Positions 1 to 43,034 of a DNA stretch of 43,034 bases are shown here, piece by piece. Source of the DNA: a virus. The position numbers and the translations under genes were made by a program. Below the pieces are notes generated by a model. The model ran no database searches, was not told the origin of the DNA, and saw nothing but the letters and a program-made list of their open reading frames with translations. The stretch covers positions 1-43,034 of the IMG/VR virus record IMGVR_UViG_3300027734_004125, one strand, 5' to 3'. How positions within the stretch are numbered: the first letter of the stretch is position 1; each line of letters starts with the position of its first letter.

Positions 1-2286
1 TGCATTCGTAAATCCACCTGTTGCAAGTCCTGCATTTTGCGTTCCGGTACTGGCCAGACATGATCTTCCTGTTATTAAAGCACCTCCTGCAGACCATATT
101 GTTCCATTATACTCTTCAGTGCATGATAAATTGCTGCCCGCGCCAAAACCTCCTATTGCAAGTCCTGCGTTTTGTGTACCTGCGCCTGCTAAAGTAGCTC
201 TTGCTGTTATTAAAACTCCACCTGCTGACCAAGCACCAATTAATAGTGTACCTCCTTTATAGGTAATCATCGGTACATTGTTTTCTCTATCATACCACAA
301 ACACATTCCTGTATCAACTAAGTTAGGTCGTTCTGAATATTCTGCTGTAATATATGATGAGTCTAAACTACGGTCAACAATTTCGGTTGGTGCGTTGTAT
401 TCTTCTGTGCAAGTTCTAGTAACACCACCTGCTGTACCTCCTGCTGCAAGACCTGCATTTTGTGTACCTGCTCCTGTAAATGGACCATAACGTGCAGTTG
501 CTAATGCACCACCCGTTGACCAAGATGTACCATTGTATTCTTCTGTGCAAGACATACTCACACCCGTATACCCCCCAAAAACAAGTCCTTCATTTTGTGT
601 TCCTGCTCCTACTAGGTAATGCCTTGCAGTTATCAAAGCACCTCCTGATGACCAAGATGTACCATTGTATTCTTCTGTACAAGATAAAGTAACATTGTAA
701 GTACCTCCCATAGCAAGTCCTGCATTTTGTGTTCCCGCACCTGCTAATAGTTGTCTTGCGTTTATCATTACACCACCTACTGACCAAGATGTGCCATTGT
801 ATTCTTCTGTGCATAATGAAGGAGCAGGAGCTCCTCCCATAGTAAGACCTGCATTTTGCGTACCTGCTCCTGCACAAAAATATTTTACTGTTATAACTGC
901 GCCACCTGATGACCAACTTGTGCCATTATATTCTTCAGTACATGATACTGCTACAGTTGTAAAACCACCTGCTGCAAGACCTTCGTTTTGTGTTCCTGCG
1001 CCTGCCAAAGCATATCTTGCTGTTATCATTGCACCCCCTACTGACCAACTTGTACCATTGTATTCTTCAGTACAAGTTAATAGATTAGTCCCACCAAAAG
1101 CAAGTCCTGCATTTTGTGTTCCTGCTCCTGATGAATAACCTCTTGCTGTTATCAATGCACCCCCTGCTGACCAAGCACCTACTAATGATGTGTTAATACA
1201 GTAAGAAACCATTGGCATCTTATTTGTTGTGTCAAACCATAAACACATTTGATCTGCATTTATGGGAGAAGGCCTTGATTCGGAAGAGACTGTGCTTGCT
1301 CCTGCACCTTGCAAACCTTGTGGGCCTGCTGCACCTTGCAAACCTTGTGGGCCTGCTGCACCTTGCAAGCCTTGCGGGCCTTGTATGCCTTGCAGTCCTT
1401 GCGGGCCTTGAGACCCAATAATTCCACTTGTCCCACTAGAACCATTTGTTCCACTTACACCTTGTGGTCCTTGTGGTCCTTGCGGACCAGCTATTCCACT
1501 TGTCCCACTAGAACCACTTGTCCCACTAGAACCACTTGTCCCACTAGAACCACTTGTTCCACTAGAACCACTTGTCCCACTAGAACCACTTGTCCCATTA
1601 GAACCACTTGTCCCACTAGAACCACTTGTCCCACTAGAACCACTTGTTCCACTAGAACCACTTGTCCCACTAGAACCACTTGTCCCATTAGAACCACTTG
1701 TCCCACTAGAACCTTGTATGCCTTGTGGTCCAATAAGTCCTTGTATACCTTGCGGCCCAGTGCTGCCTTGTGGTCCAGTGTTGCCTTGTAGGCCTTGTGG
1801 ACCTGCTATTCCACTTGTACCTGTTGTTCCACTAGAACCGCTTGTCCCACTAGAACCATTTGTCCCACTAGAACCACTTGTCCCATGTATGCCTTGTACG
1901 CCTTGCGGCCCAATAGAGCCTTGTATTCCTTGTGGGCCGATTGCACCTTGTGGACCAATATATCCTTGTTCTCCTTGAAGGCCTTGAATTCCACTTGTTC
2001 CAGAAGAACCACTAGTTCTAGAAGAACCGCCTGTTCCATTAGAACCACTAGTTCCAGAAGAACCCGTTGTCCCACTAGAACCACTTGTTCCACTAGTATC
2101 TGATTTAATCCAACTAGTTCCATTAAATCCATATAGTTGAGAATCCGCTGTATTAAAAACAATAGAACCGGTAGGTATATCACTAGTACTCAGCAAATTA
2201 ATATTGGTTGTAATAGGGATAGAGAGTCCTTCATTATCGGTTTGAAGACCTATACCACTCGTATTAATAATTTTATATCCAGCCAA
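1..2286 (-). CDS. Collagen-like/double beta-propeller fibre protein, 3'-truncated by the window
   Basis: The frame is open from a TTG at 2286-2284 to base 1 (762 codons) with no stop, so the C-terminus lies outside. TTG is chosen because the next residues (AGYKIINT) match the start of the paralogue at 4763 and a stop lies two codons upstream. Residues 1-65 form an N-terminal cap, about 66-335 are Gly-X-Y repeats (GTSGSS and GPQG types), and then come about 47-residue propeller repeats with WSxGG, ITAR, GTQN and [10 protein letters not shown] signatures. Six repeats follow a MCLWFDTTN-type linker. A second linker ([10 protein letters not shown], near base 280) starts another set that is cut by the window edge. 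The product is probably an adhesin or tail-fibre subunit. Phage fibre role is inferred from repeats and neighbours. Confidence 0.85.
1537..1716. repeat. 90-bp tandem duplication inside collagen-coding DNA
   Basis: Twelve 18-bp units encoding the six-residue GTSGSS repeat lie at 1501-1716. Unit variants (ccc/tcc and act/att codons) occur in the same order in units 3-7 and 8-12. So 1537-1626 and 1627-1716 are a 90-bp tandem duplication that differs only in the last codon. The length is a multiple of three, so gain or loss of a copy keeps the frame. Confidence 0.85.
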
Positions 2287-2305
2287 AATTTATAATTTAT
2301 TTTCT

Positions 2306-2362
2306 TTATGGATGTATTGTTTGAGAAAATGATATTGATCCACTACTTGTTGTTTTTAAATT
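2306..2362 (-). pseudogene. Remnant of a fibre-gene N-terminus
   Basis: This spacer, read in the frame of the upstream gene just after its stop, encodes KTTSSGSISFSQTIHP and then a stop. It resembles the N-terminus of the propeller gene at 3349 (PSSGQISFSQLAAELG). The DNA also matches: about 25 bases at 2320-2345 align with those near 3315-3340 with about three mismatches. No ATG, GTG or TTG start lies in frame. I read it as a decayed duplicate of an N-terminal fibre module. Confidence 0.6.
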
Positions 2363-3349
2363 TTATCCTAAACATTTTCCTATGATTGATTTGTTGTATT
2401 CTTCTGTACACGAGACAGAAGTATTTCTATAACCTCCTGCTGCAAGTCCTGCGCCCTGTGACCCTGCTCCTGTTGACGCCCATCTTGCTGTTATCAAAGC
2501 ACCCCCTGCTGACCAAGATGTACCATTGTATTCTTCTGTACAAGAAACATATACAGGAGTTCCATAACCTCCTATAGCAAGTCCTTCATTCTGTGTTCCT
2601 GCACCTGCTGAATATGCTCTTGCTATTATCAATGTGCCGCCTTCTGACCATGATGCACCATTGTATTCTTCTGTGCATGATAGATTTCCACCAGCATACC
2701 CTCCTGTTGCTAGTCCTGCATTTTGTGTGCCCATTCCTACTAACCCATATCTTGCAGTTATCAATATACCTCCTGTTGACCAAGATGTACCATTGTATTC
2801 TTCTGTACCTGATACTGTAGGTGGTGTAATACCTCCTGCTGTAAGTCCTGCATTCTGTGTACCTGTACCTGCTAAATATCCTCTTGCTGTTATCAATGAA
2901 CTTTCTGTTGACCAAGATGTGCCATTATATTCTTCTGTGTTAGAGTAACCTGGATAACCTCCTGCTACAAGTCCTGCATTTTGTGTTCCAATTCCTGATA
3001 ACGCATGTCTTGCTGTAGACAATGCACCACCTTCTGACCAAGATGTGCCATTATATTCTTCTGTGCAAGAAAGATTAGCTCCATTATAACCTCCTGCTAT
3101 AAATACTTCATTTTGTGTTCCTCCTCCTCCTGATGAACGTCTTGCAGTTATCATTGCACCCCCTACTGACCAGACACCTGCTCCACCATATATAGGTATA
3201 CAAGATTTCCCATACAACTCAATAATGCTATCAGGAGATGTTAAATTGGCACAAGCGGAATAACTTCTAAGACTTACATTTAAACATGCGTTACCTAATT
3301 CAGCTGCTAATTGTGAAAATGATATTTGTCCGCTACTTGGTAAAGGCAT
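2363..3349 (-). CDS. Six-repeat beta-propeller fibre/adhesin-like protein
   Basis: This 328-residue protein has a short N-terminal module (PSSGQISFSQLAAELG to YGKS at about 50) of a type common at the start of phage virion fibre proteins. Six repeats of about 45 residues follow (WSxGG, ITAR, GTQNxGLAxGG, [10 protein letters not shown]). Six repeats fit a closed six-bladed kelch/galactose-oxidase-type propeller. The C-terminus has CTEEY and a short hydrophobic tail, as in the paralogues at 5942-10689. It begins two bases after the S74 fibre gene ends, so the two are probably co-transcribed. Its N-terminus differs from the MAKLQS type of the other propeller genes. Ligand and virion position are unknown. 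Confidence 0.85.
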   Translation of the reverse strand: MPLPSSGQISFSQLAAELGNACLNVSLRSYSACANLTSPDSIIELYGKSCIPIYGGAGVWSVGGAMITARRSSGGGGTQNEVFIAGGYNGANLSCTEEYNGTSWSEGGALSTARHALSGIGTQNAGLVAGGYPGYSNTEEYNGTSWSTESSLITARGYLAGTGTQNAGLTAGGITPPTVSGTEEYNGTSWSTGGILITARYGLVGMGTQNAGLATGGYAGGNLSCTEEYNGASWSEGGTLIIARAYSAGAGTQNEGLAIGGYGTPVYVSCTEEYNGTSWSAGGALITARWASTGAGSQGAGLAAGGYRNTSVSCTEEYNKSIIGKCLG

Positions 3350-3350
3350 T

Positions 3351-4763
3351 TTATTTTTCTTTTAGTATTTTTATTTCACTATTTAAATCCTTAATGCATT
3401 CAATAAGTAATGGTATAATTTTTTCATATCTAACTGCATAATATCCACTATCATTTATTCTTAATGCTTGTGGTAATACATCTTTTAAATCTTGAGCAAT
3501 CACACCAATGTCATTTCCCTCATAACCATGAATTTTATAATAATCTTCATTCCAATCAAATTCAACACCATTTAGTTTTAATATTTTTTGAATTGGGTTT
3601 TCAATATTTTTTATGTTATCTTTTAATCTTCTATCTGATGTTGAGAATGCTACAATATCATTACTTGCATCAATTCTACCATCGGTTGCACTATTTGCTA
3701 TATTACCTCCTACTGAAATTGAACCTGCTGTTATTTTTAAATCACCTGCAACAACCGTTAAAGTGGTTCCATCAAAAGTTAAATTAGTTTCAGAATTTAT
3801 TGCTGTAGATGATACCGATGTTAATACTCTATTGTCGGCTGGGTTTGTATATGATGTTATTCCTGCACTTGGACCTTGTGCTCCTTGTGGACCTGTTGTT
3901 CCATTAGATCCAGCAGATCCTTGTGGACCTGTTGATCCGGTTGGACCTTGTGCTCCTTGTGGACCTGTTGATCCGGTTGGACCTTGTGTTCCTTGTGGAC
4001 CTGTTGATCCGGTTGGACCTTGTGCTCCTTGTGGACCTGTTGTTCCGGTTGGACCTGTTGATCCGGTTGGACCTTGTGCTCCTTGCGGGCCTGTTGCGCC
4101 AGATGTGCCTGCTGTTCCACTAGAACCACTTGTTCCACTAGAACCACGAGTACCACTAGAACCACTCGTGCCGGCTATGCCTTGCGCTCCTTGTGGACCT
4201 TGTGGACCTGTTGTTCCTGTTGGGCCTTGTGCTCCTTGTGGACCTGTTGCACCAGATGTTCCACTTGTTCCTGTTGCACCAGATGTTCCACTTGTTCCTG
4301 AAGAACCAGATGTTCCACTTGTCCCTGAAGAGCCAGATGTTCCTGCTGAACCAATAGGTCCCTGTAAACCTTGCGGTCCAGATATCCCTTGAGGTCCTAT
4401 TGCTCCTTGTGGTCCTGTTGCTCCTTGAGGACCAATTGGTCCCTGTAACCCTTGAGGGCCAGATATTCCACTCGTACCACTAGATCCAGCAGTACCACTA
4501 GATCCACTCGTACCACTAGATCCAGCAGTACCATTTGATCCAGCAGATCCACTCGTGCCGCTAGATCCACTGGTATTTGTTTTTAACCATGAAGTTCCAT
4601 TAAATGAATATAATTGATTATCTTCTAAATTAAAAATAATAGATCCTGTAGGAGTTCCTATAGTTCTTAAACCGCTTGTGCCATTTGCAGTAGGAATACT
4701 AACTCCTTCATTATCCGTCTGAAGACCTATACCACCTGTATTGATAATTTTATAACCGGCCAC
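3351..4763 (-). CDS. Collagen-like fibre protein with C-terminal Peptidase_S74 chaperone
   Basis: The start is a GTG at 4763. The 470-residue product begins with a 65-residue cap ([14 protein letters not shown]) shared with the left-edge gene. About 66-300 are Gly-X-Y repeats of GTSGSS, GPQGAQ and GPTGST types. A short domain (SYTNPADN to TSDRR) leads into an S74 endosialidase-type intramolecular chaperone from about 376. The motif SDRRLKDNI includes the expected self-cleavage serine (Ser376), followed by [10 protein letters not shown] and a C-terminal coiled segment. In this family the chaperone trimerises the fibre and then cuts itself off. The product is probably a trimeric fibre. Collagen prolines sit mainly in the X position. 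Confidence 0.9.
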
Positions 4764-4786
4764 TGTTTTATTTTATTTATTACTTT

Positions 4787-4942
4787 TTAAATAAAAAAAG
4801 ATATTGCAGATTGAATAAAATAGATAATTGCATAAGATATTAATAATAAAAATATTATAAATATTAATATTAATAATATGCTAATTTTTAATACAATTAA
4901 TAAAAATTTATTAAAATTGAATTTATCTTTTTTATATGTCAT
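4787..4942 (-). CDS. Small hydrophobic membrane peptide (hypothetical)
   Basis: A 51-codon frame starts with ATG (MTYKKDKFNFNKF) and continues as one long hydrophobic stretch (about residues 14-40, rich in Leu/Ile/Phe) before a TAA. It fills most of the gap between the S74 fibre gene and the inverted repeat at 4958-4993. A charged N-terminus plus a single membrane span suits a small phage membrane protein. AT-rich noncoding DNA also yields such translations by chance, so the call is tentative. Confidence 0.35.
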   Translation of the reverse strand: MTYKKDKFNFNKFLLIVLKISILLILIFIIFLLLISYAIIYFIQSAISFFI

Positions 4943-4957
4943 TATATTATATAATTT

Positions 4958-4993
4958 AAGGCTTATTAGTCCAACTAGAAACTAATAAGCCTT
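4958..4993 (-). terminator. 13-bp perfect inverted repeat, probable terminator of the GT9-like gene
   Basis: Bases 4958-4970 (AAGGCTTATTAGT) pair perfectly with 4981-4993 around a 10-base loop. It lies about 45 bp past the stop of the gene at 5038-5913. On the minus strand the stem is followed by AAATTATATAAT rather than a clean T-run, so termination may be inefficient. A processing signal is an alternative. Confidence 0.55.
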
Positions 4994-5037
4994 TTATATT
5001 TCCTGATAGATTAATTCTATCTATGTTTACTATTTTT

Positions 5038-5913
5038 TCATAACATATTAATAATTTTTTCCAGATCAAACATTTCTTCCAAACTATTATATGGACACTC
5101 GTGTACATTATAGTCAAACTGAAAATCAAACAGATAAGAACCAATTAAATGATTCTTATTATTAATCTTATTTGCCACGATATTTGTATGAATACCATAA
5201 CCAAAAACTTGAGGAGATGTTCCAATCCAAAATACAGTAGATGGTAAATTAATAGCAACTGCTGCATGTTGTAAAGATGAATCAATTAAAAATCTCTTAG
5301 ATGATACAGTCAACATGCTAAATAATTCCATATTAGATAATTTCATATCAACTCTTTCTACTCCATTTAAAATATAACCTCCTCTTCGTGATATATGAAA
5401 TATATGATGAGAATCTTTATATTTGTCCACAACTAATTGCGCAATATCTTGTGGCATGTCCCTACACCATGAATAAGTAGTCTTTGATTCTAATTCACCA
5501 CCAGATGTTTGTAATACGATGACAGGCTTATCCCTAAACCATTTTTTAGCATTTACTTTTTCTGCATAGTTAGGATAAAGCTGAGGAGTCTGGTTCTCAT
5601 AAGGAATACTTAATAGGTCGCACCAGTTGCTTACCAAATGCTTATTCTTATGTATATGACCTGTTTGATGATATGGCTCATGTCTAAAAACGAGAGCGTC
5701 TTTATTCTCTATAAAATCCTCGTAAAAGTAGGGGCAATTACCTAACGGATACACTCTATCAACATAGGGATTGTTTAGGAAAACTTCGGGATAGGATACA
5801 ACCATTATAAGTTGTCTGTCACTATACACTTCTTTTATTGTTTTTGGTAATCCTGTTGCTGCAACATTCTTTCCTAATCCACCTTGGATGTGCCAAACAA
5901 TGTATTTATTCAT
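5038..5913 (-). CDS. GT9-like (heptosyltransferase-type) glycosyltransferase
   Basis: The 291-residue protein opens with WHIQGGLGKNVAATGLP, the Gly-rich loop typical of GT-B/GT9 enzymes. Its C-terminal half has a donor-site-like region (LSNMELFSMLTVSSKRFLIDSSLQHAAVAINLP, quoted only in part as FLIDSSLQHAA), as in ADP-heptose:LPS heptosyltransferases and related phage proteins. Overall similarity is to the fold, so donor and acceptor cannot be named. It sits alone among fibre genes, between the propeller array and the collagen-S74 gene, with a stem-loop after its stop. That placement favours modification of fibre proteins or host surface sugars. It starts with ATG, 28 bp after the upstream stop. 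Confidence 0.65.
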   Translation of the reverse strand: MNKYIVWHIQGGLGKNVAATGLPKTIKEVYSDRQLIMVVSYPEVFLNNPYVDRVYPLGNCPYFYEDFIENKDALVFRHEPYHQTGHIHKNKHLVSNWCDLLSIPYENQTPQLYPNYAEKVNAKKWFRDKPVIVLQTSGGELESKTTYSWCRDMPQDIAQLVVDKYKDSHHIFHISRRGGYILNGVERVDMKLSNMELFSMLTVSSKRFLIDSSLQHAAVAINLPSTVFWIGTSPQVFGYGIHTNIVANKINNKNHLIGSYLFDFQFDYNVHECPYNSLEEMFDLEKIINML

Positions 5914-5941
5914 ATTAAAACTATTTTTTGTTATACGTAAA

Positions 5942-6778
5942 TTATAAGATACAATCTACTATTGTGTATGATGATTTTAGGTATTCTTCTGTACAAGCAA
6001 GACCAGGATTTCCATTAGTATATCCACCTACAACAAGTCCAGCACCTCGTGACCCTGCACCTGATAAATATCCTCTTGCAGTTATCATTGCTCCACCTGA
6101 TGACCACGATGTTCCATTATACTCTTCTGTGCATGATGATACAGATACAGTTGTAACGCCTCCTGCTACAAATGCTTCATTTTGTGTACCTGCTCCTGAT
6201 ACTACATATCTGCTATTTATTAATGCACCTCCTGCTGACCAAGATGTACCATTATATTCTTCCGTGCATGATAAAGGGCCAGCACCTCCTGCTACAAGTC
6301 CTGCATTTTGTGTACCTGCTCCTGCTAAAGCATGTCTTGCCGTTGCTAACGCACCCCCTGTTGACCATGATGTGCCATTGTATTCTTCTGTACAAGCTAA
6401 GCTTACATTTGTAAAACCTCCTGCTACAAGTCCTTCATTTTGTGTACCTGCCCCAGGAAGGTATAATCTTGCATTTATAAGTGCACCCCCTACAGCCCAT
6501 GATGTTCCATTATATTCTTCTGTACAACTAACTCCAACAACTGTATTTTGATACCCACCTGCGGCTAATGCCTCATTTTGTGTCCCCATAACACCAATAC
6601 CATATCTTGCCGTTATCAATGCACCCCCTGCTGACCAAGTACCTGCTCCACTCCTACTACAATAAGATGCCATTGGTTTTAGGTTAGTTGTATCAAACCA
6701 TAAACAAACAGTATTTACACATATCGTTGCAGGTCTATTTGCAACACCTACTATTTCACTACTCTGTAATTTAGCCAT
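5942..6778 (-). CDS. Five-repeat beta-propeller fibre/adhesin-like protein (array copy 1)
   Basis: The 278-residue product starts MAKLQSSEIVGVANRPATIC and CLWFDTTN, the N-terminal module shared by five adjacent genes. It then has five repeats of about 46 residues (WSxGG, ITAR, GTQNxGLVAGG, [10 protein letters not shown]). Its neighbours have six, so this copy appears to have lost one blade. It is the last of the array in transcription order. The C-terminal tail (CTEEYLKSSYTIVDCIL) is of the same type as in the others. The propeller fold is inferred from repeat length and motif. A role in receptor binding is inferred from the context. Confidence 0.85.
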   Translation of the reverse strand: MAKLQSSEIVGVANRPATICVNTVCLWFDTTNLKPMASYCSRSGAGTWSAGGALITARYGIGVMGTQNEALAAGGYQNTVVGVSCTEEYNGTSWAVGGALINARLYLPGAGTQNEGLVAGGFTNVSLACTEEYNGTSWSTGGALATARHALAGAGTQNAGLVAGGAGPLSCTEEYNGTSWSAGGALINSRYVVSGAGTQNEAFVAGGVTTVSVSSCTEEYNGTSWSSGGAMITARGYLSGAGSRGAGLVVGGYTNGNPGLACTEEYLKSSYTIVDCIL

Positions 6779-6815
6779 GTTATTTTATTATATATTCAAA
6801 TATCTATAAATTGAT

Positions 6816-7775
6816 TTATGATAAAATACGATCTATTATTGCTAACGCTTTAGTGTATTCTTCAGTGCAGGAAACTGAAGCACTTACACACCCACCAAAT
6901 GCTAATCCTAATCCTTGTGTACCTGTACCACCTATTAATCTTCTTGCTGTTATTAATGTATTAGCAGTTGACCATGATGTCCCATTGTATTCTTCAGTAA
7001 TAGCCGAATTAAAATTTGAACTATTTTTGCCTCCAAATACTAACCCAGAATTTTGCGATCCTGCACCTCCTAATTGACTTCTTACTGTTATCATATTACC
7101 ACCAGCTGACCAAGAGGTGCCATTATATTCTTCTGTACATGCGCAGGCCCCAGCAGAATTGTATCCACCTGCTGCAAGTCCTACATTCTGCGTTCCAACA
7201 CCTCTTAAATAAGCTCTTGCTGTTATCATTGTACATCCTGTTGACCATGATGTCCCATCGTATTCTTCTGTACAAGTATTAGTATTACTAATAAAGTCTA
7301 CAGATCCTGCAGCTGCAAGAGCTTCATTTTGTGTTCCTGCTCCTGCTGAATATCCTTTTCTAATTATTACATTACCACCAGTTGCCCAAGTAGTACCATC
7401 ATATTCTTCAGTAGCATTAGTATTACCACCACTAATTAAAAGTCCTGCATTCTGTGTTCCTGCTCCTGCCGCACTTACTCTTGTTGTTATCATATTACCA
7501 CCAGCTGACCAAGAGGTGCCATTATATTCTTCTGTATTAAGATTAATATTAGAACCCATAGCAAGACCTTCATTCTGAGTTCCTGCGCCTGCTAATCCTA
7601 TATTTACTGAAATCATTGCACTTCCTGTTGACCAAACTCCTGCTCCGTCATACCCACAATAGGAAATAACCGTTTTTAAATTAGTTGTATCAAACCAAAT
7701 GCACATCGTATTTGAACATATTGTTGCTGGTCTATTTGCAACTCCAACAACTTCACTACTCTGTAATTTTGCCAT
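6816..7775 (-). CDS. Six-repeat beta-propeller fibre/adhesin-like protein (array copy 2)
   Basis: The 319-residue paralogue has the MAKLQSSEVVGVANRPATIC module, the MCIWFDTTN linker and six repeats. Its repeats are the most diverged of the array: blades carry GGNMITTR, GGNVIIRK and STANTLITAR in place of the usual GGALITAR. Variation concentrates in loops between GLAxGG and CTEEY, where a ligand-binding surface would be expected. It ends CTEEYTKALAIIDRILS. The downstream paralogue starts 37 bp after its stop, without a recognisable ribosome site beyond an A-rich leader. Confidence 0.85.
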   Translation of the reverse strand: MAKLQSSEVVGVANRPATICSNTMCIWFDTTNLKTVISYCGYDGAGVWSTGSAMISVNIGLAGAGTQNEGLAMGSNINLNTEEYNGTSWSAGGNMITTRVSAAGAGTQNAGLLISGGNTNATEEYDGTTWATGGNVIIRKGYSAGAGTQNEALAAAGSVDFISNTNTCTEEYDGTSWSTGCTMITARAYLRGVGTQNVGLAAGGYNSAGACACTEEYNGTSWSAGGNMITVRSQLGGAGSQNSGLVFGGKNSSNFNSAITEEYNGTSWSTANTLITARRLIGGTGTQGLGLAFGGCVSASVSCTEEYTKALAIIDRILS

Positions 7776-7785
7776 GTTTTATATT

Positions 7786-8745
7786 CTATTTAATACAGTC
7801 TATTATTGCTAATGGTTTAGTGTATTCTTCGGTACAAGATAAATTTGCAACATTATAACCTCCTGCTACAAGTCCTGCGGCCTGTGACCCTGCTCCTGCT
7901 AATTGGTATCTTCCAACTGATAATGCACCCCCTGCTGCCCAAGATGTGCCATTATATTCTTCTGTACAAGTTACAATTACATCTGTATAACCTCCTGCAA
8001 CAAAGGCTTCATTTTGCGTTCCTGCTCCTGCTAAAGTATATCTTGCTGTTATCATTGCACCCCCTGCTGCCCAAGATGTGCCATTATATTCTTCTGTGCA
8101 TGATACTTGTACATTTGTTAAACCTCCCATTACAAGTCCTACGTTCTGTGTACCTGCTCCTGCTAAATTTCTTCTTGTAGTTATTAGTCCACCTCCTGCT
8201 GACCATGATGTTCCATTATATTCTTCAGTGCAAGATAAATTTACACTTGTAAAACCTCCTGCTACAAATGCCTCATTCTGAGTTCCTGCTCCTTCTAATA
8301 ATCTTCTTGCTGTTATCATTGCACCCCCTGCTGCCCAAGATGTGCCATTATATTCTTCTGTGCACGAACAAACTCCACCGCTACCCCCTCCTGCTACAAG
8401 TCCTTCATTCTGTGAACCCGCTCCTGCTAATTGATATCTTCCTGTTGCTAATGCCCCTCCTGCTGACCATGATGTACCATTGTATTCTTCTGTACATGAT
8501 ACAGCTGTATTTACTAATGCACCTCCTGCAACAAGTCCTTCATTTTGTGTACCTACCCCTGCTAAAGCATACATTGCGGTTATCATTGCACCCCCTGCTG
8601 ACCAAGTGCCTGCTCCACCATACCCACAATACGAAAAAACCATTTTAGTATTAGTTGTATCAAACCACATACAAACACTATTTGAACATATTGTTGCTGG
8701 CCTATTTGCAACTCCTACTATTTCTGTACTTTGTAATTTAGCCAT
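7786..8745 (-). CDS. Six-repeat beta-propeller fibre/adhesin-like protein (array copy 3)
   Basis: The 319-residue paralogue has the MAKLQSTEIVGVANRPATIC module, MCMWFDTTN linker and six highly regular repeats. A 60-bp block inside it is repeated exactly at 8041-8100 and 8305-8364, so blades have been copied within the gene. Its first 122 bp of coding sequence are identical to those of the next gene upstream (9578-9699). It ends CTEEYTKPLAIIDCIK. Copy 2 starts 10 bp after its stop. Confidence 0.85.
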   Translation of the reverse strand: MAKLQSTEIVGVANRPATICSNSVCMWFDTTNTKMVFSYCGYGGAGTWSAGGAMITAMYALAGVGTQNEGLVAGGALVNTAVSCTEEYNGTSWSAGGALATGRYQLAGAGSQNEGLVAGGGSGGVCSCTEEYNGTSWAAGGAMITARRLLEGAGTQNEAFVAGGFTSVNLSCTEEYNGTSWSAGGGLITTRRNLAGAGTQNVGLVMGGLTNVQVSCTEEYNGTSWAAGGAMITARYTLAGAGTQNEAFVAGGYTDVIVTCTEEYNGTSWAAGGALSVGRYQLAGAGSQAAGLVAGGYNVANLSCTEEYTKPLAIIDCIK

Positions 8746-9699
8746 AAGTTATATTTTTAATTAAATACTAATATCTACATTAGCTAATTTAATGTATTCT
8801 TCAGTGCATGTTACAGTTGTATTTGAAAACCCACCAGCTACAAGACTAGAAAACTGTGATCCTGAGCCTGCTAATCCCATTCGTGCAGTTATTAATGATC
8901 CACCTTCTGACCATGATGTACCATTATACTCTTCAGTACATGATAATGATGTATTTAAACGACCTCCTGTAGCAAGACCTAAGTTTTGTGTGCCTGCTCC
9001 AGCTAACGAATACCTTGCAGTGCCTAATGCATTACTGGCTGACCAGCTTGTACCATTATATTCTTCAGTGCACGCTAGACTACTTGCAACAAAGCCGCCC
9101 ATCACAAGACCTACATTCTGAGTTCCAGCTCCAGCTAACCAAGCCCTTGCAGTACCTAATGCATTACTGGCTGACCAACTTACACCATTATATTCCTCGG
9201 TGCATCCAGTTCCGCCTATACCGCCTACTGCAAATGCTTCATTTTGTGTGCCTGCGCTTGCAAGACCTCTTCTTGCTGTTATCATAACTCCGCCAGCAGT
9301 CCAAGTAGCGCCATCATATTCCTCAGTACATGATAGAGAAGGCCCTCCCATAGTAAGTCCTGCATTCTGAGTGCCTGCTGCACCTGCACCATGTCTTGCA
9401 TTTAGTAATGCACCACCAGCAGACCACGATGCACCATTGTATTCTTCAGTATTTGATATATTTGTAATAAAAAAGCCGCCTGCTACAAATGATTCATTTT
9501 GTGTTCCTGCACCAGCTAAACATTCTCTAGCAGTACTTAAAGCACCACCTGCTGACCATATACCAGCACCACTTAAACCACAATACGAAAAAACCATTTT
9601 AGTATTAGTTGTATCAAACCACATACAAACACTATTTGAACATATTGTTGCTGGCCTATTTGCAACTCCTACTATTTCTGTACTTTGTAATTTAGCCAT
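8624..9699. repeat. Pair of exact 122-bp direct repeats at the 5' ends of two adjacent propeller genes
   Basis: Bases 8624-8745 and 9578-9699 appear identical over 122 bp. They cover the start codon, the MAKLQSTEIV module and the linker up to SYCG. Identity stops abruptly inside the first blade. The repeats lie in the same orientation 954 bp apart, one gene length, so recombination between them could delete or duplicate a whole propeller gene. Confidence 0.8.
8761..9699 (-). CDS. Six-repeat beta-propeller fibre/adhesin-like protein (array copy 4)
   Basis: The 312-residue paralogue shares an identical 5' end with copy 3 and then diverges within the first blade. Six repeats are present. Two of them carry ASNALGTAR instead of AGGALITAR, so neighbouring blades were copied together within this gene. 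It ends CTEEYIKLANVDISI. The downstream copy starts 15 bp after its stop. Its function is inferred as for the rest of the array. Confidence 0.85.
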   Translation of the reverse strand: MAKLQSTEIVGVANRPATICSNSVCMWFDTTNTKMVFSYCGLSGAGIWSAGGALSTARECLAGAGTQNESFVAGGFFITNISNTEEYNGASWSAGGALLNARHGAGAAGTQNAGLTMGGPSLSCTEEYDGATWTAGGVMITARRGLASAGTQNEAFAVGGIGGTGCTEEYNGVSWSASNALGTARAWLAGAGTQNVGLVMGGFVASSLACTEEYNGTSWSASNALGTARYSLAGAGTQNLGLATGGRLNTSLSCTEEYNGTSWSEGGSLITARMGLAGSGSQFSSLVAGGFSNTTVTCTEEYIKLANVDISI

Positions 9700-9714
9700 T
9701 TACTTTATCTTATT

Positions 9715-10689
9715 TTATAATATTATCTTATCTATTATCGCCAGTGCTGCGCTATACTCTTCAGTACATCTTATATATGAATTATTTCCACCTGCAAATG
9801 CTAATCCATTTGTTATGTCGCCAGCACTACCTAAGCACCCTCTAGCACAGGATAGAACATTGCCAGATGACCAGCTGGCCCCATTGTATTCTTCTGTTGC
9901 TGTAGTAACAGCAGTAGTACACCCGCCAGTAACAAAAGCTGCATTTTGTGTACCGCCGCCTGCTAATTGACGTCTTGCTGTTGTCATTACACCGCCTGTT
10001 GACCAAGATGTTCCATTATATTCTTCTGTACATGACGCAACTGCAGCTATAAAACCACCCATTGCTAATGTTTCATTCTGCGTTCCTGTTCCTGCTAGCG
10101 TTTGTCTACCTGAACTCATTGTACCTCCAGATGACCAATTTGCCCCATCATATTCATCGGTGGTCGCTGAACAAAAATTACCAAGATCATCTTGACCGCC
10201 CATTGCTAATCCAGCATTTTGGGTTCCGGACGCTGCTAAATTTACTTTACAAAAATTTATCATTGCACCTCCAGCTGACCAACTTGCACCGTTATATTCT
10301 TCAGTAAAATTAACAGGACTTGTTGTTCGACCGGCAGCGACAAATGCTTCATTCTGTGAACCGCCGCCTGCTAATCTATATCTTGCGGTTGCTAATGTAC
10401 CGCCTGTTGCCCAACTTGCACCATTATATTCTTCTGATACTCCTGTTCTTCCTGCTATTGTATTACCACCAGCCGCAAATGCTGCATTTTGAGTCCCAAG
10501 ACCTGCTAATTCACGTCTTCCTGTTATTATGGCACCACCTGCTGACCATACTGATGCTCCGCCATACCCACAATAGGAAATGACTGTTCTTAAATTAGTC
10601 GTGTCAAACCAAATGCACATCGTATTTGAACATATTGTTGCTGGCCTATTTTCAACACCTACTATTTCTGTGCTTTGTAATTTTGACAT
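9715..10689 (-). CDS. Six-repeat beta-propeller fibre/adhesin-like protein (array copy 5)
   Basis: The 324-residue product is first in the array in transcription order. It begins MSKLQSTEIVGVENRPATIC, has the MCIWFDTTN linker and six repeats, and ends CTEEYSAALAIIDKIIL. Its blades are more diverged than those of copies 1 and 3, with longer loops (for example MGGQDDLGNFCSATTDEYDG). It starts ten bases after the sulfotransferase stop, so fibre and modification genes share one transcript in this stretch. Confidence 0.85.
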   Translation of the reverse strand: MSKLQSTEIVGVENRPATICSNTMCIWFDTTNLRTVISYCGYGGASVWSAGGAIITGRRELAGLGTQNAAFAAGGNTIAGRTGVSEEYNGASWATGGTLATARYRLAGGGSQNEAFVAAGRTTSPVNFTEEYNGASWSAGGAMINFCKVNLAASGTQNAGLAMGGQDDLGNFCSATTDEYDGANWSSGGTMSSGRQTLAGTGTQNETLAMGGFIAAVASCTEEYNGTSWSTGGVMTTARRQLAGGGTQNAAFVTGGCTTAVTTATEEYNGASWSSGNVLSCARGCLGSAGDITNGLAFAGGNNSYIRCTEEYSAALAIIDKIIL

Positions 10690-10698
10690 ATTTCATCT

Positions 10699-11517
10699 TT
10701 ATTTATACCCAAAGAAATCATAATACCATTTATAATTCTCTTTAATTAAATCTATTGTATGCATTCCTAATATTTCTTTTGAATCATTCGGTAGCATTTG
10801 TAAAGATGGTCTTATCACATGATCTCCATATATTCCATGTATTGCATCATTCTCAGTTGTTATTTGGTTTATATGTTGAAAATTGTGTTTAAATTCATCT
10901 AACTCTAAATATTGATATATACTTTTCATTACATGATTAGGATTGATACATAAATCTTCATATCTAATAAATAGAAAGTTAGAAGCTGTGCCATCTAATA
11001 ATGTCTGATATAATTTTTCAAGTGAATAACCTAAAGGGTGCGTTTGTGCCCATAATTCAACTCTTTTATGAGTTGTTGTTCCTTTCATTTTTATGTTATC
11101 CATAGTTCCATCATCTTTATCTGGATTCATCCTAAATTTCTTCTCCATTGAAGCAAAGATTGATGGTAAATCCCTAACCATATATAATACTTTTGGTTTT
11201 TCTACAATATGTGCTAATAAATTATAGTAAAATCCCCAAACTCTATTTTTATCTAGATAATATGGTTTTGTTGTTTGTGACCGTACATAACCTTCTATTC
11301 CATGTGAACAAAACTTATAAAAGCCTTCTTTCCACAATTCAACATCGCCAGCTTTTGATTCATAATTTTGATTATATCCTATTCGTGTGCCTAACATCAA
11401 ATCTATAAGACCTGATGTTGGTGTAACATAGAAATCTGGGTTTTGTCCCAGCAAATTTTGAAGTAATGTGCTACCGCTTCTAGGTAGTGTTGAATTAAAA
11501 AATATTTTCTGTTTCAT
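10699..11517 (-). CDS. PAPS-dependent sulfotransferase family protein
   Basis: The 272-residue protein carries the 5'-phosphosulfate-binding loop LPRSGSTLL (residues 11-19) at its N-terminus. It also has the 3'-phosphate-site pattern RDLPSIFAS (115-123), and FIRYEDLCINP further on is typical of the family. These enzymes move sulfate from PAPS to hydroxyls of sugars, proteins or small molecules. The acceptor cannot be read from sequence. Its start overlaps the stop of the upstream oxygenase by four bases (ATGA), and the propeller array follows directly. This suggests sulfation of a virion or surface glycan. Confidence 0.8.
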   Translation of the reverse strand: MKQKIFFNSTLPRSGSTLLQNLLGQNPDFYVTPTSGLIDLMLGTRIGYNQNYESKAGDVELWKEGFYKFCSHGIEGYVRSQTTKPYYLDKNRVWGFYYNLLAHIVEKPKVLYMVRDLPSIFASMEKKFRMNPDKDDGTMDNIKMKGTTTHKRVELWAQTHPLGYSLEKLYQTLLDGTASNFLFIRYEDLCINPNHVMKSIYQYLELDEFKHNFQHINQITTENDAIHGIYGDHVIRPSLQMLPNDSKEILGMHTIDLIKENYKWYYDFFGYK

Positions 11518-12152
11518 ACGTATCTACCAAAAATTATTTCAGAAATTGTTTCCTTATCACCTAATGTCCCTTTTGTTAAAGCATTGACCCCAAGCGCCTT
11601 TCTTGTCCTATTTGTTTTATTAGGTGGCACTCCATGTGTTAACCATGATGGAAAAATAATAAAATCATTTTTCTTAGGCATGTAGTAAATTTCTTCTTGT
11701 GAAAAGACGTGATTTTGATAATCATCATGTAATGATGGCTCAAAATATGACCTATTAAATGATTTTACTTCTTTTGAAAAACATATCGCTGCATCATCTT
11801 CATGTGCATCATAATAAAATACTCCTGCTAATAAAGTATTAGGATGTGTATGCGCCTTATGAATTTGGTTTGGATTTTTATAAGTTAACCAAGATTGAGC
11901 AAATGCTAATTCTTTAAATCTGTATCTCATAATATTTGTTGCAAAATCTTCAAAACAAGACATTAAGAATTTATTTAATTCGTTGCATACAGGATTATCT
12001 AAAATATAACTATTACTTGAAATCATTCCATAGCCACTATTTGTATCTAACATCTCACAACTATCAAAATAATTAATTACATTTTTTAAATCTTTATCGT
12101 AATTTGCAACATATAAAGGTGTTGGAAACAGTGAAAATACTTGTGGGTTCAT
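11514..12152 (-). CDS. 2OG-Fe(II) oxygenase (PF13759-like)
   Basis: I place the start at ATG 12152, giving 212 residues (MNPQVFSLFPTPLYVA). A TTG at 12173 would add seven residues but reaches into the upstream gene, whereas the ATG lies one base beyond that gene's TAG. FPTPLY near the N-terminus is characteristic of this family. The iron and 2-oxoglutarate ligands are visible as H101-T-H103, H173 (FPSWLTHGVPPN) and an arginine at 182-184. It is second of three oxygenases by position, and translationally coupled to the sulfotransferase by ATGA. The substrate is unknown. Protein or sugar hydroxylation is plausible. Confidence 0.75.
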   Translation of the reverse strand: MNPQVFSLFPTPLYVANYDKDLKNVINYFDSCEMLDTNSGYGMISSNSYILDNPVCNELNKFLMSCFEDFATNIMRYRFKELAFAQSWLTYKNPNQIHKAHTHPNTLLAGVFYYDAHEDDAAICFSKEVKSFNRSYFEPSLHDDYQNHVFSQEEIYYMPKKNDFIIFPSWLTHGVPPNKTNRTRKALGVNALTKGTLGDKETISEIIFGRYV

Positions 12153-12153
12153 A

Positions 12154-12750
12154 CTATTTATTATTAGGAACAAAATTAAATGCTATTGATATTCTTTCGC
12201 CTTGTGAATCATTAGATTCAACATGATGTTTAACCCATGATGGAAATATATAAAAGAAAGACTCTAAAGGTTTTTTTACAGCTACAAAAGAATTTGTTTT
12301 TGTACTAATTCTCTCCACGTCTGATTTTAAAAAATATGGTGCAGTGTCTCCTCTATGTAAAACCAAATCACCCATATTGTCAAATGGAACTGATACATAA
12401 TATACACCAGACAATATACTGTTTTGGTGGTCGTGTAGTAAATTATAAGAACCAGGTTCATTAATATTAACCCAAAAATTCCCAAACTTTAAATTATCGA
12501 TACCTGTATGCTTATAACAATTTTGATTAACAAATATTTCAAGATTATTAAATAGTTTTGTTAAATCAACAGGTATTGGTTGTATGATCTCACTACTGTG
12601 CCAGCCTCCTCTATTTGATATAGTAGTGCCTTTTGTATTATCTCTTAACCACAAGCAGTAATCTTTTATTTCTTGATTATTTACATTTGTCACCTCTGAT
12701 TCCCATACTGGAGTTGAAAACCAATTTTCTTCGTGTATTGAAAATTCCAT
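12154..12750 (-). CDS. 2OG-Fe(II) oxygenase (PF13759-like)
   Basis: The 198-residue product has the same layout as its downstream neighbour: an N-terminal WFSTPVWES segment, H106-D-H108 followed by SGVYYVSVP, H175 in FPSWVKHHVESN and R186 in ERISIAFNF. These match the Fe(II)-binding triad and 2-oxoglutarate-binding arginine of the double-stranded beta-helix fold. The pair look like diverged paralogues. Enzymes of this type are frequent in marine phages, but their substrates are mostly unassigned. It lies five bases after the third oxygenase gene. Confidence 0.78.
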   Translation of the reverse strand: MEFSIHEENWFSTPVWESEVTNVNNQEIKDYCLWLRDNTKGTTISNRGGWHSSEIIQPIPVDLTKLFNNLEIFVNQNCYKHTGIDNLKFGNFWVNINEPGSYNLLHDHQNSILSGVYYVSVPFDNMGDLVLHRGDTAPYFLKSDVERISTKTNSFVAVKKPLESFFYIFPSWVKHHVESNDSQGERISIAFNFVPNNK

Positions 12751-12755
12751 AAATT

Positions 12756-13337
12756 TTATACTTTATTGTGAGTAAACCACCCTGTTAAAATATATTTTGT
12801 CTGAGTTGGTGATGGAACACCTCTATGCAAATGTGTCCAATCTGACGGCCAAATAACTAATTTGCCTCTTTCAGGTTCTTCAAAATGTTGCTGATAGAAA
12901 AACTCAGTTTCTCCTCTATCTGTTAAAGTATTTAAATATATCATCCATACTAACAATCTATCTGAATGTTTTACACCTGCTCTTTCGCAATGCCAACCAT
13001 AAAAACCTTCATTTGGTTCATACTTTTGCATATTAAAGTAAGTATATAAGTCTATAGAATCCATTTTAGTCATTGCAGTAGAATGTCTATTTAAATAGTC
13101 TAAAACTCCATTTTGAACTACTGTAATTACTTCATTTAATAACAAACCCCATCCTTCTTTTTTTAAGAAGGATGGGTCAAATGTTATGTCTGTTGACTTT
13201 TTATCGCTATCTGAAGATATTCCACTAGGACCATATAAAACACCTGGCTGTTTTAATTCAGATGATTCAAAATTTTTAATCAGCTGATGGCATGTATTTG
13301 CTGATAAAGCATTTTTTTTTGTATAAATAAAATTCAT
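12756..13337 (-). CDS. Prolyl-4-hydroxylase-type 2OG-Fe(II) oxygenase
   Basis: The 193-residue product contains the P4H-like core: YGWHCERAG with H116-x-E118 as the first ligands, a GETEFFY strand, WPSDWTHLHRGVP with H171 in the canonical H-x-G-x-P setting, and K181 (TKYILTGW) as the 2-oxoglutarate anchor. Glu replaces the usual Asp in the HxD motif. P4H relatives hydroxylate prolines in collagen-like and other proteins. Two collagen-like fibre genes lie downstream in this window, although most of their prolines are in the X position. Target assignment is inference. Confidence 0.8.
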   Translation of the reverse strand: MNFIYTKKNALSANTCHQLIKNFESSELKQPGVLYGPSGISSDSDKKSTDITFDPSFLKKEGWGLLLNEVITVVQNGVLDYLNRHSTAMTKMDSIDLYTYFNMQKYEPNEGFYGWHCERAGVKHSDRLLVWMIYLNTLTDRGETEFFYQQHFEEPERGKLVIWPSDWTHLHRGVPSPTQTKYILTGWFTHNKV

Positions 13338-13348
13338 ATAATTTATTT

Positions 13349-14122
13349 TTACCTATAAAAATATAACATTTGTAAACTTTTATTTAATTCATATTTTAAT
13401 ATGTATAAATTAAATCCTAAATTATTTAAACGTTCTATTAAATTTTTTCTTAAATTTTCATCATAATTTAATAAACTATGATGGTATTCTAATACAATAT
13501 TACTAATTTTCATTAAATTATCATCGGATATACCATTAAAAGCTAATATTTCACTACCTTCTATATCCATTTTTAAAAAATCTATTTTTGTAAAGATTTT
13601 TAAATTAAAAAGATAATCTAATGAAAAAGAATCAACCATGTAACTTGTATCCTCATATCTCGTATTTAATATACTTGAACCTCCTAAGCACCTACCATGA
13701 AATAATTTCACATTCTCTAAATTATCTGTTATTGCATTATTGAATAGATAAGATTTTGGATTTGCATTTAATTTAAGCAATTCATAATATTCTTTATCTG
13801 GCTCGATAGATATAACTTCACCGGCGCCTTCTAAATATGCCCATCTATTAAATATACCAATATTTGCACCTAAATCAACAACAACATCACCTTTATTTAT
13901 TTTAAAATTATTAACATAATATGACTTCAAATTATAAATTTCATGAAAAATTGCAAAATCCCATCCATGACTTCTAATTATGTCAACCATTGAGCCTTCA
14001 ATGTTTCTTATACTTCCTAAATTTTTAATTGTTTTTAAATCAGTATAAAAATCATCTGAACAATGAAAATCATTGACATTATCAGAAATTTGATGACTAT
14101 TTGAATACCAATTTGTTAACAT
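13349..14122 (-). CDS. FkbM-family methyltransferase
   Basis: The 257-residue SAM-dependent methyltransferase has motif I VVDLGANIGIF (about residue 90), the acidic ribose-binding ISIEPDKEY, and the FkbM-typical LKMDIEGSE. FkbM enzymes usually methylate sugar hydroxyls in glycans or natural products. It sits between a conserved phage protein and the oxygenase trio, and is one of three FkbM domains in the window. The last residues are unusually Lys/Leu/Tyr-rich. It starts with ATG four bases after the upstream stop. Confidence 0.85.
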   Translation of the reverse strand: MLTNWYSNSHQISDNVNDFHCSDDFYTDLKTIKNLGSIRNIEGSMVDIIRSHGWDFAIFHEIYNLKSYYVNNFKINKGDVVVDLGANIGIFNRWAYLEGAGEVISIEPDKEYYELLKLNANPKSYLFNNAITDNLENVKLFHGRCLGGSSILNTRYEDTSYMVDSFSLDYLFNLKIFTKIDFLKMDIEGSEILAFNGISDDNLMKISNIVLEYHHSLLNYDENLRKNLIERLNNLGFNLYILKYELNKSLQMLYFYR

Positions 14123-14126
14123 AAAA

Positions 14127-14810
14127 TTATTTTAACTTATTTTTCTTGTCATCTGTTACTTCCCCTAGAAAATTCCTTAATTTGCCATCATCAGTCTTTA
14201 ATCGGTTAAAAGATAAATAAGGTCCCATTGCATTAATAATTTCACCAGGTGCTGAAGAGTCATTTAAAGATTTTACTCTATTTTCAAAATATCTGTGTAA
14301 TGATTCGGCTTGATGTGTATTTACATTTTCTGCATCAAACGAATTATCATCTAATTCTTTTTTAATAGTACTCCATAAACTTAATTCCCTAACTCTATCT
14401 TTTGCTATTTGTAACATACAAGACCTATCATAAATATTTCTATCAATATCAATTTCAAGTTCCATTATGTCAAATCTATGAGTATCAGGATCTTCTATCC
14501 AATCCTCTAATTGTCTATCATATCTTAACTTCTCTACCGTATTCTTTCTCAAATCAAATGATAAATTCATCAAGGCATCAAAATGTGCTGACATCTCTCT
14601 CACAGACTGCCAATATTTAGAAGCATTGGTAGGGTGTTTAGCGTCATTCAAGACGGAAACTCTCATCTCAGTCTCTGTTCTGAATATCTGCTTTTTATGC
14701 CAGTTATCTACTAATTCATCTTTTAATGCTAAAATGGTTTGTGCGTCTTCTTCATTTAAAACACGTAAAATTTCCTGTAAATCTTCTGCGATTTTTAATT
14801 CTTTATTCAT
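14127..14810 (-). CDS. Conserved phage-type protein of unknown function
   Basis: I start it at ATG 14810 (MNKELKIAEDLQEIL), which gives 227 residues. A longer frame reaches an ATG at 14888, but its extra 26 residues overlap the upstream gene and look random. The protein is acidic and mostly alpha-helical, with EEDAQTILALKDEL, FRTETEMRVSVLND, KYWQSVREMSAHFD and AKDRVRELSLWSTIKKELDD. I recognise the general type from marine phage genomes but know no function. It has no signal peptide or membrane span. It directly precedes an FkbM gene. Confidence 0.75.
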   Translation of the reverse strand: MNKELKIAEDLQEILRVLNEEDAQTILALKDELVDNWHKKQIFRTETEMRVSVLNDAKHPTNASKYWQSVREMSAHFDALMNLSFDLRKNTVEKLRYDRQLEDWIEDPDTHRFDIMELEIDIDRNIYDRSCMLQIAKDRVRELSLWSTIKKELDDNSFDAENVNTHQAESLHRYFENRVKSLNDSSAPGEIINAMGPYLSFNRLKTDDGKLRNFLGEVTDDKKNKLK

Positions 14811-14820
14811 TTTTATTTTT

Positions 14821-15063
14821 TTAAGGTAAAACAATAGGTGCAGGTGTTGTACTATTAGGTGGAACATAAGAAGCCGCAACTGCAGCATCTACAATAGTCT
14901 GTGCTTCTTCTTTGGTTTTTTCCACTGCATTTACTCTCTGAGCCCATGCTGTATTTTCAGTTACCCAGATATCGCCTGGATAACCTGCAACGTGAGCGGA
15001 TTCATTTTCTTGATGAGTGATGAATCCATTGCCATAGTTTTGTACTTGATAATACTTTTTCAT
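14821..15063 (-). CDS. Small hypothetical phage protein
   Basis: The 80-residue protein starts MKKYYQVQNYGNGFITHQEN. It has an aromatic/Gly N-terminal half, then WVTENTAWAQRVNAVEKTKEEAQ, an Ala-rich helix (IVDAAVAASY) and a Pro/Thr-rich tail ending APIVLP. It looks like a small soluble, possibly virion-associated, protein. No known family is assigned. Its gene precedes the conserved protein at 14810 by ten bases and is separated from the SLOG gene by a 72-bp AT-rich gap in which I see no feature. Confidence 0.65.
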   Translation of the reverse strand: MKKYYQVQNYGNGFITHQENESAHVAGYPGDIWVTENTAWAQRVNAVEKTKEEAQTIVDAAVAASYVPPNSTTPAPIVLP

Positions 15064-15135
15064 TGTTTAATTTAATTTATTATGTTTAATTTAAAAAAAA
15101 AATTATTTTAATTGTTTAAAACAAACTTAAAATAA

Positions 15136-15489
15136 TTAATTGTTATGATAGATGATTTTAACTTGTTTATTTAGCTTTTTTGCTTTATCTATTGAATCTT
15201 TAGTGCCTTTAGAACAGCCATCCCAAAATGCAATAACTAAATCAGAATTTTCAATAATTTGAGTATTTCTAATCACTCCTGCTGATTTTCCATACTTATC
15301 CCAGCTTGGATAAAATTCTTTTATTTTTATACCGTTATTAGTTGCCCAATTAATTCCTATTTGATCAGGACCTTTTGCACCACCACTAACAACAAGTTCA
15401 GGCTTATTAGATAGAAAAATAGAATCTAATTTCTTATAGATGTAAGATTTGTCTGTAAAGTTACGAGATCCAATAATTGCTACTACCAT
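15136..15489 (-). CDS. SLOG/YspA-like (DUF2493) nucleotide-binding protein
   Basis: The 117-residue protein is a compact Rossmann-like SLOG domain: VVAIIGSRNFTD at the N-terminus, VVSGGAKGPDQIGINWA in the middle, AGVIRNTQIIENSDLVIAFWDG, and a final SKGTKDSIDKAKK helix. These are the hallmark patterns of the YspA/DUF2493 group. The group is thought to bind nucleotide-derived ligands and is found near NAD or ADP-ribose processing and conflict systems, and in many phages. Exact activity is unknown. It starts with ATG after a 79-bp AT-rich gap without obvious features. Confidence 0.8.
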   Translation of the reverse strand: MVVAIIGSRNFTDKSYIYKKLDSIFLSNKPELVVSGGAKGPDQIGINWATNNGIKIKEFYPSWDKYGKSAGVIRNTQIIENSDLVIAFWDGCSKGTKDSIDKAKKLNKQVKIIYHNN

Positions 15490-15568
15490 ATTTTTATATA
15501 TCTAAGTTTAAATAAAGATAAATTCATTACAAAAATAATAAAAAAACATGAATTAAAAAAATATTTTT

Positions 15569-17305
15569 TCATTTATTATTGTAAATTGTAATAATATTTC
15601 TATTGTATAGGTGTTGTTCAATTATTTCTCTATTAAGAGTATAATTAACTCTATTTTCATCTTCTCCAAATACTGGATTTGCATCTCGAGGATTTTCAGG
15701 ATTTTGTTCAAAAGCCCAATCTATTTTACCAAGTTCATTAAACCTTTTTTTAATCATTGAATTATAAAAATTTGATATTGTTCTAGATCTTCTTTGAATA
15801 TCCATTCTAACAAGATTTTGGGTATTTGTTATTGTATTTGTATAATAGAATTGCCAATAACACATCCAATCTATCTTTATCATTTTTGATACAAGAAATG
15901 TTCTAATTAATAATTCAAAATCATCCATTACTGATAATCTTCTGCAATGTGCACCTGCTAAAAAATAAGTATCCCTAGTCCAGGCTCTAAGATGATTAGG
16001 CATTGCTACATTACTTCTAATTGAAATTGGATTAATATGCGGAGTATGTTGTTCACTATGAAGAGTTCCTTTATAATCAAATACTGAATATAATCCATAT
16101 CCATACGCAAAAGAATCTCCACCATAAGACAAATCATTAAAATCAGCATCTACTTCAGCATAATTTGAATAACAAAAACCGGCATCTGGATATTTTTCAA
16201 AAGCTAAGGCCACAAGTTCAATAGCTTCAGGTGTTAACATATCATCATGATCTAATTCAACTAAATAATCACCTTCTGATAAAGAAAAGCCTCTATATTT
16301 TGCTTCTCCTACTTTAGAATTAGATCTAGGGTAAATATTATAGTATTTAACTCTAGGTTCTAGAGAAGATATTTCTTTTGCGATATCATCTGTAAGTAAA
16401 TCATCACCATCATTTATTAAAATCCATTCCCAATTCCACCATGTTTGATCTGATACTGATTTATAAGTTTGCCATAACATTTCACCAATATTTCTAATCG
16501 GTGTAATGATACTAATTAATGGATATTCTTTTTTTCCACTAATCATTGCATCCATAGCTTTTAAATATGCCTCTTCACCCAAATTAGGTAAAATTTCATT
16601 TACATGCATCCATCTTAAGCGTATCCAGCTTGGTTGATAGAATATCTCCATAAATAATCTTTCTGATTCGCCAACAGTAATGATACAGTCTGGGTCAAGT
16701 TCAGCAATTATTTTTGAAGCATTTTCAGATGTAAGATAGGAAAAAACTTCAAGTTCATCAGATTCAAAAGAGCCTTCTCGAGGAATACTTTTTAATTCAA
16801 GATTTTCAACACCAAAAACTAAAATTCTAGGAACTGCTGCTTTTTTTTGGTTTATTGATATTCTTGGAAACCATGATAAAAAATTAATTTTGGTTTTTAT
16901 TATAGATAGAGAATTAATATTAATCCAATCTAACTCTTTATCACCACATGGAAAAAAAGTTCCATTTTTAAACCACCCTCCATAAAGTCCATTAACTTCT
17001 TCATAAAAGAATTCATCATGATCTGAATTTAAAGCCTTTTGAATAAAATCGGATGTAGGTACTCTAGTTTCTGGTACTATAACTATTTTCTCATTTTCAT
17101 TAAAAGACGAAAATATTTCATATAAAGTCTCATGCAACCCTAATTCATCAATGGCTACTGATTTAATTTTAGAATTTTGCAATACTGTATTAATTCCACA
17201 AGGAGGAATAATATAATATACTGCATTATCCGATAAATGGCTATCAATATAGTTAAAAGTTTTTTGATATTGATCTGCTGTTCTTGTAATACATATTACT
17301 ACCAT
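15569..17305 (-). CDS. GT2 family glycosyltransferase with extra N-terminal domain
   Basis: The 578-residue product has two parts. Residues 1-255 form a Rossmann-like domain of unclear family (VVICITRTADQY, FLSWFPRIS, PDCIITVGESERLFME). Residues 261-500 are a GT-A/GT2 domain with YPLISIITPIRNIG, WEWILINDGDD, the metal-binding DHD (352-354) in VELDHDDMLTPEA, and MDDFELLIR as a catalytic-base-like acidic region. It overlaps the preceding gene by seven bases. It probably transfers a sugar in glycan synthesis. Donor and acceptor are unknown. Confidence 0.82.
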   Translation of the reverse strand: MVVICITRTADQYQKTFNYIDSHLSDNAVYYIIPPCGINTVLQNSKIKSVAIDELGLHETLYEIFSSFNENEKIVIVPETRVPTSDFIQKALNSDHDEFFYEEVNGLYGGWFKNGTFFPCGDKELDWININSLSIIKTKINFLSWFPRISINQKKAAVPRILVFGVENLELKSIPREGSFESDELEVFSYLTSENASKIIAELDPDCIITVGESERLFMEIFYQPSWIRLRWMHVNEILPNLGEEAYLKAMDAMISGKKEYPLISIITPIRNIGEMLWQTYKSVSDQTWWNWEWILINDGDDLLTDDIAKEISSLEPRVKYYNIYPRSNSKVGEAKYRGFSLSEGDYLVELDHDDMLTPEAIELVALAFEKYPDAGFCYSNYAEVDADFNDLSYGGDSFAYGYGLYSVFDYKGTLHSEQHTPHINPISIRSNVAMPNHLRAWTRDTYFLAGAHCRRLSVMDDFELLIRTFLVSKMIKIDWMCYWQFYYTNTITNTQNLVRMDIQRRSRTISNFYNSMIKKRFNELGKIDWAFEQNPENPRDANPVFGEDENRVNYTLNREIIEQHLYNRNIITIYNNK

Positions 17306-18069
17306 TTATTTAACTCTTTTATTATTTCTCTAGATTCTAATATATCTGCTTGTAATTTTTCTCTATATTTTTTAAAATTATTTGAAATATGCAATAGCAA
17401 AGGGCCTTTAGCATTAAGGTGAACTGCAAATGTGCCTGGTACATAAAGATTATTAAAACCTTCTAGTATTTCTTTAGGTTTTTTAATAGATAAAAGTCCT
17501 TCTTTACCATGTGTAGTACTTATGTTTTGATTAAAAAAATCACTAGGGCCTATTGGATACCATCTAGAAAGAACATCCAATGGAGAAAGTATTTTTAATG
17601 AATCAGGCTTGACATTAGCCATTAATTCAAAAGATAATTTATCGCTACGAAGACCGTTAGATTCAACTCGTCCTACATTCCATCCATATTCAAATAAAGA
17701 CTTAGCGCCTGCACTATATTTTAAAAAAACTAGACTTAAATCAACAGAATCATTCATTGCAAAAACACAACCTACTTTTGCAGAATTATCAGATTTAAAA
17801 TCATTTAACATTTTTCTAAGATCAAATTCTGGATTCATTATCATTAAATCAGAATCCATCCAAACTCCTATTTCATTCACAGGAGCAACCATTGACATCC
17901 AACCTTGCATAGCTCTAAATCTAGACCATGTTGGAGACCTGTCATAAATATTCAAATCTTCATATACATAATGTTCAAATTTATGAATTTCAGCAAATTC
18001 TTTCTGTGATTCAATACAAGTTTTGCTCCATTCTTTATCAGAAAGAGTTGTATGAGTAAATAGTATCAT
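17299..18069 (-). CDS. GT34-like glycosyltransferase
   Basis: The 256-residue protein has SPTWSRFRAMQGWMSMV followed by VWMDSDLMIMNPEF with DSD at 72-74, the metal- and nucleotide-sugar-binding pattern of GT34 (galactosyl/mannosyl-transferase) enzymes. GTFAVHLNAKG near the C-terminus is compatible with an acceptor-site histidine. It is slightly short for the family. It overlaps the upstream gene by four bases and the downstream GT2 gene by seven, so all three are likely made together. Confidence 0.65.
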   Translation of the reverse strand: MILFTHTTLSDKEWSKTCIESQKEFAEIHKFEHYVYEDLNIYDRSPTWSRFRAMQGWMSMVAPVNEIGVWMDSDLMIMNPEFDLRKMLNDFKSDNSAKVGCVFAMNDSVDLSLVFLKYSAGAKSLFEYGWNVGRVESNGLRSDKLSFELMANVKPDSLKILSPLDVLSRWYPIGPSDFFNQNISTTHGKEGLLSIKKPKEILEGFNNLYVPGTFAVHLNAKGPLLLHISNNFKKYREKLQADILESREIIKELNKW

Positions 18070-19079
18070 ATTAATAAATGTTTATTTACTATTCTGAGTT
18101 CATATAGATCATTAAGACCTAATTCGTAAGTTTTTTCAATTGTAAAAACAATAATTTCATCTATAATTTCATCTAATTGAATATCATGTAATTCATTTAC
18201 AGCTTTAATTAGCTGATAAAGAATTCTGATTTGATTTCCTGTGCAAATAGGAGTTCTAAAATCATAAAATGCTGTTTTTTCTTTCCATAAATGATAAAAA
18301 TCAAAACCTATATCATTTTGAAATTTTAAGAAATTTTGAGGTTCACCTTTATTTAACCATGTTTCTGTATCTTCTGCATATTGTAGAGGGAAAAGTGAAG
18401 ATGTACTATAATTATCTTTTTCAATTAAATTTGTTAAAAGTTTTTTAACAAATAAATGTTTCCATTCACTAGTATTAGCCCAATTAAATTCTTTATTTTT
18501 ACCATTATTATCTTTAATATAATCGTATGCAAACCTCCAATAGTCTCTAACTAACTGTGGATTAGACCATACGAGAAAACTTGTATTAATAAGATCTACT
18601 TGATTTTTTGCAAAGTCAGGAAATTCATAGCCTTCTCTTTTTCCTAAAGAATTAAGCGACGGATGATTTTTATGAAGATATATTTCAGTATATAAAAAAG
18701 TAAGATCATTTAAATCATATATATTAAGTGGAGTTCTTAAAATTAAATCGGTATCAATAGTAGCAAAAGGATACTGCTGCTGTTCAGCCGCAACTTTCAT
18801 CTTACAAACAGATTTAAATTCTGCCCAATTTATATGTTTTTCTTCAGTAAGAACTTTTGTATTTACATAATCATAAAGTTTTAAAATTCCTATTTTTTCT
18901 AAAAATTCAGCGTCATAATCTGTAGTATATAAATGAATTGGACCATTTAATTTTTTCCACCACCATGCACTAAGTATCTGCGTAAGTAATATGTGTTCTA
19001 AATATTTTTTAGGACTATTTTTATTTAAATTAAAATCTGTTACTAGAGAATGTATTCCTATTAAATTACCATTTATCAT
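18066..19079 (-). CDS. Putative GT-A-fold glycosyltransferase
   Basis: The 337-residue protein shows a DxD-type motif, FATIDTDLILRTPL (DTD at 109-111). It is preceded by a WWWKKLNGPIHLYTTDYD segment that resembles the start of capsule/GT32-like transferases. FLVWSNPQLVRDYW and the Trp-rich C-terminal half are compatible with a GT-A fold, but no family is certain. It lies first in a three-gene glycosyltransferase group. Its stop overlaps the next start by four bases. Confidence 0.55.
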   Translation of the reverse strand: MINGNLIGIHSLVTDFNLNKNSPKKYLEHILLTQILSAWWWKKLNGPIHLYTTDYDAEFLEKIGILKLYDYVNTKVLTEEKHINWAEFKSVCKMKVAAEQQQYPFATIDTDLILRTPLNIYDLNDLTFLYTEIYLHKNHPSLNSLGKREGYEFPDFAKNQVDLINTSFLVWSNPQLVRDYWRFAYDYIKDNNGKNKEFNWANTSEWKHLFVKKLLTNLIEKDNYSTSSLFPLQYAEDTETWLNKGEPQNFLKFQNDIGFDFYHLWKEKTAFYDFRTPICTGNQIRILYQLIKAVNELHDIQLDEIIDEIIVFTIEKTYELGLNDLYELRIVNKHLLI

Positions 19080-19089
19080 TTCTATTATT

Positions 19090-19320
19090 TTAGACTATTA
19101 GTTGCATTTTTTTATTTTGATAGTATTTTTTCTGTTTTTCTATAAAATGTTCTCTATTGTTAAGATAATATTGTCTTCTTCTTTTCTTTTCTTTTTCTTT
19201 AGCATAATCTGACATTGCATGATAATCTTCTAATCTTTTTCTTCTATGCTCTTCTTTTTGTTCTTCAGTCAAATTAGCAAATCTATCATGCAGATATTTT
19301 TTTCTTTTTTCTGATATCAT
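19090..19320 (-). CDS. Small highly charged basic protein, unknown
   Basis: The 76-residue product is almost entirely charged and helical (MISEKRKKYLHDRFANL, HRRKRLEDY, KEKEKKRRRQYY, EKQKKYYQNKK). Lys/Arg-rich segments repeat with paired tyrosines. It would be predicted as a single alpha-helix or coiled coil, possibly binding nucleic acid. Such RRxYYxxN segments occur in many phage small proteins without known function. It sits between the exonuclease and a glycosyltransferase, with gaps of eight to ten bases. Confidence 0.6.
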   Translation of the reverse strand: MISEKRKKYLHDRFANLTEEQKEEHRRKRLEDYHAMSDYAKEKEKKRRRQYYLNNREHFIEKQKKYYQNKKMQLIV

Positions 19321-19328
19321 TTTTTTAA

Positions 19329-19961
19329 TTAATAGAAGTTTCTTAATATTTCAATAACATCCCAAGCATCACTTAATGCGTCATGCGATACATAGCCTGT
19401 AAGTTTTTGTCGTTCTTTACATTGTAATAATGATGGTAATGATTCATCATTTTTCCAGTCTACACATAAAATAGCAGGGTCTAAGATTCTTTGCCTAGTT
19501 CTAATTAATTTTTGCCACCATGGAAGTTTCTGTAAAAACATTTTGTCAAATGTTCCAAAATTCTTACCAGCTACATTAATAGTTATAGGTTTAGTTGATC
19601 CATTTATTACTGGTTTTTCTTTAGAATCATGTAATTCAATATGTTGATATAAAAAATAATAAAATTGCTTTATTACTTCATCGCATTCATAAAAATTATA
19701 TTCAGAATTCTTTTTTAAGTTTTCTTTTGTTTCATCAGAACCTTCAATATATTGACCTATAGATTTAATTATTTCATTATTCATTGTTATTGCACGAGGA
19801 GACCCAACAATTTCATTTTGCAATATTATTGCACTGAATTTTGGACATTCTTGAAATGATAATTTTTTATTAGTATCTTCTATAATCGCACCGATAGATA
19901 AAACACTATGTTTTTCTAAATTTAAGCCAGAAGTTTCAATATCTATCGATACATATACCAT
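19329..19961 (-). CDS. DnaQ-like 3'-5' exonuclease (DEDDh)
   Basis: The 210-residue protein carries all four catalytic acids of the DEDDh exonucleases: D7 and E9 in SIDIETSGLN, D139 in AGKNFGTFDKMFL, and H193 with D198 in VSHDALSDAWD. The family digests single-stranded DNA or RNA from the 3' end. Here it may act in phage replication, repair or RNA turnover. It has no polymerase domain. Its length is normal for a free-standing RNase T/oligoribonuclease-like enzyme. It lies between a membrane-protein gene and the basic small protein, among glycan genes. Confidence 0.85.
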   Translation of the reverse strand: MVYVSIDIETSGLNLEKHSVLSIGAIIEDTNKKLSFQECPKFSAIILQNEIVGSPRAITMNNEIIKSIGQYIEGSDETKENLKKNSEYNFYECDEVIKQFYYFLYQHIELHDSKEKPVINGSTKPITINVAGKNFGTFDKMFLQKLPWWQKLIRTRQRILDPAILCVDWKNDESLPSLLQCKERQKLTGYVSHDALSDAWDVIEILRNFY

Positions 19962-19999
19962 ATACTTTTATTTTAATGTTGTTTATAATTAGAAGAATT

Positions 20000-20329
20000 T
20001 TAAAATTGTCCGTAAGTAAAATATTGATATAAATAATAAGCAAATTTATAACCAGTAAATGCACCAAGTGCAGAAGGCAATGGAAATATAATCATTCTTC
20101 CTAGAGAAGTTGTATATTTAGGACGATTGACAATAGTTCCCATAAAATAATAATAAGAAATATAACCTAATATAACTGCAATATCTAATCGAGTTGAAAT
20201 AAAAACAACTAAAATGGCTCCTAAAAAACCAAAAATAAAATTATCTCTAACTCCTTCCCAAATTTCAATGCGTGTTGCATCTTTATATTCTTTAATTATT
20301 TTATTAAAATGTTTATTTGATTTTATCAT
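20000..20329 (-). CDS. Small membrane protein, unknown
   Basis: I place the start at ATG 20329 (MIKSNKHFNKIIKEYKD), giving 109 residues. A TTG at 20362 would add eleven more but overlaps the kinase gene by 50 bases instead of 17. A charged N-terminal 28 residues precedes a hydrophobic hairpin (NFIFGFLGAILVVFIS and AVILGYISYYYFMG), then a Pro/Gly-rich segment and another hydrophobic helix (AFTGYKFAYYLYQYF). Two to three membrane spans are expected. No family is recognised. Confidence 0.55.
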   Translation of the reverse strand: MIKSNKHFNKIIKEYKDATRIEIWEGVRDNFIFGFLGAILVVFISTRLDIAVILGYISYYYFMGTIVNRPKYTTSLGRMIIFPLPSALGAFTGYKFAYYLYQYFTYGQF

Positions 20330-21092
20330 AAATGTCTTTAATATTATTAATTTTATTAACAACTCCTCTTTGTTTTACAGCGTTAGCTGCTATTAAATTG
20401 CCAAATTTTATTGATTTTTCAGGATCTTTACTTTTAACAAACATGTGAGAAAATCCAGCTAAAAAAGAATCGCCTGCGCCTACTACATCCATTACTTCAA
20501 CTTCTTCTCCATGATACATTTTATTTCGCCAAGATGCACCATATTTTCCACATGTGATTATAGTCTTATCAATAAAATTATTCTTATTAACATGCATTGG
20601 ATTTTCCCATTCATTTTTATTCATTTTAATAAAATCAAAAGATGTGGCCCAAGTATTTTCAATATTTTTCTTTGTATCTATGATAGAAATATTTGAAGTT
20701 TTGGCTAGAATATCAAGATCACCAGGATGTAAAAATCCTTTGTCATAATCTGAGATAACAAGAAGATCTGATGATTTTATCTGTTCAATAAGCGTATCGT
20801 TAATTTTAATTCTTTTAACTTTTTCTTCTAAATCCACTCTAAGCATAATATAGTTTGAAACTTCATCAACATATCTAGTCTTTTTAATTATTTGAGATTC
20901 TGGTTGATGAAATTTAAATATTGTAATGTCTCCTAAACTTAGGAGATTTTCAACAACGTTAGCAGCCATGCCTAAATTTTCTTTTTTTTGTTTTTCTACG
21001 AAAACAGGTGTAGGTGCTTCGGGGTTGAGTCTTGTACAATTGCCATAGATAAATTCATCTATACATTTTTCTCCTATGACTGTTATTTTCAT
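20313..21092 (-). CDS. HldE-like PfkB carbohydrate kinase
   Basis: The 259-residue protein begins with a sugar-kinase strand (MKITVIGEKCIDEFIYG) and RLNPEAPTPVF (21-31), the phrase typical of D-glycero-D-manno-heptose-7-phosphate kinases (HldE/RfaE N-terminal domain). VISDYDKGFL and the PfkB signature DVVGAGDSFLAGF (base D208) follow. It is shorter than the usual 310-320-residue domain and lacks the HldE cytidylyl/adenylyl-transferase half. If it acts on heptose, it would make heptose-1,7-bisphosphate for ADP-heptose. The nearby KdsB and heptosyltransferase-like genes fit. It overlaps the upstream gene by four bases. Confidence 0.78.
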   Translation of the reverse strand: MKITVIGEKCIDEFIYGNCTRLNPEAPTPVFVEKQKKENLGMAANVVENLLSLGDITIFKFHQPESQIIKKTRYVDEVSNYIMLRVDLEEKVKRIKINDTLIEQIKSSDLLVISDYDKGFLHPGDLDILAKTSNISIIDTKKNIENTWATSFDFIKMNKNEWENPMHVNKNNFIDKTIITCGKYGASWRNKMYHGEEVEVMDVVGAGDSFLAGFSHMFVKSKDPEKSIKFGNLIAANAVKQRGVVNKINNIKDIYDKIK

Positions 21093-21616
21093 AATTGAAT
21101 TAATTTTTGTGATATTGCATTAGTCCATGTTCTAAATAACATATTTCCTTTAAGATATGCATCTCCTTCTAGATATGAATAATCTTCTAAATATTTTAGA
21201 AATTCTTCTTTTTCTCTCCACATTCTATCATTAAGTTTCATTTGATTAACATTACTTAATGTAAAACCTTTTATAAATTGGTTATGATGCACTAATTCAT
21301 GAGCAAAACTTCTCATAATATCTTTTACGTGACGACCGCTTGTGTAAATAATTATTTTACTTTTTTCAAAAATATAATGTCCGGTATACCCTAATAATTC
21401 ATTACTATATGTAGTATCACTTAAAAATTCAACTTCAGGATATGGCTTAAGATTAAAATTTAAATTTTCAAATAGAAGTATCATTGATGATACATATTTT
21501 TCTAAATTATGTCCTTTATAAAGGACAGGGTTTTTGGTATTGACAAGATTTTCAATTTCTTTTCTTTTATCTTTAATGCTTTTAAAACTTTGAAATCGTG
21601 ATACTGGATTTTTCAA
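21089..21616 (-). CDS. Putative zinc-metallopeptidase-like protein
   Basis: The 175-residue protein contains FAHELVHHNQF with the HExxH zinc motif at 106-110, and a downstream LEGDAYLKG whose E150 could be the third ligand. The motif and an all-alpha/beta mix resemble small zincin-like phage proteins. No signal peptide is seen. The only start near the 5' end is TTG at 21616 after an A-rich leader. The next ATG would remove 45 residues. Its stop overlaps the kinase start (ATGA). The target is unknown. Processing of virion or host proteins is possible. Confidence 0.6.
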   Translation of the reverse strand: MKNPVSRFQSFKSIKDKRKEIENLVNTKNPVLYKGHNLEKYVSSMILLFENLNFNLKPYPEVEFLSDTTYSNELLGYTGHYIFEKSKIIIYTSGRHVKDIMRSFAHELVHHNQFIKGFTLSNVNQMKLNDRMWREKEEFLKYLEDYSYLEGDAYLKGNMLFRTWTNAISQKLIQL

Positions 21617-21667
21617 TATTATTTTTTATTTTATAAAAAAAACTAAAAAAGTTTCTTTTAATATATA

Positions 21668-22156
21668 TTAACAAAAAATTATCATCCCATCACTACTTGC
21701 TATATCTAGAGCAATTATCCAATTTTCATAATTTTCACAATCCCATTTATTTGAAATTTTATAAAAATCTTCTCTGTATTTTTTAAAATCTAATAACAAT
21801 TTAGATGCAGAAATTGGACCAATAACACCTTCACAATCTGAAAAATCAATAAGTTCGTAAAAAGCACCATTTTTATATATGTCGCAGTTAGCCCAAATTT
21901 CAGCACAATTTACTGAATGCGCAATATTTGCTAATATATTTCTAAATGCAGAATATTCAGAATATGGACCACTAAATTCTATTTCATCACCTTCATATAC
22001 ATAAATACCAGATTCTAAATTATCATGTGAAGAAAAAAAAGCATTTACTTTAACTCTTATTAATTTTTTCTCATCTTCTATTTTAATATTTTCTATTTTT
22101 TCATAGAAATCAGCAACCTTTTTAATTTTATTAACGGCAATTATATTAAGTCCCAT
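21668..22156 (-). CDS. Conserved phage-type protein of unknown function
   Basis: The 162-residue protein starts MGLNIIAVNKIKKV and contains FSGPYSEYSAFRNIL, then FYELIDFSDCEGVIGP, then a helical LLLDFKKYRED region and WIIALDIASSDGMIIFC. The Gly-Pro-Ser-Glu-Tyr and SDCEGVIGP blocks recur in a widespread uncharacterised bacterial and phage family. I cannot name its function. It sits between the GT2 gene and the zinc-protease-like gene with no overlap. A 51-bp AT-rich gap follows it. Confidence 0.65.
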   Translation of the reverse strand: MGLNIIAVNKIKKVADFYEKIENIKIEDEKKLIRVKVNAFFSSHDNLESGIYVYEGDEIEFSGPYSEYSAFRNILANIAHSVNCAEIWANCDIYKNGAFYELIDFSDCEGVIGPISASKLLLDFKKYREDFYKISNKWDCENYENWIIALDIASSDGMIIFC

Positions 22157-22160
22157 TTTT

Positions 22161-22847
22161 TTATTTTTTAGAAATTTTTAAAGCGTTTGATTGACGGCCT
22201 TTCATCCAGTGATCTATACTGTGATTAGTAATACGCAAATGACGATAACCTGCTTTGTGCACACTTGCACCAAATGATGAATCTAAATGCATGATATGAG
22301 GTAAATTTTCATTTTTCATTATTTCAAATACAGCAGGATTCCAAATACTAAAAAGAAAAGGCACTCCACATTCACCAGGTTCTCTAACAAGCCCAGTTGA
22401 GAAATTTTCTCTAGTTGGTATATCAGAAAACCAATGCTTATGTGTAGGATAGCAGTTTTCACCAGCCCATGTATATATAGGACTTACAGATCCTACATTT
22501 CCTGCAGCTTCTTGATATACTCTTAACATTGCTTGAAACGTTGAAGTTGATGGCATTGCATCAGTTTCTATAATATGAATTAAATCAGGATTCCATTCTT
22601 TTATATAGTCATATCCAGTTAAAATTGATAAACGTAAACTTCTAATACCTGATGAACTTAAAATATGAAAATTTTCAAGTTTGCTTAATCGATTAAAATC
22701 AGAACGATAAATACTATCTGAATGATCATCCACTATTATAATTCTATAGTCAGAAACTGATAAATGGTATTCTTTAGAAATCCATTGTGCAATTCTTTTA
22801 ACTCCTTCTAAAAAATTATAAGTTGGAATAATACAGGCTAATTTCAT
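22161..22847 (-). CDS. GT2 family glycosyltransferase
   Basis: The 228-residue GT-A protein opens with MKLACIIPTYNFLEG, then IIIVDDHSDS, and has the acidic metal-site motif IIETDAMPS (94-99) after a DYIKEWNPDLIH segment. GECGVPFLFSIWNPAVFE is typical of acceptor-side GT2 sequence. It is translationally coupled to kdsB by an ATGA overlap, which suggests a linked role in surface-glycan building. Its exact sugar is unknown. Confidence 0.82.
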   Translation of the reverse strand: MKLACIIPTYNFLEGVKRIAQWISKEYHLSVSDYRIIIVDDHSDSIYRSDFNRLSKLENFHILSSSGIRSLRLSILTGYDYIKEWNPDLIHIIETDAMPSTSTFQAMLRVYQEAAGNVGSVSPIYTWAGENCYPTHKHWFSDIPTRENFSTGLVREPGECGVPFLFSIWNPAVFEIMKNENLPHIMHLDSSFGASVHKAGYRHLRITNHSIDHWMKGRQSNALKISKK

Positions 22848-23530
22848 TTTTGAGATAATATAGATAGCACTTTATTTATATCTTCTGGTACATCTACAGC
22901 TTGATATAAATGAGAAGTATACCAAGAATAGATAGGAATATTAGATTCTAGCCACGTTAATTGTTCTAAATTTTCTTTAAGAGAATTAGGAGAAGGCTTT
23001 AATTTTTTTATTTGTAAAAGAGTTTTTCTATCAAAAGCATAAATGCCAATATGCTTATAAGAACTTTCTTTAGTTCTAGAAAAAAGAAAACATTGGTTAT
23101 AGTCACTATGAGCCTTACAGAGAACCTTAACTACATTACTATTATGTATATCATCACCTGATATATCTGTCATTAGAGTATGAATGCCTGACATTTCTTT
23201 ACACTTCTGTATTAATGTATTTAAATCAGCTGGGCTTGCTAACGGTTCATCGCCTTGTAAATTAATATAAACTCTAGCATTTATTTTTTTTGCTACTTCA
23301 ATAAGTCTTTCAGTGCCATTAGAACAATCACAGGTCAGTATTGAGTGCCCTTTGCATTCTTCATATATTTTTTCACTATCAGTAGCAACTAAAACTAATT
23401 CAGCAGAACTTAATAATCCCTTTTCTAAAACACGTCTTATCATACTTTTTCCCGCTATTATCGCTAAAGGTTTATTAGGAAATCTTTGAGATTCTAGCCT
23501 TGATGGAATTACAATACAACTGTTTATCAT
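22844..23530 (-). CDS. kdsB: 3-deoxy-manno-octulosonate cytidylyltransferase (CMP-Kdo synthetase)
   Basis: The 228-residue protein has the KdsB hallmarks: CIVIPSRLESQRFPNKPL (CTP-binding loop), LVATDSEKI, NGTERLIEVA, INLQGDEPL with D94 for Mg, KHIGIYAFDRKTLL, LEQLTWLES and AVDVPEDI near the C-terminus. The enzyme makes CMP-Kdo from CTP and Kdo for lipopolysaccharide. It is about 20 residues shorter than typical cellular copies but keeps the catalytic elements. Related 8-amino-Kdo or neuraminate cytidylyltransferases are alternatives. It overlaps both neighbours by four bases. Confidence 0.88.
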   Translation of the reverse strand: MINSCIVIPSRLESQRFPNKPLAIIAGKSMIRRVLEKGLLSSAELVLVATDSEKIYEECKGHSILTCDCSNGTERLIEVAKKINARVYINLQGDEPLASPADLNTLIQKCKEMSGIHTLMTDISGDDIHNSNVVKVLCKAHSDYNQCFLFSRTKESSYKHIGIYAFDRKTLLQIKKLKPSPNSLKENLEQLTWLESNIPIYSWYTSHLYQAVDVPEDINKVLSILSQK

Positions 23531-25845
23531 AAAATTGACATTATTTTATTAAATACTTGTTCTGGTGTAATTGTTTTAGTACATTCATGATGTTTATCAG
23601 TACCTTTATTTACAGGACACCACATCCAATCGCCAGGATCGAATGGATATAAATCAGGTGAATGAAAACAACAGTGACATACATCTTTATTTTGTATTAC
23701 ATAATTATCTTTTTCATATTCGTACGCAGTTGGACCAATAATCATAATAGTTTTTTTACCTAGCCCATGTGATAGCCATGATAATCCGCTACTAAGCCCA
23801 ACGAATAATTCAGAATGATGTATAAAATTCATTATTTCTGAAAATTGCATACCTATTTTTTTAACTGATGACTTAGGTACTGGATTCCAGTGCCCTTCAA
23901 TTCCAAAACTTTCATATCTATCAATACATACTGGGGTAATATTTTCCTTCCTTAACAATTTACAAAGAATATCCCAGCCTTCTGGATAATTCCACATTTT
24001 AGCCTGTGCTGTAGAATGGGTACTAAAGCAGATATATTTACTTTGGATAGGTCTAGCACTAGGTTTAAATCTCAAATTAGGAACTTTTTTAACTAAATCT
24101 AATCCTAAATCTTGTTGAAATCCATGTTGTAATGCATCTTTAAAATGATAGTCTGAAACAATAATATCGGTAAAATCACTAGGATTAAAATTATGATCAA
24201 TAAAATCTAAATCGTATGATTTAAAAATATCAATAAAAGCTGAATTAATAGATACTGTTGGTTTTTCATTCCATTTTTCTTTCCACGCTTGACATGATTC
24301 AACAAATGCAATAGTATCTCCTAGTGCTTTGCTTCTTAACCGCAAAAGAGTTTTTTTATCTATTACTTTAATTTCACTATTTAAACTTTTTTCCCAATTT
24401 ACAATAGTTGGCCATGAATACCAATAGTCTAAAGATTTAGCTTTATCATAAAAATAAATATCAAATTCTCTTATAAGCTTTTTCGTATTATCATCAAAAT
24501 TTCCTATTAAAACAAGAATACATTTTTTTTCAATTTTAAATAATTGTAAAATATTAAGATCAAATTCATTTTCAATACTGACTCCAACTATTTTATTTTC
24601 TAGACTATTTGTTATTTCTTTAACAACAGTTGAACCATTTTTTATAATTATATTCCAATCTATCCATTCTCCTCTGTGATTTACAGAAGACCATTTTCTG
24701 GATTCTTGGCCATGATCAAAAAAGTTTTTAATTAAATTTCCTTTTTTATAAAGAATAGAAACACCCGCTCCGGGTAAACTAATTTCAGTATTAATTTTAA
24801 CATTGTCAGGCGCAAGATTAAATTTAACAATGTATGGATTATAATTTTTTTTATGTTTATGTACTAAAGGTGTATTTATATATGAATCTATCATTTTTTT
24901 AGACATATCCCAGCCTAAAGCATTTTGATAATGTTCTAATAATTTAGAAACTATTACGTTCCATGAATGCAATTCAGCATTTTCTCTAGAAAGTTTAGAT
25001 AAAATAGGATATGCATCTATTACCTGCTGTATCCCATCTATAACATTTTCTTTTTCTCTTTTTGCTAATATTAATCCAGGCATTGAAGTTTCCATACATC
25101 CTACTATTGGCATTCCAGTTGACGCAGCCTCTATTAAAGTTAAATTAGGATGTCCTGCTTCTAGATCGGATAGATGTAAGAAAATATCGTGAGATGAAAA
25201 AATATTAACAGATTCTTCTTGATTTAAATCATAAATAATATCTAAATTTTTATAATTTAATAAATCTAAATTTTGATTAAAAAAGTTTTGATTATTTTTA
25301 GGACCTGCTACAGTTATTGGCAAATCGAGTGCGTGCGCAGCTTCTATTGCATATCGAAATCCTTTTCTATCGTGTGATTGATTTTCTAGAATTCCATTAT
25401 TTGCAAGACATAAAAGTTTAGGCTTTTTAAAAGTTCTTTCTATATATGCATATTCTTCAATATTCACGCCATGTTCCAGATAAACTAATTTTGAACTATT
25501 AAAATAGTCAATTAAAAATTTAGCATGGACGAATGATATAATTGAACCTTCAATTGCTTCTAGATTCTTTTTAAAACAGTCAGAATCTTTACCAAACCAA
25601 ACTACATGGTGATCATGCATTGAGAAAATATAGGGTATTTTTCTATGTTTTAATTCTATAGCTAAATTAGCCATGTGGACATGAACGATATCATAAGTTG
25701 TATCAATATCATTTAAATATTTAATATCAACACAATAGCCCATCTTTCTAAGGACTATACTATATTCCCAAATAATTTTTTCTACAGCACCCCATCCATT
25801 AGGAGGGATTGGTAAAATACCAGGATTAATCTGAACTATTTTCAT
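23527..25845 (-). CDS. Fusion: GT4 glycosyltransferase + TibC/Aah-type O-heptosyltransferase
   Basis: The 772-residue protein joins two transferases. Residues 1-320 are GT-B/GT4-like (INPGILPIPPNGWGAVEK; HLSDLEAGHPNLTLIEA near 220-240). From about 335 it follows the layout of autotransporter O-heptosyltransferases: a beta-rich strand-loop-strand part, SKALGDTIAFVESCQAW, FSTHSTAQAKMWNYPEGW, LFVGLSSGLSWLSHGLG, and a C-terminal cysteine finger. The finger comprises DVCHCCF, GDWMWCP and ECTKTITPEQV and matches the four-Cys iron site known for TibC. Those enzymes move heptose from ADP-heptose to serines of repeat adhesins. It overlaps kdsB (ATGA) and the upstream gene by 20 bases. Family assignment is from memory of the motifs. 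Confidence 0.8.
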   Translation of the reverse strand: MKIVQINPGILPIPPNGWGAVEKIIWEYSIVLRKMGYCVDIKYLNDIDTTYDIVHVHMANLAIELKHRKIPYIFSMHDHHVVWFGKDSDCFKKNLEAIEGSIISFVHAKFLIDYFNSSKLVYLEHGVNIEEYAYIERTFKKPKLLCLANNGILENQSHDRKGFRYAIEAAHALDLPITVAGPKNNQNFFNQNLDLLNYKNLDIIYDLNQEESVNIFSSHDIFLHLSDLEAGHPNLTLIEAASTGMPIVGCMETSMPGLILAKREKENVIDGIQQVIDAYPILSKLSRENAELHSWNVIVSKLLEHYQNALGWDMSKKMIDSYINTPLVHKHKKNYNPYIVKFNLAPDNVKINTEISLPGAGVSILYKKGNLIKNFFDHGQESRKWSSVNHRGEWIDWNIIIKNGSTVVKEITNSLENKIVGVSIENEFDLNILQLFKIEKKCILVLIGNFDDNTKKLIREFDIYFYDKAKSLDYWYSWPTIVNWEKSLNSEIKVIDKKTLLRLRSKALGDTIAFVESCQAWKEKWNEKPTVSINSAFIDIFKSYDLDFIDHNFNPSDFTDIIVSDYHFKDALQHGFQQDLGLDLVKKVPNLRFKPSARPIQSKYICFSTHSTAQAKMWNYPEGWDILCKLLRKENITPVCIDRYESFGIEGHWNPVPKSSVKKIGMQFSEIMNFIHHSELFVGLSSGLSWLSHGLGKKTIMIIGPTAYEYEKDNYVIQNKDVCHCCFHSPDLYPFDPGDWMWCPVNKGTDKHHECTKTITPEQVFNKIMSIL

Positions 25846-26896
25846 TAATAATTATTGTATCTTTAGTGTTTACAAGAAATTCTCTACATAATAAAAATGT
25901 ATGAACTATTCCATTGCTTAATTTTATTTCAACTTCACAATTTTCAGTAAATTCAAAAAATTGGGATTTCCAACTTTCATTACTACTTAATTCCAGTTTT
26001 AATATGTTATCAATTTTTCCATCTTTATTAAAAAAAGTGACATGAATCCAATTATCTTCAGTTGAACCTATATTCCAGGCTACTATTGCACCTTTATCGC
26101 CTTTAATATGTAAACCATTTTCAGTATCTCGTGCTACTTTAAAAATTCCTCCATAGAAACCATTTTTAAATTTTTCATTAGTGTGATCACTAATTACATT
26201 ATTCCAAGTAGTATGTGGAAATTCTGAATTAAAACTTCCTTCTACTGTTTCTAAAATAATAACATCATCATAATTATTTTTTAAATCTTCAGCTAAAAAT
26301 TCTTCAGCTGGCAGAAATTTCCGTTTACCTGTAATTTCTACTATTCTTTTAATATAATCATTTTCATTTCTAATTTTAGTACATGTGTTTAACATCCAAT
26401 CTATATCACAATACCATAAATGATAAAAAATATGTTTATTATTTTTATCTAAATAAAAAATAGCTTTTTTATCGCCGAGAGATTGTGGTATTAATTTTAT
26501 TTTTTCTACATCATTATAATGAATTAAACTATCATATTCCATTCTATAACAATGAGTATATCCTAGAGTTTTTAAAATTTCAAAACCTCTATACATATTG
26601 GAATGAACAGATAACGAATGCTTTTGTTTATGATAAGATTCTGTTTGAATTCTAACATCGCCATTTGATGAAAAAACTGAAATGCTTGGATATTCTTCAA
26701 AATCATCAGAAAAATTCCTATTTTCTTCATCATAAAAACAATAATTTACTATTTCTAATACTTCTGGAGTAGGTTTTAAATTAGTTATAAGAAAAATTTT
26801 AAAACCCATATCTCTAACTCTAGATATGGATTCAATAAAAACTTTTTTGTTTTTATCAGTATTTAAATATGCATCTATTAAAAAAATATCTTTCAT
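25826..26896 (-). CDS. Putative GT-A-like glycosyltransferase with C-terminal beta domain
   Basis: The 356-residue protein begins MKDIFLIDAYLNTDKNKKVF and contains ILKTLGYTHCYRMEYDSLIH, where R-x-E-x-D resembles a GT-A nucleotide-sugar site. LPAEEFLAEDL and SEFPHTTWNNVISDHT follow. Residues about 245-345 form a beta-rich domain (GAIVAWNIGS, WIHVTFFNKDGK, CEVEIKLSNG) that may bind sugar. No family is certain. It sits between the GT4-FkbM fusion and the heptosyltransferase fusion and overlaps the latter. Confidence 0.5.
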   Translation of the reverse strand: MKDIFLIDAYLNTDKNKKVFIESISRVRDMGFKIFLITNLKPTPEVLEIVNYCFYDEENRNFSDDFEEYPSISVFSSNGDVRIQTESYHKQKHSLSVHSNMYRGFEILKTLGYTHCYRMEYDSLIHYNDVEKIKLIPQSLGDKKAIFYLDKNNKHIFYHLWYCDIDWMLNTCTKIRNENDYIKRIVEITGKRKFLPAEEFLAEDLKNNYDDVIILETVEGSFNSEFPHTTWNNVISDHTNEKFKNGFYGGIFKVARDTENGLHIKGDKGAIVAWNIGSTEDNWIHVTFFNKDGKIDNILKLELSSNESWKSQFFEFTENCEVEIKLSNGIVHTFLLCREFLVNTKDTIIINENSSD

Positions 26897-26901
26897 AACT
26901 A

Positions 26902-28803
26902 TTATTTATGAGCTATAATAAGCCCTTTATAATCAGCAGAAGATCCTCTAAATCGAGTATCCTCTTTTCGTATTTCTAAATGGTATCCTTCATTTTTTAA
27001 CTTTTGCAAAACTTTATCTAATTGTCCAACATTATCATGAAATTCTATTAATAAATGTTTAAATGGAAATTCAGTCATTGCATTAATAACATCATATTCA
27101 CATCCTTCAATATCTATTTTTAAAAGATCTGCTGATAACCAGCCATGTTGTTTCATAGAGTCCGCCAGTGTAACAGCTTTAATACTTATTTGGTTTTCTT
27201 TTTTATAAATAGATGAAGTAGTAGAATTATTTGGATCTATTCCTAAATAGATGTCGCCTTCTTTATCAGCAACGGCTGCTTCAATTAAAAATATATTTTC
27301 ATTATGGCTGTGAATTTTCTTAAATGCTTGAATTGCAATAGGATTAGGTTCAAAAGCAAGAATACTCGAATCTTTTCCAAATCTGTCAAGTGCCCATTGT
27401 GTAAAAAGACCAACATTCGCACCTATATCTATAATTTTATTCATTCTTTCACCAGCGAACAAATTATCATATATTTTTTTAACAAAAAATTGATCATAAT
27501 TAACAAAAATAGGTTCAAAATCATCTAAACCTGGTATTTTTCTTTTTACTTGAGACTCTTTAAAAGAAATTGTTTCTTTTTCTATTATGTGTGTTTTATC
27601 TTCTGACCAAACTTCTACTAAGAAGCCTGTAAATGTAGGTTCATTATAAAAATCATAATGTTCTATTGGAATAGGTCTACACCACCAAGTCTGTTCAGGT
27701 GTACTAAAGTCAACATCAAAAGAATAGATAGTTGCTTCTGAATCAATATCTTTAACTGATATTATTTTTTTACCAATTGCCTGCTCTGACCAGATTTCTA
27801 ATTTGTTATCTTCTTTGTTAAAAAATAATTTAATCATATTTTCTTTTTGTTTTAGTTTTAAAATTTGTTGAATAAGAACATAATTATCATAGTGTGTTGA
27901 TTTCATATAGGTCACCTTAGAATTTTCTGGATACATTCCTAAATAGACTGGAGTATCTTTTAAAAACAGAGGTATTTTATATTTAATAGTTTCTTTTATA
28001 ACAAGTGGATTTGTTTCTTTATCATCTATTAATTCAATAGATGGAAATATAACCATATCTGCAACTGAATAAAATTGCTGTACATCTTTATGTTCACCCC
28101 AAAATTTACAATTTTTTGGTAAATTATCTAAGATAGGTTTCCAATAATATGAATAACTATCAGCAGTATTTCCTACGAAATGGAATTGAACTGGATCATT
28201 AATCATTAATTTTGCAATTTCTACTGTTTCTTTTTGATTTTTTCTAGGTGAAAAAATACCAAATTGAAAGATATGCTTTTTATTAGGATCTAAATTAAGT
28301 TTTTTAATTAAAAAATATTTATCAATTTTATCTAGTTCTGGCACATCATATTGAATTAATTCAGATGGTATTTGAAGAGATTGCATCATTCTTACTTGAA
28401 AAGGAGAAACTAATAAAAATTTATCAGGTAGAAATTGCTTAGACTGTAAAGGATAAGAAGAATCATGACAGGTTTCTATAATTTTCCAAGTTCTATTTTC
28501 AACATAAATCTCAGATAGATAATCAGGATTAATAACTTGTTCCGAAGGCTCAGTAAAATGAATAACGTCAGGATTAAAATCCTTAATTTTTTGTACGGCT
28601 TTAATAGAACTTTTTTCTGCAGAGAATAGTTCTATCCCAGTTAGATCCAATACTCTTTGTCTTATGGCATTTAAAACATATTCTGTTCTCATTTCTATTA
28701 ATAGAACAGTATTCTGTTCTCTATTTAATAGTTCAATACTTCTTCTTACATATTCAGGCATACCGCCTGTTGAAAGATTAGGTGTAATAAAAACAATTTT
28801 CAT
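26902..28803 (-). CDS. Fusion: GT4-like glycosyltransferase + FkbM methyltransferase
   Basis: The 633-residue protein has an N-terminal GT-B half (MKIVFITPNLSTGGMPEYVR; FQFGIFSPRKNQKE near 180; ADMVIFPSIELIDDKETNP as the donor-side motif). A beta-rich linker follows at about 330-430 (WWCRPIPIEHYDFY). Residues 454-633 are an FkbM methyltransferase with KIIDIGANVGLF, LAFEPNP and LLKIDIEGCEYD. Such a fusion could add and then methylate a sugar. Six bases separate it from the downstream gene. It has no signal peptide. Confidence 0.82.
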   Translation of the reverse strand: MKIVFITPNLSTGGMPEYVRRSIELLNREQNTVLLIEMRTEYVLNAIRQRVLDLTGIELFSAEKSSIKAVQKIKDFNPDVIHFTEPSEQVINPDYLSEIYVENRTWKIIETCHDSSYPLQSKQFLPDKFLLVSPFQVRMMQSLQIPSELIQYDVPELDKIDKYFLIKKLNLDPNKKHIFQFGIFSPRKNQKETVEIAKLMINDPVQFHFVGNTADSYSYYWKPILDNLPKNCKFWGEHKDVQQFYSVADMVIFPSIELIDDKETNPLVIKETIKYKIPLFLKDTPVYLGMYPENSKVTYMKSTHYDNYVLIQQILKLKQKENMIKLFFNKEDNKLEIWSEQAIGKKIISVKDIDSEATIYSFDVDFSTPEQTWWCRPIPIEHYDFYNEPTFTGFLVEVWSEDKTHIIEKETISFKESQVKRKIPGLDDFEPIFVNYDQFFVKKIYDNLFAGERMNKIIDIGANVGLFTQWALDRFGKDSSILAFEPNPIAIQAFKKIHSHNENIFLIEAAVADKEGDIYLGIDPNNSTTSSIYKKENQISIKAVTLADSMKQHGWLSADLLKIDIEGCEYDVINAMTEFPFKHLLIEFHDNVGQLDKVLQKLKNEGYHLEIRKEDTRFRGSSADYKGLIIAHK

Positions 28804-28839
28804 ATAATTTGAATGAAGAAAATTAAAAAAGTTTTGTTT

Positions 28840-29127
28840 CTAAATATTAATAACATTTTTTAAAAAAAATAAAAAATCTTCAAAAGTTTCAAATGGAGAT
28901 TTTAGAGCTCTATAGCCAGTGTATATTGCAATATATTCTTCATATTTAATTATATTTTCATTATATGAAATTGGTGTTTGCTCCTTTTCAGATAACTTCA
29001 TCAAATTTTCAAGATTATTTTTATCTATTTTTAATTTTAATTCTTCTAAAATTTGGGAAGAATTTTCATGCATTTTAATTTTAATATAAATAATGCATAA
29101 GATATATGAAATAATTATACTAATCAT
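28840..29127 (-). CDS. Small protein with N-terminal membrane anchor, unknown
   Basis: The 95-residue product starts MISIIISYILCIIYIKIKMH, a likely membrane anchor (about 1-18). A soluble helical region follows (SSQILEELKLKIDKNNLENLMKL, EYIAIYTGYRALK, FETFEDFLFFLKN). A start at Met19 would give a soluble form. Its start overlaps the stop of the upstream membrane protein by one base (TAATG), so the pair may work together. Confidence 0.55.
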   Translation of the reverse strand: MISIIISYILCIIYIKIKMHENSSQILEELKLKIDKNNLENLMKLSEKEQTPISYNENIIKYEEYIAIYTGYRALKSPFETFEDFLFFLKNVINI

Positions 29128-29330
29128 TAGTTGTCTTTAAATTTTATTTTTTTTAAAATTATAAGAGTAACAGGAGCTGAAATTAAAAAAGTAAAAAAGA
29201 ATAAAATTATATTGTCCAATAACAGTGATAATAAATTTATAAAAGTTATAGGCCAATTAACTCTAATGAGAGTTTGAGTTACAGCTGAAGAAAAAATAAA
29301 TAAACCTAAAAATGTTAATACTTTTTTCAT
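29127..29330 (-). CDS. Small two-span membrane protein, unknown
   Basis: The 67-residue product has two hydrophobic segments (MKKVLTFLGLFIFSSAVTQT and NIILFFFTFLISAPVTLIIL) and a basic tail (KKIKFKDN). Lys residues at both ends suggest both termini are cytoplasmic. It resembles an unassigned phage membrane protein. A holin is only a possibility, since no lysis enzyme is nearby. It lies eleven bases after the ClpC-like gene. Confidence 0.5.
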   Translation of the reverse strand: MKKVLTFLGLFIFSSAVTQTLIRVNWPITFINLLSLLLDNIILFFFTFLISAPVTLIILKKIKFKDN

Positions 29331-29341
29331 TTTTTTTAATT

Positions 29342-31387
29342 TTATTTAGACCTAATTAAAATGTCTATTTGATCAATAGTGCCTTTTTTTAATTCTAATT
29401 TAAAAACTTTTCCTTTTTGAGGTTTTTCCTTAAGAATAGTTTCAGATATCTTATTTTCAATCATTTTTTGAATAGTTCGTTGTAAGATACGAGCACCAAA
29501 TTTATTATCATGACCATTTTTTATTATCAAAGATTTTACATCATCTGATATCTGTAATTTATACCCTATCTCATTAACTCTTTTTTCTAAATCTGCTAAA
29601 TAAATATTTAAAATTTTAGATATAGAATCAAGTTCAAGTTTATTAAAAAATACAACTTCATCTAATCTATTTAAAAATTCTGGAGAGAATGTCTTTTTTA
29701 TATTTTTTTCAATAATTACTTTTTTTGCATCGTCTTTTGTTGTATTATTAAATCCAATAGCAGATGATTCCGAGGCCTCTTTCATACCAATATTAGAAGT
29801 CATAATAATAAGTGTATTTTTAAAATTAATTTTACGTCCTAAGCTATCAGTAAGGTGACCTTCATCTAAAATTTGCAATAAAATATTATAAATATCAGGA
29901 TGTGCTTTTTCTATTTCATCTAAAAGTATTACAGAATAAGGTTTTCTTTTTATTTTTTCTGTTAAAAACCCTCCATTTTCATGTCCTACGTATCCAGGAG
30001 GAGATCCTATTAATTTAGAAACATTAAATTTTTCCATATATTCACTCATATCAACTCTAACAAGTGAGTCTTTTGAATGAAAAAGATATTCTGAAATTGC
30101 TTTTGTTAACTCGGTTTTTCCTACACCAGTAGGGCCTATAAAAATAAAACTTCCAATTGGCTTGTTTTTTAGACCTAATCCAATTCTATTTCTTTGTATA
30201 GTATTAACTATTTTATCAATTGCATCTTCTTGTCCTATTACTTTTGTTTTTAAATAATCTCCCATTTTTAACAGTCTTTCATTTTCGTCGTCAGTTAAAT
30301 TAGTAATGGGTATTCCTGTCATCATAGACACAACTTCTAAAACATCTTCTTCTTTAATTTCTACTTTATTCTTTTTTGTTTCTCTAGCCCATCTATTTTT
30401 TAGCTCATTAATGATAATTTGGGCTTTTTTTTCTTCATCTCTATAATTAGCTGCTTTTTCATAATTTTGTTTACGTACAGCTTCAGTCTTCATCTCTTTA
30501 TACTTTTTTACTTTTTCATCATATTCTTTAATTTCTTTAGGATATGAAGAATTTTTAATAAATATATGAGAACCTACTTCATCCATAATATCAATAGCTT
30601 TGTCAGGAAGAAATCTATCTGTAATATATTTTTCACTTAATGTAGTGCAAATATCTAAAATATAATCAGAGTAGATAACTCCATGATGATCTTCATATTT
30701 TTTACAAATATTTTTTAATATTTGAATTGTATCGCTAACTGAAGTAGGATTTATTACTACCTTTTGAAATCTTCTATCTAATGCAAGATCAGATTCTATA
30801 TATTTTCTATATTCATTGTAAGTGGTAGCCCCTATGCACTGAATTTCACCACGTGCAAGCGCAGGTTTTAAAATATTTGCAGCATCCAAAGACCCAGAAG
30901 AATTACCAGCGCCTACTAAAGTATGTAATTCATCTAAAAATATAATAACATCAGGGTTTGCAATTAATTCATCACATAAGGCTTTTAGCCTTTCTTCAAA
31001 CTGACCTCTATATTTAGATCCTGCTACCAAACTTGTTAACTCAATCGTATAAATTTTTTTACCTTGTAGTGAAATAGGCACCTTGCCTTCAATGATTTTG
31101 ATAGCCAATCCTTCTACTATTGCAGTTTTTCCGGTTCCGGCTTCACCTAATAATACTGGATTATTTTTTTTTCTTCTACCGAGAATCTGAATAGCTCTCT
31201 GGATTTCAGATTCTCTACCAATTACATTATCTAGTAGATTTTTTTCTGCTAAATCTGTAAGATTTCTTCCAAAATTATCTAAAATAGGAGTTTTTTTAGA
31301 AATTTTAATAGGAATATCATTTGATGAATTTTGTTTATTTTTTTCATCATATACATCTTCTAAACTACCAAATAAAGAATTACTCAT
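29342..31387 (-). CDS. ClpC-like AAA+ unfoldase lacking the Clp N domain
   Basis: The 681-residue protein has two AAA+ modules. Walker A motifs are GEAGTGKT (81-88) and GPTGVGKT (418-425). Walker B motifs are IFLDELH and ILLDEIEK. It has ALDRRFQKV in D1 and NRLDEVVFF in D2. A short UVR-like middle segment (AVRKQNYEKAANYRD, near 310-335) is of ClpC rather than ClpB type. The double Clp_N repeat is absent and is replaced by a 50-residue polar N-terminus. AIGFN at 543-547 matches the ClpP-docking loop of ClpC/ClpA. It may take over host ClpP with phage-chosen adaptors. ATG follows an A-rich leader. Confidence 0.9.
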   Translation of the reverse strand: MSNSLFGSLEDVYDEKNKQNSSNDIPIKISKKTPILDNFGRNLTDLAEKNLLDNVIGRESEIQRAIQILGRRKKNNPVLLGEAGTGKTAIVEGLAIKIIEGKVPISLQGKKIYTIELTSLVAGSKYRGQFEERLKALCDELIANPDVIIFLDELHTLVGAGNSSGSLDAANILKPALARGEIQCIGATTYNEYRKYIESDLALDRRFQKVVINPTSVSDTIQILKNICKKYEDHHGVIYSDYILDICTTLSEKYITDRFLPDKAIDIMDEVGSHIFIKNSSYPKEIKEYDEKVKKYKEMKTEAVRKQNYEKAANYRDEEKKAQIIINELKNRWARETKKNKVEIKEEDVLEVVSMMTGIPITNLTDDENERLLKMGDYLKTKVIGQEDAIDKIVNTIQRNRIGLGLKNKPIGSFIFIGPTGVGKTELTKAISEYLFHSKDSLVRVDMSEYMEKFNVSKLIGSPPGYVGHENGGFLTEKIKRKPYSVILLDEIEKAHPDIYNILLQILDEGHLTDSLGRKINFKNTLIIMTSNIGMKEASESSAIGFNNTTKDDAKKVIIEKNIKKTFSPEFLNRLDEVVFFNKLELDSISKILNIYLADLEKRVNEIGYKLQISDDVKSLIIKNGHDNKFGARILQRTIQKMIENKISETILKEKPQKGKVFKLELKKGTIDQIDILIRSK

Positions 31388-31415
31388 TATCTTTTTATTT
31401 TGTTTTTTATTATAG

Positions 31416-31448
31416 AAAAAAAAGCTAAAATGTTTACACCTTAGCTTT
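31416..31448 (-). terminator. Rho-independent terminator after the FkbM gene
   Basis: On the minus strand, AAAGCTAA (31448-31441) pairs perfectly with TTAGCTTT (31428-31421) around a 12-base loop and runs into a T-tract of about eight. It lies about 50 bp past the stop of the gene at 31495-32178 and upstream of the ClpC-like gene, closing the long glycosyltransferase operon. Confidence 0.75.
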
Positions 31449-31494
31449 AAATCTTAATCTTATTTTAAATTTTAAAATTTCCTCAGCAGTTCTT

Positions 31495-32178
31495 CTATAG
31501 TTTAATCACTCCAGAATAGAGTTCTCCATTGAAGTTTTCTCTAATAATACGTAAAAGTCCAGTAGCATCATGATCAGGAGTATAGACATGTAACTCTGCA
31601 CCAATCCATTTAAAAGTCTTTAACTTGTCAACAATATCTGGTATGATTTCATATTCACCACCTTCACAATCCATTTTTAAATAAACACAACTATTGTCAA
31701 TATATTTTCTCAAACTTTCAGTGACACATTCTGACGTATAAGTTATGTTATCCATATCATGATGAAACCGAACTGTCGAGTATACAGAAGACCCTCCACT
31801 ATTATTAATAGGAGTTCCTATTTGTATTATATCACCATCTCTATTTGTAATTGCAACCTGGTGAATTTCAAAATCTTCTAAAGTAAAACCATTTAAAATA
31901 ATGTTCTTTTTAAAATTTTCAAAATTCTCGGAGACTGGTTCAAATGCAACTATCCTACACCCATACAGTTTTTTTGCATAAATAGAAAAAATTCCGGTAT
32001 TAGCACCTACATCAAGTATAGTATCTTCTTGTTTAATGTCCAAATTGTCTATTCCGTAAAAGTTTTCTTTTAGTTCTCTAAAAACACATGCAGGCGTTCC
32101 TGAATTTACTTCATCAATTATGATGAGATCTATGCCATTGACAGTATCAGTAAATGTTGTTGTTGTTGCTTTTTCCAT
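31495..32178 (-). CDS. FkbM-family methyltransferase
   Basis: The 227-residue enzyme has ILDVGANTGIFSIYA (motif I), CRIVAFEPVSENF, GDIIQIGTPINNSGGSS and YLKMDCEGGEYEI, the standard FkbM series. WIGAELHVYTPDHD follows near the C-terminus. It is last in the glycosyltransferase operon and is followed by a clear terminator. Sugar O-methylation is the likely reaction. It starts with ATG, three bases after the GT15-like gene. Confidence 0.87.
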   Translation of the reverse strand: MEKATTTTFTDTVNGIDLIIIDEVNSGTPACVFRELKENFYGIDNLDIKQEDTILDVGANTGIFSIYAKKLYGCRIVAFEPVSENFENFKKNIILNGFTLEDFEIHQVAITNRDGDIIQIGTPINNSGGSSVYSTVRFHHDMDNITYTSECVTESLRKYIDNSCVYLKMDCEGGEYEIIPDIVDKLKTFKWIGAELHVYTPDHDATGLLRIIRENFNGELYSGVIKL

Positions 32179-32181
32179 TTT

Positions 32182-32937
32182 TTATTTATATTTTTTATTT
32201 TTAATGCCTTGATGCTCGTAATTAATGTCAAATTTCATTACTTCGCCTGGCAGAAAAATAGAAACTAATATTGTTCTAATAGGAGCATCACCCCATCTCC
32301 AATAATAAATTCCTCCTGATTCATGAATCTTTTGAGATATTTCTTTTATTTGTTCATTATAATATCTCTTGAGGTCTACTATTTCAAAATTATTATAATA
32401 GATCCAATGTGGATCTTCAAAAATATAATCAGTACTGACATGTTCTTTTATAAAAGAAAAGAGACCCTGTATTACATGAGGTGCTTCCTTAATTTTTAAA
32501 CAGTAGCCATAAGACTTATTTTCTCTATGCATTTTATCGAAAGGATTTTCTTCAAAATCTTCGTATAGATAAGAATCATCATCAAGTCTTAAATAATAAT
32601 CATAGCCCATTTCTATTAAAATTTTAAAAATATCATTAGTGAAAAATGTACACATACCACCGTAAGATGTACATTTTTCCAAACTCCAATCATTACTCCA
32701 GAGAGGTTTAAAATTTTTGGCAGATTTAGGAATATTAAATTTAATTTGTTTAAAAATTACACCATTAATTCTATTTTTTATTTCCTTTTTATTATCTTCC
32801 GAGAAACCCTCCTCATGAAAAATTACGTAGTCAATAGGGTATTTGTCTAATAGATTTAGTTTCAACAGAGGTAGACTCTGGTTTAATCGAGACCATGCTA
32901 AATCATTAGGTAGTAACATTACTGCACATGCTTTCAT
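32182..32937 (-). CDS. GT15-like (KTR/MNT1-type) mannosyltransferase
   Basis: The 251-residue protein resembles the fungal alpha-1,2-mannosyltransferase family GT15. It has YDYYLRLDDDSYLYED (DDD at 119-121), IYYNNFEIVDLKRYY (181-186 core), GGIYYWRWGDAPIR (208-221) and a closing EHQG. The family's YNNFEI and RWGDAP blocks are well kept. GT15 enzymes use GDP-mannose. It is shorter than fungal members and has no signal anchor, so it would act in the cytoplasm. It overlaps the upstream GT10-like gene by four bases. Confidence 0.75.
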   Translation of the reverse strand: MKACAVMLLPNDLAWSRLNQSLPLLKLNLLDKYPIDYVIFHEEGFSEDNKKEIKNRINGVIFKQIKFNIPKSAKNFKPLWSNDWSLEKCTSYGGMCTFFTNDIFKILIEMGYDYYLRLDDDSYLYEDFEENPFDKMHRENKSYGYCLKIKEAPHVIQGLFSFIKEHVSTDYIFEDPHWIYYNNFEIVDLKRYYNEQIKEISQKIHESGGIYYWRWGDAPIRTILVSIFLPGEVMKFDINYEHQGIKNKKYK

Positions 32938-33722
32938 CTTAGAAGTTCTTTTATTTTTTCAGTAAGTCTATTATCTAGTTTATTATATTTCTTTACTTTC
33001 TCTTCATTAATAGAGATACTTTCTTTTAGTTGAGAATAGGTAGATTCAGTTATTTCATTTGTAATTGTAATAATTTCATCAAGACTATTTGCAATCAGCA
33101 TTCCTGAAGTATCGAAAAAATTCCCTATTTCTTTTGCGCCATAATAGATAGGAACTACTCTAGAATTAAAACAATCACATAATTTTTCAGTGAACCAATA
33201 TTTAGTCTGTTTATTCTCTATCACAATATGAAATTGAGTTTTAAATAGTTGATCTCGGTTGTAATCATTTAATTTTAATTCATGGTCTTCTTCAAGAGCA
33301 GGTCCTCCATGTTGGCTAGCATAAAAGAATTGAGGAATTAATATTTCTGATCTTCTCTTCCATAGTTCTTGCCTTATTAGATGTCCTTTAGCTAACTGTT
33401 TAAAACCAATTACCGTACTTACACCATAAGTTTTTTCAAGATGCGGGTTAGTAGGCATCCACGTAGTTCCATATTCAAAAAGAATTGCATTAGAACAAGC
33501 ATCCAGTATTTCTTCCTTATCGGTAAGAATATATTTAAATTTATCCTGTAATTCTATTACTTCTTTGTAAAAATTCTTAGATATTACTTCTTCAGGTTCA
33601 ATCAAATATGCAATATTTAAACCTTCGCCTGCTTTTAAACATGAATGATCTACGTAAAAATTTACAGGATGTTCACTAGAAACTCCTATATGCCAAGATG
33701 AAAACTCTTTTAGATTATTCAT
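32934..33722 (-). CDS. GT10-like (alpha-1,3-fucosyltransferase-type) glycosyltransferase
   Basis: The 262-residue protein carries FHIVIENKQTKYWFTEKLCD (164-183) followed by RVVPIYYGA. This matches the donor-binding alpha-1,3-FucT motif of GT10 (FxLxFENS...YVTEKL...PVVYG). The N-terminal half (WHIGVSSEHPVNFY, EYGTTWMP) is less conserved, as in the family. GDP-fucose would be the donor, but no GDP-fucose synthesis gene is in the window. It overlaps the upstream gene by eight bases. Confidence 0.7.
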   Translation of the reverse strand: MNNLKEFSSWHIGVSSEHPVNFYVDHSCLKAGEGLNIAYLIEPEEVISKNFYKEVIELQDKFKYILTDKEEILDACSNAILFEYGTTWMPTNPHLEKTYGVSTVIGFKQLAKGHLIRQELWKRRSEILIPQFFYASQHGGPALEEDHELKLNDYNRDQLFKTQFHIVIENKQTKYWFTEKLCDCFNSRVVPIYYGAKEIGNFFDTSGMLIANSLDEIITITNEITESTYSQLKESISINEEKVKKYNKLDNRLTEKIKELLR

Positions 33723-34815
33723 ATTTACTGATATTATTTTTCATTTTATTAAGAAGTTCTATCTTTTTTTCAATTGAAAGTTTCTCAAAATTTATTTTTA
33801 ACATTTCCATTGCCATTAATTCTCCTCCATCTATCTTTACTTTCAGATGATTTAAATGATAAATTTCATTTCTAGGAGATGTACATGTTTCAAAAATTCC
33901 ATAAACTTCTGCTTTACGCCAAAAGAAAATATCTTCAGGTGCATAAGAAACAAAATAATAGGGATCATAGCCGCCAATTTTAAAGAATAGCGATCTAGTG
34001 ATACATATAGACCCACCTGGAGCTCCAGGCGTACCTGCTTTGACATCAGGGCCTTCCGCTAAATTATTAATTTCAAAAAGCCCTTTTAGAACTTGATCTG
34101 TTTTATTATCATCTAGATATAGTACTCTTCTGTCTGAAAATGTTTGAATTGCTTCGCATTTTTTTCTTTCTATGTTTTTAAAGACGTTAATAAAAAAATC
34201 TGATTTAACAATGCAGTCTACGTCATGAAATAGAAGCCATTTAGTTTTAGGTGTAAAGAAAGCTGCAGTATTCATAGCTAGACACTTATTGAATTTTTCT
34301 TTAGATTCTATCCAAATATAATCAACATCTAATTTTAAACATATAGCTTGATGTTTAGGAGACTCCGAATGTTCACATACTGTAATATTTACTTCTCCAA
34401 AAAAAGAAGATTTTTCAAATTCATATACTGCATTTTTTACAGATTCTATTGTTTTTTGAATAAAATTAGATCGGCCTCTTACTGGTATGATAAAATTAAT
34501 AAAAGCATTCTGTTTATTATTAAGAATAAAAGTTCCTGATGTTTTAATATGATCGTAATTTATTACATTTTTCTCAAAAATATTGTCTAGATTATCTGTA
34601 TCAATTCTATCAATCATGTACTGGTTTGGTTTTTCATAAGATCTTCCTTCGAAGAAACCCCATCTTAACCAATGTGTTACTGCATGATTTTCAGTACTTA
34701 GTCCAGCTTCTATTAAATCATGATTTAATTTTAAATACCATTCCCAATTAAAATCTTCTGGTATTGATGCTTTTCTCACTGAATCTTCTTCTTTTTTGTT
34801 TTCTGAACTTTTCAT
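33715..34815 (-). CDS. GT2 glycosyltransferase with short N-terminal DWxxY module
   Basis: The 366-residue protein begins with a polar tail and then a 38-residue module (FNWEWYLKLNHDLIEAGL to GFFEGRSY, 23-60) that often precedes bacterial glycosyltransferase domains. The catalytic domain runs from about 105: FIIPVRGRSNFIQKTIESV, LLFHDVDCIVKSDF (DVD 198-200), GAPGGSICITRSLFFKIGGY and FVSYAPEDIFFWRKA. This layout resembles polymerising GT2/GT27-like enzymes. No membrane span is seen. Confidence 0.8.
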   Translation of the reverse strand: MKSSENKKEEDSVRKASIPEDFNWEWYLKLNHDLIEAGLSTENHAVTHWLRWGFFEGRSYEKPNQYMIDRIDTDNLDNIFEKNVINYDHIKTSGTFILNNKQNAFINFIIPVRGRSNFIQKTIESVKNAVYEFEKSSFFGEVNITVCEHSESPKHQAICLKLDVDYIWIESKEKFNKCLAMNTAAFFTPKTKWLLFHDVDCIVKSDFFINVFKNIERKKCEAIQTFSDRRVLYLDDNKTDQVLKGLFEINNLAEGPDVKAGTPGAPGGSICITRSLFFKIGGYDPYYFVSYAPEDIFFWRKAEVYGIFETCTSPRNEIYHLNHLKVKIDGGELMAMEMLKINFEKLSIEKKIELLNKMKNNISKYE

Positions 34816-34831
34816 TTTAGAACTGTTAATT

Positions 34832-35482
34832 TTAGGAAAGATGCGAAGTATATTTCTGATATCTTTCTATCTGAATATCATAATTTACATTTTTTTTCTC
34901 TATATCTGAATAGCTAGTGCTCTGAATAAAAAGCATTGGATACGATGCCAAACATTTCATAGTAGTTTGTACATTGTAACGAAGCCATACGTCAAATATT
35001 TCTATCAAACCATTTTCATAATCATTGATAAATTTATCAAAAAAAGAAGATCTATATATAATTGCATGAGTTGAAAATAAATCTTTTGCTTTTAGTGAAT
35101 TTTTACAATAACGTTCTAAAGGATGATGTGAATTATATCCTAAATAATAAATGTCCCAATCTTCGTTTTTTATGTCTTTTATTACTAAATCTATTTGATT
35201 AACTCCATTTAAATATGGAATTGCATCATCTTCAAAAACTAGGATTTTTTCGTAGCCTGCCGCTTTTGCATTTTTTACTATTTCGAGATGCGATAGTGTA
35301 CAACCAAGTGCGCTAGGTCCATTATCTGGAACTATTCCAGAAAATCTAATAATTTTTTTATCTATTTCATAATCTGATATTCCTATGGAAATTAGACCTT
35401 TTTTAAAGTCATTCATTCTATCAGGCCTTGAATCTAGATTAATTACATAGATAGCATCGAAGTTATTAAATAATTGATTCAT
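34832..35482 (-). CDS. GT25-family glycosyltransferase
   Basis: I start it at ATG 35482 (MNQLFNNFDAIYVINLDSRP, 216 residues), whose A overlaps the upstream TAA as TAATG. A GTG at 35515 would add eleven residues inside the upstream gene. IYVINLDSRPDRM, SALGCTLSHLEIVK and ILVFEDDAIP are the signature blocks of GT25 (LOS galactosyltransferase/LgtB-like) enzymes. It is probably a sugar transferase of the same operon. The donor, often UDP-galactose, is not certain. Confidence 0.85.
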   Translation of the reverse strand: MNQLFNNFDAIYVINLDSRPDRMNDFKKGLISIGISDYEIDKKIIRFSGIVPDNGPSALGCTLSHLEIVKNAKAAGYEKILVFEDDAIPYLNGVNQIDLVIKDIKNEDWDIYYLGYNSHHPLERYCKNSLKAKDLFSTHAIIYRSSFFDKFINDYENGLIEIFDVWLRYNVQTTMKCLASYPMLFIQSTSYSDIEKKNVNYDIQIERYQKYTSHLS

Positions 35483-36117
35483 TAAAAATCTAAATTTATT
35501 GTTGACATGTGACACACTAAATATTCAGGTGTATTCATTTTTCCATATTTATGGCCTAAGAGTTTTTTAATTGTAAGCCAGTCGTGGCCATATCCATTTT
35601 GCCATTTAACATTAGTTTTTGACAAATGACAGAATGAACTTGTTCCAATTTTACCATGTTGAGGTAAAACATTTCTTAATATTTTTTTCTCTCCATCATA
35701 TAAAAAATCATCATAGTACATCCAATCCATTGATCTATCATAATATAAGCTTATTACTTCTAAATGATAAGGTCCTAATATATCATCAGAATCTAAATAA
35801 CATATAAGATCTCCTGTCGATTTCTGTAAACCTTCTGAACGAACTACGCCACTGAAAAACGGCTGTTTTTCTATTTGGACAAGTTTTATTTTATTAGTAA
35901 TCAGAAAAGATGTATATTCATCATTTACTATATCTACTGTTTTATTACAACCATCACTAATTACAATTAATTCAGATTCTTTGTAGCTCTGCATTAAAAA
36001 AGAATCTATAGCTCTTTTTAGTTTAAATTCTCTATTAGTTGCACACTTATTAAAATCTACAGTATATTCTCCTAAAAAAGATGGCATGACAACGCTTATT
36101 TTTATAGTTGCATCCAT
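35482..36117 (-). CDS. GT2 family glycosyltransferase
   Basis: The 211-residue GT-A protein has ISVVMPSFLGEYTVDF, LKRAIDSFLMQSYKESELIVISDG, and CYLDSDDILGPYHLEV with DSDD as the metal site. YGHDWLTIKKL near the end supplies a likely catalytic acidic residue. It is compact for the family and lacks a membrane anchor. It overlaps the upstream GT11 gene by 16 bases and the GT25 gene by one. Confidence 0.85.
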   Translation of the reverse strand: MDATIKISVVMPSFLGEYTVDFNKCATNREFKLKRAIDSFLMQSYKESELIVISDGCNKTVDIVNDEYTSFLITNKIKLVQIEKQPFFSGVVRSEGLQKSTGDLICYLDSDDILGPYHLEVISLYYDRSMDWMYYDDFLYDGEKKILRNVLPQHGKIGTSSFCHLSKTNVKWQNGYGHDWLTIKKLLGHKYGKMNTPEYLVCHMSTINLDF

Positions 36118-36911
36118 TTGTCAGGGATAATATTATGTTTTTGTGGACCATTTAGTCCGAACCATATTTTAGGTGCAACAATTTTCTTTTCAGTGTCAGC
36201 ATTTAACCATGCAACCCACCACGAAAAAGTAGAATTTGCTATAATGTAAGAGCTACATAAAGACATAAGGATAAAATCCTCATAGTTTTTTGTATTTTTA
36301 TCAGAAAATGCATATTCTTTGCCATTGAAATTATTTTTACACCAATCTAGGTCATCAGAAAAAATTAAAAACTTATTATATCCAAAGCTTTTCATATATT
36401 GAATTGCTTTTCGATAATACTCTATATCAAGACATGGATGTATATTTGGGTATTTTAGATAATCAGTTCTTCTAACATGTATTGCGCATGATTTTTCAAA
36501 AGTACCAATATTTCTAACAATTACATCTTCTTTTATTTTTTCATTAAATGAAAATATTTTTCTAATGTAATTTGAATTATTTAAAAAATACTTTTCACTT
36601 TGAAAATAACCTTCTATATTAATTTTTGTTTTTTGTGGTATTTTAGAATATACCATAGAAGATTCTTTAAAATTTTCAACATTAGCGTTAATAATACTAG
36701 CATTTATATTAAAAGGTCCTTTAAAAATATGGGTCATGTCAGTATTTTCAGTCCATATATTTTTCCATATCGGAAGAATGCATTCTATATTATGTTCCTC
36801 TGCATATGCAGCAGCAGCAGCTATTTGAAATAACTGATTGCCTAATTTACCAAAAAGTCCTAACTTCTTAAAAGTAATAAAAGATTTATTATTAATGTCC
36901 TTCAATGTCAT
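36102..36911 (-). CDS. GT11 (alpha-1,2-fucosyltransferase family)
   Basis: The 269-residue protein has GKLGNQLFQIAAAAAYAEEH (21-40), SCAIHVRRTDYLKYP (HVRRTDY 145-151), YYRKAIQYM, FLIFSDDLDWCK and IIANSTFSWWVAWL. These are the three conserved blocks of GT11. The family transfers fucose from GDP-fucose to galactose. Length is typical. It overlaps the gene upstream by 20 bases, with only one ATG available at this end. Confidence 0.9.
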   Translation of the reverse strand: MTLKDINNKSFITFKKLGLFGKLGNQLFQIAAAAAYAEEHNIECILPIWKNIWTENTDMTHIFKGPFNINASIINANVENFKESSMVYSKIPQKTKINIEGYFQSEKYFLNNSNYIRKIFSFNEKIKEDVIVRNIGTFEKSCAIHVRRTDYLKYPNIHPCLDIEYYRKAIQYMKSFGYNKFLIFSDDLDWCKNNFNGKEYAFSDKNTKNYEDFILMSLCSSYIIANSTFSWWVAWLNADTEKKIVAPKIWFGLNGPQKHNIIPDKWMQL

Positions 36912-37572
36912 GAAAACAAGTTATTTTTTTAATTAGTTTGCCTGTTAAATTTAATTTAACCATAATTTTATTTAATCTATCCCATAAATCAGCATCGGCC
37001 GGACTTGCAGTTCCTGTTTCTTTAAAAACATCTCTATATTTTTCTTGAAAGAAATGAAAATCCATACATGTAGATGAGTGTATCATTCCAAATGGAATTG
37101 GTAAAATATTAGTATTATTATAATCTGGTAGAATTTTTTTAAATACCGGAGAAGTTGAATATGAAACTAGAAATGGATATTCTTTTTCTTGTAAAGATTT
37201 TTCAAAATTAAACAAATGGTCAGGAGCCCAATAGTCATCATGATCTAAATGACAAAAATATTTAATGCCTTTAGATAAACCAATATCTATTGCATGATTC
37301 ATTGCATTAAGACCGCCTGAAGCCCATAATAAATAGCCTGTATATTTTTCTCTTTCTACTGCAACTGGTAAATTTTCTAAATATAATTTATCAGAATCAA
37401 TATATTTACTAATATTATAAAGCTCACTGTAATCTTCGTAATTATCACCTATTAATAAAACTAAATAATCTTGATGTGTTTGTCTTTTTATTGATCTAAG
37501 CGCTCTACTTAAATATGAAAAAGTTTTACCATCAGGTCTTTTATATGTAGCAATAATTATCCCAAACGTCAT
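36892..37572 (-). CDS. GT2 family glycosyltransferase
   Basis: The start is ATG 37572 (MTFGIIIATYKRPDGKTFSY, 226 residues). It overlaps the upstream stop as ATGA, better than a TTG three codons upstream. LSRALRSIKRQTHQDYLVLLIGDN and KYFCHLDHDDYWAPDHL (DHDD) are GT2 motifs. SPADADLWDRLNKI near the C-terminus could hold the catalytic base. It is a soluble single-domain enzyme of the operon, with unknown sugar. Confidence 0.83.
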   Translation of the reverse strand: MTFGIIIATYKRPDGKTFSYLSRALRSIKRQTHQDYLVLLIGDNYEDYSELYNISKYIDSDKLYLENLPVAVEREKYTGYLLWASGGLNAMNHAIDIGLSKGIKYFCHLDHDDYWAPDHLFNFEKSLQEKEYPFLVSYSTSPVFKKILPDYNNTNILPIPFGMIHSSTCMDFHFFQEKYRDVFKETGTASPADADLWDRLNKIMVKLNLTGKLIKKITCFHDIEGH

Positions 37573-38228
37573 AATGAACAATAAAAATTATATGAATAAT
37601 CATCAATGTGGCTTTTTAGCCATTCTGAATCGTATGTATCAGTATAAAAATTAGAAGATGTATCATGTCCACCTCCACCTGTTAAACCTATCCCATGTTT
37701 AATTCCAATTGTATATATTTTATCAGTAAAATCTACAGTATTTTTACTATGAGTATTCCATTTTCTCCAAATCCAAAGATCTAAAAATCTTTCACTATCT
37801 AGAGGCCATGTCCAAACTTTATTAATATTTTCTTTTATGTGTAGACTAGTACAAAACATTGAAGACCGCCCTGGATGATCAAACTTGGCACCTTTCATTA
37901 TTTTTATATTAAAATAATAACTAGAAGATATACCAAATACATCAGGCTTATCACAATATTCCCACTGCTTTATTGACCATTCAATATATTTTTCATCATA
38001 CCAATCATCGTCTTCCCAAAAAACTATATAGTTACATTTTTTTTTAATAGCCATGCTTAGACCACTACGGTATCGTTTCGTAAGATCTATTTGATTATTT
38101 TTTTCAGGTATGTAGTCTACAAATATAATTTCATCTGGAGGATATGTCTGTCTATGAATCATTTTTTTACAATGATTTAGAAACTCTGGTCTATCTCCTC
38201 TAGTAGGAATAACAACCGCTATTTTCAT
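37569..38228 (-). CDS. GT-A/GT2-type glycosyltransferase
   Basis: The 219-residue protein opens MKIAVVIPTRGDRPEFLNHC, followed by YPPDEIIFVDY and NYIVFWEDDDWYDEKYI (EDDD as metal site). Its C-terminal half is Trp-, His- and Gly-rich (FLDLWIWRKWNTHS, GIGLTGGGGHDTSSNF). It couples to phoH by a four-base overlap, so the glycosyltransferase run and the phoH-helicase pair share a transcript. Confidence 0.78.
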   Translation of the reverse strand: MKIAVVIPTRGDRPEFLNHCKKMIHRQTYPPDEIIFVDYIPEKNNQIDLTKRYRSGLSMAIKKKCNYIVFWEDDDWYDEKYIEWSIKQWEYCDKPDVFGISSSYYFNIKIMKGAKFDHPGRSSMFCTSLHIKENINKVWTWPLDSERFLDLWIWRKWNTHSKNTVDFTDKIYTIGIKHGIGLTGGGGHDTSSNFYTDTYDSEWLKSHIDDYSYNFYCSL

Positions 38229-38911
38229 AAATCATTTTTCCATTTTTCATATCTGTCAGTAATTTCAATAAGCATTTTATGTCTAACAATATCTGCACGT
38301 TTAAATTCATGATGATATACACCGTCAACATCATGTATCATTTTAATGAATAAATCAAAAGCTGAATTTTGGTGTTTAATATCTATTTGATTTGTATCAC
38401 CTGTCACTATAATCTTAGAGCCTTCTCCCATTCGTGTAAGATATAGTATTAATTGTGACTCTATTGTATTCTGTGCTTCGTCTAAAATCATCAAACAATT
38501 GTCAAAGCTGGCTCCCCTCATAAACGCAAGAGGCCTAAATTCAATTATTTTAAATTCAAAGAGATTTTTTACCAATTCTTCAGGTATAATTTTTTGCAAA
38601 GTTAATACATAACTTTCTAGATATGGTGCTGTTTTTTCATCAATATTACCTGGTAAATAACCTAATTTTTCACCTGATTCTTGTATAGGCTTAGTTAATA
38701 ATATTTTTTTAATTTCACCTTTACTCAAAAGCCTCAATGCTGTATATAGTGTAGTAAAAGTTTTAGAAGTACCTGCAGGGCCTGTACAAAATGTTATATT
38801 ATTTTGCAATATTGCATCTGATAGCATCTTCTGGCTTTCACTTAATTTTATCTCATTTAAATGAGATTGAAAATTATAAGTTATTTTCTTTTTGTTTGAA
38901 ATTTTTGTCAT
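38225..38911 (-). CDS. phoH: PhoH-like ATPase
   Basis: The 228-residue protein has a P-loop TGPAGTSKTF (Walker A 44-51), TKPIQESGEKLGYLPG, ESYVLTLQKI, FRPLAFMRGASFDNC and Walker B MILDEAQNT (142-147), then IVTGDTNQID. These are standard PhoH family blocks. Phage PhoH is common in T4-like marine phages. Its role is uncertain, with RNA helicase or nuclease-associated activity proposed. It lacks the PIN domain found in PhoH2. It overlaps the helicase stop by one base (TAATG). Confidence 0.92.
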   Translation of the reverse strand: MTKISNKKKITYNFQSHLNEIKLSESQKMLSDAILQNNITFCTGPAGTSKTFTTLYTALRLLSKGEIKKILLTKPIQESGEKLGYLPGNIDEKTAPYLESYVLTLQKIIPEELVKNLFEFKIIEFRPLAFMRGASFDNCLMILDEAQNTIESQLILYLTRMGEGSKIIVTGDTNQIDIKHQNSAFDLFIKMIHDVDGVYHHEFKRADIVRHKMLIEITDRYEKWKNDL

Positions 38912-40635
38912 TAATTTTTTTCTATTATTCTTTTTGTAAAACTTTCTGGAAATTTTTCTTTTTTCAAAATATCACAAAAACATGCGTCTAAAAAATAAGT
39001 AATAGCCCAATCCTCTTTATTTCTAATAGATCGACCTACGCCTTGCAAAATAGATACTGTAGTTTTCCAATCATACCATTCATTTGAAATTTTTAATTTT
39101 TCTTTTACCATAGGGTTAGTAAGGGATGGAAATGGAATTTTAAAAAAAATCTGGAAACGACTTAAATCATCATAGAGATCTAAACCTTCTAGTAATGAAG
39201 GTCCACATATAATGCCGTTGCTAGATTGATAAAATTTTTCGAGTGCTTCTTTTTTAGTTTTTGAATTTTCATAATTTATAATTCTTTTAGATTTAGATTT
39301 TTTTAATATTTCATTAGAAAAATAATAAGACCCTGTGTGAATTATTCCTTTATCATTGGCATGTTTTTTAAGTATTTTATCTAACATTTCAATTACATAA
39401 GGCATATTTTTATCTTTATCTCTAAAGTTAAGTTTATGAGACTTATTATAATAGATAGGAGATCGGGAATAATCGAAATCAGTTTTTAGTGAAATAACTT
39501 TTGCACTTTTTAAAGATGCTATTTTTGCATAACTATAATAATTTCCAAAAGTAGCAGACATCATTATTTTAAATGGAGCTTTTTCATGAAAGAACCAATC
39601 TAAAAGGTATGTTTCATCTAAACATTGAAAAACAGTAGTAAGGTCATTAGGTATTTTCACTAAATTATATATCCCTGCTAATTTAATAATTTCTACAAAA
39701 TCTTCTATTTTACAATGTATATCCTCTATATGATTAATTAAAAATAGCGCTCTTTTAAATTTTTTAGGTATTTTAATATTCTTTTCAATGGAATAATTAT
39801 TTTTTAAATTTTTTTTAAATTCTTTAGTATTTTTTATAATTTTTACAATAGCAAAATCAATATTTTGCAAAGTTAAAAAAAGTTCATTTTTTTCTATTGA
39901 ATTAAATATCGTATAAATACAATCATCCAGGTCTTTTTCAATAAGACCTGGATTAGAGTAGTTTTCTTTTATAAGAAAACTTTGTAATTCCATACATAGC
40001 TGGGTAAGATCTTTATCTATTTGAGGCGCAAAATAATCTTGAACTATTTCATCAACTTTATGAGCTTCATCAAAGAAAATAAAATCTCTCTTTTTAAACT
40101 GAGAAGTTCCACCTTCTTCATTTAATTTTTTTTCAACATAATTTCTTTGAATTAACCAATAATTATAATTAAGTAGAGAAACTTTTGAATTTATAGCTTT
40201 ATCTCTATTGTAATAATATGAACATGTTGAAAAACAGGGAAGATTTACAATTTGTTGCATTGAAAGGTTACGAATTCGACATTCACTTAAAGACATTTGT
40301 TCTCCGTTGATATTACAGTTGTAATTATCAAGACCTTTAATAGAACCCCAGCCTGTGTTTAGATTAATAATATCTTTTTCGTATTGCGACTGTAAACTTA
40401 AGTCGCTAGCTATTAAATAACCTTCTTTATCATAAGAACTTAAAACTAAAGAAGATATTATTGCAATCATACTCTTACCAGCTCCAGTAGGAGCATCTAG
40501 AATAATAGTAGATGCTGATTTGTTGAAGAAAGTTTCACATATTTCTAAAATAGCTTCTCTTTGCCCTATTCTAAATAAAAAATTGCTATTAAAATAAATA
40601 TTAACTACTTGATCTATTCTGTCATTTATTGTCAT
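38911..40635 (-). CDS. XPD/DinG-type DEAH helicase with Fe-S cysteines
   Basis: The 574-residue superfamily 2 helicase has LDAPTGAGKSM (Walker A, 47-55), DEAH at 189-192 (FFDEAHKVD), MMSATFGNYY (motif III), GIICGPSLLEGLDLYDD and motif VI QGVGRSIRN (531-539). Four cysteines at 107, 119, 134 and 138 lie between motifs Ia and II, where XPD and DinG bind a 4Fe-4S cluster. It probably unwinds DNA 5'-3' in replication or repair. It is smaller than DinG (about 700 residues). It overlaps the preceding small gene by 14 bases and feeds into phoH. Confidence 0.88.
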   Translation of the reverse strand: MTINDRIDQVVNIYFNSNFLFRIGQREAILEICETFFNKSASTIILDAPTGAGKSMIAIISSLVLSSYDKEGYLIASDLSLQSQYEKDIINLNTGWGSIKGLDNYNCNINGEQMSLSECRIRNLSMQQIVNLPCFSTCSYYYNRDKAINSKVSLLNYNYWLIQRNYVEKKLNEEGGTSQFKKRDFIFFDEAHKVDEIVQDYFAPQIDKDLTQLCMELQSFLIKENYSNPGLIEKDLDDCIYTIFNSIEKNELFLTLQNIDFAIVKIIKNTKEFKKNLKNNYSIEKNIKIPKKFKRALFLINHIEDIHCKIEDFVEIIKLAGIYNLVKIPNDLTTVFQCLDETYLLDWFFHEKAPFKIMMSATFGNYYSYAKIASLKSAKVISLKTDFDYSRSPIYYNKSHKLNFRDKDKNMPYVIEMLDKILKKHANDKGIIHTGSYYFSNEILKKSKSKRIINYENSKTKKEALEKFYQSSNGIICGPSLLEGLDLYDDLSRFQIFFKIPFPSLTNPMVKEKLKISNEWYDWKTTVSILQGVGRSIRNKEDWAITYFLDACFCDILKKEKFPESFTKRIIEKN

Positions 40636-40837
40636 TATCAGTTGTATATAACCAGACTTTTATTTCAGGTTCAGCTTTTTTAATTTCATTTATTGAAGTA
40701 AAATTTAACAAAAAAAAACAGTCTTGAGTACTAAAAGTATCATATACAACTAACATATCTGTTATTGCTTTAATTCCTCCTGTTTCATATAAATATTTAA
40801 CATGCGATTTTTGTAAATAACATTTATTAAATCCCAT
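40622..40837 (-). CDS. Small hypothetical protein
   Basis: The 71-residue product (MGFNKCYLQKSHVKYLYE start, KVWLYTTDNDNK end) is soluble, with a central ITDMLVVYDTFSTQDCFFLL region and no recognised motif. It is joined to its neighbours by short overlaps: TAATG with the upstream gene and 14 bases with the helicase. The reading frame is credible mainly because of this tight packing. Confidence 0.6.
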   Translation of the reverse strand: MGFNKCYLQKSHVKYLYETGGIKAITDMLVVYDTFSTQDCFFLLNFTSINEIKKAEPEIKVWLYTTDNDNK

Positions 40838-41091
40838 TATTTTGGTTTATATAAAGTCATAGAATATATGTGGAATTTTTCTTCTGTCATTGTTACTCCA
40901 CTTATCGTAATATTTGCTTTATAAATAAAAAACCCTTCATATTCATTTTCACTAGGAAATTTTGAATCATTACAAAAAAACTCAGAATCTGCATTATTAC
41001 AATATTCATCTAATCCTTTTTTTATATCTTCAAATGAAGTTGTAACTAAAATAGGAATATGTTCTGCATTTTTTGCTAAAAAGATCGTCAT
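40837..41091 (-). CDS. Small hypothetical protein
   Basis: The 84-residue product (MTIFLAKNAEHIPILVTTSF) is acidic with a beta-rich C-terminal half (GFFIYKANITISGVTM, FHIYSMTLYKPK). No family is recognised. It starts with ATG 37 bp after the gene at 41128 and ends in a TAATG overlap with the next. It was probably co-transcribed with the helicase. Confidence 0.6.
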   Translation of the reverse strand: MTIFLAKNAEHIPILVTTSFEDIKKGLDEYCNNADSEFFCNDSKFPSENEYEGFFIYKANITISGVTMTEEKFHIYSMTLYKPK

Positions 41092-41127
41092 AGTTTTTGT
41101 TTTAAGTGTAGTAAAAATTAAGACTTT

Positions 41128-41691
41128 TTAGCCTTCAACATTTCTTCTATCATTTTCATCATCAAGAGTACTAAGATATGTATGAACGTCTTTTAGAAGT
41201 TGATTGTCATCATGAATATTTTTTACAGCTTCTGATACACTACCGCCAACACTTGATAAAATTGTTAAATAATTCATAGCTGATGAATAACCTTTGCCTT
41301 TCATTTTCAGTAGATATTGATATAAACTAGTAATAGTTGCTGTTCTTAATTGAATATTACCTTCTTTATCAACATTCTTTTTTGCATCTTTAAAGTCATT
41401 CATCATTGAAACTAAAACTGCAGCATCTGATACAGTCCAGTCACAATTTTCATTTAAAACTTTAACTAGATTTCCAGCCATTGCATGAGATCCTACTTGT
41501 ATAGGATATGTTCTTTCTTGACTTTTTTTCATTAACTCATCAGAAAGAGTACTCATTTTTTCTCTTTCTGATACTACTTCTGACAATGTCATTTCACTAA
41601 TATCCTTCATGTCAGGATATATTTCTTTTAGTCTATCAATATATGAATTATCAACTATAGGTTCTGTAACTTGCAAATCTTGAGATTCCAT
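41128..41691 (-). CDS. Hypothetical helical phage protein
   Basis: The 187-residue protein is acidic and helical: YIDRLKEIYPDMKDISEM, SEREKMSTLSDELMKKSQ, VGSHAMAGNLVKVLN, a WTVSDAAVLVSMMNDFKDA region, YQYLLKMKGKGYSSAMNYL and an acidic tail ending DENDRRNVEG. No family is recognised. Its start codon overlaps the stop of the upstream gene (TAATG) just after a poly-A-rich octamer repeat. Confidence 0.7.
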   Translation of the reverse strand: MESQDLQVTEPIVDNSYIDRLKEIYPDMKDISEMTLSEVVSEREKMSTLSDELMKKSQERTYPIQVGSHAMAGNLVKVLNENCDWTVSDAAVLVSMMNDFKDAKKNVDKEGNIQLRTATITSLYQYLLKMKGKGYSSAMNYLTILSSVGGSVSEAVKNIHDDNQLLKDVHTYLSTLDDENDRRNVEG

Positions 41692-41891
41692 TATTTTTGT
41701 TTTTTTGTTTTTTTGTTTTTTTGTTTTTTATTTTCAGATTGGGTTGTTTGCTTACTATTTTTCCATTCTAATTTTGAAATATATTGCCAAAATCCAGTAT
41801 TTACTCTTAGTTCAGCAATAGAGTCTTCAACTCTATCAAGTGTACCTATTTCTAAGGCATTAGAAGATTTAATTGCTTTAATACATTTCAT
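41691..41891 (-). CDS. Small hypothetical protein with Lys-rich tail
   Basis: The 66-residue product has a normal N-terminal half (MKCIKAIKSSNALEIGTLDR, RVNTGFWQYISKLEW) and a tail of almost only Lys, Gln, Asn and Thr. The tail is written by an octamer repeat. Because eight is not a multiple of three, repeat-number change would shift the frame of the tail. It overlaps the upstream gene by four bases (ATGA) and the downstream gene by one. Confidence 0.6.
   Translation of the reverse strand: MKCIKAIKSSNALEIGTLDRVEDSIAELRVNTGFWQYISKLEWKNSKQTTQSENKKQKNKKTKKQK
41694..41729. repeat. Octamer simple repeat (T7G on the + strand) in a coding tail
   Basis: G residues at 41699, 41707, 41715 and 41723 are spaced exactly eight bases apart with T-runs between. 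On the coding strand this reads as CAAAAAAA units. The tract is slippage-prone and ends at the TAATG junction with the next gene. Confidence 0.85.
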
Positions 41892-42085
41892 ATTTGCTGT
41901 TTTTCTGATTCTGATTCTGATTCTGATTTTTTTTCATTTTCTAGTTGTTTTTCTGTTTCTACTAAACACTGAATAGCTTCTTTTAATAAAAGCATATCAT
42001 CATCATTAGTTAATAATTCACCATCTAAATGGGATTGCGCGGATTGTACTAAAACTCCGAGCGCTTGTGCTAAATTAAGTGTCAT
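41888..42085 (-). CDS. Small hypothetical protein with Ser-Glu repeat tail
   Basis: The 65-residue product (MTLNLAQALGVLVQSAQSHL) has a helical N-terminal half, DDDMLLLKEAIQCLVETEKQ, and an acidic SESESESE tail. The tail comes from four 6-bp units at 41904-41927. Its ATG lies in the 3' arm of a long inverted repeat, so its translation may be structure-controlled. It overlaps the next gene by four bases. Confidence 0.6.
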   Translation of the reverse strand: MTLNLAQALGVLVQSAQSHLDGELLTNDDDMLLLKEAIQCLVETEKQLENEKKSESESESEKQQI

Positions 42086-42124
42086 CTAATTATTTTTTAA
42101 TTTATAATTTTAGATGACACTTAA
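42075..42124 (-). promoter_or_regulatory. Long perfect stem-loop covering a start codon
   Basis: TTAAGTGTCATCTA (42075-42088) pairs with TAGATGACACTTAA (42111-42124), extended by one more pair inward. This gives a 15-bp stem around a loop of about 20 A/T bases. On the minus strand the 3' arm contains the ATG at 42085. There is no T-run after it, so translational control or processing suits it better than termination. It sits between hsp20 and the next gene. Confidence 0.6.
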
Positions 42125-42139
42125 GAAAAGTTTCAAAAA

Positions 42140-42502
42140 TTATGCAATTTTTATTTCTATTGGTTTTTCATGTGGTTTAAATGGAACAATAATTGAAAGA
42201 ATTCCTTTTTCTAATTTTGCAGTAGACAATAAAATATCAGCATCGTCATGAAGATTAATTTTTTTAGAAAAATTCTTTTTCCAATATTCTTCTTTTTCAA
42301 AAGCTGCTGAAACTATAAGATTATTTTTTTCAATTGAAATTTTAATATCTTCTTTGTCATAGCCTGGAAGAATGCAGTTAATTTCATAACCATTTTTAGT
42401 TTTACTTATTTTAGCAATTTCATCATAGCTGTGTATTTCATCAAAAATACTATCAGATGAAGTAGTGTAAGTAAAATAAGTAAGAGGAATGTGTGTGTAC
42501 AT
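42140..42502 (-). CDS. Hsp20/alpha-crystallin small heat-shock protein
   Basis: The 120-residue chaperone has a short Tyr/Thr/Ser-rich N-terminus. Its alpha-crystallin domain reads NGYEINCILPGYDKEDIKIS, NNLIVSAAF, FSKKINLHDDADILLS and AKLEKGILSIIVPF, then an EIKI tail. Small Hsp20 proteins occur in T4-like marine phages and hold unfolding proteins during assembly. The C-terminal I-x-I motif is IEIKI. It is the first gene after a terminator, so a promoter should lie just upstream. Confidence 0.9.
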   Translation of the reverse strand: MYTHIPLTYFTYTTSSDSIFDEIHSYDEIAKISKTKNGYEINCILPGYDKEDIKISIEKNNLIVSAAFEKEEYWKKNFSKKINLHDDADILLSTAKLEKGILSIIVPFKPHEKPIEIKIA

Positions 42503-42571
42503 AATACTATTATTTTTTATTATTAGGAAAATTCCTATTAATTAATAATATACAAAAAATATGCCAATTTT
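42503..42571 (-). promoter_or_regulatory. Presumed promoter/leader region of hsp20 operon
   Basis: This AT-rich leader lies between the terminator at 42572-42614 and the hsp20 start. It holds a small palindrome (TAGGAA-AA-TTCCTA near 42524-42537). A TTGGCA at 42562-42567 could be a -35-like element, but I find no convincing -10 at the right spacing. The assignment rests on position only. Confidence 0.25.
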
Positions 42572-42614
42572 AAAAAAAATGACAAAATGTCATTTTTTTG
42601 ACATTTTGTCATTT
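42572..42614 (-). terminator. Strong rho-independent terminator
   Basis: AAATGACAAAATGTCA (42577-42592) and TGACATTTTGTCATTT (42599-42614) form a perfect 16-bp stem with a six-base loop. On the minus strand the stem runs into a tract of about eight Ts. It lies about 105 bp past the stop of the gene at the right edge. Each arm is itself nearly palindromic (TGACA-AAA-TGTCA), so alternative folds or protein binding are possible. Confidence 0.8.
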
Positions 42615-42718
42615 AATAATTTTTATGAAAAGTATGTTAAATGTTAAGAGTAGCCACGTAATTCATTTTTTGTATATGGATATAATATCATATATTATAT
42701 AATACAAGTATTCTTAGA

Positions 42719-43034
42719 TTAACCTGCAGAGCCTCTTTTAAAATATCTATTACCTGTTCCTGGCATAGGACTTTTAGTAGGTACTATTATTCTAACAGAA
42801 TCATTAAATATATCAACATTGTTTTCTTTAGTATTTAAAGCTGGTACATACTGGTGAGTATTTTTATCATACACTGTAAATGAATTATTTATGATTGATA
42901 CTGAATTTTGATCTTCATTATTGTCTAAAAAATTATTAATATTAGATTCTTTATCATTTTGCTTTGCGTATTTAGGCTGTGGTCTACTTAAAAGTTGAAA
43001 AAGAGGAAATTCTTCATATTCTATTTTTTTTTTT
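42719..43034 (-). CDS. C-terminal part of an unknown protein, 5'-truncated by the window
   Basis: The frame enters at the right edge and is open for 105 codons to TAA at 42719-42721. It reads IEYEEFPLFQLLSRPQPKYA, an Asn/Asp-rich low-complexity stretch (NNFLDNNEDQNS), then FTVYDKNTHQYVPAL, VRIIVPTKSPMPGTGNRYFK and ends RGSAG. No family is recognised. The downstream hairpin terminator supports it as the true gene end. Confidence 0.65.
   Translation of the reverse strand, partial: KKKIEYEEFPLFQLLSRPQPKYAKQNDKESNINNFLDNNEDQNSVSIINNSFTVYDKNTHQYVPALNTKENNVDIFNDSVRIIVPTKSPMPGTGNRYFKRGSAG

Follow-up and report, generated by a model that had tools for sequence, protein, structure and literature searches.

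A phage-encoded TibC-like iron-finger glycosyltransferase fused to a GT4 domain, a candidate modifier of virion proteins

What would a phage gain from an enzyme resembling the bacterial heptosyltransferases that glycosylate autotransporter adhesins? The question is raised by a gene in a viral stretch of 43,034 nucleotides, hereafter the window (IMG/VR record IMGVR_UViG_3300027734_004125, positions 1 to 43,034), which a preliminary description had read as a TibC/Aah-type O-heptosyltransferase joined to a GT4 domain. The open frame described at 23527-25845 is real, but it lies on the minus strand (25845-23527); the plus strand of the same interval contains many stop codons. The gene and the parts of its product, P0001, are as follows.

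23527..25845, minus strand: GT4 and TibC-like iron-finger glycosyltransferase P0001, open from ATG to stop, 772 aa
24907..25845, minus strand: N-terminal GT4 glycosyltransferase domain, residues 1-313 (PF00534; structural matches)
24577..24834, minus strand: eight-stranded region, residues 338-423, predicted counterpart of the TibC N-terminal beta-barrel (DSSP of the AF2 model)
24385..24576, minus strand: extra alpha/beta insert, residues about 424-487 (alignment A5, AF2 model)
23530..24351, minus strand: TibC-like catalytic domain, residues 499-772, with D510, T612, K616 and W690 (profile alignment)
23581..23679, minus strand: putative iron-finger region with C723, C726, C743 and C755 (alignment)

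A TibC-like enzyme and its GT4 partner

By profile comparison and predicted fold, the C-terminal half of P0001 is a TibC-like GT-B enzyme. TibC, from enterotoxigenic E. coli, is a heptosyltransferase (PDB 4RAP, 4RB4) of the TIGR04414/BAHT family, whose further traits are an ADP-heptose donor, a Ser acceptor and assembly into a dodecamer. The profile comparison that had been suggested as a check returned a match of P0001 to TIGR04414 (hepto_Aah_TibC, NCBIfam) with an E-value of 3e-49 over residues 486-771 (profile positions 72-374 of 374), but the score of 167.9 bits fell under the curated cut-off of 200. TibC was the sole sequence match when P0001 was searched against the PDB with phmmer (4RB4 and 4RAP, E-values 1.3e-27 and 5.5e-27, residues 588-766), and a 55-row family profile found TibC in the same database at an E-value of 4.7e-92 (312 bits, chain 27-386). 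The predicted fold of P0001 matched TibC with a Z-score of 26.5, while residues 348-772 of the AF2 model compared with 4RB4 chain B 23-387 gave a Z-score of 25.8 with an rmsd of 4.1 over 313 residues.

The agreement extends to individual residues. TibC D110, the catalytic base, T226 and K230, which contact phosphate, and W305, which contacts the sugar (PMC4358343), align with D510, T612, K616 and W690 of P0001. The C-terminal four-cysteine finger of the preliminary description was also recovered by alignment, with C723, C726, C743 and C755 opposite the TibC iron-finger cysteines C339, C342, C358 and C370; this putative iron finger has pLDDT values of 56-78 in the AF2 model. The beta-barrel of TibC occupies its residues 1-97 (PMC4358343), and we read residues 338-423 of P0001 as a barrel of the same type, an assignment of our own based on a model in which residues 341-400 have pLDDT values of 59-79. 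For the N-terminal half, PF00534 scored 27.1 bits, over its gathering cut-off of 26.4, and the modelled residues 1-313 showed a GT-B fold matching GT4 enzymes with Z-scores up to 27.4, so that this half is, on profile and model, a GT4 enzyme. The proposed fusion of a TibC/Aah-like enzyme to a GT4 domain is thus supported by the profile, the PDB match, the iron-finger cysteines and the catalytic residues.

Unlike TibC, P0001 carries the GT4 domain and the insert at 424-487, which L003 and L004 alone share with it among the GT4-fused rows in alignment A5, and it scores under the family cut-off. In TibC the thumb is a beta-hairpin with a hydrophobic tip; the corresponding stretch of P0001 is near full length in the alignment (23 residues versus 24 in TibC), with Gly/His at the tip where TibC has F265/V266. 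The adenine contact Arg286 of TibC is replaced by Ile671, and no SLS-repeat (TIGR04415) partner was found in P0001's record, a fragment. AAH, the heptosyltransferase of AIDA-I, was compared through its published Ser294 rather than by alignment: the stereoselectivity position is Ser685 in P0001, Ser294 in AAH and Pro300 in TibC (PMC4358343). The differences listed against TibC apply also to AAH. A reading of P0001 as a bona fide autotransporter heptosyltransferase was considered and dropped for three reasons: the score under the cut-off, the replaced Arg286 and the SLS partner, sought in vain in the record.

Relatives in phages and bacteria

Relatives of this iron-finger glycosyltransferase are common in environmental phages. 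Among candidate stretches from IMG/VR, 527 of 600 were confirmed as family members, 80 of these being among the matches listed; only 4 of 50,697 deposited phage records had a match. The sole cultured isolate found with the gene was Microcystis phage Mel-JY01, whose protein likewise combines GT4 with a TibC-like part (317 bits, over the TIGR04414 cut-off) and is longer, at 1226 aa versus 772 aa; its record name is 'methyltransferase FkbM', and a Pfam search at E 0.01 found no FkbM domain in it. A second viral contig, L002, holds a near-identical copy (99.99% identity over 21,011 bp). Bacterial contamination was considered as a source of the records and rejected, as a T4-type portal was present in 12 of 41 records, the fragmentary window not being one of them, and in none of 14 control genomes.

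A main TibC-like ORF was present in 92 loci, of which 61 remained once near copies at 90% identity had been removed; the window copies L001 and L002 had been excluded beforehand. Seven of the 61 are genome contigs (L087-L093) and lie outside the 54 distinct viral loci; the 55 rows of the family alignment are these 54 together with the MAG contig L087. At an E-value of 0.001, TIGR04414 matched all 54 viral members and PF00534 matched 37, while other fused domains were rarer (FkbM methyltransferase in 5/54, pyruvyl transferase in 2/54). When five phage relatives were scored singly, L004, L005, L006 and L007 were over the TIGR04414 cut-off and L003 reached 196.1 bits. The equivalents of D110, K230, W305 and the four cysteines were present in 55/55 rows and that of T226 in 54/55, and the thumb was shortened in 43/55. 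Arg occupied the R286 position in only 10 of the 55 phage-family rows, being absent from 45, versus 15 of 16 distinct bacterial genes (24 rows recounted after refetched copies were merged). The family tree omitted L095-L101 as copies, wrongly so for L095, a second gene of its genome, and retained L102, a copy of L091. It was rooted by midpoint only, and the direction of transfer between phages and bacteria therefore draws no support from it.

Sugar-pathway, fibre and structural genes

The following genes lie around P0001, and the window holds many further glycosyltransferases.

26902..28803, minus strand: GT4-FkbM methyltransferase fusion; the same gene cluster lies upstream in L003 and L004
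25826..26896, minus strand: 356-aa upstream gene with no Pfam or NCBIfam match; L003 has an upstream counterpart at 61% identity
22844..23530, minus strand: KdsB-like cytidylyltransferase, its start overlapping the stop of the TibC-like gene (NF003952 188.3 bits, cut-off 193; TIGR00466 kdsB 110.1 bits, cut-off 155.2)
22161..22847, minus strand: GT2-like glycosyltransferase (PF00535 19.8 bits, under the cut-off of 23.3)
20313..21092, minus strand: HldE-kinase-like PfkB kinase, phrog_8133 (TIGR02198 113.4 bits, cut-off 345; phrog_8133 221.5 bits)

The kdsB-like and HldE-like genes that had been described downstream are present, both under their curated cut-offs. When genes for ADP-heptose synthesis were sought in the window (GmhA, HldE kinase, adenylyltransferase), the divergent kinase was the only one found; at an E-value of 0.001 this fragment contained no match to TIGR02199 (adenylyltransferase) or TIGR00441 (GmhA). 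Across 41 records, gmhA was detected in 3, one over cut-off, and rfaE domain II in 12, none over cut-off. The rfaE domain I kinase was detected at E 1e-10 in 9 of 42 records from a partly different list, none over cut-off, the window and its near copy being two of the 9. Kinase and adenylyltransferase adjoin in five records (G002, G004, G005, G029 and G031), two of which, G004 and G005, hardly differ from each other in this gene. A complete phage ADP-heptose pathway was consequently rejected: some relatives have a split HldE-like module, and the window has none. An ADP-heptose donor is doubtful because of the Arg-to-Ile replacement and the lack of an adenylyltransferase or GmhA match in the window, and because the adenine-contact Arg is missing, the donor nucleotide may be other than ADP.

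Candidate acceptors and a putative fibre-decoration island lie elsewhere in the window.

10699..13337, minus strand: sulfotransferase and three 2OG-Fe(II) oxygenases, genes of the putative fibre-decoration island, with collinear counterparts in L016 and L026 (80-92% identity)
5942..10689, minus strand: five tandem kelch/propeller-like repeat ORFs, candidate acceptors (repeat class by eye; relatives in L016 and L026)
5038..5913, minus strand: 291-aa gene read by eye as GT9-like, without a Pfam match
3351..4763, minus strand: collagen/S74 fibre, candidate acceptor (PF01391 121.6 bits, PF13884 59.2 bits)
2363..3349, minus strand: sixth kelch-like ORF, candidate acceptor (repeat class by eye)

The Ser/Thr-rich collagen and propeller fibres of the preliminary description are present and are indeed rich in these residues, with 17.6-21.9% Ser+Thr in the six kelch-like ORFs and 26.0% in the collagen fibre, compared with 10.4-12.1% in six non-fibre ORFs of the window, P0001 included; they lie, however, 13-20 kb from P0001 and not beside it. 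For the one kelch/propeller-like ORF searched, Pfam gave no match. The island recurs collinearly in L016 and L026, where the GT9-like gene, the sulfotransferase, the three 2OG oxygenases and the kelch-like fibres have counterparts at 80-92% identity (57-69% for the kelch-like ORFs). In both, the end of the island is met by a TibC-like gene from another clade of the tree, and the island genes that meet this TibC-like gene are 84-90% identical to the window's 291-aa GT9-like gene. The TibC-like gene and the island converge there from opposite strands, tail to tail, and therefore do not form one operon.

Structural genes recur near family members more widely. In the 54 distinct viral loci, with neighbouring gene clusters labelled by a PHROGs-typed representative, counts near the TibC-like gene were 12 for sheath, 10 for tube, 9 for hub, 7 for terminase and 10 for fibre. 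At least one counted cluster was present in 23 loci (18 when fibre is left aside), the window belonging to the 23 through a fibre 18.8 kb away, and tail, terminase or fibre lay within 10 kb in 22/54. The remaining 31 loci had none of the counted clusters; many contigs are short. Each of the 12 sheath genes stands downstream of the TibC-like gene, on its strand and at a distance of 0-7 ORFs, and these cases are spread over several clades of the tree. A hypervariable region is known between g15 and g18 of cyanomyoviruses (PMC2984593), and since the site beside g18 is known to carry cargo genes, an insertion hot spot may account for the neighbourhood.

What the enzyme may do

Given how widespread its relatives are among environmental phages, and how often they are found close to tail or fibre genes, the enzyme probably decorates the virus's own proteins. 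We give about an even chance to P0001 being a bifunctional protein glycosyltransferase that modifies virion proteins of its own phage, with Ser/Thr-rich fibre or tail proteins as the likeliest targets; both acceptor and donor are what we infer. Virion proteins would be decorated in the host cytoplasm during assembly, the TibC-like half taking a first sugar, heptose or a related one, from a nucleotide-sugar donor and attaching it to Ser or Thr, and the GT4 half and the neighbouring glycosyltransferases, methyltransferase and sulfotransferase extending and capping the glycan. Of the earlier suggestion that the phage O-heptosylates its own fibres, modification of fibre or tail is thus favoured, whereas ADP-heptose as donor is doubtful. 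It is quite unlikely, though conceivable, that the widespread, almost uncultured phage iron-finger family builds a multi-sugar glycan on virion proteins from a donor other than ADP-heptose, with bacterial TibC/AAH as one offshoot.

To call this a new protein-modification system would overstate the case. Glycans on capsid and tail tube have been reported in mycobacteriophages (PMC12619734), as have putative phage-encoded glycosyltransferases (PMC11256854), a likeness to our reading of P0001 drawn from published descriptions. Moreover, the protein A0A6J5SVC1 of an uncultured Caudovirales phage, encountered in a listing of structure-library matches, is already named 'Glycosyltransferase Aah/TibC'. 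Our literature search, whose coverage took in few subscription papers and preprints, turned up no publication describing a TibC-type enzyme from a phage, and the available portions of PMC9529941 and PMC8498110 contain nothing on phage TibC.

A function like that of WaaC/WaaF, in which superinfection would be blocked through the making or remodelling of a glycolipid or polysaccharide such as LPS core or capsule, whether of the host or made by the phage, is unlikely but has several points in its favour. P0001 gives weak matches to Glyco_transf_9 (20.4 bits against a cut-off of 22) and to LPS heptosyltransferase I (TIGR02193, 17.7 bits, far under the cut-off of 185.3); at an E-value of 0.001, PF01075 was found in 47/54 members and TIGR02193 in 39/54; kdsB-like and HldE-like genes are nearby; the T4-like phage P-SSM2 has LPS genes (PMC2984593); and heptosyltransferases I-III in viral metagenomes have been reported as LPS genes (PMC10747093, PMC8066274). 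We place it among the alternatives because of the profile scores: P0001 scores 167.9 bits with TIGR04414, which all 54 members match, versus 17.7 with the LPS model, and the family profile gave WaaC-type chains 31 bits in the PDB search, versus 312 for TibC. The four iron-finger cysteines and the predicted barrel are also TibC features.

A generic exopolysaccharide-type glycosyltransferase, a cargo gene of a plastic region whose product would act on neither heptose nor virion proteins, would fit the loss of the adenine-contact Arg in most rows, the varied fused domains, the abundance of other glycosyltransferases in the window and the known g15-g18 cargo region (PMC2984593). We regard it as distinctly unlikely, given the invariance of the catalytic Asp, Lys and Trp and of the iron-finger cysteines over 55 rows and the recurrence of the gene near structural genes in several clades.

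Very unlikely, in our estimate, is O-glycosylation of a host autotransporter-like adhesin that would hide a receptor or change attachment of the infected cell. Such glycosylation is the activity of TibC and AAH (PMC4358343), and the preliminary description had raised a takeover of it, which our searches leave unsupported: among phage records, the window included, the acceptor repeat TIGR04415 was over cut-off in 0 of 65 (0/41 and 0/24, with one weak match at E 0.4 among the 41), while one enzyme-carrying bacterium had 67 matches at E 1 or better. Glycosylation of modified bases in phage DNA against restriction is the least likely reading and highly improbable, for although DNA-modifying phage glycosyltransferases exist (PMC12619734), the nearest relatives of known activity target protein Ser (PMC4358343).

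If P0001 does glycosylate virion proteins, large environmental phages would apply TibC-type chemistry to their own tails or fibres, with a bearing on virion adsorption, recognition and stability, and the TibC family would extend far beyond the glycosylation of autotransporters. With the adenine contact missing, the identity of the donor becomes a question open to direct testing.

Sequence and predicted fold

The gene is an open reading frame of 772 residues (25845–23527, minus strand), and a second viral contig holds a near-identical copy (99.99% over 21,011 bp). The preliminary description, a TibC/Aah-type part fused to a GT4 part and ending in a four-cysteine finger, was borne out. The C-terminal half (residues 486–771) matched the Aah/TibC profile TIGR04414 with E 3e-49, though its 167.9 bits fall short of the curated cut-off of 200, and TibC, the heptosyltransferase of enterotoxigenic E. 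coli, was the sole match in a PDB sequence search. Searching the PDB with a profile of 55 family rows (54 distinct viral loci and L087, a contig from a bacterial MAG bin) gave 312 bits for TibC (chain residues 27–386) and 31 bits for WaaC-type chains. The N-terminal half matched GT4 at 27.1 bits (cut-off 26.4).

An AlphaFold2 model built from 25 rows (the window, viral contigs and L087) had a mean pLDDT of 83.7 and a pTM of 0.65, with lower confidence in the iron-finger stretch (pLDDT 56–78) and part of the barrel (59–79). Foldseek ranked TibC first (E 8.7e-20); VIA-align superposed residues 367–772 on TibC (Z 26.5, rmsd 3.2, 301 residues) and residues 1–313 on GT4 enzymes (Z up to 27.4). Eight strands at residues 338–423 occupy the position of the TibC barrel, and an insert at residues about 424–487 is, among GT4-fused rows of a family alignment (A5), common to viral loci L003 and L004 only.

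In TibC (PMC4358343), the candidate catalytic base is D110; T226 and K230 bind the beta-phosphate, W305 contacts the heptose and R286 contacts the adenine, and the iron is held by C339, C342, C358 and C370. Their counterparts in the window protein are D510, T612, K616, W690, Ile671 in place of R286, and C723, C726, C743 and C755. The D, K, W and four Cys were invariant in 55/55 family rows and the T was present in 54/55, while Arg at the R286 position occurred in 10/55 rows compared to 15/16 distinct bacterial genes. At the heptose-stereoselectivity position, Ser685 resembles the Ser of AAH, the AIDA-I heptosyltransferase, rather than Pro300 of TibC. The thumb has 23 residues compared to 24 in TibC and lacks its hydrophobic tip; of the 55 rows, 12 have a thumb of at least 23 residues, 5 one of 17–22 and 38 one of no more than 16. 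The TibC-like genes of bacterial contigs L090, L092 and L093 have a short thumb.

Extent and ancestry of the family

With an alignment as query, at least 600 IMG/VR stretches met a pattern; of 600 such matches 527 encoded a relative, 80 of which were kept, and removal of near-copies left the 54 viral loci. All 54 matched TIGR04414 at E ≤0.001, and 37 matched the GT4 domain PF00534. Four different queries of 50,697 deposited phage records each matched the same 4: Microcystis phage Mel-JY01, a 636-kb record and a pair that are both 735 kb in size. One phage protein is already named 'Glycosyltransferase Aah/TibC' in a structure library. The window gene belongs to a real family of TibC-like iron-finger glycosyltransferases, mostly GT4-fused, in large environmental phages. 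In the phylum of Commensalibacter, 8 of 398 genomes matched at 1e-20, the chosen centre genome included, and the 11 genes listed from them have open frames of 408–569 residues, which leaves no room for a GT4 fusion of the window gene's kind.

Two adjoining TibC-like genes per phage were observed at these loci:
L012, 7728–10879
L013, 7722–10882
L024, 3136–6025
L059, 3288–6177
L085, 3094–5993

Elsewhere, the TibC-like gene has on its upstream side a gene for a second, distant protein of 312–318 residues, which scores 25–44 bits against the family profile (L022, L032, L033, L035, L039, L040, L057, L058, L060, L064, L069, L076, L078 and near copies).

In a 73-row family tree, all 15 TibC-type bacterial rows fall in a single group (100/99; two of these rows are the same gene), which branches with phage rows L049, L051, L056 and L080 (98/91), and bacterial L090, L092 and L093 are placed elsewhere among phage rows. 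Because the tree is midpoint-rooted and unevenly sampled, with some long rows, an origin of TibC in phages is no more than possible.

Gene neighbourhood, donor and acceptor

Flanking gene clusters took their labels from representatives typed with PHROGs. Of the 54 loci, 12 had a sheath gene near the TibC-like gene, 10 a tube gene, 9 a hub gene, 7 a terminase gene and 10 a fibre gene; 23 loci had any of these (18 with fibre left out, 22 within 10 kb), the window solely via a fibre 18.8 kb off. The sheath gene lay downstream on the same strand, 0–7 ORFs away, in 12/12 sheath loci. This sheath-side location may be a cargo hot spot, given that the region from g15 to g18 is a site of insertions in cyanomyoviruses (PMC2984593). 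In L087 (JAAEPJ010000383.1) the TibC-like gene has tail sheath, tube and hub genes close by, and the contig appears to be of phage origin.

The fibre genes claimed for the same window are present, at a distance of 13–20 kb from the TibC-like gene. The kelch-like fibres share a block with a GT9-like gene, a sulfotransferase and three 2OG oxygenases. Viral loci L016 and L026 have this block too, and their copies of the GT9-like, sulfotransferase and oxygenase genes are 80–92% identical to those of the window; there the block end meets a TibC-like gene of another clade on the opposite strand. Other window features were as follows:
11514–13337, three 2OG-Fe(II) oxygenases beside the sulfotransferase, part of the kelch-like fibre block and 7–10 kb from a collagen fibre
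29342–31387, Clp-type ATPase (phrog_4871, 784 bits)

It is a possibility that the oxygenases hydroxylate fibre residues ahead of glycosylation.

The kdsB-like and HldE-like kinase genes described earlier are in the window, the kinase being divergent; searches of the window for an adenylyltransferase and GmhA gave no match. Kinase and adenylyltransferase stand side by side in some relatives. In LR756504.1, a phage of 636 kb with a TibC-like gene of its own, gmhA lies at 430182–430640 (251.5 bits, above the curated cut-off). The profile of the known acceptor repeat, TIGR04415, gave 67 matches at E ≤1 in one bacterium that has the enzyme. None of 65 phage records reached its cut-off, G028 giving a single weak match, so the phages searched yielded no known acceptor. 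ADP-heptose is thus far an uncertain donor for the window enzyme. Of the proposal that the phage heptosylates its own fibres, glycosylation of virion proteins stands as the favoured reading, to which we give about an even chance.
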